In this document: positions 1 to 52,296 of the stretch, one piece after another
How the letters are laid out: each line of letters opens with the position of its first letter
Position numbering within the stretch: the stretch's first letter is position 1
Source: an uncultured Verrucomicrobiota bacterium
Lineage (GTDB): Bacteria; Verrucomicrobiota; Verrucomicrobiia; Opitutales; Seribacteraceae
Assembly: GCA_902618175.1 (NCBI GenBank)
Contig: CACMZN010000010.1
Span: forward strand, 1 to 52,296
Length of the DNA stretch: 52,296 nucleotides
Reading direction: 5' to 3'
Translations under genes and position numbers: made by a program
Notes under the pieces: generated by a model
The model's database searches: none
Seen by the model: the letters and a program-made list of their open reading frames with translations, nothing else
Told to the model about the DNA's origin: nothing

Positions 1-3000
1 GTGATCTGTCCGTTGGCCGCATTGATGGAAATTCCTGGAGGAAGTCCGGCAGCGGTGTAGCTAAGTGAACCACCACCAAAAGCAGTAGGTGTGAAGGGAG
101 TCATGGCGACGTTATTCTTTGCGGATACCTCGTCGCGGGTATCTTCGAAGTAGGGTGGGCCGGCAAGGTTGGCGAAATTAACGAAGGAATTGCCTGGAAC
201 CTGGCTTTTGTAAACGGTGTCTATCCAACGCTCGTGACGGGATACCTTGTGAAAAGTCATTTCATCCTGAACCGAGCCAGCTGCATTGTTCTCACGACGC
301 CTACCTAACATGATCTCGGTGACTTTGGAACTATCCTGCATGTCCTTGGACTCCTGAAATACACCGTTCAAGTATATCTTAGCTTTACCGTTGCTGGAGG
401 TAAAGTAGACATGCTTCCAAATTCCAGCCTGCATCTTGGTGGGAGTGGTGTCCCAGGTGTAGGCCCAGATTCCGTTGTTGTCATCTCCTCCCTCGATGAA
501 GGCTCTGGGTGGATTGACGTCGTTGGCAACCAATCGAAGATCGCCTCCGCTGTTTGTTCCCATTGCCCAATATCCGCACCAGTTTTGAGCATCATCTTGG
601 ATACCCTTGATCCAGGTACCAACGGAGAAGTTGTCTAGAGTAAGGTCACCCGAAACATTAGTTGCCTTAAACCCGTTTTTTGCATTCACAGCGAAACTAT
701 AGGCGCCTCCGGCTATGGAAGTGCTGTCGTAGTTAGGAACAGAAGAGGAATCGGCCACGGCCGCATGGTTGTCGTGTGGCCCGGAGTCCACTGCGGTGGC
801 TCCCTGTGCTTGGTCAAGATGGTACACTCCCAGGTAACTGGACCATGCTGATCCATCTGCGGTGTAACTCGGTGAGGCGGCGGCGGTATTGCCCCAACGC
901 ATGATGATCTTGTCATTGCGGACCATGCTCGGTACGCTCAACCACACAACCGACTTACCTGATTGATTCCAGCTTGCGATTTCATATTTCAATTCAACTC
1001 CGGAACTTGACTGGAAGCGGAGATCTTCCCCATTCGCCAGGCTAAGCGAATGACGAAATCCGGCGGCTTTGAAGGTTGCATTGTTTTCATCGAGGACGAC
1101 CATAAGGTTGAAGTCGTTGATGGGGGTGTAATCGACCCCAATCAAATCAACCTCACGCAGACCCAGATAAGTATCGCTGCCGGAGGCTTGAGTGATGAGA
1201 AGCTTGTAGTAGGTGTAATCTCCAGGGGTGTCCACTGTAAAGGTCCGCTCCTGGTTGCTGGTCCAACTGGTCTGATGGTTTGAGGAAGAACTGTTCATGT
1301 CATCTATCGCCGTCCAAGCCGATCCATTGTTGGATCCGTAGAGAACAAAAGCCTTGGGACCACGATTGGCAAAGTTTTCTCCCTGACCGAGTAATTTGTA
1401 CTGAGTTACCCGAAAAGGGTGAATGAATTCCCAAATCAAATCAACGTTGGGCAAAGCGCTCTGCTGAGGCATCCAGCGGTTTCCACCCCCGCCCGTAGTT
1501 TTATCCTGATCAAATGCCTTAGCCAGTGCGTAACTGGTGTGAGTGGGCGCGCTTGAGGATATGGAGGCTTCCGCAAGGGTGGCTGAACGGGTCATGCCGG
1601 TGAGGTCAGTGGTGAGTTCGAGAGAATATTCGAAGGGTGCGTTGTCCCCGATGGTTAGACTGATTTGTTTGAAGTCGGTTCCATTGGCATTGGTGGCGCC
1701 GACGCGGAAAGTAACGACTCCACCTGCCGTCGGAGTTCCCGAGACCACTCCGGTAGCGGCATTTATATTCATCCAGGCAGGAGCATCGGAAAGATTGAAA
1801 CTGGTGGGAGCATTGGTGGCAGTGACTTGGTAGGAGAAAGCCATTCCGGTGGCTGCAGTGGCGCTGGTGGCGCTGGTAATGGAAATCCAGGGTTGTCCGA
1901 CGTCACCCAGTCCTCCTCCATAAATCCGCGAAATCTCTGAATCACTCAGAAAAACATTGTAGAAGCGAACGTCGTCCAGCCAGATGTTTGCATGGTCACC
2001 AATGTTGGGTGAAGCTGAGTCGTAGTTTCCAGAATTATCCCGTGCGCCAAGGACCAACGCGGAGTCCGACACGTTGACTGCGCCGGATCGGTCTTCGCTT
2101 ATGTAAAGTGCTCCGTTGATGAAGAACTTGCGTTTTCCGCCTCCCCAAACTCCCGCCACGTGTGTCCAGGATGATGGATTGATGTTGCCCACGAACTCAT
2201 CTTCACCCGGACCGATGAGTTTGAAGGAAAACTGTTGGTTTCCGCCATGCCTGCGGATTGCCCAGCCTTGGCCATTTTCTCCACGTTTCGATATCCAGGG
2301 CTCCCAGCTTCCATCGGGTAATTCCTTGATCCATGCGGCTATGGTAAATTGGTTGCCACCATCGAAAGTATTTTGCCCGGGAGTTGATACCACCACATAG
2401 TGATTCCCATTCAAATCGACCGATTTTCCGGTACCGGTGGGAGTGTCGGTTTTGTGCTGGGAGGCTACGTTGGCGTGGGAAATGTTCTTAAGCAGTCCAT
2501 GGTTGTTGTTGCCTGATGAGTCACGGACGGTCGCATTGGTGTCGTCGTCAAACTTCCACCAGCCGAGTAAGTTGGCGCTGCGGGTAGGGCTGGTCTGGAT
2601 TGCGCTGGGTGTGAAACTGACGGTCGAAGACGCCCAGGTATCACCAACCCAGTTCGAAGCGAGGGTTCGGAAATAATAGATTGTGGGAGCGGTGAGACCA
2701 CTTGTGATTTCACCGATGAGGTTTCCGGGTTGGGCATTGTTAACGACGATGACGTTGTCCCAAGATGATGCGGTGGTTCCTCCATCGTTGTCTCCCCAAT
2801 AGAATTTGAGAGTAGTGGTGTCGCCACCCGTACTTTGCAGATTGACGTTGAATTTGGCCGCGGAGGAGGTGATTTCAGTGGCGGCGTGGAGAGAACCCAG
2901 AATAGGAGCGCTGACCGAGGTAGGTGTGGTGAAAGCTTGTACGGCAGACCAGGAAGTACCTCCAGTTCCGCCGCTCCCCGCATTGTCACCTTTGAAGATG

Positions 3001-6000
3001 TAATAATAAGTGGTGCCGCCACTCAGTCCGGTCACGTCATGAGCAAGGGCAACCGCTCCCTTGCTGCCTAGAGCATAGTTGCTGTCCCAATTTGCGGCAG
3101 TGGTGCTGGCGTTGTTGTCGCCCCAGTAAACCGTGATGGTGGCATCCCGACCTCCGGTGTTGGTTACCAAGCCCTTGAGTTTTGCTCCGTTCATGACCAG
3201 ATTGGCGGGTGCTTCTACTGAAAGAAGCGGGGAGGAGATTGGAATGGTGATGGTCAGAACTTTAGTCGCTGATTGAGTCGAAGAAGTGGATTGGGCAGAA
3301 AGAGTAACTTCATATTGTCCACCGGCGAGGGGCGATCCGGTAATGGCGCCTGTACCCAAATTACAAGTCAGTCCAGGAGGTAAATTTGCTGCTTCGAAAG
3401 CGGGGTTGGCGACATTGGTGGTGATGGTGTAACTAAAGGCGGAACCGACTGTTCCCGAGGCAGTAGAGGAGCTGCTGATGAGGGGTGCAGCAGAGGAAGT
3501 GGTGCTTGACTTGAAAAGGTGAGAGGTGGGCAGACTACCAGCCAGGCCCCATTTGTGCGCGAGATAACCTTCCATAGCCTGTCTGCTTGAAGGTGAAAGA
3601 ACCGTATTCATTACGATTAATTCCCCAATGTGTCCGTTGAGCGCTTGTCCATTGTTGTAGCGGTTGCCGATTTGCCAGTAGGTTGCGGTACCAGCGGAGT
3701 ATCCGCCACCTTGCGTTGCCAATTCGGATCCGTTCAGGGAAATGCGAAATATGGAGGCGTCGCTCTCGTAGGAAAACAAATGAACACCAGTTGCGGGAAA
3801 TGAAGCATATGCGCTGTTCATGTTGGCTCGGTAATTAAGAAAGGAAGAGGATCTGCTCTCTGAGTATGTGCCGTTTACGAACCGGTCGTTGTTTTGGGAA
3901 TTGGTTCCAATGATGTTGTAGGTTTTGACCGAAGCCTCGTCCAACTTGACTACGGCAAACCAGCTTGCTGCGGAAGGAAAGTCCGAGGCAGGACTGGTCG
4001 TTTGCATGTCGTCGCCGTTGTCTTCAGAACCTGAGTCTTGATTGAAGCGAACCGCGGTCTTGGAGTTGATTTGATTTGTTTGAACCGTAGGCTGATCACC
4101 GGATGTGGTCTGAGTAAAATGATTGCCGTTTCCCGATTTGTCCTGCCAAAGAGCAAGGGAATTCCCATCGCCTGCTGCAGAACTGGCCGCCGAATCTTGC
4201 CAGAGTGTGTTTGAGGAATCGGCGTCCAACCAAATTTTGAGGTTGGATGGGTTGATGGTGGTGGGTGAGGCAGTGAGTCCGCCGGCATTGCTGGTGGAAA
4301 AAATGCCCAAGCTGTCTGAGATCACGTCGCCTGATCCGTTGGAGGCAGCGGTTCGGAAGTAGTAGACCTTGCCTGCTTCCAAACCGGTCAGATTGGTTGA
4401 GAACGAACCAGTACCTAGGACCCCCATGGCCACTTGGTTATCCCAACTGGAAAGGTTCGCGTAGTTGCTGCCGGCATCGTTGTCACCCCAGACAAAATAT
4501 ACGGTAGGATTTTCTCCACCTGTGCTTGAAAGCGTACCATTCAAAGTAGCCGTGGAAGCAGCGGGTGAGATCAGGGCAGAAATGGTGTTGCTGGCATTGA
4601 CGTCCCCGAGGGTGGGGGCGGTGAGGCTCGCCAGAGTGGAGAAAGTACCTGCTGAGGCAGTCCATTTCAAGCTGCCGCCTGCATTTTCCACGGCGAGGCG
4701 GTACCGATAAGTGGAATTGAAGGTAAGTCCGCTGAGAACACGACTGAAGGATCCCGACTTCTGGCCTTCCAAGGTGTAGTGCTGAGCCCAGGCGCTTACG
4801 TTGCTGTCTCCTCGATCGGCGGAATCCACAAGAAAATGCACTTTGCAATCCGTATCAGTGGGATCGACGAAGGATCCTTTGAGAGTGGCTCCGTACATAC
4901 CCAAGTCTGTGGCTCCGCCATCGGAGATGGAACTGGGCAATGGATATGCCTTGAATACCATGGCTTTTGTGGTTTTGCCAAACCCGTTGGTAGCCATGAG
5001 GTTGACTGCGTGTTCAGTACCAGTGTTGGCGGGGGTGCCACTGGCGGTACCTGTGATGGCTCCGGTATTGGCGTCAATGTTCAAACCACTTGGCAGTCCG
5101 GAAGCAGACCAGGCTGGAGCATAGGCGCTGACCGGAACGGTGAAAGTGGGCTGTATGGAAAGAGTCGTGCCGGCGTTGAAGGGAACCAAGGTGTCGGTGG
5201 ATATGACTACTGCACCGGATTCGCTTCCTCCAAGGGAATATAAACTGCTCACTTCACTGTCGGTGAAGGCTATGTTGTAGAGACGAATGTTTTGCAGGCT
5301 ACCTTTGAACCACTGGTTGTTGCCATCCCCATTGGAACCGATGTAGATGTTGTTCTGTTGATTGACGCCAACGACGTCGCTGATGTTTTTAGCCTGTGAG
5401 GGCGCGCCGTTGATGTAGGTCTTGGCAACCCCGGGATTTCCCTGGTTGGTCAACGTAATCATGCTCCACTGTTCGGGTGACACGCGGTAGGCGTCATTCA
5501 CCCCGTCACTGGTGTTTGATCCCAAACTAAAGCGGTGGTGAATGTAGCCACCATTCGAATTGTCGTGGTTTCCAAGGGTTAAGTAGTAATCCCGACCGTT
5601 GCGCGTGAAAACTCCTCCCCAGCCCGAAGAGTGTATTTCGTGACGTAACCATAGGTTGAGTGTATATTGTCCATTATTGGACATACGCATGGCCCGGTGA
5701 TTGATGAGGGTGATCTTATTGTTGGCGGATCCATCGAAACGAAAGGAGGATCCCGCCAACCCGGGAAATCGTCCGATGGTACCTTCCACCTTGCCAGTCA
5801 ATCCATGAGGACCCCAATCTTGTACGACCGTTGCGTTTTCAGCTTCACCAAGGGGAATATAAAGAGCAAGGTTGGATTCCTTGGTGACCGGTGGACGAAA
5901 CAAGATTTCTTTGTGCCCAGCATTGCTTCGTTCGCCGGTTATGGATGAACTGGCCGCGCCTTCCTTGAATTTTATCTTAATGCGGGACGGATTGGTGGTG

Positions 6001-9000
6001 GGATTGAGATTGAGTATGTAGTTGGCTCCGGAGCCAGAGATACTGGCTACGGTGGCACCAGTGACGGATACCTTGTCGTTGGTCAGTCCCACGGAGGTGG
6101 GCTGGTTGGATTTGTAGGGATGACTACCTGCAAGGGCTCCCGTCAATCCCCACTTATGTGCAAGATAACCTTCCACTTTGAGTCGATCAGAGGCCGACAG
6201 CGCGCTGTCATAAAGAAGAATTTCAGCAATGTCGGCTCCAAGATATCCTCCATTGTAGGATACGTTTCGGGCAATCATGAGATTCGCCAGGTTTAACCCG
6301 GATGCGGCTTGAAAGGGAATGACCTGCGCACTGAAGTTGGCCGCGTTGCCGGAACCATCGTTGCCTGGACGGTCTATTTTCCAGTTGGGAGCCGTGTAAT
6401 CGTTTCCGGTATTATTCCAACAGGAAAGAACTCGTTGCCAATTACCGTCGGCGGAATCTGAACTTTGCGCGACCAGATAAACTTCCACCGCTCCCGTAAC
6501 CGAACGGATGTCGCCGACATTCAACCAATCGTTGGTGCCGTCGAAGCGGACAACCGTTTTGGAAGCCAGACCCCCTGAAACAACCAAGGGTTGATTGGCG
6601 GAAGTGGTCTGCACCGCATGATGTCTTTTGCCGCTCTTGTCTATCCAAGAGTTCAATGCGTTGGACGAATGGACAAGAGAATCCGCATCGTCGGCATCAA
6701 GCCAAAGTGCCAGCCCTTCAAGGCTGCCTGGTTTGAAAGAAGTGGAGAAACCATTCGAAAATCCTGTAACCGACTGATCCGAGCCGTCTTTCTTGAAGGA
6801 AATGCTTACGGGTATGGGGTAGGTTTGAGTAGGACTGGTAACTGTGAACTCAGCGGACAAACCGGATCCAATCCCTGAGGGCGAGCTTTTGTTTGGATGG
6901 TTGGCAGGCAATCGCGAAACCAAACCCCATTTGTGGGCAAGGTATCCCTCGACAGCTTGCCTCTCGACTTCGTTCAGGACACGATCGAATGCGATGAACT
7001 CAGCAACTTCACACTTGGAATATTCATTGGAAGTCTGCCATCCGCCGAATTGCAGCTGCTTGGGCATGTAATTGCTGTCGTGTGAGGTGGTCGAATCAAC
7101 GTTACCTGATCGCGCCCCGTTAAAGAAGGTATTGCCTTGGTCGATTGTATTCATGGATGCACTGTGGATATGAAAGAGTTGATCTACAGAACTACCCTCT
7201 TGGGTCGTCCACCCCTGGAAGAACCATCTTTCCATTCGATTGTAGGCAAAGCCAAAGGCCCAATTATTCGAACGATCGGAAATTACCCGGTTGGTGTTTG
7301 TCGGATGGGTGTAACGAGCTACGGAAAACATGGTAAAAGATCCACCCCCGCCCCAGTAATTGGGGGAATAGAGAGCATCGTCTCCATCGAAGTTGACCAC
7401 TCCATAACCGGCGAATTTTGCCCGTGTCGGATTACCGGAACTCGTCATATTGTAGCCGTTTCCGGACTTGTCTGTCCAAGTACTTACAGCGTCTCCCACA
7501 TTGTAGCCAGTGTCGGTTGTTCCGTCTCCATTGAGGTCAGTGGCATCGTACCACATCTCGATTCCATCAAGGGAGCTGGTAGACAAAGAAGCGGGAAAGG
7601 ACGCGTTGAAGGAAATATTGGTTAGGTCGTTTCCAAAAAGACCACCATTGCCCGCAGCTGCATTGGCAGCGATCGACAAAGTCAGCGGAGAAGGGAAAAC
7701 CGTTGGCCTGACTCGGAAGGTGTAAGTGTGGCCACCACCCCCTGAACCTGAGAAGTTGGTCACTTGCCCGCCGGTCACAACCACATCGTCCTTGGTGAAT
7801 CCAGCAACTGGGAAATTCGAACCACCCCTTTGGAAGGTGATGCTCACCGGTATGTTGGACGAATTTGCGTATTCATCGACCGTGATCACGGGCAGGGTGG
7901 GAGTGTAGTAGTCTTCTCCAACACCACCAGCATATAAGGCGGCGACGTGGGTGCTGTTCAATTCAGCCTGATAAAGTCTGAAATCGTCGATGGTGCCTGT
8001 AAAGTTGGTCACGTTCCCGCGCCCTGTGCCATCGCCACCGATTTGGAAGTTTTTGGAGTCGCTGATGTTGAAAGTAAAGTTATCTGGACCGGTTTTTGAA
8101 ACTTCAATTCCATCAACGAAGAGTTTCACATCCCCAATGTTTCCACCGGCCTCTTTGCTCACCACAAGGTGATGCCAATTTCCATCATAAAAAGAATTGA
8201 CTGTGGCGGCAGCTCCCCCGGCATTATCCAACCGAAACTTGCCGGCATCGAAACAAAGGGTGGCCCGAGCTCCCGTAGAATTAAAACCCCAACTGGCGAT
8301 ACTTTGCTGTGGAGTGCCGGTCTTGGTTGTGGATTTTACCCAAAGAGCAATGCCGAACGCATTGGTGCCGGTTACCCCCGAAAAGGACGGAACGCTCACA
8401 ATGTCCCCAGTTCCGTCGAGTTCCAGGGCGAATCCTTTTTTGCCGGTTACCCAAGTAGGATCTCCACCAAATGTACTGTTTCGCCCGTATTTGGATCGGT
8501 CGATGGTGGTGGTTCCGGTGCCTTCATCGAAAGGAAGATAGAGTAACAGATCATTTTCCAAAGTTAAGATGTTTCTGAACTGGGTAACAGCTGAACCCAC
8601 TGCTGTAAGCCCTCCGGAACTTGTGGTTGCAGCACCAGCTGGAACACTCAGATTTATGATCGCGGGGTAAGAAGTTGGTACGAGGTTAAAGGTGTATGTG
8701 TGACCACTTCCGGAAAAATTACTTATTCTGGCATTAGTGACGTTTATGTCGGAAGAGGTGAAATTCGTGACGGACACGTTGGAGTTGTCTTGCTTGAAGG
8801 TAACGCTGCCCGATATCGGCGAACTGGCTGCTGTACCAGCTAGGGAAAAGACTGGGGCGGCGACACTAGGCTTTTTGAGCAGAACAATGCGGGCGGGACG
8901 ACGGCTTGTGGTCGAATCGTAAGTGTTGGTGTCTCTGTCCGTGGTTATGGAAATCTGGTCGTTTGCATTAAGATCGCCGAGCAAGGCAACGAGTGTTCCG

Positions 9001-10340
9001 GATGAGTGGTTGTGGCCTACCGTCGAGCGAATGTAATGAGATTGAATCGACGCTCCGGGAACAGGTGAACCATTTACGTTGACGGATACCTTGGGACTTA
9101 CGCGAACGCCGGTGGAATTAAGTTCGTCGTTGTACAAGAGCAAGTAATCCCCATCGGAATCAACGGAGACTTGGTGCGAGTTGGAACTGGTTGAGTGAGT
9201 GTACTTGGCGGCATCTATGGTTTCTTGGGTGGACCATTTGACCGATCCGGGCCTATTCCATTCGTTGGGGACCGAATAAGTGGTTTGGGAGCCGGTTGCG
9301 GAAAATAAACTATCAGCATTGGCGAGTTTCTCGATGAATAGGGAGCCTTTTTCACCACTTGGTACGGTGGTACTGGTAGTAACCGAGGAACGCCTGGAAA
9401 CGTCAAAAGTAAGAATTTGATTAGCAGAAGCAGTGCTGACCAGACCAACCCAATGCAGTGAAGACTTGTTTATCCCATCAGCATTTCTTAAGTAGCCTTG
9501 AGAAGCCACACCGCCGACCACTTCGCTCCCAGCCAACTTGACGGTTAGTTTTGGGGCAACCCGCGCTCCCGTTGATTGAAGAGGCAAGTTAACGAAAACA
9601 AGGTATTTACCGGCGGAATCCAGAGTAATGTTGTGGGAGTTGACGGAGTCGCTGTGAGTGAAGCCTGAATCCGCCAAATCATTGTCCCATTGAAGGGCGG
9701 AATCACTTGCAGGGTTAAAATCGTTGCCTGCAACCGTACCGGTCGTGGTGGCGGAAAAAACAGTTCGGGATGCGGAAACTTTCTCGCAATAAAGCGAACA
9801 TGTGCCGATTTTGACTGAATTCGCATGAGTATCTATGTTTTTTGCGAAGATTTCAATGTAATCGTTGGCAGAGAGATTTGGAACCAAAAGGTGAAAATGG
9901 CCGCTTGAGCGAATGTGTCCTGATTCGTGACGTAAATATGTACTCCGAGTTGAACCTTCGGGAATTGCAACGCCGTTTTTGCGTAAGACGAATTCGACCT
10001 GAGATCGATTGCTTGAAATCCTACTGTTTTCTTCAAGTGGTCCGGTGAAGGCGAAGAAATAATCGCCGTTTGTCTTGACCTTAATGCGAGTCGGAGCGGA
10101 GGCGTTGTAGTCAAAAGTACCCTGATCCAAATTCGAAGAGCTCCATTTGATTGCTTTTGAAGAGTTGGCTACCGTGGAATTGTTGTCTGAGAATGTGGTG
10201 CCGGAAAGGGACGCGCCTCCTTCGACGGTAGCTTTGAGGGTTCGACCGCTTTCCATGCTTAATAGAATAAACAAGACTAGCAAGGAGCGGATTGGGAATA
10301 CTTTCGGACAGCTGGTGTGGATGAATTCAGGCTTCTTCAT
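1..10340 (-). CDS. Giant secreted multidomain lectin-like (LamG) protein, 3' end missing
   Basis: A single frame runs without a stop from ATG at 10340 to the left edge, at least 3,446 residues, so the C-terminus and any anchor or sorting signal are not visible. I checked the frame at several points (about 500, 4790 and 7796) and it is continuous. An in-frame stop (TAA) lies about 25 codons upstream and no other ATG lies between. Residues 1-37 form a signal peptide with the core SLLVLFILLS. Approximate order: three tandem 150-residue beta repeats (40-492), a Big_12-like Ig domain, LamG, a second Ig, two AHKWGL-type ConA units (927-1147, 1207-1407), LamG, a putative-Ig domain, two FN3-like units, a third AHKWGL unit (2029-2273), putative-Ig, two FN3-like units, LamG (about 2585-2808), putative-Ig, F5/8 type C (2913-3070), DUF2341, LamG, putative-Ig. 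No catalytic domain was seen. It is probably an extracellular adhesin or glycan binder. Domain limits were read by eye. Confidence 0.85.
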   Translation of the reverse strand, partial: MKKPEFIHTSCPKVFPIRSLLVLFILLSMESGRTLKATVEGGASLSGTTFSDNNSTVANSSKAIKWSSSNLDQGTFDYNASAPTRIKVKTNGDYFFAFTGPLEENSRISSNRSQVEFVLRKNGVAIPEGSTRSTYLRHESGHIRSSGHFHLLVPNLSANDYIEIFAKNIDTHANSVKIGTCSLYCEKVSASRTVFSATTTGTVAGNDFNPASDSALQWDNDLADSGFTHSDSVNSHNITLDSAGKYLVFVNLPLQSTGARVAPKLTVKLAGSEVVGGVASQGYLRNADGINKSSLHWVGLVSTASANQILTFDVSRRSSVTTSTTVPSGEKGSLFIEKLANADSLFSATGSQTTYSVPNEWNRPGSVKWSTQETIDAAKYTHSTSSNSHQVSVDSDGDYLLLYNDELNSTGVRVSPKVSVNVNGSPVPGASIQSHYIRSTVGHNHSSGTLVALLGDLNANDQISITTDRDTNTYDSTTSRRPARIVLLKKPSVAAPVFSLAGTAASSPISGSVTFKQDNSNVSVTNFTSSDINVTNARISNFSGSGHTYTFNLVPTSYPAIINLSVPAGAATTSSGGLTAVGSAVTQFRNILTLENDLLLYLPFDEGTGTTTIDRSKYGRNSTFGGDPTWVTGKKGFALELDGTGDIVSVPSFSGVTGTNAFGIALWVKSTTKTGTPQQSIASWGFNSTGARATLCFDAGKFRLDNAGGAAATVNSFYDGNWHHLVVSKEAGGNIGDVKLFVDGIEVSKTGPDNFTFNISDSKNFQIGGDGTGRGNVTNFTGTIDDFRLYQAELNSTHVAALYAGGVGEDYYTPTLPVITVDEYANSSNIPVSITFQRGGSNFPVAGFTKDDVVVTGGQVTNFSGSGGGGHTYTFRVRPTVFPSPLTLSIAANAAAGNGGLFGNDLTNISFNASFPASLSTSSLDGIEMWYDATDLNGDGTTDTGYNVGDAVSTWTDKSGNGYNMTSSGNPTRAKFAGYGVVNFDGDDALYSPNYWGGGGSFTMFSVARYTHPTNTNRVISDRSNNWAFGFAYNRMERWFFQGWTTQEGSSVDQLFHIHSASMNTIDQGNTFFNGARSGNVDSTTSHDSNYMPKQLQFGGWQTSNEYSKCEVAEFIAFDRVLNEVERQAVEGYLAHKWGLVSRLPANHPNKSSPSGIGSGLSAEFTVTSPTQTYPIPVSISFKKDGSDQSVTGFSNGFSTSFKPGSLEGLALWLDADDADSLVHSSNALNSWIDKSGKRHHAVQTTSANQPLVVSGGLASKTVVRFDGTNDWLNVGDIRSVTGAVEVYLVAQSSDSADGNWQRVLSCWNNTGNDYTAPNWKIDRPGNDGSGNAANFSAQVIPFQAASGLNLANLMIARNVSYNGGYLGADIAEILLYDSALSASDRLKVEGYLAHKWGLTGALAGSHPYKSNQPTSVGLTNDKVSVTGATVASISGSGANYILNLNPTTNPSRIKIKFKEGAASSSITGERSNAGHKEILFRPPVTKESNLALYIPLGEAENATVVQDWGPHGLTGKVEGTIGRFPGLAGSSFRFDGSANNKITLINHRAMRMSNNGQYTLNLWLRHEIHSSGWGGVFTRNGRDYYLTLGNHDNSNGGYIHHRFSLGSNTSDGVNDAYRVSPEQWSMITLTNQGNPGVAKTYINGAPSQAKNISDVVGVNQQNNIYIGSNGDGNNQWFKGSLQNIRLYNIAFTDSEVSSLYSLGGSESGAVVISTDTLVPFNAGTTLSIQPTFTVPVSAYAPAWSASGLPSGLNIDANTGAITGTASGTPANTGTEHAVNLMATNGFGKTTKAMVFKAYPLPSSISDGGATDLGMYGATLKGSFVDPTDTDCKVHFLVDSADRGDSNVSAWAQHYTLEGQKSGSFSRVLSGLTFNSTYRYRLAVENAGGSLKWTASAGTFSTLASLTAPTLGDVNASNTISALISPAASTATLNGTLSSTGGENPTVYFVWGDNDAGSNYANLSSWDNQVAMGVLGTGSFSTNLTGLEAGKVYYFRTAASNGSGDVISDSLGIFSTSNAGGLTASPTTINPSNLKIWLDADSSNTLWQDSAASSAAGDGNSLALWQDKSGNGNHFTQTTSGDQPTVQTNQINSKTAVRFNQDSGSEDNGDDMQTTSPASDFPSAASWFAVVKLDEASVKTYNIIGTNSQNNDRFVNGTYSESRSSSFLNYRANMNSAYASFPATGVHLFSYESDASIFRISLNGSELATQGGGYSAGTATYWQIGNRYNNGQALNGHIGELIVMNTVLSPSSRQAMEGYLAHKWGLAGSLPTSHLFKSSTTSSAAPLISSSSTASGTVGSAFSYTITTNVANPAFEAANLPPGLTCNLGTGAITGSPLAGGQYEVTLSAQSTSSTQSATKVLTITIPISSPLLSVEAPANLVMNGAKLKGLVTNTGGRDATITVYWGDNNASTTAANWDSNYALGSKGAVALAHDVTGLSGGTTYYYIFKGDNAGSGGTGGTSWSAVQAFTTPTSVSAPILGSLHAATEITSSAAKFNVNLQSTGGDTTTLKFYWGDNDGGTTASSWDNVIVVNNAQPGNLIGEITSGLTAPTIYYFRTLASNWVGDTWASSTVSFTPSAIQTSPTRSANLLGWWKFDDDTNATVRDSSGNNNHGLLKNISHANVASQHKTDTPTGTGKSVDLNGNHYVVVSTPGQNTFDGGNQFTIAAWIKELPDGSWEPWISKRGENGQGWAIRRHGGNQQFSFKLIGPGEDEFVGNINPSSWTHVAGVWGGGKRKFFINGALYISEDRSGAVNVSDSALVLGARDNSGNYDSASPNIGDHANIWLDDVRFYNVFLSDSEISRIYGGGLGDVGQPWISITSATSATAATGMAFSYQVTATNAPTSFNLSDAPAWMNINAATGVVSGTPTAGGVVTFRVGATNANGTDFKQISLTIGDNAPFEYSLELTTDLTGMTRSATLAEASISSSAPTHTSYALAKAFDQDKTTGGGGNRWMPQQSALPNVDLIWEFIHPFRVTQYKLLGQGENFANRGPKAFVLYGSNNGSAWTAIDDMNSSSSNHQTSWTSNQERTFTVDTPGDYTYYKLLITQASGSDTYLGLREVDLIGVDYTPINDFNLMVVLDENNATFKAAGFRHSLSLANGEDLRFQSSSGVELKYEIASWNQSGKSVVWLSVPSMVRNDKIIMRWGNTAAASPSYTADGSAWSSYLGVYHLDQAQGATAVDSGPHDNHAAVADSSSVPNYDSTSIAGGAYSFAVNAKNGFKATNVSGDLTLDNFSVGTWIKGIQDDAQNWCGYWAMGTNSGGDLRLVANDVNPPRAFIEGGDDNNGIWAYTWDTTPTKMQAGIWKHVYFTSSNGKAKIYLNGVFQESKDMQDSSKVTEIMLGRRRENNAAGSVQDEMTFHKVSRHERWIDTVYKSQVPGNSFVNFANLAGPPYFEDTRDEVSAKNNVAMTPFTPTAFGGGSLSYTAAGLPPGISINAANGQI
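3520..7560 (-). repeat. Three dispersed ConA-like units ending in EGYLAHKWGL
   Basis: Three units of about 200-245 residues, at roughly 6900-7560, 6120-6720 and 3520-4255, each start with a 'W-Y/L-D-A-D/T-D' strand and an 'W-x-D-K-S-G' turn and end with EGYLAHKWGL followed by L(P)-x-x-H. They are separated by putative-Ig, Ig-like, LamG and FN3-like units. The ending is a hallmark I associate with large exoproteins of Verrucomicrobiota and Planctomycetota. At the DNA level the copies differ by many substitutions. Confidence 0.65.
8865..10218 (-). repeat. Three tandem ~150-residue beta repeats in the giant protein
   Basis: Protein-level repeats at about residues 40-188, 189-340 and 341-492. 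Each shows the same order of motifs: a W-x-D/S stretch, an H-(S)-x-S/N-x-H stretch, a 'D-x-G-D/K-Y-L/F' strand, a 'V-x-x-N/A-G' turn, a 'G/S-x-Y-L/I-R' strand, then 'S-S-G/L-H'. The copies are diverged in sequence, so this is an old domain duplication and not a recent DNA duplication. I do not assign a named family. Confidence 0.6.
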
Positions 10341-10762
10341 AAAGGCAAAGGAAAAGGCGACGGAACGGGGCGTGTTCCATCGACGAACATAATCTGTAGT
10401 AACTTGGAATGGAATTTATACGAATGGGCAGGGGTGGATTTTATTACAGTTGTTTAGCAAATAAAACCAAAATAATACGTAAATCGTTAAATTTTATGAA
10501 AATTGTCATCCCGTGGTATCAGGAGTTGGTCGAATACAAAGACACTACCTAATAATCCCTCCGACTGATTCAAAAGTCAACTGGATGATTTTGTTTCAGT
10601 TCCTTACAAAAAAACCTCGTTTACGTCGTTGATGAAATCCTGCCATATTTCAGGTTGCAAAGGAAAGTTTTTTTGAGGGATTTCTCATTGTCTAGAGGGG
10701 TAATTTAATTTGTTGTGGCTATTTGCCCTTTTAATCTCCTGAATTTTAATCCTTTACATATT
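10341..10762. other. Divergent intergenic region, 422 bp
   Basis: AT-rich spacer between the divergently transcribed giant exoprotein gene and the sulfatase gene string, so it must hold at least two promoters. I see no convincing sigma-70 pair, no strong inverted repeat and no good Shine-Dalgarno sequence in front of either start. A short in-frame upstream extension of the right-hand gene from GTG at 10715 is possible but would place 16 residues in front of a good signal peptide. Confidence 0.5.
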
Positions 10763-13700
10763 ATGTCTATTACAAAGACTGTATTATCCTCCCTTCTTTC
10801 ACGCCTACCATTGGTCTTAGCGATCTTGCTATATTCTACAGCTTTAGCCTCGGCCAACCCAGTTACTTATAAGGCGGGAAATCCGTCTAAAGGAAAAAAG
10901 ATTGTTTTCGTAGCCAGTGACCACGAATATCGTGCGGAAGAGACTCTTCCAGCATTGGCACGAATACTTGCCGTTCACCATGGTTTTGACTGCACAGTTC
11001 TCTTTGGTCTGAACGGAAATGGCGAAATTGAAGCAGGGGCTTCAAACATTCCTGGACTGGAAGCATTAGAAGATGCAGACGGTATGGTGATCTTTACTCG
11101 TTTCCTCGCACTTCCGGTGGAACAGATGAAGCATATTGATGATTATCTCAATCGGGCAGGCCCTGTTGTGGGTTTGCGCACATCAACTCATGGATTTAAA
11201 TACGACGACAAACGTAAAAATGATCCATATTACAAGTATAGCTTTCGTTACACGGGAGAGGACTACCAAGGTGGTTTTGGACATCAGGTTTTAGGGCAAA
11301 GCTGGGTAGGCCACTATGGCAGGAATCATAAGCAGAGTACTCGGATCGATATTATTCCAGCAATGAAAAACCATCCTATTCTTAAAGGTGTGAGCAAAGT
11401 GCATGTGCACGCCGGTGGGTACAATGCCAAAGCTCAGAAGGACTGGAACATTCTTACCATGGCACAGCCATTGATGACCATGGAAGCCAATGGAGTTCCC
11501 GATCCGGACAAACCTCCCATGGCTAGTGAATGGACTCGTCAATACGAAGGAAAGAATGGTAAAAAAGGCCGGGTATTTACATCTCTATACGGTGCATCCG
11601 AGGACATTTTGAATCCGGGATACAGAAGGTTGATCATCAATGGGATTTATTGGTCGCTCGGTTTAGAAAAACAAATCAAAGAGAATTCCAACATTGATTT
11701 CGTAGGTCTATACAAACCAAACACTTTCCGGGGAGGTGGAGAAGCCAAGGGAATCAAGCCGAAAATGTATGCCGATCTAAAAAGTCCCATACCTGCCAAT
11801 CATAATACGGAAAGGATTACTCCAAGGAAAAGAAAGATCTCCTTGCCTGATGGTCGTTTTTTACGAATCGAACTCCCAGGCATGGATAGAATTCTTACGC
11901 TTAATGAAGTTGAAATTTACTCCAATGGTAGAAACGTCGCCAAAGGCTCACGGACGAAGCAATCTAGCGTTGCTTACAATGGAATTTCGGAAAGGGCTGT
12001 CGATGGGAATACGAATCCTGATTATGGAGGGGATGGCCAGACACACTCCAAGAACTCCATAGATCCCTGGTGGGAAGTGGATTTGGGAAAAAACTATCCG
12101 GTTGAGAAAATAGAAGTTTGGAATCGGGACGGAGGCACCGCAAACAGACTTCATGGATTTAAATTGGAATTATTGGACGGGAATCGAAAACCAGTCTTCA
12201 TAAAGTCGGAAATTCGGCATGGGCAGAGAATTGTCTTCGACTTGAAGAAAGGAGGTGAGGTTTCTTACCTGAGTTTTGCGGGCAAGGTCGACAAACTGTC
12301 TTATGTCGGAAATCCCGTTGAGGTTGTCGGGGTTCCAGATGGATTCCGTGATCCAACTCCCTTTGTCTTTCAAAAAGGGGATGTTGTTGCCATATTGGGA
12401 AATGGACTTGCCGACCGTATGCAACACGACGGATGGATGGAAACCTTGCTGCAGAGTCAACTGATGGGTCAATGCATTTCCTTTCGAAACATGAGCGTCA
12501 GTGGAGATCGTCCGAGTAATTATCCTCGGAGCAGGGGATTCACACCGATGGAACAATATCTCCAGCATGTCAAAGCGGATGTTGTTTTTGCGATGTTTGG
12601 CTATAACGAATCTTTTGCCGGTCGAGAAGGAGCGGACAATTACCAGAAATCGCTCGTTGAATTCGTCCAAAGAATTCGCGGTTGCCTGCCGAATGGTAAA
12701 GATTTCCCAAGGATTGTTCTTTTCAGTCCGATTGCATTCGAAGATTTGGATGATCCGAATTTACCAAAAGGCAAGACGCATAACCAGAACCTGGCCGCTT
12801 TTGCTGAGGCAACGGAAAAGGCTGCGGAAAAGGCTGGCGTCGCATATGTCGATCTCTTCGAACCAACTGGAAAACTCTACCGCGAATGGGATAGGCCACT
12901 TACCATTAATGGAATTCATCTGAATGAATTTGGCAACGCTAGGGTAGCTGAAGTAATTTCGATGGCTTTGTTGAAAAACAAAATTTACGCTAATTCGTCC
13001 TTTCAACCTATTCGGGAAGCGGTGCTTGATAAAAACTGGCATTGGCATAACCGTTATCGGGCTACTGATGGAAATGACGTCTGGGGAGGGCGTTCGGGTT
13101 TGCGATTTGTGGATGACCAGTCGAATGCTGAAGTTTTGCAACATGAATTGCTGATGCTGGACGTAATGACGTCTAACCGCGACCAATTGATTTGGGAAAC
13201 AGTGCTCGGAAGGAAGTTCAAAGTAAACGACGATAACGTTCCTGATCCCATAAGGGTAATATCCAATGTGGGTGGAGGAAGCAAGAGCTCAAGAGCTGAA
13301 AAGGAGGGTACCACAAACTATCTCAGTCCGCAGGAAAGCATGAAGCGAATTGCGCTACGCGAGGGATTTGAAGTCAATTTGTTTGCGGACGAAACGCAGT
13401 TTCCCGAGTTGATCAATCCAGTCCAGTTGCAAGTTGACTCGGGTGGGAGAATGTGGGCGGCGGTCTGGCCCACTTATCCAAAATGGGAACCACTGAAGGA
13501 CATGAATGACGCCTTGCTGATCTTTCCCGATGACAATGGAGACGGAAAGGCGGACCGGGTCATTGAATTTGCAAAGGTGCACAATCCACTGGGTTTTGAA
13601 TTTTGGAACGGGGGCGTAGTGGTGACTTCCGGCCCGGATCTCCTCTTTCTCCGTGACAACGATGGCGACGACAAGGCCGATGAACGCTATGTTATTTTAC

Positions 13701-15271
13701 AAGGTTTGGGCACCTCCGACACACACCACGCCGCAAATAATCTGCTGTTCGGACCAGACGGTGGAATTTACTGGCAAAGTGGAATTTTTCTGCAACATAA
13801 TCATGAGCATCCATGGGGTCCTTCCATAAACACTGGCTCCTCTTCGATGTATCGCTTCGATCCCCGTCGGCATACGATCGCCTTGCATGGTTCAAATGCT
13901 CCGAATCCTCATGGTATAGCCCTTGATTATTGGGGCTACTTATACGCCACCGACGGAACTGGGGGGAGGTCCTATCAAGTTCGGCCCGAGGGAAAGAGTT
14001 GGAAAATGCATTCCCTCCTGAACAAAGAAGTCCGACCGGTTCCCGCTTGTGAGATTTTATCCAGTGATAACTTCCCGGATGAGATGCAGGGAGATTTTCT
14101 CATTTGCAACTCAATCGGATTTCTGGGTATCAAGCAGTATGAGCTTCATCGCGAAGGTGGTTATGAAGTCACTCGGATGATCGGGCGTGGAAAGGAAGCC
14201 AAAAAAGTGAAGGAAACCACTAGGTTCGGTGAGGTTTGGGGAACTCCCAACGGAGAAAAACTGAAAGTGATCAAAACCTTGGCGGATGGTTCCAAACTGG
14301 AAGAGGAAGCCGAAGGATTCCTCCTCAGTGGAGACAAGAATTTTCGGCCTACCGACGCGATATTCGGAGAAGATGGGGCACTTTACGTTGCGGATTGGCA
14401 GAACGTCATCATTGGTCACATGCAGCATAACGTACGCGATCCCAATCGTGACCACAAGCATGGCCGGATTTTCCGTGTTGCCTATGAGAAAAAGCCTTTG
14501 CAAAAATCGGTCAGGATAGAAGGTCAGTCCATTGACGAGCTTTTGGAAGTCCTTAAGCATCCAGTCGACGGGGTTCGTCACCGAACCAGGGTTGAATTGA
14601 GCGAAAGGGACACGGACAAGGTAATCAAGGCAACGCAAAAGTGGATGAAACAATTCGATCCCAAAAAAAAGGAGGATGCCCATCACCTTTTGGAAGCCCT
14701 TTGGGTCCATCAACAACACAACCGAAGAAACGGACCCTTGCTCAATGACCTTTTGAAGTCCCCGCATCCTCACGCCCGAATAGCGGCGATCACCGTACAG
14801 CATCACTGGTATAATGCCGATCCAACCAAGGGAATACAGATGATTGAGGAAGATGCTTCAGCAGTTGCTCAAAAATCGGGAATTCTTTCCATAACTCCGG
14901 AATTGACCACAATTCGGATCGGTACGGTGGTAGAGAAAATGAAGTACGACCTGAGTGAATTTACGATTGAACCGGGTAAAAAAGTGAAGCTCATATTTGC
15001 AAATTCTGATTATATGCCCCACAACTTGGTATTCACAAGGCCCAACAAAGCGGACTCCATTGCCCAGCAAGCGTTGAATTTGGGAGCGAAGGGATTCGAC
15101 ATGGCCTTCGTTCCGGAAAGTCCCGACGTACTCTGGTCGACTCAGTTGGTCGATCATGGCAAGGAGGAACATCTGATTTTTTCCACTCCCGTTGAAAAAG
15201 GGGATTACCCATATGTTTGTACTTTTCCCGGGCATCATATCTTGATGCGCGGAATGATGAAAATACGTTAA
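10763..15271 (+). CDS. ThuA / F5-8C / SGNH / PVC-type propeller / azurin fusion protein
   Basis: Start ATG 10763 is preferred because it gives a clean signal peptide (hydrophobic core to ALASA, residues 1-31); GTG 10715 is an alternative. Numbering from 10763 (1,502 aa): ThuA-like domain (about 44-300), F5/8 type C carbohydrate-binding domain (365-525, with the DPWWEVDLG core), SGNH/GDSL-like domain (538-738, ending NGIHLN), PVC-type 'membrane-bound dehydrogenase' beta-propeller (about 860-1245), helical HEAT-like stretch (1255-1370), and a C-terminal cupredoxin. The cupredoxin has His1420 (MPHNL), Cys1486, His1491 and Met1495 in CTFPGH-x3-M spacing, the type-1 copper set of azurin. Proteins with this propeller often carry a CxxCH haem domain; I see none here. 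It is probably a secreted or periplasmic redox enzyme acting on glycans. It is first in the sulfatase gene string, 18 bp before the next gene. The substrate is unknown. Confidence 0.85.
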
Positions 15272-15289
15272 AGTCGCTTGAGTCCCTGC

Positions 15290-16789
15290 ATGACCGGTAT
15301 GATCCTTGCTTTTACTCTGTTTCTTTTGACAAGCGGATTGTTTGCCGAATTGGATCGTCCCAACATTGTTTTTCTACTTACCGACGATCAAAGTACTTAT
15401 TCTTTGGGATGCTACGGGAATCAAGACGTCAGGACACCCAGCATTGATCGTTTGGCGAGGGAAGGAGTGGTTTTTGAGAGTCACTACGTAACCACTGCCA
15501 TATGCATGGCTTCGCGGGCATCGATCATGACCGGAATGTACGAATACAAACATGGAACCAACTTCACGCATGGGGACATGCTGCTGAAGAGATGGAAAAA
15601 AACTTACCCGGTTAGGTTACGAAAAAATGGATACCTCATCGCCTTTGCAGGTAAGTTTGGATTTGATATTAGAGAGAAGCCCGATGGAAAGAGACTCCCG
15701 CTACCCGAAAAAGATTTCGACAAGTGGGGCGGAGGACCGGGTCAGACTCACTATGCGACCATAAGGAACGAATCAATGAAGCATTATGCCGAGATGTATC
15801 CTCATTCGACTCGCTCGTACGGTGCTTTCGGTCGCGATTTTATTAAAGAATCCTCTAAACAGGACAAACCATTCTGTCTTTCGATCAGTTTCAAGGCTCC
15901 TCATCGGCCAACCACGCCTGATCCGCTGGACGATCACGTATACGCGGAGAAAACTTTTCGCAAGCCAAACAATTTCGGAAGAAAGAACGGCCTGCATTTT
16001 TCGAAACAAAGTAAGCAGGACAGACAGTACGAACGTTTTCATTCTTGGAATTATTCGGACCGATATGATGAGGTCATGGCCATTTATCATCAACAAATTC
16101 ATGCCGTCGACGTCGCCGTAGGAATGATTAGAGAAGAACTTAAGGAAAGTGGTTCCGAAATGAACACCGTAATCATCTACACTTCGGACAATGGCTTTTT
16201 CTGCGGCTCCCATGGCTATGGTTCCAAGGTTTTGCCCTATGAGGAATCCTCACGAGTTCCTCTCATCATTTATGATCCAAGGCACGACAACTCCGGAAAA
16301 AATATCCGAATATCAGCGTTAACCGGAAACATTGACTTTGCACCCACGATATTATCATTGGCCGGGCTTTCAGTACCCAAAGACATGGATGGGAAAAATT
16401 TAATGACTTTGTATGATCATCCAGAGTCCATACTGCATTCCTCTCTTCCCCTGATCAATGTCTGGGGAAAGGCTCCTACCCACGCGCTCGGAGTTGTCAC
16501 CGAAGACCTAAAATATCTTCATTGGGGATATGCTGAAGAAGGATTTGAGTCCACAAACGAACTCTATGACCTAAAGAAAGATCCCATGGAACTGACTAAT
16601 CAATTCTATTCACCAACTTACCAGAAAACTGTAAGGAAGATGTGCAAATTGTATGATCGGCATCTGGCTCATTGGCGCAAAAATTCGGTCTCTTACAACG
16701 ACTACCAACGATTCGGCGTTCTTTTTGATCGAAAGCTCACTTGGAGTGAGAAAGAAAAAAAACTGAATGCGTTCAATAACGAAAATTAG
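15290..16789 (+). CDS. S1 family sulfatase (motif C-M-A-S-R)
   Basis: Secreted sulfatase of the alkaline-phosphatase superfamily that would hydrolyse sulfate esters (or N-sulfates) on a glycan. Numbering from ATG 15290 (499 aa): signal peptide 1-19, metal-binding TDDQ (Asp32-Asp33), formylglycine motif C72-M-A-S-R76, the second metal-site motif SDNGF in the C-terminal half, and the usual C-terminal 'ELYDLKKDP' region. The Cys-x-Ala-x-R form needs a formylglycine-generating enzyme or anSME, neither of which is in the window. A TTG at 15278 could add four residues, but ATG 15290 sits directly on the signal peptide. Nine bases separate it from the next sulfatase. I cannot assign an S1 subfamily or substrate by eye. 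Confidence 0.9.
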   Translation: MTGMILAFTLFLLTSGLFAELDRPNIVFLLTDDQSTYSLGCYGNQDVRTPSIDRLAREGVVFESHYVTTAICMASRASIMTGMYEYKHGTNFTHGDMLLKRWKKTYPVRLRKNGYLIAFAGKFGFDIREKPDGKRLPLPEKDFDKWGGGPGQTHYATIRNESMKHYAEMYPHSTRSYGAFGRDFIKESSKQDKPFCLSISFKAPHRPTTPDPLDDHVYAEKTFRKPNNFGRKNGLHFSKQSKQDRQYERFHSWNYSDRYDEVMAIYHQQIHAVDVAVGMIREELKESGSEMNTVIIYTSDNGFFCGSHGYGSKVLPYEESSRVPLIIYDPRHDNSGKNIRISALTGNIDFAPTILSLAGLSVPKDMDGKNLMTLYDHPESILHSSLPLINVWGKAPTHALGVVTEDLKYLHWGYAEEGFESTNELYDLKKDPMELTNQFYSPTYQKTVRKMCKLYDRHLAHWRKNSVSYNDYQRFGVLFDRKLTWSEKEKKLNAFNNEN

Positions 16790-16798
16790 CAACAAGCA

Positions 16799-18238
16799 AT
16801 GAAGATCAAATTTTACCTATTGCTTTTGACTTATCTTGGATATTTCTACCACTCTTCAGCGATTGAATCTCCCAACATTGTTGTTCTCCTTGTGGATGAT
16901 CTTGGTTACATGGATATTGGAGCAAACAATCCCAATTGTTTTTACGATACTCCCAATATCGACAAGCTGGCCAAGTCCGGAATGCGTTTCACCAATGGCT
17001 ATGCAGCAAATCCGGTTTGTTCGCCTACCCGTTACAGTTTAATGACTGGGAAATATCCCACTCGTGCAAAGGCGACCAATTTTTTCTCCGGCAAACGATC
17101 CGGTCAATTCAATCCCGCTCCCCTTCACGATCGAATGGAACTGTCTGAGATTACCCTGGCCGAGCTTCTCAAAAAAGTGGGATATGGTACCTTCTTCGCC
17201 GGTAAGTGGCACTTGGGTCCCAGCATAGAGTGGTGGCCTAAGGCTCAAGGGTTTGACGTGAATATGGGAGGCTGGGCGAAGGGAGGACCATACACGGGAA
17301 GAAAATATTTCTCTCCTTTTCAAAATCCTGAGCTTCATCCGGACAGCGAGCCCGGTGAGCATCTACCTAACCGCCTGGCGGAAGAAACCGCTAACTACAT
17401 CTACCGAAACAAAGGAAAGCCTTTTCTTGCTTATTTGTCTTTTTATTCAGTACATACACCTCTTATGGGTCGGATAGATTTGGTTGAAAAATACCGCGCG
17501 GAATCAGCGATGATTCATGGAGAAGAATTTGCTCATCTGAATGGGCATCTGGGAAAAACTAAGAAAGTGAGAATTCTTCAAAAGCATCCGGTATACGCTG
17601 CCATGGTGGAGGCAATGGATGAGGCAGTAGGAAAAGTTCTTGATGCTTTGGACGAAGCAGGCGTGACCGAAAATACCATGGTTTTCCTAACCTCGGACAA
17701 CGGGGGTCTTTCCACTTCCGAGGGAAGTCCGACCAGTAACCTTCCACTGCGAGGGGGGAAGGGCTGGGTTCAGGAAGGTGGTATCCGAGAACCTTGGATT
17801 ATCCGATACCCGGGAGTGACCCAACCTGGTTCAGTCAGCAGCGAGATGATTTGTTCCATTGATCTTCTTCCGACCATTGCATCGTGCGTAGGGTCAAAAT
17901 TCAAACACCAAGTGGACGGCGTTGATTTAACCCCTGCCTTGAAAGGAAAAAAATTAAATCGGGATGCTCTTTACTGGCACTACCCTCATTATTCGAATCA
18001 GGGAGGAATTCCGGGAGGTGCGATCCGCATGGGAGACTACAAACTCTTTGAAAACTATGAGAACGGAAAAGTGTCCCTATTTCATTTGAAAGAGGATATT
18101 GGAGAATCCAAGGATTTGTCATTACGCGAACCTCAAAGAGTTAAGGTTATGAGAAAAAAGCTGCATACCTGGTACAAGGAAGTGGATGCCAAGTTCCTCC
18201 AGCCCAAGGGTGAATCAACCAATCCATGGAGACCTTGA
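16799..18238 (+). CDS. S1 family sulfatase, arylsulfatase A-like (motif C-S-P-T-R)
   Basis: Secreted S1 sulfatase, 479 aa. Signal peptide about 1-21 ending SSA. Metal site Asp33-Asp34 (VDDLGY), canonical formylglycine motif C74-S-P-T-R78, downstream AGKWHLG motif, TSDNGG metal site, and the 'LRGGKG...EGGIREP' segment typical of arylsulfatase A-like members. The C-terminal part has the usual 'LFHLKEDIGESKDL' segment. Its end overlaps the start of the next sulfatase by 13 bp, which suggests translational coupling. All active-site elements I can identify are intact, so I expect it to be active if matured. The substrate is not predictable by eye. Confidence 0.92.
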   Translation: MKIKFYLLLLTYLGYFYHSSAIESPNIVVLLVDDLGYMDIGANNPNCFYDTPNIDKLAKSGMRFTNGYAANPVCSPTRYSLMTGKYPTRAKATNFFSGKRSGQFNPAPLHDRMELSEITLAELLKKVGYGTFFAGKWHLGPSIEWWPKAQGFDVNMGGWAKGGPYTGRKYFSPFQNPELHPDSEPGEHLPNRLAEETANYIYRNKGKPFLAYLSFYSVHTPLMGRIDLVEKYRAESAMIHGEEFAHLNGHLGKTKKVRILQKHPVYAAMVEAMDEAVGKVLDALDEAGVTENTMVFLTSDNGGLSTSEGSPTSNLPLRGGKGWVQEGGIREPWIIRYPGVTQPGSVSSEMICSIDLLPTIASCVGSKFKHQVDGVDLTPALKGKKLNRDALYWHYPHYSNQGGIPGGAIRMGDYKLFENYENGKVSLFHLKEDIGESKDLSLREPQRVKVMRKKLHTWYKEVDAKFLQPKGESTNPWRP

Positions 18239-19989
18239 TTTTCATAAAAAAAACTTCTTTTTTTGCCATTGGCTTGTTTTTCTTCTCTGCGGCTTGGGCT
18301 AAAAAACCAAACGTCATTATCATTATGACCGATGATCAGGGATATGGTGATCTTGGTTGCCATGGGAATCCGATACTCAAGACACCCAACCTCGATCATC
18401 TGCATTCAGAATCGATTAGGTTCACAGACTTTCACGTCAGCCCTTTTTGTACTCCCACCCGGGCCGCGCTGATGACCGGGAATCATCCTGGAGTGACCGG
18501 AGCTTACCGAACCAGTGCCGGAAGAACCATGATGCATCCGTCCGAAAAAACCATCGCCAATCTCTTTGCTGAAAATGGCTACATGACTGGAATGACCGGG
18601 AAATGGCACCTGGGGGACAATGCTCCTCACCGGCCTCAGGATCGTGGTTTCAAAGATGTGGTTTGGCACCGATGTGGTGGAGTTGGTCAAGCGTCCGATT
18701 ATTGGGGAAATGATTATTTTGATGATACTTATGAACGGGTCCGTCCAGGAAGTCGAAAAGGAACTTTTGAAAAATTTGATGGTTATTGCACTGATGTGTG
18801 GTTCAGCGAAGGCATGCGTTTTATAACCGAAAACCAAAAGGATCCCTTCTTTCTTTATATCGCCACCAATGCCCCCCATGGACCCTTCCGGGTAGATCCC
18901 AAATGGGCTGAACCTTACCAAAGAAATGAGGTAAACAACTCCAATTTCTTCGGTATGATTGCAAATATTGATCACAATTTGGGACGGCTGCGGGATCATC
19001 TAAGAGATTTAAAACTGGCTGAACATACCATCCTGATCTTCATGACCGATAATGGCACAGCTGCTGGATGTAATTTTCCAGGTTTGGATACGGAACCTAT
19101 CTTGGGCTTCAACGCTGGAATGAGGGGAAAAAAATCCTCGATCTATGAAGGGGGTCACCGGGTGCCTCTCTTTTTACATTGGCCAGCCGGTGGTTTCTCC
19201 AAAGGTCAGGATGTTGAAGCATTGGCTGCCCATATTGATGTTCTTCCCACACTTGCCGATCTATGCAAATTTCCCAAGCCAGACAAAAGCTATGATCTGG
19301 ATGGGCATAGCCTAAAGCCACTCCTTGGCGGCAAGACCAAGAGTCTTCGCCGTAACTATCACTTCCTACAATACCATGGGGGTGCTGGTCATAAATATGC
19401 CCTTGGCCCCTATACCCATTCAGTCGTCCTGACGGAAAAATGGCGACTGGTTAACACCCCAGACAAACATGAGCTCTATGATATTCAAAAGGATCCATCT
19501 CAACGAAAAAACCTTGCTTCCCAGCAACCTAAAATCGTGAATGAACTTCGCCAGTCTTATCAATCATTCTGGGATAGAGTATCCCAAGGATTAAAGCCGG
19601 TTGCGATCGACATTGGTGACCCCACGGAAAACCCTGCTATTCTTTGTTCGCAGGATTGGCGTCCTGAAACGGGTAACCCACCATGGAACTTCCGTTCCAT
19701 TCAAGGCATTCCCAAAGTGACTCACCCCTGGTTGGTCAATGTATTGAAAGCAGGCGAATATCGCTTCTCTTTACGTCAATGGCCGAAAGAAGCCGACAAA
19801 AGAATCGTTGGTGTAAAGGCTAGGATTAAAATTGCCGGAGTTGAAAAAGAAGCTGTGATCAAAGAAGGATCCAAGAAAATTGATTTCACTCTTACAATAC
19901 CTTCAGGAATCAGTGAACTTTGGACTTATATCTACAACCAACAAGGAGAACTGGGTGGTGCCTACTTCACCGAAGTCGAAAAGCTGTAA
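18226..19989 (+). CDS. S1 family sulfatase with C-terminal beta extension (motif C-T-P-T-R)
   Basis: Secreted S1 sulfatase, 587 aa, longer than its neighbours. Signal peptide 1-25 ending AAWA. Metal site Asp36-Asp37 (TDDQGYGD), formylglycine motif C75-T-P-T-R79, TGKWHLG, and the distal TDNG. The catalytic part ends near residue 470. The last 115 residues hold a beta-rich region (LKAGEYRFSLRQWP onward) that is not part of the core sulfatase fold and may be a small accessory domain. The ATG lies inside the previous gene (13-bp overlap), and the next gene begins 5 bp after the stop. Resembles Planctomycetota/Verrucomicrobiota arylsulfatases; subfamily not assigned. Confidence 0.9.
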   Translation: METLIFIKKTSFFAIGLFFFSAAWAKKPNVIIIMTDDQGYGDLGCHGNPILKTPNLDHLHSESIRFTDFHVSPFCTPTRAALMTGNHPGVTGAYRTSAGRTMMHPSEKTIANLFAENGYMTGMTGKWHLGDNAPHRPQDRGFKDVVWHRCGGVGQASDYWGNDYFDDTYERVRPGSRKGTFEKFDGYCTDVWFSEGMRFITENQKDPFFLYIATNAPHGPFRVDPKWAEPYQRNEVNNSNFFGMIANIDHNLGRLRDHLRDLKLAEHTILIFMTDNGTAAGCNFPGLDTEPILGFNAGMRGKKSSIYEGGHRVPLFLHWPAGGFSKGQDVEALAAHIDVLPTLADLCKFPKPDKSYDLDGHSLKPLLGGKTKSLRRNYHFLQYHGGAGHKYALGPYTHSVVLTEKWRLVNTPDKHELYDIQKDPSQRKNLASQQPKIVNELRQSYQSFWDRVSQGLKPVAIDIGDPTENPAILCSQDWRPETGNPPWNFRSIQGIPKVTHPWLVNVLKAGEYRFSLRQWPKEADKRIVGVKARIKIAGVEKEAVIKEGSKKIDFTLTIPSGISELWTYIYNQQGELGGAYFTEVEKL

Positions 19990-19994
19990 AATTC

Positions 19995-21527
19995 ATGAAA
20001 TCATACCTACTCTCCCTTGGTATCTGTTTATCTTTTCTACTAGAGGCGAAGCATTCTGCTCGCCCGAATGTAATTTTCGTACTTGCTGACGATTTGGGAA
20101 TTGGCGATTTATCTCCCACCAATGCAAACTGCAAAATCAAAACTCCCCATCTGCAGAAGATGGCGGATGAAGGGATCACCTTTTTCGATGCTCATTCTTC
20201 CAGTGCGGTTTGCACACCCACACGATATGGAGTTCTGACCGGTCGCTACAACTGGCGCTCCCGACTTGTCCGTGGTGTGCTTAGCGGGACGAGCAAGCAC
20301 TTGATTCCAGCCGGCCGTGAAACCGTTGCCCACCTGCTGAAAAAAGTTGGTTATCATACGCAGATGATTGGCAAATGGCACCTTGGTTGGGACTGGGGCA
20401 AAGCGGACAAGAGTGAACGGCAATGGAAGGATATTGATTTTACCAAGCCCGTGATAAACGGACCGGATATCAATGGATTCTCCAATTACTATGGGCACTG
20501 CGGATCCTTGGATATGCCTCCCTATGTATGGGTCGACACCGGAAAGGTCACTGCATTACCCGATCGGGAAGAAGGTGTGACCAAAAGCGAAGATCCTTAT
20601 GGTTGGTATCGAAACGGACCGATTGGTTCTGATTTTCACATTGATGAAGTTCTGCCTCATTTATTCGAAAAAAGCATTGCTTACGTAACGGAGCGTGCGA
20701 AGACGAAAAAGCCTTTTTTCCTCTACTTGCCACTCCCTGCCCCACATACCCCAATTGTCCCTGTCTCTCCCTACAAGGAAGCGAGTAAGATGAATGCGTA
20801 TGCTGACTTTGTCATGCAGATCGACGGACACATGGGAGAATTATTAACGACTCTCAAAAAAGTAGGTGTGGATGAAAACACGCTAGTATTTTTTAGCAGT
20901 GACAATGGTTGTTCTCCAGAGGGAAATTTTACCAGGCTCAAAGAATTCGGTCATGACCCAAGTGCTGGTTTTCGTGGGCATAAAGCTGACATTTACGAGG
21001 GTGGACACCGGGTACCAATGCTCGTTCGCTGGCCCCAAGGCATCAAGGCTGGCCAAACCAGCTCGTCCTTGGCGTGTTTGACCGATTTCTATGACACGAT
21101 GAGGGATATTACCGGACAGAAAAAAAAGGATCAGGGGGGTGAGGATTCGTTCAGCCTCGTTCCTGCCTTCAAGGGCAAGTCCAAGACAACCCGTTCCACA
21201 TTGATCAGTCATTCTATCAGTGGAGCCTTCGCCATCCGCCAAGGTGATTGGAAGTTGTGTCTCTCTGCAGGTAGCGGAGGATGGAGCGATCCCAGAGAAG
21301 GAGAGGCAAGGAAACTAGGTTTGCCCCGGGTTCAACTTTTTAATTTGAAACACGACAGGAACGAGAAAAAAAATTTACATGCGAAGTACAAAGACAAATT
21401 AAGTGAACTTCTCGGGATGCTGGACAAAGAGGTGAAAAATGGCAGAAGTACTCCGGGCAAACCAGTTGCAAACGACCGTGAAGTAAGTTTTCTCCCTGCT
21501 GGAGTGAGCATTTCCAAATCGAAATAA
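19995..21527 (+). CDS. S1 family sulfatase (motif C-T-P-T-R)
   Basis: Secreted S1 sulfatase, 510 aa from ATG 19995. The frame stays open upstream to 19920, but that part lies within the previous gene and lacks signal-peptide character, while MKSYLLSLGICLSFLL from 19995 is a good signal sequence 5 bp after the preceding stop. Metal site Asp32-Asp33 (ADDLG), formylglycine motif C73-T-P-T-R77, IGKWHLGW, SSDNGC, and the YEGGHRVPM segment of the C-terminal half. The C-terminus carries a 'QLFNLKHDRNEKKNL' region. Intact active-site set; arylsulfatase-like; substrate unknown. Confidence 0.92.
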   Translation: MKSYLLSLGICLSFLLEAKHSARPNVIFVLADDLGIGDLSPTNANCKIKTPHLQKMADEGITFFDAHSSSAVCTPTRYGVLTGRYNWRSRLVRGVLSGTSKHLIPAGRETVAHLLKKVGYHTQMIGKWHLGWDWGKADKSERQWKDIDFTKPVINGPDINGFSNYYGHCGSLDMPPYVWVDTGKVTALPDREEGVTKSEDPYGWYRNGPIGSDFHIDEVLPHLFEKSIAYVTERAKTKKPFFLYLPLPAPHTPIVPVSPYKEASKMNAYADFVMQIDGHMGELLTTLKKVGVDENTLVFFSSDNGCSPEGNFTRLKEFGHDPSAGFRGHKADIYEGGHRVPMLVRWPQGIKAGQTSSSLACLTDFYDTMRDITGQKKKDQGGEDSFSLVPAFKGKSKTTRSTLISHSISGAFAIRQGDWKLCLSAGSGGWSDPREGEARKLGLPRVQLFNLKHDRNEKKNLHAKYKDKLSELLGMLDKEVKNGRSTPGKPVANDREVSFLPAGVSISKSK

Positions 21528-21536
21528 TTCAAATCC

Positions 21537-22238
21537 ATGAAGATGATGAAGTTGTTTTTTAACTGTGGTTGCGGGATTTTTCTAATCATGACCTCAAATT
21601 TTCTTCAAGCGGATGAGGAGTTCTTCAACGGAAAGGATTTCAAGGGGTGGAGTGCCAACGATATGTCCTATTGGTCGGTTCAGGATGGTGCGATTGTAGG
21701 AACTAAGGGAGACCAGAGAATCGAAGGCAATCAATTCCTCTGGTATGAACGGAAAGTCAGGGACTTCAGGCTTACGCTCTCTGTCAGGCAAACTCCTTTT
21801 GCCGCCAATGGAGGCATACAATTTCGTTCCGAGCGACAGCCCAATGGATCCGCAATTGGCTATCAGGCCGACATTGGAAAAGGTTGGTGGGGTTCACTTT
21901 ACCACGAGCATGGTCGTAAGATGCTTGCCAAAAACCCAGATACAGAGGATGAAAACCTGAAACCTGAGGATTGGAATCGCTATGAAATTCTCGCTGTCGG
22001 TCATCGGATCTGGCTGGCCATAAACGGCAGAATTACCGTAGCCGTACATGATCCGATCGGAGAACTTGATGGACAAATTTCCCTGCAAATACACGGGGGA
22101 ATGCCTCAAAAAATTATTTACCGCGATCTTGGACTCGTTGAAAACCCAAAAATTCAATTGCAGGGAATGAAAGAATTGGAGTTGGAAAAACTTCTTAGCT
22201 TTGCACAGAAAGGTTACAGTAAGCCTAACGAAAAGTAG
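21537..22238 (+). CDS. DUF1080 / 3-keto-disaccharide hydrolase-like protein
   Basis: Secreted 233-aa protein with a signal peptide (1-25, ending LQA) and the DUF1080 jelly-roll fold (PF06439, LamG-like). Visible family features are the 'FFNGKDFKGW' opening, 'WSVQDGAIVG', 'GGIQFRSE' and 'WNRYEILAVGHRIWLAINGR'. Members of this family have been linked to hydrolysis of 3-keto-glycosides or to sugar binding, and they are greatly expanded in Verrucomicrobiota and Planctomycetota. The gene lies 9 bp after one sulfatase and 41 bp before the next, in the middle of the string, so a role on the same glycan is likely (inference). No oxidoreductase that would make a 3-keto sugar is next to it, unless the propeller/azurin fusion plays that part. 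Confidence 0.85.
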   Translation: MKMMKLFFNCGCGIFLIMTSNFLQADEEFFNGKDFKGWSANDMSYWSVQDGAIVGTKGDQRIEGNQFLWYERKVRDFRLTLSVRQTPFAANGGIQFRSERQPNGSAIGYQADIGKGWWGSLYHEHGRKMLAKNPDTEDENLKPEDWNRYEILAVGHRIWLAINGRITVAVHDPIGELDGQISLQIHGGMPQKIIYRDLGLVENPKIQLQGMKELELEKLLSFAQKGYSKPNEK

Positions 22239-22279
22239 AAAAGTCTAAAAAATAAATCCTTTAAATCTCGAATGTAATT

Positions 22280-23701
22280 ATGACTGTTACCAAATCCTTC
22301 CTTTCTAAGATAATCCTTCTTTTTTGTCTGACAATTACAGTCCGGGCAGCTCCCAATGTAGTATTTGTTTTGGCTGATGATATGAGCCGTGATACCTGGG
22401 GTGCTTATGGGGGCAGGGAATGCAAAACCCCAAACATTGACCAGTTGGCCAAGGAGGGAACCCGTTTTGATCGTGCCTACTGCTCCGTTGCCATGTGCGC
22501 CCCCTTCAGACAGGAACTGTACAGCGGGTGTTCCCCCTGGAGAACTGGGACTTTACCGAACCATTCGAAGTCGGTGGAGGGTACGAAAAGCATCGTTCAT
22601 CACCTCGAGCCTCTTGGCTATCGGGTTGCTCTTCTTGGAAAATCTCATGTCGGCCCGAACGAATGTTATCCTTTTGAAAAACTGGGTGAGGTAAGCAAAA
22701 AAGTGGATGCCAATCCGGAAATTCTGGCCAAGACAAAAAACTTTTTCGATGATTGCCGGGAAAAGAAGAATCCATTCTGTTTGTTTATTGGTTCTCATGA
22801 CTCCCATGCTCCTTTTACAACCGGTGATCCATCCAAGTATAATGCCAAAAAAATTACGATACCTCCTTATTGGATTGATACCCCTCAACTCAGAGAGGTC
22901 GTAGTTCAGTATTATGCAGAGATCACGAATTTCGACCGCCTGGTTGGAATGATCAGAAATGAACTCGAAAAAAAAGGTCTTTGGAACAATACAATCTTTA
23001 TGGTTTGCAGCGAACAGGGAACGCAACTCCCCTTTGCCAAGTGGACCTGCTACGATAACGGCTTGCGTACGGGATTGGTCATGCGATGGCCGGGGATAAC
23101 CAAACCTGGGTCGGTGGTGCAGGAACTTGTATCGACTGCAGACGTCACGCCTACGTTGGTTGAGGGGTTGGGGGGAAGCCTGGCAAAAGATGTTTGCGAC
23201 GGAAAGAGCTTTCTTTCCTTGCTCAGGGGAGAGAGCGGGCCGATCCACGATTATGTCTATGGAGCCTTTACCAATTGCCGGATCATCGCCAACCGGGAAC
23301 GAGTTTTCCCCATACGGTCGATCCGTGACAAGGAGTATTCTCTGATCTACAATCCGAACCACCGGAGCATAACCTCCAACCTTACTCTGAGTCAGGCACT
23401 GAGGTTGAAAAACAAAGGCGGTGAGATTGGCGAAGTACTAAATCCTGCTGCTTCCTGGGTTCCAATGGCGGATAATGACGATCATTCAAGGGCATTGGTC
23501 AAGAAGTTGCATCGTCGGTCTAAGTATGAATTGTATGATTTGAAGAAGGATCCGTACGAGCTTTCCAACCTGGCCAAAAAGGGTAGCCATGCGAAGGTTA
23601 TGAATCGGCTCAAGTCCAGGCTCTATGCAAAACTTGAGGAACTGGGAGATGCGGATCCCATTGCTACCGAAAGAAATTTCATCGCTAAAAAGAAAAAATA
23701 A
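22280..23701 (+). CDS. S1 family sulfatase with atypical motifs (C-A-P-F-R; S-E-Q-G)
   Basis: Secreted 473-aa S1 sulfatase; signal peptide 1-23 (VRA). First metal site Asp33-Asp34 (ADDMSRD). The formylglycine motif is C73-A-P-F-R77: it keeps Cys, Pro and Arg but has Phe where Ser, Thr or Ala is usual. The distal metal motif, normally S/T-D-N-G, reads CSEQG, so Glu and Gln replace the Asp and Asn ligands. It is followed by 'LPFAKWTCYDNGLRTG', a layout I associate with one PVC-group S1 branch near sulfamidase and iduronate sulfatase. It could be active with altered metal coordination or be specialised. It stands 41 bp after the DUF1080 gene and 39 bp before the next sulfatase. Confidence 0.85.
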   Translation: MTVTKSFLSKIILLFCLTITVRAAPNVVFVLADDMSRDTWGAYGGRECKTPNIDQLAKEGTRFDRAYCSVAMCAPFRQELYSGCSPWRTGTLPNHSKSVEGTKSIVHHLEPLGYRVALLGKSHVGPNECYPFEKLGEVSKKVDANPEILAKTKNFFDDCREKKNPFCLFIGSHDSHAPFTTGDPSKYNAKKITIPPYWIDTPQLREVVVQYYAEITNFDRLVGMIRNELEKKGLWNNTIFMVCSEQGTQLPFAKWTCYDNGLRTGLVMRWPGITKPGSVVQELVSTADVTPTLVEGLGGSLAKDVCDGKSFLSLLRGESGPIHDYVYGAFTNCRIIANRERVFPIRSIRDKEYSLIYNPNHRSITSNLTLSQALRLKNKGGEIGEVLNPAASWVPMADNDDHSRALVKKLHRRSKYELYDLKKDPYELSNLAKKGSHAKVMNRLKSRLYAKLEELGDADPIATERNFIAKKKK

Positions 23702-23740
23702 AAGTTGTCCCCTATTCCAGTGTCCCAATATTTTTTTGGT

Positions 23741-25123
23741 ATGAAATTACAAATATGTGTAATGATTTCACTTTTTGCCCAAATCGGAGCAGCCAAGGTT
23801 GGGAAGCCCAACATGATTGTGATTATGTGCGACGATTTGGGCTATGCGGACGTTGGCTTCAACGGCTGCAAAGATATTCCCACACCAAACATTGACTCGA
23901 TCGCAAAGAACGGAGTTCGCTGCTCCAACGGATATGTCCCTTATGCAGTATGTGGTCCATCCCGTGCCGGATTCATAACTGCCCGCTATCCCCAAAGATT
24001 TGGATTTGAAAGAAATCCGCAGTACCAACCATATGATCCGAATATGGGTCTTACCCGCGAGGAAAAAACGATTGCCGAACTCCTCAAGCCCTCTGGGTAT
24101 CATTCAGGAATTATCGGCAAGTGGCATTTGGGTGCTCACATTCCCACCAGCCATCCGATGAAGCGTGGGTTTGATGAGTTCTATGGTCATTTGGGCGGGG
24201 GTCACACTTATTTTCCGGAAAAACTGACCATTCAAAGAAGTCAGGATGCGAAGGATGAGTCCGAAAGCTACCGCACCTGGTTGATGAAAAATTACGAACC
24301 GGTTCCTCCGCGCAAATACATTACCGATGACTTTTCCGATGAAGCGGTGTCCTTTGTGGATCGAAATCGGGATTGGCCATTCTTTCTCTTTCTTGCCTAC
24401 AACGCCCCGCACACCCCCTTGGAGGCAACGGAAAAATATTTGAATCGGTTTAGCAACATCCGAGATCCAAAGAGAAAAACCTACGCGGCGATGGTGAGTG
24501 CGGTGGATGATGGAGTGGGGAGGATATTGGAAGAGATACTCCGGCACAATTTGGAAGAGAGTACGATCATCGCTTTTCTTTCCGATAACGGTGGACCTAC
24601 CACCAAAAATGCATCGAATAATTCTCCTTTGCGTGGAAGTAAGGGAGATGCTTGGGAGGGCGGCTACCGGGTTCCTTTCGCGTTACAGTGGAAGGGTAGA
24701 ATTCCCGAAGGCATTGTCTTTGACAAGCCCGTGAGTGCATTGGATTTGGGCGGGACCATTGTGGCGCTTGCAAATGCTGAGGTTCCGGAAGAAAAACCAT
24801 TAGACGGAGTAAATTTGATTCCATTTTTAAATGGTAAAGACAAATCATTTCCGCATGATGCGATCTTTCTCCGGCAATTCGACCGGAATCGATTTGCGGT
24901 ACGAAATGGAAATGAGAAAATTATTATTCCCTGGAAGGGGGGTGCCCCACAACTTTACGATTTATCCGAGGATATTGGAGAAAAGAACGATTTGGCGAAG
25001 GATCGACCTCAAAGGGTGAAAGAACTAGATACTTTACGCACAAAATGGAATACTCAACTTATTGAACCGACTTTTTTAGGGCTGATTCACTCTCCCGCTT
25101 GGATCAAGCGAAAAGATAAATAA
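23741..25123 (+). CDS. S1 family sulfatase (motif C-G-P-S-R)
   Basis: Secreted S1 sulfatase, 460 aa from ATG 23741. The frame could start at TTG 23705, but MKLQICVMISLFAQIGAA from 23741 is the signal peptide. Metal site Asp31-Asp32 (CDDLGYADVG), formylglycine motif C71-G-P-S-R75, IGKWHLG, a distal SDNGG, and 'LRGSKGDAWEGGYRVP'. The fold resembles N-acetylgalactosamine-sulfatase or arylsulfatase A-like members. The stop codon shares a base with the next start (TAATG), so translation of the HAD gene is probably coupled to it. Confidence 0.92.
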   Translation: MKLQICVMISLFAQIGAAKVGKPNMIVIMCDDLGYADVGFNGCKDIPTPNIDSIAKNGVRCSNGYVPYAVCGPSRAGFITARYPQRFGFERNPQYQPYDPNMGLTREEKTIAELLKPSGYHSGIIGKWHLGAHIPTSHPMKRGFDEFYGHLGGGHTYFPEKLTIQRSQDAKDESESYRTWLMKNYEPVPPRKYITDDFSDEAVSFVDRNRDWPFFLFLAYNAPHTPLEATEKYLNRFSNIRDPKRKTYAAMVSAVDDGVGRILEEILRHNLEESTIIAFLSDNGGPTTKNASNNSPLRGSKGDAWEGGYRVPFALQWKGRIPEGIVFDKPVSALDLGGTIVALANAEVPEEKPLDGVNLIPFLNGKDKSFPHDAIFLRQFDRNRFAVRNGNEKIIIPWKGGAPQLYDLSEDIGEKNDLAKDRPQRVKELDTLRTKWNTQLIEPTFLGLIHSPAWIKRKDK

Positions 25124-25806
25124 TGGTATCCAGACTAAAGGGGGTGGTGTTCGACATGGACGGTGTAATCATCGACAGTGAGCGCACTCATTACCTTGCC
25201 ATTCGTGAAGCGATGGGCGAGGGGATGAAGCAAAGCTACGAGACCTTCCTGGCAAAATGCACCGGGGGAGACGAGCGTTTTGCCATGGGTAGCTTGGCGG
25301 AACTGTCTGGGATTGAATATGACGAATTCTTATTTCAGGAATGGTCGAGAACCAAGGCTTTAGCCTATGAGAAATTAATCAGGAAATCAGCTACTGCGAT
25401 GCCAGGAGCGGTTGATCTGGTCTGTTCGGTGGCGGAAAAGTTTCCTGTGGGACTGGCCACTGGGTCAAGAAGGTCCGATGTAAATGCGGCTTTTGAAGTG
25501 CTTGCAGATGGTAAACTTAAAGGAGTTTTTCACTCTATCGTCACCAGTGATGACGTTGCAAAACCGAAGCCCGATCCGGCCACCTATGCTCAGGCAGTGG
25601 ATGGACTGGGCATTCCTTCCCAAAATTGTCTGGCAATCGATGATTCTCCCAATGGAGTCGCCTCCGCAAAAAAGGCCGGTATGAAAGTTTTGGGAATTAC
25701 TGCAATTCATGACGCGTCCAGTCTTCGGGAAGCAGACTGTCATCTGTCTTCGTTGGAAGCTTTGAATCCAAATGATCTCATATCAATGTTTGAAAACTTG
25801 AATTAA
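25123..25806 (+). CDS. HAD-superfamily phosphatase / beta-phosphoglucomutase-like
   Basis: Cytoplasmic 227-aa HAD hydrolase of the beta-phosphoglucomutase/sugar-phosphatase type. Motif I is FDMDGVIID with Asp11 (nucleophile) and Asp13; motif II is ATGS; motif III lysine lies in AKPKPDP; motif IV is AIDDSPNG. A helical cap sits between motif I and motif II. Substrates in the family are sugar phosphates. It is the only gene of the string without a signal peptide, and its start overlaps the preceding sulfatase stop by one base (TAATG). A plausible job is handling a phosphorylated monosaccharide released from the desulfated glycan (inference). A fragment of a related gene lies 1.7 kb downstream. 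Confidence 0.88.
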   Translation: MVSRLKGVVFDMDGVIIDSERTHYLAIREAMGEGMKQSYETFLAKCTGGDERFAMGSLAELSGIEYDEFLFQEWSRTKALAYEKLIRKSATAMPGAVDLVCSVAEKFPVGLATGSRRSDVNAAFEVLADGKLKGVFHSIVTSDDVAKPKPDPATYAQAVDGLGIPSQNCLAIDDSPNGVASAKKAGMKVLGITAIHDASSLREADCHLSSLEALNPNDLISMFENLN

Positions 25807-25822
25807 ATACAAAACTGAATCC

Positions 25823-27313
25823 ATGAAATCCCTTACTCTCCTGATTTTTTCTCAAATCTTTCTTTGCATGATTCATTTGCGGGGTTATCCCGTAAAAGCA
25901 CGACCTAATATTCTTTGGCTGGTTGTGGAGGATCAATCCAAGCACTACGGTTTTAACGGAGAAAAATTAGTGCACACTCCGGTAATCGATCAATTGGCCG
26001 CTAATGGCGTACGGTTTATCAATGCATCAGTGACCGCGCCGGTGTGCTCGACAGCTCGTTCAGCATTAATTACCGGTATGTATCAGACAAGTATTGGGGC
26101 GCATCACCATCGTAGCGGGCGTGGTGTAGCTAAGATCAAGATTCCCAGTCATATCAAATTAATTCCTGAACTATTTCAGGAAGCTGGTTATTACACATGT
26201 TTAGGTTCAAGTGGGCATGCTGCGGGTACAGTCAGCCCAAAACATAAGGATAGACTGGGGAAATCGGATTATAATTTCGAATGGAATCCCGATGTTTTTG
26301 ATGCTACCGAATGGTCAGGCCGAAACCAGGGACAACCTTTCTTCGCAAAGATTTGCCTAAGTGGTGGGAAGGCTCGTTCGCAGGCCCGGGCCTCAAAAGA
26401 TATTCCTCATGTGGATGCGTCCAAAATAGTGCTTCCTCCCTATTATCCGAGACATCCGGTTGTTCTCGAGGACTGGGCCGCTTATCTCGATACTTTCAGT
26501 CTGATGGATTTTCAGGTTGGCCAGATTATTGATCGTTTAAAAAAGGAAGGGGAGTTTGAAAACACAATCATCTTTTTTATCACCGATCACGGAGTAAGTC
26601 ATGCCCGGGGTAAGCAGTTTTGCTATGACGAGGGCATGATGATTCCTTTTTTCGTTCATGCTCCCAACCGGGTTAAAGGAGGAACGGTAAGAAATGATCC
26701 CGTGCTTCATATTGATTTGGCCGCCACATCCTTTTTTTTCGCAGGAATTGAAATACCCAAGCACATGGAAGCGAGGAGTCTGTTTGGCCCCAATTTCTTA
26801 AAACGGGAATTTACAGTAAGCGCCAGAGACCGGTGTGATGAGACCTATGACCGTATCCGGGCAGTTCGCTCACCGGAATATAAATATATTCGAAATGGAT
26901 ACCCTTCACGTCCGCATTTGCAGCCGTGCGCTTACAAGGATAACAAGGAAATCTATCAGGCAATTCGGGATTGGGGAGAAAAAGGAAAACTCAATGATCT
27001 ACAACAGAAGCTTCTGCTTTCTCCCGAGCGGGCCAAAGAAGAACTCTACGATTTAAAAAACGATCCCTGGGAACTGAACAACTTGGCAGATGATCCAAAT
27101 CACGCAAAAACTCTTCAAAAAATGAGAAAAGCCCTGAACCAATGGATTCGTGAAACGGGAGACCTTGGACAGAATGTGGAATCGATGAAAATGTACGACA
27201 GCGATATGAAAGTTTATCTGGATGGACTCGCAAACAGGGGAAGAGGAGATCGTCTGCAGGAAATTAAGTCAAATATCGCTCAGATGAAGAAGTGGTGGAA
27301 AGAAGGGAAATGA
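25823..27313 (+). CDS. S1 family sulfatase with noncanonical motif (C-S-T-A-R)
   Basis: Secreted 496-aa S1 sulfatase, last gene of the string, 16 bp after the HAD gene. Signal region about 1-24. The first metal site reads VVED (Glu36-Asp37) instead of Asp-Asp, a form seen in heparan-N-sulfatase-like PVC sulfatases. The formylglycine motif is C75-S-T-A-R79: the usual Pro, Ala or Ser at +2 is Thr, and Ala sits at +3. The distal metal motif is TDHGV, so His takes the place of Asn. A C-terminal 'ELYDLKNDPWELNNLA' segment is present. Whether the cysteine can be converted to formylglycine is uncertain. It is most likely an active member of a divergent subfamily, less likely a decayed copy, because the frame is intact. 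Confidence 0.85.
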   Translation: MKSLTLLIFSQIFLCMIHLRGYPVKARPNILWLVVEDQSKHYGFNGEKLVHTPVIDQLAANGVRFINASVTAPVCSTARSALITGMYQTSIGAHHHRSGRGVAKIKIPSHIKLIPELFQEAGYYTCLGSSGHAAGTVSPKHKDRLGKSDYNFEWNPDVFDATEWSGRNQGQPFFAKICLSGGKARSQARASKDIPHVDASKIVLPPYYPRHPVVLEDWAAYLDTFSLMDFQVGQIIDRLKKEGEFENTIIFFITDHGVSHARGKQFCYDEGMMIPFFVHAPNRVKGGTVRNDPVLHIDLAATSFFFAGIEIPKHMEARSLFGPNFLKREFTVSARDRCDETYDRIRAVRSPEYKYIRNGYPSRPHLQPCAYKDNKEIYQAIRDWGEKGKLNDLQQKLLLSPERAKEELYDLKNDPWELNNLADDPNHAKTLQKMRKALNQWIRETGDLGQNVESMKMYDSDMKVYLDGLANRGRGDRLQEIKSNIAQMKKWWKEGK

Positions 27314-27552
27314 CTTAACTTGGTCCCTTCAATCATTTCAGAGTGGAGCGCGAAAAATGATTAACCGAAAATTCACTCTCGTGGGTTTAAATCTTCTGAA
27401 AATTAAATGTGTGAACTCGATCATTTTCCAAATCAATTATCAATAAGATGTTTTTTGCATCCTGGGATACAGACACTCTCTTGGTCACTAGCTTCATATT
27501 GTCGATTTTGGCTGCTCCGCATCTTGGATGTTAATGATACCGAGCGGTTTCC
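27314..27552. other. Intergenic stretch before the HAD remnant
   Basis: About 240 bp after the last sulfatase with no credible gene, terminator hairpin or promoter pair. Short open stretches exist, but I find no recognisable protein similarity. It may be decayed sequence of the N-terminal part of the HAD gene whose tail survives just downstream. Confidence 0.4.
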
Positions 27553-27750
27553 GACATGGGTATGCGACCGGAGGAGTATTGGGCAGCCGGTGATTCTCCC
27601 AATGGAGTGGCATTCGCGTCTGCCGCCAGGCTTCGCATCATAGGAATTTCAGGCATCCATGCCCCTGAAGCCTTGGCTCAGGCGGAGAGGGTCGAATCAA
27701 GCATGCCGGAAATCAGCCTGCATAAGCTTCAGGATTGGTTTGCTCAATAA
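27553..27750 (+). pseudogene. C-terminal remnant of a second HAD sugar-phosphatase gene
   Basis: The frame ending at 27750 encodes about 64 residues that match only the last quarter of a beta-phosphoglucomutase-like HAD protein: 'GMRPEEYWAAGDSPNGVAFA', then 'RLRIIGISGIHAPEALAQAE' and an amphipathic tail. This aligns with the motif IV region of the intact HAD gene at 25123-25806, and the two share the exact 17-base string gattctcccaatggagt. Motifs I-III and the cap are absent and no frame upstream supplies them, so the gene is broken. It could be a partial duplication of the neighbour or the end of an independent HAD gene. Confidence 0.65.
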
Positions 27751-27810
27751 TTAATGGTTAGTTTGTGAAAACTTAAAAAAACCCAATTCAATGAAACCTG
27801 GAGTTGATGA

Positions 27811-29646
27811 TCAAACGACATGGTTGAGGGCTTGAACCACATGGAAGGCATCGTTGCCGATGCTTTCCATCTCATTGAGTATATCGATATAGATCATCTC
27901 TGCCTTGAGGTTTTCCTTATCTTCCATCCTTTTAACTGCATTTTTACGTAATGATTTTCTGGATGCGTCAATTCGATCTTCAATCGCCTGAGCATTTGCG
28001 ATATCCGGTATGCTGCCATCCTTAAGATGAGTTTGATACAACTCCATGAAATCAAGGATCTGTTCGGAGAATACTTTGATTTCGCGCAAAGTTTCCTGTG
28101 GGAGTATGCGATTCTTGCGGTACTTGCGGTGGGCCAATTGGACCAGGCGGTAGCAGCAGTCGCCAATGTCTTCCAATTTACCGGTTACCCGGAGAAGAGA
28201 GGCCACGCGAAGGGCTCTTTCCCCGGCTAGGCTCTCCGTGGTGCAATAAATTAAGGTTTGGGTAATCTCAAACGCGAGATCATCACATTTATCTTCGAGT
28301 TCCTTGAGTTCTTTTATCAGGTCACTCTTATCCGCATCCGGGCTTTCAAATACTTCAACAAACCCTTCAAACATATAGCGTGTAATGGCCGCCAAACGGT
28401 CAATTTCGGCTTCGACAAGAGCGAGGTTAAGCTCACCAGTTTTAGGTAGCATACCAGAACTTTCGTAATCAAGGGAAGCTAAGCTACCTAGTTTAGGTGT
28501 ATTACCATCATGGGTCTTCGGCTGGACTAATCGTTCGACCAATCGGCCAATGTGGGGAGCAAAGCCAATCAATAATGCAATATTGCATAGATTAAACATG
28601 GTATGAAAAAGAGAGAGATGCAGAGGGATATTTGTATCAATAATAGACTTCTTCGCCCTGGCGATTTCATCTGCCTGAGGATCACCCTCTATTCCATTTT
28701 TTGAATAGTGTGAATCCAGTTCTGCTGAAGTCACATCTTCGGCAAAAATTGCTCCTGGCATTAAATTGTCTATCGTAGAAACAAATGGATAAAATAAAAG
28801 GAGCATCCAAAGGGTTCCTACGACATTGAACATCAAATGAGCTCGGGCAGCTCTTCGAGCGCATACACTAGTACCAATAGAGGCAAGCCAAGCGGTAATA
28901 GTTGTTCCAATGTTTTCGCCAAGTACAATGGCAGCGGCTATCTCGAAGTTGATCCATCCGTTGACTGCGAGAATAATGGTAATCCCCATCGCTGCCGAAG
29001 AGGATTGAACAACAACGGTTAGTAAAATACCTATGACTAAAAAAATCAAAATGGAACCAAAGCCGTGGCTATTCAATTGTTCGATAGTTGCTTGAATTTC
29101 ACGAACCATTTGCAAATCCCTAGGATCTGAGCTTTGTAAAAGGCTTTTTACATCCGGCACTGCGTTCTTGAGTTCACTGAGCCCAAAAAAGAGCAGTCCA
29201 AATCCTACCAAAAATTCGCCTGTGTGTTTAAATTTGGCTTTTTTGGAGAAAATGAAAGGGAACCCGATGCCGATTATAGGCAGAGCAATTTTTGAAAGAC
29301 TGAATTTACCGACTGACGCTATGATCCAACCAGTCAAGGTAGTGCCAAGATTGGCTCCCATAATGATTCCTATTGATTCGGTAAGTGTAAGGAGTTGGGC
29401 ATTGACGAAACTGACAACCATAACCGTTGTTGCAGAGGATGATTGGACCAGGCAGGTGACAAATACACCGGTCAAAAGTCCATAAAATCGGTTTTTGGTC
29501 ATACTTGCCATAATCCGTCGCATGCCGGCACCTGCGATTTTGGTTATGGCTTCACTCATTACCCTCATGCCGTAAAGAAAGATTCCTAGACCACCGAGGA
29601 TGTATAAAAAATCAACGATAACCCCCCAAAAAGTGATGCTGTTCAT
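27811..29646 (-). CDS. Na+/phosphate cotransporter with C-terminal PhoU-like domain (NptA/YjbB type)
   Basis: 611-aa inner-membrane protein of the PNaS (Na/Pi cotransporter II) family. The N-terminal half holds two inverted repeats of membrane helices, each with the signature Q-S-S-S-A: QSSSATT at Gln68 and QSSSAAM at Gln214. Residues about 400-610 are a soluble helical PhoU-like domain (motif VTGKLEDIGDCCYRLVQL). It imports, or in some bacteria exports, phosphate in exchange with sodium, independently of ATP. It is the last gene of the phosphate module, 149 bp after phoU, so it may be transcribed with it or have its own promoter. The presence of both Pst and this carrier suggests uptake across a wide range of phosphate concentrations. 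Confidence 0.9.
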   Translation of the reverse strand: MNSITFWGVIVDFLYILGGLGIFLYGMRVMSEAITKIAGAGMRRIMASMTKNRFYGLLTGVFVTCLVQSSSATTVMVVSFVNAQLLTLTESIGIIMGANLGTTLTGWIIASVGKFSLSKIALPIIGIGFPFIFSKKAKFKHTGEFLVGFGLLFFGLSELKNAVPDVKSLLQSSDPRDLQMVREIQATIEQLNSHGFGSILIFLVIGILLTVVVQSSSAAMGITIILAVNGWINFEIAAAIVLGENIGTTITAWLASIGTSVCARRAARAHLMFNVVGTLWMLLLFYPFVSTIDNLMPGAIFAEDVTSAELDSHYSKNGIEGDPQADEIARAKKSIIDTNIPLHLSLFHTMFNLCNIALLIGFAPHIGRLVERLVQPKTHDGNTPKLGSLASLDYESSGMLPKTGELNLALVEAEIDRLAAITRYMFEGFVEVFESPDADKSDLIKELKELEDKCDDLAFEITQTLIYCTTESLAGERALRVASLLRVTGKLEDIGDCCYRLVQLAHRKYRKNRILPQETLREIKVFSEQILDFMELYQTHLKDGSIPDIANAQAIEDRIDASRKSLRKNAVKRMEDKENLKAEMIYIDILNEMESIGNDAFHVVQALNHVV

Positions 29647-29795
29647 ATGCGTAGTGAATAAAATTCAAATCTCATTAAAGATAAGCTAGAGGGCACTCTG
29701 AGGACTATTAAGAGAAAATTGAAATTATTAGAGTATTTTTAATGATGAAGATGAAATTTTTTGGGGCAAACAAAATTTGGATAGTAAGAAGTGAT

Positions 29796-30473
29796 TTAAT
29801 CGAGATTTTTTTTGAGATATGACTTCTTGAATTCTGGGGCGTGCCGAATATCGCGGCTGGTTGCCAAAAAAACTGCCTCTTTTGAGATATTTACCGCATG
29901 GTCTGCGATTCTTTCGAGGGATTTAGAGATAAAAAGAAGCTCAAAAATAGATGAGACAAGGTGAATATCTTTAATAACCAAAGCCTGGCAGAATTGGTTA
30001 TTTTCTAGGTTCATGGCATCAATTTCCAAATCTTTTGTCCAGATTGCCTTAGCCTTATCCTCATCGTACTCCACGAAAACGGAAAGCGCGTCTTTGAGCA
30101 TTTCCTGTGCGGATTCCGCCATCTTTGGTATCAAATGGAAATCATTTACAGCTGTTTTCTTGGATCGTCTGGCAATTGTTTTTGCTTCGTCACCAACTCT
30201 TTCGATCTCATGGCTTATTTTCATCGTGGTCACGAGGAGCCTCAAGTCTCCGGCAACAGGTGCGTGAGTCGATAAGCACACATTCACATCATTAATCAAT
30301 TCATTTTCAAGTGTATCAATCTCCTTGTCTTTGGCTCTAACTTTACTTGCAAGTTCGGAATCCTTAGCAAGAAGTGCCTGCAGGGAAAGGCGAAGTGAAT
30401 CAATCGACAATTGACCCATTAATAAAAGTTTAGATCTAACATTTTCAAGAATCTGCTCGTAATGGGTGGCCAT
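29796..30473 (-). CDS. phoU: Phosphate-specific transport accessory protein PhoU
   Basis: 225-aa cytoplasmic protein made of two three-helix PhoU repeats. The repeats carry the family motifs: 'THAPVAGDLRLLVTTMKISHEIERVGDEAKTIA' in the first (acidic metal-binding E-R-V-G-D-E) and 'FISKSLERIADHAVNI' in the second. PhoU links the Pst transporter to the PhoR kinase and shuts the Pho response off when phosphate is plentiful. It lies 29 bp after pstB in the same direction, the standard position. Length and motifs are normal; nothing odd is seen. Confidence 0.95.
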   Translation of the reverse strand: MATHYEQILENVRSKLLLMGQLSIDSLRLSLQALLAKDSELASKVRAKDKEIDTLENELINDVNVCLSTHAPVAGDLRLLVTTMKISHEIERVGDEAKTIARRSKKTAVNDFHLIPKMAESAQEMLKDALSVFVEYDEDKAKAIWTKDLEIDAMNLENNQFCQALVIKDIHLVSSIFELLFISKSLERIADHAVNISKEAVFLATSRDIRHAPEFKKSYLKKNLD

Positions 30474-30502
30474 GGGGTTGCTAGGATATTGGATGATGGG
30501 GA

Positions 30503-31288
30503 TTAACCGAATTTTCCAGAAATGTAATCTTCAGTCTGTTGCATTTTGGGGTTAATGAATATCTTTTTAGTTTCATCAAATTCAATTAGTTTACCCAAAT
30601 AAAAAAAGGCGGTAAGATCGGAAATTCTACCTGCCTGTTGCATATTATGGGTAACAATTACTATGGTGTACTCTTGCTTTAAGTTGAAAATTAGTTCCTC
30701 GACGCGAGCGGTTGCAACTGGATCCAATGATGAACACGGCTCATCCATAAGGATAATTTCTGGTTGGACCGCAAGAGTTCGAGCAATACAAAGGCGCTGC
30801 TGCTGTCCCCCTGATAATTCATAGGCATTTTCATTGAGCCTGTCCTTTACTTCGTCCCATAGAGCAGCCTTCTGTAGTGAGTCCTCTACGATCTCATCGA
30901 TCTTACGCTTATTTTTGAGTCCCTGAATTTTCAGCCCATAAGCCACATTCTGATAAATTGTTTTAGGAAATGGATTTGAATTTTGAAAGACCATGCCGAT
31001 TCGCTTTCTTAGTTCGATCGGGTCGATTGATTTTTCATAGATATCGAGCTCATTAATCAACACCGAACCCTGAGTGATTTTGGCATGTTCAATCAGTTCA
31101 TTCATCCGATTAAAGCATCTCAGTAAAGTGCTTTTCCCGCAACCGGACGGGCCAATGAAAGAAGTTACCTGATTTTGCAAGATTTGAAGAGAAATCGAAC
31201 TCAGCACTTCGGTTTTCCCATACGAGAAACTCAAATCCTTGACATCGATGGCAACAGGATAGGTAAAGGCTTTTTTTCCTTTGATCAC
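30503..31288 (-). CDS. pstB: Phosphate ABC transporter ATP-binding protein PstB
   Basis: 261-aa ATPase of the high-affinity phosphate importer. Walker [10 protein letters not shown] at 46-54, Q-loop [11 protein letters not shown], signature LSGGQQQR at 158-165, Walker [13 protein letters not shown] around 179-190, and H-loop VTHNMQQA. The '[15 protein letters not shown]' stretch is typical of PstB as opposed to other ABC ATPases. The frame opens with GTG at 31288, and there is no ATG between it and the first conserved strand. It lies 17 bp after pstA. Standard length and motif set. Confidence 0.95.
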
Positions 31289-31305
31289 AAGCAGGGGAAA
31301 TCAAC

Positions 31306-32973
31306 TTACCAGTTGAATTTTCGGCGAAGTCGACTCCGTATGATAAAGGAAAGGCTCGCGAGCAAAAAGACCAAAATTAAAAAAACAAGGGCAGTGCCAT
31401 ATTGCATGTCCACCGTGTATTCATTTTGAGGAATCTTGGAAATAACATAGATATGATAGGGGAGTGCCATTACACCTTGGAAAAAGAAATCAGTCCAATG
31501 CTCAAGTCCTTCCCATGGCAGTTCAGATCTCATAGCAAAAGCGGCGGTAAACATAATCGGTGCGGTTTCACCGGCGACACGGGCGACACCTAGGATCGCA
31601 GAGGTTAGGATGCCAGGCATGGCATATGGGAGTACACTTGTGCGAATCATCGTCCATTTAGTTGAACCCAATGCAAGTGAACTTTCTCGAAAACCTTTGG
31701 GTATCGAGCGAAGGGACTCTTCGCTTGCAGTGATTACAATCGGAAGAACCATGAAAGCGAGCGTAAACCAACCCGCAATTATAGAAACATTCCAATCTAG
31801 AAAAATAACAAACAGTCCCATTCCAAATAGTCCGAAAATAATTGATGGAACCCCAGCTAAGTTTAGGATCGAAAGACGGACTAAAGATAGGAATTTTCCT
31901 GATTTTCCGTATTCCGAGAGAAAAATGGCACAACACACACCTAGAACGAGGGCAATCAGCATGGCTCCTCCAACTAAAAGAATGGTGCCAGCAATAGCAG
32001 GGAAAATACCACCACCAGAATATGCGTAATCTTTTGAAGGAACTTCAATCCTGTGTTCTGAGCCTATCCATTGAAGGTCTGCAGTTATTGCTTCCCATAA
32101 ATTTGCTGAGCTCTCTTTCAATAATAATGGGTTTTCCATGTAAGCAATAATTTGACTTTCAAGAGTCGAAAACGAAGTTGAACTTGGGCTTTGTAAGAAA
32201 TCATTGATATTTTCTTTTAAATTCTTTTTCTCCGCGATGTAAGCTTCCCAGATTTTGTGTAAATGTTCCTCCAATAAATTAAAATAAGCTAATTTAATTT
32301 TTTGAATGGATTGAGAAGAGAGATGGTCGATTTTGGGATAATGCAGTGCTTGAAAAAAAGAAAGTTCTGTTTCCAAAAGTGAGTATTTCAGTTTCGTCTG
32401 ATCTAAAAATGAAAGAATGAAGCGCCCGACTAGATAGGGTATATCTTCAGAGGAAACTTGAAAGTCTGGAGCATGTGAAGATGCGTTTTCGAGAAGTTCC
32501 ATCCAATAGTTGAATTTCTCAGTGGCTTCTGTTTGTTCATCTTGAATGAAGGAAGTGAGCAGGCTTTTTTGAAGTTCATTTGAGGTTACTTCTGTAGCAG
32601 CAACTAAGTTTGCTTTAAGCCGTTTTTGTACTTTGGTAAATTCATCTCGGGTGTTTAGTTCATCCCATGCAGAATCTGATAATTCTTCTTTAAATTTAAA
32701 ATATTCGTCCGAACTAAGCTTTGAAATTTCTCCGTTATGTTCGATTACATGAAGGGTTTGCGGAGATTGAGACAGAAAACTCCAATTAATAAAACCATCG
32801 TCCGTAAAAAGTTTGCGGGAGCCTTTTGAAATAATATCCCAGAAAATGAAACAAGCACAAAAAAGAATTATGTAGGTAAGAATTCGGGTAATCCCAAAAA
32901 CTATTTTTTCAAGACTTACCATACGATTATTGCCCGAAGAAAAACGATTGGATTGAGAACGCTGCTCTTTCAT
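31306..32973 (-). CDS. pstA: Phosphate ABC transporter permease PstA with a large periplasmic insertion
   Basis: Permease subunit, 555 aa from ATG 32973 (a GTG directly before it at 32976 is possible), nearly twice the usual length of about 280-300. TM1 lies near 28-48, followed by the conserved INWSFL segment. Then come about 240 extra, charged, helix-rich residues (about 73-315) before the canonical core resumes at [11 protein letters not shown] and continues with five membrane helices and the EAA-type loop '[11 protein letters not shown]'. By the positive-inside rule the insertion should face the periplasm. The partner pstC has an insertion at the same place. pstC ends three bases before this ATG (TAG/GTG/ATG junction). 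The core motifs are intact, so transport function is expected. Confidence 0.92.
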
Positions 32974-32975
32974 CA

Positions 32976-34640
32976 CTATGATTTATTTCTGATTTTATGA
33001 GTGATGGTTTGTGCTAAAAAATTTACCGCTAAAGCAATTAGGAAAAGAACAATTCCGACCATAAATAGTGCCCGGTAATGAATGCTTTCAAATTCAACTT
33101 CACCCATTTCCTGTGCAATAATTCCTGTCATCGTGTGGACGGGTTCTGCGAAGACGGAAAATCCTTGAGTGAAGTCCGGAATTGCAATTCGGTTTCCAGC
33201 ACATAACAGCACTACCATAGTTTCACCAATTACACGACCGAACCCAAGTAGAACCGCAGAAATCATTCCTGAGAGTGCTGAGGGGATCACCACTCGAATA
33301 CAGGTTTGTAACTTGGATGCCCCTAAGGCGTAAGACGCTTCCCGTAAGCGAATCGAAACATTATTGAGTGAGTCTTCAGCAAGAGTAAAAATTGTTGGCA
33401 CCGTCATTAGAGCCAAGAGGCAACCCGCAGTGAGCGAATTCAATCTCTCATCAGCAAAAAGATTGATCCATCCCCCGAGCATGGAAATTCCGAAAAAACC
33501 AATAAGGATTGAAGGAATAGATGTGATAAATTCAATCATTGGCTTTACAATAGCTTGTTCTCGGGATCCTGCGACCTGACTAATATATATTGCTGACCCT
33601 AGGCCTAAGGGAACCGCAAGTACAAGTGCTATTAGGGAGATTAGAAGAGACCCTGAGAAAAGCGGTAAAACTCCATACCAATCCTGTCGAGCACTGTTTG
33701 TGATCCAATCCCTTCCAAGAAAAAAGCTACTGAATGCTGCTTTAAGAGGATAGGGCCGATGTGGATTCCATTCATCGAGTTTTTGACTAAAAAGCTTCGT
33801 TGATTGAAGATATTCGGTGAAGGCAATCTTTACTTTTTCAAATTCTTGTTCCGATTCATTCAAGGAAAAGTCTGTGGTAAATGCCCTGAAAATATCAGTG
33901 AAATCATTATTTTGAGCTTCAATCAGAGGCTGATACACAATTTTGTATGATTTAACAATTGCCTCGGTACGATCATTGTAAAATGCCGGTTTGAGAGATG
34001 TGTCATAATTAATCAAAAAAGCATTCAGACTTTTCGCTTGGTTGACCAGACCATGCCTTAAAAAATAATTGGACCATCTTTCGATTTCCCTTGAATCAAA
34101 ACTTTTACGTTCATCAATCTCATCCATTGTGATCGAAAAATCCTCTTCCGGGAGCTTCAGCTTTGCTCGGGTTAATCTTAGTTCTTTAATTATACTTTGG
34201 ATTTGGATGAACTGTTTTGTTTCCATGGCCATCTCTACAATTTCCTTTTCGTACTCTAATAGAACTTCTTTTATCCTCTGAAAATTCCTTAAGAATTTTA
34301 AAAGTTTATCTTTCCTATTCTTGGCTAAATTAATTTGTCCGGAATCTTCGGGTATTTCTTCCAAATGTTTACTTTCTTTAGCTAAAATATTTTCAAGATA
34401 TCGGTAAATAAGGGTTTGGGCATCATGCTGATTGGTAATCACAGCGGAAAATTCCATCCCAGACTTCCGGAAAAGATCGAGCTCGTTTTTGTTTTCCCCA
34501 AAAAAACCAATTCCTTCCTTAAACAGAAAAGCAATAATTAAGACTAAAATTACAATTGATGTAACTGCACTGCTGCCAAAAAAGGCTTTAATCCAAGATT
34601 CCTTTCTTCTAGAATTAAAATTTTCTTTAAAGGAAAACAT
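32976..34640 (-). CDS. pstC: Phosphate ABC transporter permease PstC with a large periplasmic insertion
   Basis: 554-aa permease; typical PstC is about 300-320 aa. TM1 is near 25-42. About 255 hydrophilic helical residues (roughly 45-300) are inserted before the conserved FFLGRDW and '[20 protein letters not shown]' segment that opens the core. The core includes the AVPLG turn, the '[15 protein letters not shown]' helix, the EAA-type loop '[13 protein letters not shown]' and '[12 protein letters not shown]'. The insertion seems unrelated in sequence to that of PstA but sits at the same topological point. It is first of the pstC-pstA-pstB-phoU set and lies 173 bp downstream of phoR. A weak hairpin (GGACTG/CAGTCC, 34717-34744) lies in that gap. 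Confidence 0.92.
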
Positions 34641-34813
34641 TGGCTATTATTTTAAATTGGGAAATTCATATCAAAGTTATAATGATGTATTCATATTAAA
34701 CTGATATCATAAACGGGGACTGCTTTATGAACTATAATCAGTCCATCTGCAATACATAGGATGGGCAGTAATTTGAGCTTTGAATCTATTTGGAAAAATT
34801 TCCCTAAAGGGAT

Positions 34814-36094
34814 TTAACCTTTTTTCCTTGGTAGGGTGAAAGAAAATGTAGAACCTTTACCTAACTCACTGGATGCTGAAACTTTACCTCCATGTGATTC
34901 AGCAATATTTTTTACAATGCTAAGGCCAAGACCGGTTCCACCTTTTTCACGAGATCTGCCTTTATCCACGACATAGAACCTTTCAAAAATTCGAGGTAAA
35001 TCTTTTGATGGTATTCCAACACCATCGTCGTTGACTGAACAGGTTATCCAATGATTTACTCCTTCTTCATGCAGAGAAGTTGAGACTTGGATCAGACTGA
35101 AGTCGCCGGCGTACTTAAATGCATTTTCAATAAGATTACTAATGGCTGCGGCAACTTTAACCGCGTCAAAAGGGAAGGGTTCTTCCTCTGTGCAAAGATT
35201 AAAAATCAATTTGTCTGTATCAACAAATGCCTTATCGGAGAGATACATTTCAACACCAAGAATAACTTCGGATAATTTGTTATTTGTCAGAGAGATGGCA
35301 TTCGCACTGCCTTCGAGTTCAGAGAGGTTCAGTAAGTCATCGATTAAAGCCTGCAGTCGCAAGGTATTTTGATGTATTTTTTCGAGGAAGAGTTTGTTCA
35401 GTTCCGGTTTGATCTCATCTTCTTCAAGAAGGTTTTCACAAAAGCCTCTAATGATGGTTATAGGTGTGCGGAGTTCATGAGAGGCATTAGCCACAAAGTC
35501 TTTTCTCATACGCTCAGCCCCTTTAATTTTTGTTACATCGTGAAGTAACAGAAGGATGAGTTTTTCATTATTTTCCTGTAGATCAGAAATAACGGTAGCG
35601 GTAATTTCGAAGTCATATTTGCTAGATTCAATAAGCAGATTGAAGTGAGCCTTTTCTGATTTTCCGTGAGTTTTTACTCGGTCAATCATTTCCAACACTT
35701 GGGCTGAATCCAGTACAGATTCAAGCCTCCTCCCAACCAAAGACTGACCTGCGGCAAGAAGCTGGTTTGCAGTCTCGTTGGCAAAAGTAACTGTGTGACG
35801 AAAATCAAGGAGTAAGGCTCCGTCTAAAATGCCGCCCAAAGTTTCATTAAATTCGTTGATCCTCTGAGTTTTTTCGCTTTCCAGTGAACTAATTTTATTC
35901 CGATTGTCGTCCAGAATTTTCTGAAAACGACTTAAAGAAAAAGAAGAAGAGAGCAGGGGTGACTTTTCCAGTATTAAATTATGGCCTTTTTCAAGAGCCA
36001 AGAGAATCTCTGCAATAATATTCTGGGTTACGCGTTTTTGAACCCAAAGAAAAAGAGATATAAAACCAAAAGCAATAGCTAGGATTGTCCACAT
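34814..36094 (-). CDS. phoR: Phosphate-sensing histidine kinase PhoR
   Basis: 426-aa membrane histidine kinase. One N-terminal membrane helix (about 3-18), a coiled-coil linker, a PAS domain (about 80-190), HisKA with the phosphorylated His206 in VANASHELRTP, and HATPase_c with N-box Asn324 (NLIENAFKYA), G1 DDGVGIP, F-box IFERFYVVD and G2 GGTGLGLS. The short membrane anchor, the absence of a periplasmic sensor domain and the PAS domain are as in PhoR proteins, which read Pst/PhoU activity instead of phosphate directly. It lies 27 bp after phoB in one transcript. Complete, no missing residues. Confidence 0.92.
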   Translation of the reverse strand: MWTILAIAFGFISLFLWVQKRVTQNIIAEILLALEKGHNLILEKSPLLSSSFSLSRFQKILDDNRNKISSLESEKTQRINEFNETLGGILDGALLLDFRHTVTFANETANQLLAAGQSLVGRRLESVLDSAQVLEMIDRVKTHGKSEKAHFNLLIESSKYDFEITATVISDLQENNEKLILLLLHDVTKIKGAERMRKDFVANASHELRTPITIIRGFCENLLEEDEIKPELNKLFLEKIHQNTLRLQALIDDLLNLSELEGSANAISLTNNKLSEVILGVEMYLSDKAFVDTDKLIFNLCTEEEPFPFDAVKVAAAISNLIENAFKYAGDFSLIQVSTSLHEEGVNHWITCSVNDDGVGIPSKDLPRIFERFYVVDKGRSREKGGTGLGLSIVKNIAESHGGKVSASSELGKGSTFSFTLPRKKG

Positions 36095-36121
36095 GCTGTA
36101 AGTATGTGGATGAGGAGGTGA

Positions 36122-36835
36122 TCAATCCACAAGAAACTTGTAACCGACTCCTCTTACCGTTTTGACGAAATCACCTTTATCTCCTAATTTTGCACGGAGT
36201 CGCCCGATATGATTGTCGACAGTACGAGTTTCAATTTCAGAATCATAATTCCAAACATTTACAAGAAGATTTTCTCTGGTCTGTACCCGTCCGATTCTTT
36301 CCATCATCAGGTGGAGTAAGCGAAACTCAGTATTTGTGAGATCAATAACTGACCCTCCGATTGTCACTTCGTGAGACTCTGGGTCTAGGATGATTCCTCC
36401 ACCATTGAGTTTACCTTGCAATGCCTCTTGTTTTCGAAGACTTCGGCTAAGGATAGACCTTATTCGAGCAACTAATTCACGGTTGTCAAATGGTTTGGTA
36501 AGATAGTCATCACCTCCGCGATTAAAGCCTTTTATTCGATCTTCAACCTCATTTTTTGCGGTTAGAAAAAGAATTGGCACATGCTTGAGCACTCCATCTA
36601 CTCGAAGCATACTGCAAAGACGAAACCCATCAAGTTCTGGCATCATTACATCCAAAATTATGATATCAGGCTCAAAATTTCTCGCCTTCCCAATAGCCTC
36701 AAGAGGGTTCGTGATCCATGATACTCGGTATCCTTCCTTACTGAGTTTGAAGTCGATCAATTCACAGATGGCTTCTTCGTCGTCTATAATAAGAACGGAG
36801 TGAGAGGTTGCCTCAAAAGTAGAGTCTTGAATCAT
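36122..36835 (-). CDS. phoB: Phosphate response regulator PhoB (OmpR/PhoB family)
   Basis: 237-aa response regulator from ATG 36835. Receiver domain: acidic pair Asp18-Asp19, phosphoacceptor Asp62 (IILDVMMPELDG), Thr92 and Lys114. C-terminal winged helix (about 140-235) with 'TNTEFRLLHLMM' and 'RTVDNHIGRLRAKLG'. The frame stays open to 36916, but the extra 27 residues are not conserved in kind and would run across the PHO-box-like site at 36877-36894, so 36835 is preferred. It activates pst and other Pho genes when phosphate is low. Genes phoB and phoR together with pst confirm the assignment over other OmpR-type regulators. Confidence 0.92.
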   Translation of the reverse strand: MIQDSTFEATSHSVLIIDDEEAICELIDFKLSKEGYRVSWITNPLEAIGKARNFEPDIIILDVMMPELDGFRLCSMLRVDGVLKHVPILFLTAKNEVEDRIKGFNRGGDDYLTKPFDNRELVARIRSILSRSLRKQEALQGKLNGGGIILDPESHEVTIGGSVIDLTNTEFRLLHLMMERIGRVQTRENLLVNVWNYDSEIETRTVDNHIGRLRAKLGDKGDFVKTVRGVGYKFLVD

Positions 36836-36876
36836 ATTGTTATGAAATGATTTAATAATCAATTTATCATATAATC

Positions 36877-36894
36877 GTAACAGTTTTGTAACAA
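36877..36894 (-). promoter_or_regulatory. PHO-box-like PhoB binding site upstream of phoB
   Basis: On the minus strand the site reads TTGTTAC-AAAA-CTGTTAC, two seven-base direct repeats at an 11-base period, the layout of the E. coli PHO box (CTGTCAT, four bases, CTGTCAT). A further half-site ATGTCAC lies 22 bases upstream (minus strand, around 36910-36916), in phase with the same helical face. The site has the same direction as phoB and ends 41 bp before its ATG; TATGAT a few bases downstream is a possible -10. It suggests autoregulation of phoBR. I could not find an equally good site in front of pstS or pstC. Confidence 0.55.
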
Positions 36895-36948
36895 TGGAAG
36901 AAAAATCATGTGACATTAATGCTCTACGGCGGTAGTTTTCACAAAAAA

Positions 36949-37761
36949 TTAGTCTTTAGGCATTGGTAATGAAAGAAAACCTGTGCTGGAAATAATCTTT
37001 TGACCATCTTTACTTGTTAGAAAGTCTATAAATTCTTTTGTTCGACCAGTTGGTTTTCCGTTCGTCACACATGAAAGTGTTCGTGAAAGACCGTAGGTTG
37101 TTTTGAAATTATCAGTACTGGGAAGGTAACCATTCACTCGGATTGTTTTAATTCCTTTTACCTGAGTAAATGCCAAACCAGCATAGCCAATCCCATGGGG
37201 ATTATTGGCTACCTCTACAGCTATCTGTTCGTTTCCAACTAATTTCTGCGTATTGATTCCATAATCGCGGTTGGAAAGTGCTTCTCTTTGAAAAAAGGAA
37301 TATGTTCCTGATGATGTATTACGAGTATATGCTGAAATAATTCCGCTCCGACCACCAATAGAGCTCCAGTTGGTGACATCTCCTGTAAAGATTCTCTCAA
37401 GGTCCTTAGCCGATATTTTAGTTAACGGGTTTTGGGCATTTACGATCACCACTACTGCATCCCATGCTACAACTGTCTGGTAAAGACGCACTCCATTTGC
37501 ACCGGCTGAAGCTCTTTCGCGACCCTTGATCCCGCGACTGGACATTCCTATATCTGCAGTTCCGTCAATGATTGCAGATATTCCTGTAGAAGTACCTTCA
37601 GCTGCTATTTCAAATTGTGTCCCAGGGTTCTTATTGGAAAAAGCTTCTGCTAGTTTGGGCATCATTTTAGCTCCAAGGGTGTCAGAACCCTTAATAACCA
37701 GTTTAACTTGTCCGCAAACTATAAAATGACATACCAGAAAAAATACCCATATCTTGTGCAT
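36949..37761 (-). CDS. pstS: Phosphate-binding protein PstS
   Basis: 270-aa periplasmic binding protein with a short signal peptide (MHKIWVFFLVCHFIVCGQ). Ligand-site elements of PstS are visible: KGSDTLG at the first loop, 'GTSTGISAIIDGTADIGMSSR', 'FTGDVTNW' and 'RNTSSGTYSFF'. It delivers phosphate to PstCAB. Unusually it lies upstream of phoB instead of directly next to pstC: the order is pstS-phoB-phoR-pstC-pstA-pstB-phoU, with 113 bp between pstS and phoB that hold the PHO-box-like site. It is on the short side, resembling the PstS family of marine bacteria and archaea. A Cys near the signal end (VCGQ) leaves a lipoprotein form possible. Confidence 0.92.
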   Translation of the reverse strand: MHKIWVFFLVCHFIVCGQVKLVIKGSDTLGAKMMPKLAEAFSNKNPGTQFEIAAEGTSTGISAIIDGTADIGMSSRGIKGRERASAGANGVRLYQTVVAWDAVVVIVNAQNPLTKISAKDLERIFTGDVTNWSSIGGRSGIISAYTRNTSSGTYSFFQREALSNRDYGINTQKLVGNEQIAVEVANNPHGIGYAGLAFTQVKGIKTIRVNGYLPSTDNFKTTYGLSRTLSCVTNGKPTGRTKEFIDFLTSKDGQKIISSTGFLSLPMPKD

Positions 37762-37894
37762 GAATAGGAAGCCTATTCACTAAATAACTCACCACGCAAA
37801 AGAAAAGGATATCAGTATGTAAACTTTTACCAGAAAGAATTAGAAAGGTTGCAATTATAAATTCTTATTCCTGTTAAGTCGTAAAAAAATCAGT

Positions 37895-38767
37895 TTAATT
37901 TAAGGAGTCTATTTTCTGAGTAATCGTCTTGCGTCTTTTTGAAACTACTTTGTTAGCTGAGGTTAAGTTGGCACGTGGATAAAATGTAGTCTTTTTATGT
38001 TCATTCAACTTTTTACAGAATTGCTCGTAATTTAAAATCTCTAAGCTTCCGTCTTTTTCTTCAACTATTGCTGAATTCGATTCAACCCAGTCTCCACTGT
38101 TTAGATAATGGATACCTTCGATAATTCGGTCTGCAGCAACATGGATATGTCCGCATATCATTCCCTCACATTTGTGCTTGCGAGCCATGTTTGCGAGACT
38201 GTCCTCGTAGCGATGCACATGATTCACTGCACTTTTAACTTTTGCTTTCGCCCATGCACTCAGCGAAAATGGCTTTTTACCGCGAAATTTACGGTATTTA
38301 TTATAAATACGGTTAAATCGCATCAGATTATTGTAACCAATGGATCCAATCCTCGCGATCCACTTCCTTTTAGTTGAAAAACTGTCAAAGCAATCACCAT
38401 GCAGAACAAGATATTTTCTTTCTTTTCCTTTATGGATATATTTTTCACATACTTTAATGCGGTCAAAAGTGATGGGGAGAATTCGAGATAAAAAATCATC
38501 GTGGTTACCCCGCAAATAGATGACCTTGGTCTTTTCCTTCTCCACCATTTTAAGAATTAGTCGTACACATCGGGTGTGTGCTTTTTTCCATTCCCCGCTA
38601 CCTTCCAAGGCCCATCCATCAATGAAGTCGCCGTTAAGTACCAAAGTTTTACATGAGATATGCGAGAGAAAATGATTAAGTTTTTGAATCCCGGTTTCCC
38701 GCATTCCCAAGTGAGTGTCAGACAAAAAAACGGTTCTATATTCTAGTTTTACTTTTTTCCGTTTCAT
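37895..38767 (-). CDS. plcP: Metallophosphoesterase, probable PlcP-type phospholipase C
   Basis: 290-aa calcineurin-like phosphoesterase. Metal-site motifs in order: SDTHLG (Asp17, His19), NGDF (Asp47), RGNHDD (Asn88, His89), LHGD (His123) and CGHIH (His207, His209). Automated naming would call this a UDP-2,3-diacylglucosamine hydrolase (LpxH-like). However, 'LSAWAKAKVKSAVNHV', 'CGHIHVA' and 'LNSGDWVES' are the pattern I associate with PlcP, which removes the head group from phospholipids in phosphate-starved bacteria. It starts at ATG 38767, whose first base pairs with the stop of the upstream glycosyltransferase (TGATG), and is followed 133 bp later by pstS. This placement supports PlcP (inference). 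There is no signal peptide, as expected for a cytoplasmic-face enzyme. The symbol is tentative. Confidence 0.7.
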   Translation of the reverse strand: MKRKKVKLEYRTVFLSDTHLGMRETGIQKLNHFLSHISCKTLVLNGDFIDGWALEGSGEWKKAHTRCVRLILKMVEKEKTKVIYLRGNHDDFLSRILPITFDRIKVCEKYIHKGKERKYLVLHGDCFDSFSTKRKWIARIGSIGYNNLMRFNRIYNKYRKFRGKKPFSLSAWAKAKVKSAVNHVHRYEDSLANMARKHKCEGMICGHIHVAADRIIEGIHYLNSGDWVESNSAIVEEKDGSLEILNYEQFCKKLNEHKKTTFYPRANLTSANKVVSKRRKTITQKIDSLN

Positions 38768-39975
38768 CAAGCGGGGTGTGGTTGTGTACCAGAATTCGGG
38801 GAAAAACGTTTAACCTGATTTTCTTTAATCTGGTGCAGAATTTCCAAAAGATCTGAATGAAACTTTTCAAGAATCTGGTTCCAGTCTGCTTTATCCGTTG
38901 ATCTTCTGGCTGATCTTTTAAATTCTGACAATTCATCTCTCGATTTACTAAGGATTTTTCCGAGATTTACTCGTAATTTCTCTTCATCATTCATGGATGC
39001 AAGGTATCCATTTACTCCTTCAGTAATAAATTCAGAGGGTGCTGCATAGTCATATGCTACAACGGGAGTTCCCGAGGCCAATGCTTCCGTGACCACATTT
39101 CCGAATGTTTCAGTAACGCTTGCAAAAAGAAAGACATCGCCGGATGCATAATGCTCAGCAAGTGCCCGTTTGGAAAGGCATCCCGTGAATCGTAATTTTT
39201 TGAACTTTTGCTTAAGTCTCTTGAGTTCTGGTCCGTCTCCTACGATTACGCCTGCTTGAGCTTTACCTGTCTCAATCATTTGCTCGGCCAAGGTACAGGT
39301 TAGATCAAGATTTTTTTCCGCTGCGATTCTTGAAACGCTAACGATTACTTTATCTTCTTTTGTGACTCCCCAATTTGATCTGAGCTTTTCAGATCGCTGT
39401 TCCGGTGAGAATAATTCCCGGTCAACACCGCGGCTAAGCATGCAAAGGTTATGGTAGCCTTTATTCTGTAGCTCTTCGATCATCCAATCAGTCGGGGCAA
39501 ATGTCGCTGAAGTACGATTGTGAAACCACTTTAAGTAAAAGTCGATTAAGGGTTGGATGAAAGAGATTCGGTAGTGTTTTAGGTAAAGATCAAAATTCGT
39601 ATGAAATCCTGATACTACCGGAATTTGAAGTTTTCCAGCTACCCGTAATGCGGAGAAGCCTGCAGGACCTTCGGTGGCGAGGTAAATAATGTCGGGCCTT
39701 TCTTTTTGCCAGAGATCACGAAGACGGCTGGCACATGGGAGGCCAAATCTGAGCTGTGGGTAGTTCGGGATAGGGCAACTTGGAAGGTCTATCTCTTGCC
39801 ACGGTTCATCATCTGCCCCCTTGTAAGCTCGCTTAGGCCGTAGGACTTTGACCTTTGCTCCAAGTCCCGACAATCCTCTTGCCAATTTTGCCAATGTGAA
39901 AGATACCCCGTTTACTTCCGGAGGAAAAGTTTCAGTTAACAAACAAACCTCAATGCCGCCACATTTTAGTCCCAT
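38767..39975 (-). CDS. GT4 glycosyltransferase, probable Agt-type glycolipid synthase
   Basis: 402-aa GT-B glycosyltransferase of family 4. The N-terminal domain starts with 'VCLLTETFPPEVNGVSFTLA' (glycine-rich acceptor loop). The C-terminal nucleotide-sugar domain has VSRIAAEKNLD, VGDGPE and the E-x7-E motif in TETFGNVVTEALASG. It is similar in type to mannosyl- and glucosyl-diacylglycerol synthases. It is translationally coupled to the PlcP-like phosphoesterase (one-base overlap), the same pairing as the PlcP-Agt lipid-remodelling genes of marine bacteria, in which GT4 enzymes put sugar on the diacylglycerol made by PlcP. Transcribed divergently from arsR, with 132 bp between. Other GT4 roles cannot be ruled out. 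Confidence 0.78.
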   Translation of the reverse strand: MGLKCGGIEVCLLTETFPPEVNGVSFTLAKLARGLSGLGAKVKVLRPKRAYKGADDEPWQEIDLPSCPIPNYPQLRFGLPCASRLRDLWQKERPDIIYLATEGPAGFSALRVAGKLQIPVVSGFHTNFDLYLKHYRISFIQPLIDFYLKWFHNRTSATFAPTDWMIEELQNKGYHNLCMLSRGVDRELFSPEQRSEKLRSNWGVTKEDKVIVSVSRIAAEKNLDLTCTLAEQMIETGKAQAGVIVGDGPELKRLKQKFKKLRFTGCLSKRALAEHYASGDVFLFASVTETFGNVVTEALASGTPVVAYDYAAPSEFITEGVNGYLASMNDEEKLRVNLGKILSKSRDELSEFKRSARRSTDKADWNQILEKFHSDLLEILHQIKENQVKRFSPNSGTQPHPA

Positions 39976-40074
39976 TATTGAAAATTGACTTAGTTTTGCG
40001 CCATTTCCTCCCGCGTAATGTAATGATTTTTTGGAAATTGGGCTATGGTCGCATTACGGATGCTCGATGATTGC

Positions 40075-40094
40075 ATTTAGCCAAATGACTAAAT
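40075..40094. promoter_or_regulatory. arsR: Candidate ArsR operator
   Basis: Inverted repeat ATTTAG-N8-CTAAAT just upstream of arsR, overlapped by a second one, CATTT-AGCC-AAATG (40074-40087). Such AT-rich dyads next to an ArsR gene are the usual binding site, released when trivalent arsenic binds the repressor. The site also lies in the promoter region of the divergent glycosyltransferase gene, so it could affect both. Confidence 0.45.
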
Positions 40095-40107
40095 ATAAGG
40101 ATTTACC

Positions 40108-40482
40108 TTGAACATTCTATTTAGAGCACTGGGAGACCGTAACCGATTTCGAATTGTGGCTTCTTTACTGAAAAGAAAAGAGTTATGTGCCTGTCAAATT
40201 TACGAATGGCTTGGCGTTAGTGGAGCCATGGCTTCGAATCACTTGAACTCCTTAGGCAAAGCCAAAATTGTCAAAAGTAGGAAAGATGGGAGATGGGTCC
40301 ACTACTCGCTCGATCAGAAAGATGAGGATCTCAACACTCTCATGAAATGGATAGAAAGAAAAATTTCAGATGATTTAGAACTACTGGAGGATCTCAAGAG
40401 ACTGGAAAAAGTAACTTCCTGTACCCCGATTGAACTGAGGAATCGTCAGAGACAAAAACAGGTAACCCTTTCGTGTTGCTAA
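40108..40482 (+). CDS. arsR: ArsR-family metalloregulatory repressor
   Basis: 124-aa winged-helix repressor. Start is TTG 40108: an in-frame stop lies four codons upstream, and AGGA stands at 40098-40101, six bases before the TTG. Arsenic-binding motif ELCACQI (Cys27, Cys29) at the DNA-binding helix, recognition helix region 'VSGAMASNHLNSLGKAKIVK', then 'RKDGRWVHYSL'. The C-terminus ends in Cys-Cys (123-124), with another Cys near 93, possibly extra As(III) ligands. The first gene of the ars set; it should repress itself and the genes downstream through the dyad at 40075-40094. The gap to arsC is 15 bp. Confidence 0.9.
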   Translation: MNILFRALGDRNRFRIVASLLKRKELCACQIYEWLGVSGAMASNHLNSLGKAKIVKSRKDGRWVHYSLDQKDEDLNTLMKWIERKISDDLELLEDLKRLEKVTSCTPIELRNRQRQKQVTLSCC

Positions 40483-40497
40483 GAATAAGTAAATAAA

Positions 40498-40947
40498 ATG
40501 ACTGAAAAACTAAAACTTCTTTATTTATGCACGGGCAATTCCTGCCGAAGTCAGATGGCGGAAGGTTGGACTCGACATCTAAAGGGTGATTCTATTGAAG
40601 CGTTCTCCGCAGGGATAGAAACGCATGGGCTTAACCCGCATATGGTCAAGGTGATGGCTGAGGAGGGAGTGGATGTAACTGACCAAAAATCGGAAAATAT
40701 TCGCGACTTTGCGGATTCACAGCTCGATGTGGTGGTTACCGTTTGTGGGCATGCTCACGAAACCTGTCCTGTCTTTCCCGCAAATTGTAAGGTGGTACAC
40801 AGTGGATTTCCGGATCCCCCGAAGATGGCAAAGGAATTGGCTGAACAAGGTGCATCCGAAGAGGCTCAATTGGATTGTTACCGAAAAGTGCGTGATGAAA
40901 TCAAAGAGTATATCCTTACGTTACCCGAATCTTTGGAGGAGAAATAA
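40498..40947 (+). CDS. arsC: Arsenate reductase ArsC, thioredoxin-coupled type
   Basis: 149-aa enzyme of the low-molecular-weight tyrosine phosphatase fold that reduces arsenate to arsenite. P-loop C11-T-G-N-S-C16-R-S, and the redox pair Cys83 and Cys90 in VCGHAHETCPVF, giving the three-cysteine relay (11, 83, 90) of the S. aureus pI258 type, which uses thioredoxin. 'HSGFPDPP' follows as in that family. Placed between arsR and the channel gene, 9 bp before the latter. All catalytic cysteines are present. Confidence 0.95.
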   Translation: MTEKLKLLYLCTGNSCRSQMAEGWTRHLKGDSIEAFSAGIETHGLNPHMVKVMAEEGVDVTDQKSENIRDFADSQLDVVVTVCGHAHETCPVFPANCKVVHSGFPDPPKMAKELAEQGASEEAQLDCYRKVRDEIKEYILTLPESLEEK

Positions 40948-40956
40948 TTTACTGAA

Positions 40957-41589
40957 ATGAAATCCAAGTATTTTTCTGAATTCTTAGGCACAGCCTTTCT
41001 GTTTTGTACGGTAGTTGGTTCGGGAATCATGGGACAAAATCTGAGTTCCAATGATTCCCTGACTCTCCTGGCTAATACACTGGCCACGGTGTTTGCCCTT
41101 TATTTTCTGATTACCGTCTTCGGAGATTACAGCTCACACTTCAATCCGGTGGTGTCCATGGTCATGCTGGTAAGGAAAGAAATATCAACACAGGTGTGCA
41201 CTGTTTTTATTATTCTCCAGATTTCCGGAGCTATCCTCGGAGTGATGCTTGCCAATTATATTTTTGAATTGGATCCCGTTTACTTTTCAGAAAAGCCAAG
41301 GAGTGGTACTCATTTGTTTGTCAGTGAAATACTTGCCACCTTTGGATTGCTGATGGTCATTCTTTTGTCATCCAAGGAAAAGGTGGCTGTAACGGTGGCA
41401 GCCTACATTGGGGCTGCTTATTGGTTTACTTCCTCGACTTCCTTTGCCAACCCTGCGGGAACGATCGGCAGATCCTTTTCCAATACCTTTGCCGGAATTT
41501 CCACCCATGACATTTTACACTTTTGTGTGGCCCAATTGATTGGAGCCCTATTTGCCTTGCTGGTTTACAACAAGTTCTTCAAAAAGTAG
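40957..41589 (+). CDS. MIP/aquaporin-family channel, probable arsenite exit channel (AqpS-like)
   Basis: 210-aa membrane protein with six helices and the two half-helix motifs of aquaporins: HFNPV in loop B (instead of NPA) and FANPAG in loop E, with Arg shortly after (GTIGRSF). It opens with 'FLGTAFLFCTVVGSGIMG'. In several bacteria an aquaglyceroporin in an ars operon (AqpS of Sinorhizobium) replaces the ArsB or Acr3 pump and lets arsenite made by ArsC flow out. No ArsB, Acr3 or ArsA is seen here, so the same role fits. It follows arsC by 9 bp and 107 bp separate it from the SMR gene. Confidence 0.85.
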   Translation: MKSKYFSEFLGTAFLFCTVVGSGIMGQNLSSNDSLTLLANTLATVFALYFLITVFGDYSSHFNPVVSMVMLVRKEISTQVCTVFIILQISGAILGVMLANYIFELDPVYFSEKPRSGTHLFVSEILATFGLLMVILLSSKEKVAVTVAAYIGAAYWFTSSTSFANPAGTIGRSFSNTFAGISTHDILHFCVAQLIGALFALLVYNKFFKK

Positions 41590-41696
41590 TTACAACGAAG
41601 GTTGATGGAGGGTGCTTTTTAAATTTTAAATATTAAAAACTCACTGGCTTGATTCACAGATTGGATGTCGTAAATTGATCAGTTTAATCTATAAAC

Positions 41697-42026
41697 ATGA
41701 AATACCTATACCTTGCACTAGCCATAATCGGAGAAGTTGCCGGCACAAGTGCCCTGAAAGCTTCCGATCAATTTACCAAAATTGTCCCCAGCATGGTCGT
41801 GATACTTGGTTATGGCATGGCTTTTTATTTTCTTAGCATTGTGGTAAAAAGTATTCCGCTTGGAATAAGCTATGCCATATGGTCGGGATTGGGAATCGTC
41901 TTGGTTTCAATTGTAGGAATTTTTTTTTACAAACAAATTCCTGATCTTCCAAGTGTTATTGGAATGCTTTTAATTATTTTGGGTGTGCTTGTGATTCATT
42001 TGTTTTCCGAAACCGCAAAAGGCTGA
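41697..42026 (+). CDS. Small multidrug resistance (SMR) exporter, EmrE/Qac type
   Basis: 109-aa protein with four membrane helices. Essential Glu13 lies in IIGEVAGTSAL. 'IPLGISYAIWSGLGIVLVS' is the SMR signature in helix 3, and 'SVIGMLLIILGVLVIHL' forms helix 4. SMR proteins work as antiparallel dimers that exchange protons for cationic drugs; the A-I-W-S-G pattern is closer to EmrE/QacE than to the guanidinium exporters (Gdx). A possible own promoter is TTGATT, 16 bases, TAAATT (41649-41676). The partner substrate is unknown, and there is no sign it belongs functionally to the ars genes. Confidence 0.9.
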   Translation: MKYLYLALAIIGEVAGTSALKASDQFTKIVPSMVVILGYGMAFYFLSIVVKSIPLGISYAIWSGLGIVLVSIVGIFFYKQIPDLPSVIGMLLIILGVLVIHLFSETAKG

Positions 42027-42065
42027 TTTAGGAAATTTTTCACTAGTTACTCTTATGCAAAGGAT

Positions 42066-43055
42066 TTAATTTCCGAGCGACATTCTGGCGGCCAATCGAA
42101 CTGCCGCCTTAAGACTTTCCGGGTTTGCTTTCCCTTGCCAGGCTATATCAAACGCGGTGCCATGATCCACGGAGGTGCGAACAATGGGCAAGCCCAGGGT
42201 GACGTTCACCGCCGACTCGAAGGCAATCGCCTTGACTGGGATCAGTCCCTGGTCGTGATACATGCAGACGTAAGCATCGGTTTGCCGTCTTTGGGTTTCA
42301 GTGAAGGCGGTGTCGGGTGGGAGAGGACCCACGATATCGCAACCCTCTGCCCGCATTGCGTCAATTGCGGGTTGGATGATGCGTTCCTCTTCCCGGTTTC
42401 CGAACATCCCGTTTTCCCCAGCATGGGGATTAAGCCCACACACCGCGATCCTCGGTTCATTCCCCAGCAATTTTTTATGGGTCTCACGAGTAAGTTCAAT
42501 GACCTCTGCAATTCTTCGTTCATTCAGTAAGCCCGGAACCTGTTCATATCCCGCATGCACCGTGACCAAACTGCAATTGATCTTGTCGGATAGAAAGGCC
42601 ATGCAGAATTTTTCAGTTTGGGTCCGCTCGGCAAAAATCTCGGTGTGACCGGGGTGAGGAACGCCTGCTGATTGCAAAGCCTCCTTGTTGGCCGGGCAGG
42701 TGGTCACGGCATCGATTTGGCCGGAAAGGCAGGCATCGATCGCCTCGGTCACGTATCCGAAGGTTGCCCGCCCACAGGCGGGACTGATTGCACCCGGTTT
42801 GAATTCATTCGTATCCATGAGTCCGAGATCAAGAACGCACGGGCCGGTCGCCGGTTCCAAGTTATCCCGACCAATCTCCGTAAAGTCCGACGGCTTTTTG
42901 GTTTGCTCAGCACAACGCCGAAGAACCTCCGCATCTCCGAAAACGATCGGCGTGCAAATTTCCGCAAGTGAAGAATCCGAGAGAAGATCAAGACAGATCT
43001 CGGGACCTATCCCCGCAGGGTCACCCATGGTTATGGCTATGCGCGGTTTGGTCAT
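42066..43055 (-). CDS. pdxA: 4-hydroxythreonine-4-phosphate dehydrogenase (PdxA family)
   Basis: 329-aa NAD-dependent, metal-using dehydrogenase of the PdxA fold. Motifs: ITMGDPAGIGPEI at the start, HPGHTEIFAERT (metal His), 'VTVHAGYEQVP', CGLNPHAGENG, and MYHDQGLIPVKAI. In pyridoxal 5'-phosphate synthesis it oxidises 4-phosphohydroxy-L-threonine. Paralogues (PdxA2/DenD-like) oxidise sugar-acid phosphates such as D-erythronate 4-phosphate. Because the gene follows a cupin, a GH10-like and a lyase-like gene in one direction (ATGA overlap with the cupin), a sugar-acid role is possible, but the usual partner kinase (DUF1537) is absent. The family assignment is sure; the reaction less so. Confidence 0.88.
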   Translation of the reverse strand: MTKPRIAITMGDPAGIGPEICLDLLSDSSLAEICTPIVFGDAEVLRRCAEQTKKPSDFTEIGRDNLEPATGPCVLDLGLMDTNEFKPGAISPACGRATFGYVTEAIDACLSGQIDAVTTCPANKEALQSAGVPHPGHTEIFAERTQTEKFCMAFLSDKINCSLVTVHAGYEQVPGLLNERRIAEVIELTRETHKKLLGNEPRIAVCGLNPHAGENGMFGNREEERIIQPAIDAMRAEGCDIVGPLPPDTAFTETQRRQTDAYVCMYHDQGLIPVKAIAFESAVNVTLGLPIVRTSVDHGTAFDIAWQGKANPESLKAAVRLAARMSLGN

Positions 43056-43444
43056 TTCAAATTCGAAAGATCGACAGGTTCTCCGGTTCTGCCGTAGTCA
43101 TCGTCATGCCGAATCTGATCTTCTGCTTTCCATTCGCCAAAACTCACCACGAGCATGCAGAAGACGGTTTTTTCCGCCCAGAACCGATGCTTCTGTCCAG
43201 GCTTGAGCAGGAATTCCTCATGGGCTTTGGGGTGAAAGAGTTGACCATCGATTTCCAGAACCGCGCCATCATCCAGAAAATAAAAGAGCTCATGCCGGAT
43301 GGCATGGGAATGAAGGCTTGCCCGTTCACCGGGTTTCACCTCGGTGAGATCGACACTGCAAGGTTGGTTGCGCACCACCATACGGATGTCCCCCCAGGGT
43401 CTTTCGGAATGAATGGTTTGCTGGCCTTCGCGCGGGTGGGTCAT
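43052..43444 (-). CDS. Cupin-domain protein, mannose-6-phosphate isomerase type II-like
   Basis: 130-aa single-domain cupin from ATG 43444; the frame is open to 43480 but MTHPREGQQTIHSERPWG fits the usual start of this family. The first cupin motif is GERASLHSHAIRHELFYFL (metal-binding His-x-His and Glu), the second is LKPGQKHRFWA. The 'ERPWG' opening and the metal motif resemble the C-terminal isomerase domain of ManC or type II phosphomannose isomerases, so a sugar-phosphate isomerase or sugar-binding role is likely. It overlaps pdxA by ATGA and follows the GH10-like gene after 47 bp. Confidence 0.75.
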   Translation of the reverse strand: MTHPREGQQTIHSERPWGDIRMVVRNQPCSVDLTEVKPGERASLHSHAIRHELFYFLDDGAVLEIDGQLFHPKAHEEFLLKPGQKHRFWAEKTVFCMLVVSFGEWKAEDQIRHDDDYGRTGEPVDLSNLK

Positions 43445-43491
43445 GGAACTGTATTGTAAGACGCAAAAAATGGGGGGCAAGCCATTCTCAC

Positions 43492-45306
43492 TTAGGGCAA
43501 GGTCAGAGAAACGCTTTGTCGGTCTGGGAGATGCTTGACCAGATGCGGGGTTTTACTCGCTCCGAAGGTAATCTCGTAAACTCCGAAAAAGGCCCTATCG
43601 ATCACTGCCATTCCCTGTTTGTTGGTCACGGTGGATTCCTCGGTCCACCACTTGCCCTTGACCAAGTCTCTCCAAACACCCACTGCGGGTCTTTCCTTCC
43701 AATCCTTGCGAATCAGAGTGCCTTCCGGTTTCCAATGATCACCTGCCCAAAAACCCCAGTTTATGAAACTGGTCATTTTGGGATGACTAAAGGTCAGGGT
43801 AAGAATGTCCCGCAAGTAATCCGCATGCAGTTGGTTGTCATTGCATACAAAATCATATTCCGTCACCGCCATTTGTCCGACTAACGGAGCGAATCGCTGA
43901 TAGCGACGCCAGAGGTCCTCCATTCCTCTCAAGTTGTGTACCGTGAAGTGACTTTGAAAACCAATGCCATCCGCTTGGGTCCGGTTGCTTTTCTGCAGGT
44001 GGACCATCAATTGATGGAACGCATCTTCCCGGGCATTGTCAAAGAGGGCTTCGTTGATGATGAGCTTGGCATCGGTTGACTTACGCTGTTCGGCCAGTAG
44101 ATCCCGGTAAATGTTTTCGCCGAAAACATCGCGCAAATCCTTTTGAAAGCGGATAGGATGATTGATTGCATCCCATTCGCGAATCACCTCTTTGGTTAGC
44201 GAAAACAGGTAGTTTCGGTGTTCGCGCAAGTACTTCAGGATTTCTTCCGGTTTGTTTTGCTTAATCCATTCATTGCTCCAATGTTGAAGGTTTCCCCAAA
44301 CCAAGGTGTGCCCCCGAAAGCTCATGTGACGGTCGGTTCCCCATTGCAGGACTTTGCCCAATCCCAGAAGTTGCTGGTTGGCGTAAGTGCCGATGCGCAT
44401 CATGGGGGTGTGCCTGGGAATAAGCATGGGTACGGGAACCATGCAGCTGAAGAGTTCGTCAAAGGTGTTCCGGTAGCGGTGGGCATCCTGCGTGTTTTCA
44501 AGAAGGTATTTCGATTTGAAAGTACTGCCAAAACCAAAAGCATGTCTGATCATTCGTGCATGTACCGTCGTTTCCCCAAGAGGAGAGCCTGCGGGTCCGA
44601 AGGCTTCGATTCGAAGGGGTGCGGTCCGGTGTTTGCGTATCCGGGTTTCCGCTTCCTTTCGCCAAGGAGCATTCGCTTCCCGACCCTGGTAACCCGCTGA
44701 CATCATGGGTAAGCGGGCCATATCAAATCCATTGGGGGTCAGATAGAGCCTGACTTCCTCAATTTCAATTGCTTGGTTGTGTAAATCAAAGCTGAGGCGA
44801 ACCACGCCGGCATCCGGAGCAATCGATTTGGCGGCTCGAAAGGGATGATAATACCAACCCCAATTTCTCCCAACCTTTGCAAGGTGATACAGGGCGGTTT
44901 GCCAAAGGTTTTCCCGTTCCGCGACATGAATGCGTATACGACCTGGGCGCGGATCCGGATTCTGGTCAACCGAAGGGCGGACGCTCCTTGCCCGAATGGC
45001 AACGAAGGCAACTTCGTTTTCCGCAAGGCTTCCGTCAAAATTCATTCTGAAGGCCAGCAGGTTTCCTTTTTCAGGAGCCTTCTTGGCTTCTGCGATCCAG
45101 ACGAAACCATCCCCGGCAGGTAGTTTTCGGAATTGCCCGGTCTTGGTGGGTCCGGGTAATTGGTCGGGTAATTTACTCTGGCAGGCAGAGATTAATTCGG
45201 GCGGCAGATAAGGAAGATTTTGAGCGAATCCGGGCTCAACTCCGGCCAGCAGGTAAAGACAAAACACCTGCTTGAGAAAGCTCGGGTAATTTTTAGTTGT
45301 GGTCAC
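43492..45306 (-). CDS. GH10-like secreted protein lacking the catalytic acid/base Glu
   Basis: 604-aa secreted protein: signal peptide 1-28 (FAQ), a beta-rich N-terminal carbohydrate-binding-like region (about 30-200), a short Ig-like link, and a GH10 barrel (about 250-560). Recognisable GH10 parts are RGHTLVW (331-337), GFQSHF (449-454) and the nucleophile region VTEYDF (Glu483). Two conserved active-site positions differ: the acid/base motif W-D-x-x-N-E reads WDAINH, with His383 in place of Glu, and VWH reads VWG at 338. Both codons are clear at 44158-44160 and around 44293. The protein may be a binding protein, use another proton donor, or belong to a divergent GH10 branch. It overlaps the upstream lyase-like gene by 14 bp. 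Confidence 0.85.
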   Translation of the reverse strand: MTTTKNYPSFLKQVFCLYLLAGVEPGFAQNLPYLPPELISACQSKLPDQLPGPTKTGQFRKLPAGDGFVWIAEAKKAPEKGNLLAFRMNFDGSLAENEVAFVAIRARSVRPSVDQNPDPRPGRIRIHVAERENLWQTALYHLAKVGRNWGWYYHPFRAAKSIAPDAGVVRLSFDLHNQAIEIEEVRLYLTPNGFDMARLPMMSAGYQGREANAPWRKEAETRIRKHRTAPLRIEAFGPAGSPLGETTVHARMIRHAFGFGSTFKSKYLLENTQDAHRYRNTFDELFSCMVPVPMLIPRHTPMMRIGTYANQQLLGLGKVLQWGTDRHMSFRGHTLVWGNLQHWSNEWIKQNKPEEILKYLREHRNYLFSLTKEVIREWDAINHPIRFQKDLRDVFGENIYRDLLAEQRKSTDAKLIINEALFDNAREDAFHQLMVHLQKSNRTQADGIGFQSHFTVHNLRGMEDLWRRYQRFAPLVGQMAVTEYDFVCNDNQLHADYLRDILTLTFSHPKMTSFINWGFWAGDHWKPEGTLIRKDWKERPAVGVWRDLVKGKWWTEESTVTNKQGMAVIDRAFFGVYEITFGASKTPHLVKHLPDRQSVSLTLP

Positions 45307-46174
45307 CCTTCGTTTTCCATTTGCGAATGGTGAAGTTGTTCAAGTACACGCGATCTTCTTCGTTCTTGATTTTCTCTTTCTCTCTCAGGCTCCGATAAAT
45401 GCCCCATTTTGGGCGCACGAAGGAAAAGTCTGGATGCCAAGTCCTCAGGTTGGTCATGCGGTGCTCCGCGGAAAAGGTTCCATCCATGGATTGGATCGAA
45501 AAAAGAATTTCTCCCTTCTCCGAATAACTGGCTTCGCACTCGACGCGGAGCCATTTCCCCTTACATTCCTCCCAATTGGCCAGCTTGATGCGTTTTGAGT
45601 TTTTGTCGAAGAAACGAAGTTCAAGCTCCTCCTTTCCCGAATGAACCACCCCGGAGAGGGTCAGGAGGGGGAGAGGAGAATTTTTTTCGCTTACCGGTTT
45701 CAACTGGTAGAAGTGACAAAACTGATGAGTCAGTGAGAAAGCCGGATCAATCTTAAAGTACCAAACATGAGAACTGGTCTCATTGCTCGAAGCTTTCATG
45801 ACTTGGGGAGATCCTTCGTATCCCTTGATTTCATTTCGTTGTCTTTCCTTTCCCGGGGGCCAGTGCTTGTCCATATCTCCATCCAGGTCGCGATGGATGA
45901 AAAAGACGAAGCAGGATCCCAATTTCGCATCGGTTTGCATCTGAATATGTTCAAAGTCCTGATGATTGCCTTCAAAGAGATCCGGAGATTCGATTGAATA
46001 TTTGCCGAACACTTTCCTGATTTGATCAGTTGCGTTTAGACTGGAGTTTTTGTCGGCAACGAGTTCCAGTTGAGAAAATGCCGGATTCCTATCCCGCTTC
46101 TCTTTTTCAAAAAGAGTTTCGCAATGCAATCCAAGCACAAGGGAAGAAAAGAAATGAAGAAGGTGGGCAACCAT
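45293..46174 (-). CDS. Secreted polysaccharide lyase-like (ConA-fold) protein
   Basis: 293-aa protein with an N-terminal signal-like helix (MVAHLLHFFSSLVLGL). The rest is beta-rich. 'RQRNEIKGYEG' (111-121), 'SSHVWYFKIDP' and 'GKWLRVECEASYSEKGEI' match in style the jelly-roll polysaccharide lyases, in which an R-x-E-x-K/R strand lines the active groove and a long sheet carries 'W...'. I cannot place it in a numbered PL family. Transcribed ahead of the GH10-like gene with a 14-bp overlap, which supports a role in glycan breakdown. It could instead be only a ConA-type binding module. Confidence 0.5.
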   Translation of the reverse strand: MVAHLLHFFSSLVLGLHCETLFEKEKRDRNPAFSQLELVADKNSSLNATDQIRKVFGKYSIESPDLFEGNHQDFEHIQMQTDAKLGSCFVFFIHRDLDGDMDKHWPPGKERQRNEIKGYEGSPQVMKASSNETSSHVWYFKIDPAFSLTHQFCHFYQLKPVSEKNSPLPLLTLSGVVHSGKEELELRFFDKNSKRIKLANWEECKGKWLRVECEASYSEKGEILFSIQSMDGTFSAEHRMTNLRTWHPDFSFVRPKWGIYRSLREKEKIKNEEDRVYLNNFTIRKWKTKGDHN

Positions 46175-46477
46175 GAAGAAAGCAAGTTAGGAAAACTTTC
46201 CTTTCCAAAAAAGCCAGTTATTATTGTAAATTCTTATGACATGAAAAGGTTGAGAATTCAGAACAAACAAAAACACCGCATGTCTGCGGTGTTTTAGGCT
46301 TTTGAAACGTAAACTAAACTGAAACAAAATGACTACTGTCAACTGGATAGACTTGTATGAAGCAAAGAACGTTCAAAAGAAAATAAATTCGTGAAAAATT
46401 CGTTTTACACTGGAACGACTGCTCGTGGAGACTCAATTCGATGAGAAGCATCTTATCTTCTATGTTTTTGAAAAATT
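46175..46477. other. Intergenic region with terminator, 303 bp
   Basis: AT-rich spacer between the end of the cytochrome b/c gene and the start of the lyase-like gene, both on the minus strand. It holds the strong hairpin at 46270-46295 (listed separately). The 95 bp between that hairpin and the lyase-like start should contain the promoter of the following four-gene set, but I see no clear -35/-10 pair. No coding sequence is credible here. Confidence 0.5.
46270..46295 (-). terminator. Rho-independent terminator of the bc-complex genes
   Basis: Perfect 11-bp stem (AAAACACCGCA / TGCGGTGTTTT) with a four-base loop TGTC. On the minus strand the stem runs into a T-rich tail (TTTTTGTTTGTT), so it best serves the leftward Rieske-cytochrome b/c transcript, ending about 180 bp after its stop. 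It may also work weakly in the other direction. Confidence 0.85.
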
Positions 46478-48235
46478 CTAGAATTCAGTTGGCTTGGAGC
46501 GAATCCAATCAGCCAGTATCGCAATTTCTTCCGATTTCAATTTGTTGTCTCTTCCATAACAAGGCATTCGGTCATTCTTTTTTCCGTAAAATCGACTACC
46601 CTCCGGGTTTTCAATAAAAGCAATGAGCCATTCTCTGGATCCATAACCAGTCAAGTCTGGGGCATAACCTTCCTCTTCAGAATCGATGTCGTGGCATTCG
46701 ATGCAAGCTCGGCCTTCTTCGAATACAAAATCATCATTGTAGAAAAGAGAAAGAAATTCTTCTCTTTTCTGGTTGTCCAAGGGCTCTTCATAGGGAAGTT
46801 CGGCTCCGTCGGCCAGTAACTTGGCAATTTGTGGAAGCGCAGCTTTTTCCGTATCGGTGTACTTGGCTAGGACTTTACGGGCCATGGTTCCATCCTTGAA
46901 CTTCGTTCCGCCGAAATACTTTTGCGAAACGTATTGATCGTGATCCAGCAATTCAGTTATCCATTTCTCGCTTGCAAAGCCAGCTAGGTCAGCGGCAGAT
47001 TGAGATTCGTCGACCGGATATCCACGACCATCATGACCATTATACAAATGACAACTTGAGCAATGGGCTGCGAATAGTCGACGACCGAGATTTTCAGGAT
47101 CCTCCCTAAGCAAACTTACGGCGCCTGCCAGAGGAATTCCTTCGCTGGAAGCGATTTCCACCACCCGATCCGCCTGCCATTGCGCTTCATTCAGCGCAGC
47201 TCCATGTTTAAGGTTTGCCTGATCCTCAGACATTGCCAAAAAAGTCAAAAAGACGGATCCGGCCAAGAGAGTCCACCAGAATCCAACGTTAAATTGGTGA
47301 CCTGCTTTGCTCTTTCCTATGAAGGGTTGTAAAAACATCCATAAAACCAGAAAGGCTGGAATGATCACTGCCCCCCAAAAGGCAGGTACGTACTTGAGTA
47401 GTTGAAAGAGAAAGAGAAAATACCATTCGGGTCTTGCCGGAAATTCATTGGATGCATCTGCCGGTGGTCCGAGGGGAGCGCCATGAAAGTAGATTGTCAG
47501 AGTGACGACTGCAAGGAGCACTGCGAGGCAAGCCACTGCATCCTTTAATACCTGATCAGGCCAGAAATAAGAATCTCGATTGGGTCGGGGCTCCTTGGCA
47601 TGAATTCCATGCTTGCGGAAAAGATAAATGTGAACGACCACCAATCCGATCAGTGAAGCGGGCAGGACACCAGCGTGTAAGGCAAAGAATCGAGTCAGTG
47701 TATGGTGCCCGTATTCAACTCCACCTACTACGATTTTCTGGATGGCCGGTCCGATTACGGGTACTTCGGCCATTAAATTCGTTGCCACTGCGGTTGCCCA
47801 ATAGCCCTTTTGGTCCCAAGGCAGAAGATAACCGGTGAGAGAAAGGGCTAAAGTGACCCCAAGCATCATGATCCCGAACCAAAAATTAAGTTCCCTCGGA
47901 GCTTTGTATGCTCCATCGATGACTACTTGCATAAGGTGCAAAACCAGCAGGACGATCATAGCTTGTGCCATGTAATGATGAACCCCTCGTAAAAACCATC
48001 CTCCAGCGACGTGATATTCAAGATAGTATACGCTTTCCCACGCAGTTTGAGTGCTGGGACTGTAGAACATCCACAGAAGGGTACCGGTTACAACCTGAGT
48101 GAAAAACACGAAAGTGAGGCAACTTCCCCAAACGTAACGCCACCTGGCTCCACCGGGAACTTTTTCATAGAGAGCTTCTCTTATCAAACTTCGTATTCCG
48201 GATCGATCATCGACCCAATCCAGTAGAGCTTTCAT
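46478..48235 (-). CDS. Cytochrome b fused to a di-haem cytochrome c domain (bc complex)
   Basis: 585 aa from ATG 48235, chosen because it overlaps the Rieske stop as ATGA; the frame is open to 48289. The N-terminal part is a full cytochrome b with eight expected helices: haem b ligand pairs His86/His100 (HHYMAQ ... LHLM) and His187/His202, and quinol-site motif PEWY (about 269-272). After a last helix near 335-355 a periplasmic extension carries two haem c sites, CSSCH (392-396) and CIECH (511-515). It thus combines cytochrome b6/subunit IV functions with a di-haem electron acceptor and replaces cytochrome c1. Fusions of this kind are known in Planctomycetota and Verrucomicrobiota. Indicates quinol oxidation in a respiratory chain. 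Confidence 0.92.
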   Translation of the reverse strand: MKALLDWVDDRSGIRSLIREALYEKVPGGARWRYVWGSCLTFVFFTQVVTGTLLWMFYSPSTQTAWESVYYLEYHVAGGWFLRGVHHYMAQAMIVLLVLHLMQVVIDGAYKAPRELNFWFGIMMLGVTLALSLTGYLLPWDQKGYWATAVATNLMAEVPVIGPAIQKIVVGGVEYGHHTLTRFFALHAGVLPASLIGLVVVHIYLFRKHGIHAKEPRPNRDSYFWPDQVLKDAVACLAVLLAVVTLTIYFHGAPLGPPADASNEFPARPEWYFLFLFQLLKYVPAFWGAVIIPAFLVLWMFLQPFIGKSKAGHQFNVGFWWTLLAGSVFLTFLAMSEDQANLKHGAALNEAQWQADRVVEIASSEGIPLAGAVSLLREDPENLGRRLFAAHCSSCHLYNGHDGRGYPVDESQSAADLAGFASEKWITELLDHDQYVSQKYFGGTKFKDGTMARKVLAKYTDTEKAALPQIAKLLADGAELPYEEPLDNQKREEFLSLFYNDDFVFEEGRACIECHDIDSEEEGYAPDLTGYGSREWLIAFIENPEGSRFYGKKNDRMPCYGRDNKLKSEEIAILADWIRSKPTEF

Positions 48236-48786
48236 GACAAAGGAATCTTTTCGGAAACGTTGGGACGAAATTGCTGGAATCGAATCCATACGAGGCCGCC
48301 TTCCACTTTTGTCTCCATGGTGTCCATACCTCTCGGACTTGGACTGTTTTCAGTAGTGATCGATCCGTCCAAAGCAAAGGTACTATTGTGGCATGGACAG
48401 AAATAATCATTCGAATTCTTGCGGTAATCTATGGCGCAGCCGAGATGCGGACACTTTAAATTGTAAGCTGTGACCTCATCGCCGTTTCTAGCCAGATAAA
48501 CAGCTCCAGCCGGAATGTTGGTATAGGTGGTCCATGCATCGGTCACCTTTTCCAGAATGACTTCAAACTTAGTTGGGGTTCCATCTTCGGGTAGGGTTGC
48601 CAGGGCAGTCACCTTGGTCCATGGGACTTGTTTCCCATCTGACTTTTTGGTGACCGGGTCAAGGACCGAGGGCAAGCCCGAGGCAAAGGGAAAGAGAGCG
48701 CAAGCGGCGGATGCCCCTATCGTAGAGGTAATGACGAAATTTCTTCGGTTGTTTGAACTTTTTTTCTTTTCGTCTTTTTCATTCAT
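48232..48786 (-). CDS. Rieske iron-sulfur protein of the bc complex
   Basis: 184-aa Rieske subunit. The twin-arginine stretch NNRRNFVITS (Arg14-Arg15) and a following hydrophobic helix (about 18-36) point to Tat export with a retained membrane anchor. Cluster-binding motifs: C112-P-H114-L-G-C117 and C130-P-C132-H133-N-S. Ligands are Cys112, His114, Cys130 and His133, with Cys117-Cys132 as the disulfide. The second box has Asn where Gly is more usual (CPCHNS for CPCHGS), which may shift the potential. Translationally coupled to the cytochrome b/c gene by ATGA. Confidence 0.93.
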   Translation of the reverse strand: MNEKDEKKKSSNNRRNFVITSTIGASAACALFPFASGLPSVLDPVTKKSDGKQVPWTKVTALATLPEDGTPTKFEVILEKVTDAWTTYTNIPAGAVYLARNGDEVTAYNLKCPHLGCAIDYRKNSNDYFCPCHNSTFALDGSITTENSPSPRGMDTMETKVEGGLVWIRFQQFRPNVSEKIPLS

Positions 48787-49001
48787 TGGATTAGGAATCT
48801 GAATAGGCTGAATAACTTATCATTGAGATCTTGATAAGCGCAAGAAATATGGTGTGCTGGATATTTCTTCAGGAGCGAGGTTTTCTCTCTTTCTTTGCAT
48901 GGGCTCAAATTGCCGAGCGGTTCCTTGATTACGAATCAATGAACAAGAAACTCCGATGGATTGACTCGGTCAAATATGGGACTTCTGTTCCGCTGGTTTC
49001 T

Positions 49002-50285
49002 TTACTGAACTGATGCTTTGTCAACAAGTTCCTTCTTGATCCGTTTGGAAATGTTTTTCGTGACTATTTCACGAAATCCTTCGTCACTGATCGAGTTGGC
49101 CCATTCGAGAGCTGCGTCAGGATCTCTTCGCACCAGACCATGAGCAAATCCATTGAGGGCAAAATCCCTCCTCCAGCCATCTTCCATTGCATTTAATTCA
49201 ATCGCGGTGTGGTTGGGATCATGACCATTCTTGCCTGCTGCAAGACGGGCATACGCCGAAGAAAGCGCAGATCTCTTTGCTCGGATGGATTCCAAAGAAT
49301 CGGCAAATTCAACTGCTTCCAGTGGATTTTCATCAAAGGCCCCACTTTCAATGACCCTTTGAGCGGAGCCGGCTTGCAGTTCAGGTTCCTTGTATCCAGT
49401 TACCCATTGTTTAAGAGTTTCCTTATTCCTGCCCTTTATGACTCGCTCCGTGAATTCACGGGTAAGGGATTCCGCCTTTGCCTTGTTTTTCTCAAGGAAG
49501 TGATCGATCAAATCATTGGTTTTCGCTACTTGAAGTTTTCTATTCTTGCCATCGGAATTCCTAAGAATTTCGTCAATTACAGTGCTGGAGAATTGATCCA
49601 TAAGGGGGATTTCCCGAGAGTTTGTTTTCTCAAGATAATTTTGGACATCGGGAGATTTGAGGTCCAATTCGGCGTAATAATCAAACATTTCCTGTGGACT
49701 GCCCTTGGCCCAGCCCTCCAGTATTTTGACAAAAGCCGGATCACCTTCCTGCAATAATTCCACGGCAACTTCCTTACCACCAATTTCACCAACTTTTGAC
49801 CAAAACTTTTTCTGAAAACTTTTTCCGCTGCGCAATCTCCCTTCCTCGTAGGCAACTGCCAAGGCATCTCTTGCCTTTTTCCAGTTTCGGACATTTAAGG
49901 AATCAAGAAATTCTTGGGGTGAGGAATCTTCGTTCAAATAAATTTCGAGTTCGTTTTTCCATTGTGGATTTGGCTCGTTCGTCTGCAAGGAGCCATCAAT
50001 AACATGGTGATTCTCGAGTGAATGAATTGAAGTGGATCTTTCATGGGCAAGAGAAATCGATGGAAGAGAATCCGTCTGATTTTGCGCAATTGATTGAGTC
50101 GTAGGATTTGAAAAAACCTTATTTTCCTCTGTAATTTCCTCAATGAGTCGCTCGGTTTTTTTAATAAAATCCTTTTCCTGATGAATCGATGGGAAATTTT
50201 TCTCGCTTTTAGTGAAATAAAGATATGCGAATGTGCAAAAAAGCCCGAATGCAATCGAAGCAACTTTTGGCGAACTGATTTTCAC
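49002..50285 (-). CDS. Membrane-anchored helical-repeat protein of unknown function
   Basis: 427 aa, not recognised as a named family. An N-terminal membrane helix (about 8-25) is followed by a polar, low-complexity linker to about residue 110. The remainder is entirely helical, with degenerate units of about 35-40 residues whose best copies are 'NPLEAVEFADSLESIRAKRS', 'DGWRRDFALNGFAHGL' and 'DPDAALEWANSISDEGFREI'. Units of the type D-P-x-A-A-L-x-W-A-x-S-I are common in uncharacterised verrucomicrobial proteins, often in many paralogues per genome. It probably acts as a periplasmic scaffold (inference). Stands alone between the bc genes (215 bp) and the nit-like genes (135 bp). Confidence 0.7.
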   Translation of the reverse strand: MKISSPKVASIAFGLFCTFAYLYFTKSEKNFPSIHQEKDFIKKTERLIEEITEENKVFSNPTTQSIAQNQTDSLPSISLAHERSTSIHSLENHHVIDGSLQTNEPNPQWKNELEIYLNEDSSPQEFLDSLNVRNWKKARDALAVAYEEGRLRSGKSFQKKFWSKVGEIGGKEVAVELLQEGDPAFVKILEGWAKGSPQEMFDYYAELDLKSPDVQNYLEKTNSREIPLMDQFSSTVIDEILRNSDGKNRKLQVAKTNDLIDHFLEKNKAKAESLTREFTERVIKGRNKETLKQWVTGYKEPELQAGSAQRVIESGAFDENPLEAVEFADSLESIRAKRSALSSAYARLAAGKNGHDPNHTAIELNAMEDGWRRDFALNGFAHGLVRRDPDAALEWANSISDEGFREIVTKNISKRIKKELVDKASVQ

Positions 50286-50420
50286 AGGTTGCAGTATTAA
50301 AGCTGTCCGTTTTGCAGGTCAAACCAGAGTTGCATGCATGGAAAACTTCACAAACCGAATCAATCCATACACAGACCGGCATGGGCATGCCCAGGCGAGA
50401 CTGGAAACAGCACGAAAAGA

Positions 50421-51701
50421 TTAAGCGTGCGAGTGAGATTTCTCTCTCGCCGATGAACTCCGTACGTGTCCAAGTCTTGTAATAATCTTGGAAACTACGA
50501 ACTCCGCATCTTCTGCAACGCTTAAGAATCGACCAGATCCCCAGGTATGCAACCAATTCAGACCAAGAAAATAGAGTCCGTCTTGTTTGCTTACCCCTCT
50601 TTTGTGAATTGGGCGGCCACGCTCATCCAGACAATCGAGATTCAACCATGAGTAATCCGGGGTAAAACCGGTGCACCAAATTATGGAAGTGAGGTTTTTT
50701 TCTTTGGCGTTGATGTATGGAGTTTCATATTCCGGACGCCACAATTTTTCAAAGGTTGGTTTGGGTGGAGCATCGAGGCTGTTCTTTTCAATGTATTCAT
50801 CGACTAATTCGCAAATCCGCAAGTAGCTCTTATCCGCCAGATCCAGATTTTCCTCTAAATCGGAAGAGAAAAAGATATTCTCGTCTTCGATTTTAGAAAC
50901 GGTTCCATAGAGGGGAAGACCCTGAAGAGCAAAACTTCTCAAATCAATTTCGTGCCCACCGTTTCTGCCCGAAAGATAGTGGTTGGTTTTTGCTTCCGTG
51001 GTCTTGGGATCAGGTTGTTGATCGATTGGTTTTGAATACTCACCCATTTCGTAAAGCCAATCTGTGGAATCCCTGCCACGATAGAGTCTGGGGCTTCTCG
51101 GCGCGGAGCCTACGGACAAACTTACTTGTCTGCCCGCCAACCAAAGATCCTCCATCATTTGCACGCCGGATTGACCAGTTCCGACAACCAGACACATCCC
51201 CTCGGGGACGTCATCGGGACTTTTGTAGTTTTTGGATCCAATCTGAAGGATTCTAGAACTCAATTTATCCGCAAAAGAAGGTTTCCTTTGCTGGTCATAG
51301 GATCCAGTTGCCAGGATTACTTGTGAGGCAATCCAGGTGTCGTTGGCTGTCTCGATTTGAAATTTCCCATCGGATATTTTGCTTACCTTCGTCACTCTTA
51401 CCCCTTCGATCAGGGGTGCATCGAACGATTTCGCAAAACCTTCCAAATAATCCACCAACTGATCCTTGGACATGTAACCATGGGGTTCGTTTCCAATGTA
51501 CGGCCAATCCGGCAGACGGCATTGCCAATTTGGAGTCACCAGACAGAAGCTTTCCCATCGATCTTCTTTCCAAGAATGAAAACGTTGGGATCTTTCCAGA
51601 ACAACATGATCAATCCCTGCCTTGCATAGGAAGAAAGACGCAGACAAACCGGCTTGTCCACCGCCGACCACGACTACGGAAACGTTTCTTATGCTTTTCA
51701 T
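50421..51701 (-). CDS. nitH: FAD-dependent oxidoreductase of the MSMEG_0569 family (NitH of Nit1C)
   Basis: 426-aa flavin monooxygenase-like protein from ATG 51701 (51722 is possible but would overlap the upstream gene). FAD-binding VVVGGGQAGLS at 10-20, 'FHSWKEDRWESFCLVTPNWQ', NADP-site VVGTGQSGVQ, 'WCTGFTPDYSWL', and a C-terminal 'YFLGLNWLHTWGSGRF'. This set matches the flavoprotein of the Nit1C cluster (MSMEG_0569 family), and the two genes upstream are also of that cluster. The whole cluster has been tied to cyanide or nitrile assimilation and nitrogen starvation. The exact reaction of this subunit is not known. It is the last gene of the set. Confidence 0.82.
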   Translation of the reverse strand: MKSIRNVSVVVVGGGQAGLSASFFLCKAGIDHVVLERSQRFHSWKEDRWESFCLVTPNWQCRLPDWPYIGNEPHGYMSKDQLVDYLEGFAKSFDAPLIEGVRVTKVSKISDGKFQIETANDTWIASQVILATGSYDQQRKPSFADKLSSRILQIGSKNYKSPDDVPEGMCLVVGTGQSGVQMMEDLWLAGRQVSLSVGSAPRSPRLYRGRDSTDWLYEMGEYSKPIDQQPDPKTTEAKTNHYLSGRNGGHEIDLRSFALQGLPLYGTVSKIEDENIFFSSDLEENLDLADKSYLRICELVDEYIEKNSLDAPPKPTFEKLWRPEYETPYINAKEKNLTSIIWCTGFTPDYSWLNLDCLDERGRPIHKRGVSKQDGLYFLGLNWLHTWGSGRFLSVAEDAEFVVSKIITRLGHVRSSSAREKSHSHA

Positions 51702-51703
51702 GG

Positions 51704-51982
51704 CTATTTCATCGCCAGACAAGAAACGGTATCATCTGGTTTGAAGGATTTGGCGGAGACTAGGATTTTGGAAATCTGATTTTCTGCCGAGGTGCATCGA
51801 AAACCGTATTTTTTCATAACCCGTTCAGAGGCCAATTCCAGTGCTTGGCTGCTTTTTTCGACAAAATCACACAAACGATAATCTTCGCCAACCTTTAGGT
51901 AATCGTTGATTATGGTGGAAGGAGAATAGCAATTCTCGACGTTTCCGTCCGGCCATTTGACTGTGAAGATAACTTCGGGCAT
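51704..51982 (-). CDS. nitG: MSMEG_0570-family small protein (NitG of Nit1C)
   Basis: 92-aa protein from ATG 51982 (MPEVIF). Features of the family are the opening 'FTVKWPDGNVENCYSPST', then 'DYLKVGEDYRLCDFVEKS', 'ALELASERVMKKYGF' and 'CTSAENQI'. Members are annotated as nitrogen-starvation response proteins and occur only within Nit1C-type clusters. Biochemical role unknown. Lies 10 bp from the AIR-synthase-like gene and directly before the flavoprotein gene, clearly one transcript. Confidence 0.85.
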   Translation of the reverse strand: MPEVIFTVKWPDGNVENCYSPSTIINDYLKVGEDYRLCDFVEKSSQALELASERVMKKYGFRCTSAENQISKILVSAKSFKPDDTVSCLAMK

Positions 51983-51992
51983 AGTTGATGAT

Positions 51993-52296
51993 TCAAAACC
52001 CAAGATAGGGATCGGTCGAATGATTCCAAACCAGATGACGGTCTGAATTGTCCATCAAATACAGGGAGGAACCTCTCACCACTTTTCCAATGACCCGGGC
52101 GTCGATTTCGCGGCTTGTGAATTTCTCGAGTACAGACGAAGTCTTGTCGGATTCAGCCGTCAATAAGAAACCAAAACTTGGGAATGCGTTCAACCACTTT
52201 TCCAAGTCCCCATCAGGACTTTTCACCGAGCCAAGATCGATTTCGATACCTACCTTGGAACATTCCGCCAACATCAGAGAGGTGCCTACGATACCT
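51993..52296 (-). CDS. nitF: AIR synthase-like protein (sll0787 family, NitF of Nit1C), C-terminal part only
   Basis: Only the last 101 residues are in the window; the frame is open across the right edge. The visible part begins 'GIVGTSLMLAECSKVGIEID', the conserved C-terminal domain start of AIR synthase/PurM-like proteins, and ends 'DNSDRHLVWNHSTDPYLGF'. In Nit1C clusters a PurM-like protein stands just before the MSMEG_0570 and MSMEG_0569 family genes, as here. The ATP-binding N-terminal half is outside the window, so activity cannot be judged. Confidence 0.75.
   Translation of the reverse strand, partial: GIVGTSLMLAECSKVGIEIDLGSVKSPDGDLEKWLNAFPSFGFLLTAESDKTSSVLEKFTSREIDARVIGKVVRGSSLYLMDNSDRHLVWNHSTDPYLGF

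Follow-up and report, generated by a model that had tools for sequence, protein, structure and literature searches.

A PVC propeller fusion protein that ends in a predicted azurin-like copper domain

This analysis revealed that a five-domain fusion protein of an uncultured marine Verrucomicrobiota bacterium (contig CACMZN010000010.1) ends, behind a PVC propeller, in a cupredoxin which, on sequence and model grounds, is a type-1 copper domain with predicted copper binding. Copper tails of this kind are a recurrent alternative to haem c in the propeller family rather than an exception. The evidence speaks for an electron carrier that is obligatory yet can be interchanged, and we regard it as reasonably probable that the whole protein is an exported oxidoreductase, periplasmic or at the surface, which acts on a sulfated glycan and delivers the electrons to copper.

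Domain organization and the copper tail

The open reading frame (ORF) is uninterrupted from its ATG at 10763, with an in-frame GTG upstream at 10715, and encodes in this order a signal peptide, ThuA, F5/8-C, SGNH, PVC propeller (TIGR02604/DUF7133), HEAT helices and the C-terminal cupredoxin (Table 1). The presence of ThuA-like, F5/8-C, SGNH-like, propeller and cupredoxin domains on one polypeptide, as given in the original prediction, was confirmed by Pfam/NCBIfam and by structure matches, and F5_F8_type_C, Lipase_GDSL_2, DUF7133/TIGR02604 and Copper-bind were found in the predicted order. Two elements had been overlooked, namely the signal peptide, a putative Sec signal with which export is likely, and the HEAT-like helical segment at the junction of propeller and cupredoxin. 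An assembly artefact is very unlikely, given homologues with 83-85% propeller identity that are of similar length and share the domain order. Nor is the fusion an oddity of the window (the whole stretch of 52,296 nucleotides that was analysed), as about 30 proteins from Verrucomicrobiota and Planctomycetota have it.

Table 1 Features of the fusion ORF and of the genes that follow it
Feature	Positions	Strand	Basis
Whole fusion ORF, 1502 aa	10763-15271	+	Homologues with similar length and order
Likely Sec signal peptide, residues 1-31 (...STALASA, then NP)	10763-10855	+	Sequence reading; model helix 2-29
ThuA-like domain, residues 43-316	10889-11710	+	Pfam ThuA sub-threshold; 4e5v, 1t0b matches
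F5/8-C domain, F-type-lectin-like, residues 362-503	11846-12271	+	PDB matches FBP32, Sm-hPAF, fucolectin-related
Fucose triad His428, Arg455, Arg462	12044-12046, 12125-12127, 12146-12148	+	Alignment; motif from PMC5712786
SGNH-fold domain, residues 534-741, probable pseudo-esterase	12362-12985	+	PF13472 and model; catalytic residues replaced
Sugar-dehydrogenase-like PVC propeller TIGR02604/DUF7133, residues 864-1245	13352-14497	+	Family profile and structure match
HEAT-like helical linker, residues 1257-1351	14531-14815	+	Model helices 403-497; HEAT_2 in relatives
Cupredoxin, azurin/auracyanin type, residues 1373-1502	14879-15268	+	Copper-bind, AlphaFold2 model, ligand alignment
Copper ligands His1420, Cys1486, His1491, Met1495 (predicted)	15020-15022, 15218-15220, 15233-15235, 15245-15247	+	Alignment
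Sulfatase gene 1	15278-16789	+	PF00884
Sulfatase gene 2	16799-18238	+	PF00884
Sulfatase gene 3	18226-19989	+	PF00884
Sulfatase gene 4	19920-21527	+	PF00884
3-keto-disaccharide hydrolase family gene (PF06439, DUF1080)	21537-22238	+	E 1.6e-31
Sulfatase gene 5	22280-23701	+	Profile match
Sulfatase gene 6	23705-25123	+	Profile match
HAD hydrolase gene	25123-25806	+	Profile match
Sulfatase gene 7	25823-27313	+	Profile match

With regard to the tail, Copper-bind (PF00127) scored 41.7 bits versus 21.2 (E 1.6e-10). The azurin-type ligand spacing proposed for it was borne out: all four ligand residues lie at the predicted positions, they are invariant in 64/64 aligned copper tails, and their spacing equals that of azurin, C-T-F-P-G-H-x-x-x-M. 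In the AlphaFold2 model, which spans residues 855-1502 (pLDDT 84.8, pTM 0.85), the tail adopts a cupredoxin fold, with auracyanin A (TM 0.88, 1.8 Å) and azurin (TM 0.81) as matches. CxxCH occurs nowhere in the fusion ORF, and the prediction of a haem-free tail is thereby upheld. As the score with the azurin equivalog TIGR02695 is 40.8 bits, below the curated cut-off of 105.1, the tail is azurin-like rather than an azurin.

In the N-terminal half, the ThuA domain is sub-threshold in Pfam (28.4 against a gathering score of 33.4), with relatives L039 and L068 above threshold at 42.9 and 43.3, and its model matches 4e5v (Z 18.2, 3.7 Å over 231 residues) and 1t0b (Z 17.5). The SGNH fold was recovered by profile (PF13472, 51.5 bits) and by structure (4q9a, Z 17.8). 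Its GDS motif is replaced by GNG at residues 546-548 (12398-12406), which places Gly548 at the nucleophile position; glycine is found there in 64 of the 86 aligned relatives and serine in 8, and within the ThuA-bearing clade the glycine is nearly invariant (at least 90% of 28). The Asp-x-x-His of Block V reads Asn716-Gly-Ile-His719, with Asn in 90/91. The domain is a probable pseudo-esterase, and the proposed deacylation is unsupported with the catalytic Ser and Asp replaced in this way.

The carbohydrate-binding module could be narrowed, on the evidence of its residues, to an F-type-lectin-like domain. The His-Arg-Arg triad, defined for F-type lectins in PMC5712786, is invariant in 47/47, and in the fusion protein its spacings of 27 and 7 are equal to those of His52-Arg79-Arg86 in eel agglutinin. 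The calcium motif h2DGx is present as AVDGN, and Asp414 is likewise found in 47/47. The acidic residue two positions after the first Arg is absent (RDG in the fusion protein, a one-residue gap in most relatives), and the domain is labelled F-type-lectin-like for this reason. The predicted ligand of such a module is a sugar whose 4-OH is axial, fucose being one example. Given the missing acidic residue, and given that GH29 fucosidases were not found in 23 of the 24 genomes encoding these proteins, fucoidan is not claimed as a certain substrate.

Haem or copper behind the propeller

All of the 77 complete propeller proteins in a survey of the phylum carry a redox tail: 55/77 end in haem c (53 with one haem, 2 with two), 22/77 end in copper, and 0/77 have neither, although the copper share may be inflated because the survey query contained the cupredoxin. 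The view that PVC propellers usually end in CxxCH therefore holds for the 55; the haem site implied by the name of TIGR02604 is absent from the 22, as it is from the fusion ORF. No description of copper tails on TIGR02604/DUF7133 proteins was found in a literature search that reached few subscription journals. NCBI annotation calls some PVC proteins plastocyanin/azurin family.

Four kinds of tail occur among the 80 nearest relatives: copper, class-I cytochrome c, and either of these together with a TIGR02603 haem. In some of them class-I cytochrome c fills the very slot of the cupredoxin. When tails of this nearer set were shuffled, CxxCH arose in only 0.04%. One relative, L134, stops after the HEAT segment and has no carrier. 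The tree requires at least four changes of carrier identity, on well-supported branches, and none of 200 bootstrap trees needs just one. In the nearest clade, the branches with haem tails arise from inside copper lineages. It had been suggested that copper takes over electron transfer from haem. This stands insofar as copper occupies the slot that holds haem in relatives and has electron transfer as its natural role; the order of replacement, however, is probably the reverse in the nearest clade, judging from this nesting.

If a part is swapped between unrelated redox folds and yet hardly ever lost, one expects it to carry electrons. Such a carrier, always present in the 77 and exchanged between copper and haem, makes the propeller probably a redox enzyme. 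The absence of cytochrome c from the organism is ruled out as the reason for the copper tail, given the haem-tailed propellers C39, C77 and C78 encoded by the same genome. A cytochrome b-c fusion is also encoded in the window.

Propeller, gene neighbourhood and proposed function

The propeller scored 169.6 bits with TIGR02604, above the curated cut-off of 122.2. Among solved structures, PQQ sugar dehydrogenases come closest to it in fold (3a9g, Z 26.8, 2.7 Å over 278 residues, VIA-align), and a one-to-one profile comparison with the E. coli aldose sugar dehydrogenase YliI gave a probability of 98; searching PDB sequences with the profile of the propeller returned repeat-propeller noise only. 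The PQQ site was mapped with sGDH residue numbers (His144, Arg228, Arg408), through a profile alignment in which about 20% of residues are identical. In none of the 94 near relatives does an Arg stand at the Arg228 position, which is Pro or similar in 94/94, or at the Arg408 position, which is Ser, Thr, Val or Ala. His989, aligned with the catalytic His144, is invariant in these 94 and present in 63/79 of the wider family, where His988 is found in 76/79 and His1219 is near-universal. PqqC was found in 0/27 genomes, with a positive control finding it in 6/387; synthesis by the host would back PQQ use but is not essential for it. Endogenous PQQ is unlikely to be the cofactor.

The fusion gene is the first of a cluster with seven sulfatases. 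In the source genome, six of the seven TIGR02604 genes lie within 2.5 kb of a sulfatase (P of about 2e-4, with a generous background). A published parallel comes from planctomycete-type cytochrome c genes, which often adjoin sulfatases (PMC5615132). The DUF1080 gene of the cluster offered an attractive link to the 3-keto pathway (BT2157, CCNA_01705; PMC9007349), which was dropped as evidence: across relatives, 4 loci in 366 kb of flanks versus about 6 per Mb genome-wide is near chance.

In the proposed mechanism, the F-type-lectin-like domain, perhaps together with ThuA and the dead SGNH, would hold the glycan while the sGDH-like propeller oxidizes one of its hydroxyls. The electrons would pass to the type-1 copper of the cupredoxin, whose acceptor would be a cytochrome, either soluble or in the membrane. 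The carrier slot of relatives is filled by class-I cytochrome c, and some have a TIGR02603 haem domain added after either carrier. We infer each of the direction of electron flow, the glycan as substrate and the identity of the sugar. A bolder extension, which we consider doubtful, is that DUF7133/TIGR02604 propellers are a new non-PQQ class that attacks glycans oxidatively with a tethered carrier (azurin, cytochrome c or TIGR02603), obligatory but open to free exchange. Where bacteria are rich in sulfatases and lack GH29 fucosidase, these propellers would take the place of glycoside hydrolases on sulfated glycans of the fucose or galactose type.

The propeller could instead work as a glycoside hydrolase or lyase, perhaps passing through a transient internal oxidation; the role of the tail, copper or haem, would then be secondary. 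This would accord with the absence of GH29 from 23 of the 24 genomes and with a purified protein of TIGR02604-HEAT-cytochrome c type, encoded by a verrucomicrobial clone from soil, which was reported to release glucose when given lactose (Km 1.8 mM, kcat 13.2 per s; PMC5342196). That assay was not one for a dehydrogenase; it read glucose with a glucose oxidase kit, and the part of the paper available describes no electron acceptor control. Given that hydrolysis leaves both the near-constant redox carrier and its exchange for another unexplained, we consider it rather unlikely.

Two further readings appear less probable still. Copper or haem could feed electrons into a propeller reductase, in the manner of nitrous oxide reductase, which likewise combines propeller and cupredoxin. 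The near-universal His988 and His1219 could bind a metal, and nitrous oxide reductase tops the Foldseek list because both parts are present; the fit of the whole chain is poor, however (TM 0.24, rmsd about 25 Å), on which ground kinship was dismissed, and both the propeller itself, nearest to sugar dehydrogenases, and the neighbouring sulfatases speak against such a flow. It is similarly improbable that the cupredoxin serves copper storage, sensing or adhesion without a part in catalysis, and that the whole protein is a glycan-binding scaffold. An SGNH domain devoid of catalytic residues and an incomplete PQQ site would suit a scaffold, but strict azurin ligand geometry, cytochrome c exchange at the identical slot and the invariant polar residues retained in the propeller alignment argue for the oxidoreductase.

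Many genomes of Verrucomicrobiota and Planctomycetota encode several TIGR02604/DUF7133 proteins, which have no established function, and the haem-or-copper rule is a strong argument for their propeller as a redox enzyme. The fused copper site would provide a built-in optical readout, so that bleaching of its blue band could serve as a screen for substrates. Should sugar oxidation hold true, an oxidative route would be added to the breakdown of sulfated algal glycans.

Comparison with known systems

The tail shares its fold, ligand identity and ligand spacing with azurin and auracyanin, which are free proteins, whereas the cupredoxin is here a fused domain. PVC-type haem-binding CxxCH proteins (TIGR02604; DUF7133) with a TIGR02603 tail have in common a propeller above cut-off, the HEAT linker and a C-terminal carrier; their carrier is haem c instead of type-1 copper, and ThuA and the F-type-lectin-like domain are extra in the fusion protein. 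PQQ-dependent aldose sugar dehydrogenases (Asd, YliI; 3a9g, 2ism, 3das) and AA12 pyranose dehydrogenase share the six-bladed propeller (Z 24-27), but on the fusion side the PQQ-site arginines are replaced and PQQ synthesis genes were not found. In three-domain copper nitrite reductases and cytochrome-c-tailed nitrous oxide reductase, the tethered carrier is a cupredoxin in some and a cytochrome c in others, although their catalytic domains and substrates are unrelated to those of the fusion protein.

Planctomycete-specific cytochrome c (PSCyt/PSD) proteins are also large PVC proteins that combine haem and carbohydrate-binding domains and adjoin sulfatases, but they belong to other domain families, and the available part of PMC5615132 does not describe a copper version; it terms such haem proteins beside sulfatases intriguing, with nothing known of their function. 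Finally, the beta-galactosidase Lac161_ORF7 (PMC5342196), likened here by description rather than by sequence, combines TIGR02604, HEAT and cytochrome c, with a haem tail where the fusion protein has its copper tail.

Architecture of the copper-tailed fusion

The 1502-residue product of the fusion ORF has an evident signal peptide, and profile searches placed in it, in order, a ThuA domain (weak match), an F5/8 type C domain, a GDSL lipase domain, the DUF7133/TIGR02604 propeller and a plastocyanin/azurin copper-binding domain. An AlphaFold2 model based on an alignment of 50 relatives (pLDDT 84.8, pTM 0.85) confidently shows a propeller, followed by HEAT-like helices and a cupredoxin, and a structural match (Z 18.2) confirmed the ThuA-like structure of the first domain. 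The modelled cupredoxin resembles auracyanin A (TM 0.88, 1.8 Å) and azurin (TM 0.81). The original prediction of a five-domain fusion with a type-1 copper tail was borne out in all its main points: the ligands H1420, C1486, H1491 and M1495 recur without exception in all 64 aligned copper tails, and CxxCH, which would speak against such a tail, occurs nowhere in the ORF.

The fusion is a family member and not a curiosity. The propeller alignment was scanned against 84,980 species genomes, and the best 80 of more than 500 loci are nearly all labelled Verrucomicrobiota or Planctomycetota, with identities to the window protein of up to 85%. The closest relatives among these 80 are marine verrucomicrobial bins, several of them labelled Opitutales or Opitutia. 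The order ThuA, F5/8, SGNH, propeller, cupredoxin is common to about 30 proteins, including the window protein and that of locus L039.

Exchange of haem and copper behind the propeller

The main surprise is less the single fusion than the rule that the propeller has some electron carrier, with haem and copper being exchanged. In near relatives, either a cupredoxin or a class-I cytochrome c follows the HEAT segment, each of them with or without a further TIGR02603 haem domain behind it; complete tails comprise 49 with copper, 14 with copper plus haem, 14 with one haem and 10 with two haems. Shuffled tails contained CxxCH in 0.04% of trials. The ORF scan found neither carrier in two near relatives: that of L096 is frameshifted but preserves its copper motif in a different frame, and that of L134 ends early and has no carrier. 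A second survey, covering genomes of the window's phylum, gave 77 complete propeller proteins, 53 with one haem, two with two haems, 22 with copper and none without a carrier; its starting query contained a cupredoxin, which may have inflated the copper share and leaves the absence of carrier-free tails unaffected. The expectation that haem c is the usual tail thus held as a majority (55 of 77), although copper still accounts for all the others.

A propeller tree of 89 proteins contains five carrier changes, at least four of which are forced by well-supported branches. A careful tree of 80 proteins contains four (four to five across bootstrap trees; none of 200 with one change). In the nearest clade, copper lineages enclose the haem tails, and the group comprising L085, L094, L095 and L137 appears to have reverted to copper; we infer the direction of change from a distant outgroup, on which it depends. 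Since cupredoxin and cytochrome c are unrelated folds that share only electron transfer and swap at one place, the simplest reading is that the tail either accepts electrons from the propeller or donates them to it.

Tandem cupredoxin and TIGR02603 haem tails were observed at L067, L068, L070, L072, L076-L078, L087, L088, L090, L091, L093, L097, L102 and L108. Their CxxCH lies 66 residues past the copper Cys, forming a built-in two-centre wire. The cupredoxins of L050 and L052 belong to proteins without a match to the propeller profile applied here, and copper tethering therefore extends beyond the propeller family.

Cofactor and accessory domains

Structurally, the modelled propeller comes closest to PQQ-dependent sugar dehydrogenases (3a9g, Z 26.8; 2ism, 25.4; 3das, 24.3). 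As DFPase-type propellers (Z 24) and AA12 (23.6) score nearly as high, the fold alone does not prove a dehydrogenase. In a profile alignment with YliI-type enzymes, His989 falls on the catalytic His, and Pro and Thr occupy the positions of Arg228 and Arg408, which we take to be the PQQ-site arginines in sGDH numbering. PqqC was found in none of the 27 genomes tested; within one other family of the phylum, the same search detected it in six genomes. Residues D986, H988, N1048, D1211, H1219 and R1235 are near-universal in the wider propeller family. The propeller's cofactor could be scavenged PQQ, but a different one, for example a bound metal, is more likely.

The SGNH domain retains its fold (Z 17.8), the block III Asn and the block V His. 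In the ThuA-bearing clade the catalytic Ser is replaced by Gly and the catalytic Asp by Asn, and only 8 of 86 relatives keep the Ser. Judged by these residues, a pseudo-esterase is the best description of the domain, and the proposed deacylation of a glycan therefore lacks support. For the F5/8 domain, the matches are F-type lectins that bind fucose (FBP32, Sm-hPAF and fucolectin-related). The His-Arg-Arg triad that contacts the fucose 4-OH in eel agglutinin (PMC5712786) is spaced identically in the window protein and was found in 47 of 47 aligned F5/8 domains. The domain carries the calcium motif; at the expected position past the triad's first Arg, it has no acidic residue. The sugar that would be bound is tentatively fucose, with galactose as the second candidate.

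Neighbourhood and known systems

The fusion opens a gene run that also contains seven sulfatases, one 3-keto-disaccharide-hydrolase-family gene and one HAD hydrolase. The window's genome (67% complete) has 59 sulfatase matches, and GH29 fucosidase is missing in all but one of 24 genomes with propeller proteins (this genome and 23 relatives). In the window's genome, a sulfatase occurs within 2.5 kb of six of the seven TIGR02604 genes (P ~2e-4 under an upper-bound background), several of the seven being contig-end fragments and four scoring under the family cut-off. DUF1080 linkage to propeller genes is not conserved above chance across relatives. The apparent phosphate-uptake cluster directly adjoins the sulfatases; fucoidan breakdown by a verrucomicrobial isolate is limited by phosphate supply (PMC12872454).

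Coordinates of the fusion and of other features in the window and at further loci
Feature	Location	Strand	Remark
Copper-tailed fusion	window 10763-15271	+	
Open frame, ~3471 codons	window 1-10415	-	runs off contig end; end resembles Ig-like adhesin repeats (by eye)
Na/Pi cotransporter with PhoU, two ABC permeases, histidine kinase	window 27811-36094	-	
Cytochrome b and cytochrome c domain fusion, two CxxCH	window 46478-48289	-	bc-complex subunit fusion; could supply or receive electrons in the window's cell
Cupredoxin fused to another large protein	L050:5477-8104		
Cupredoxin fused to another large protein	L052:5724-8498		
Free cupredoxin ORF, 165 codons	L051:3863-4357		contig C52 of the window's genome; possible soluble partner of copper/haem tails
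DUF1080-matching ORF, 1065 residues, with CxxCH	L053:1131-4328		3-keto-hydrolase family; own possible haem site

The fusion is real, conserved and functionally suggestive. It is an exported and probably glycan-oxidising protein with copper as its electron carrier; electrons of the propeller reaction would pass via this carrier, with haem filling the role in part of the family. Of the papers searched, only PMC5342196 names TIGR02604. The portions of PMC5342196, PMC5615132 and PMC9007349 considered here make no mention of copper tails on the TIGR02604 family. They describe planctomycete-type cytochrome c genes that often adjoin sulfatases and, across lake genomes, show an inverse relation to glycoside hydrolases (PMC5615132), a proposed pairing of periplasmic dehydrogenases with DUF1080 hydrolases for the use of lactose (PMC9007349), and a TIGR02604-HEAT-cytochrome c protein reported to hydrolyse lactose (PMC5342196).
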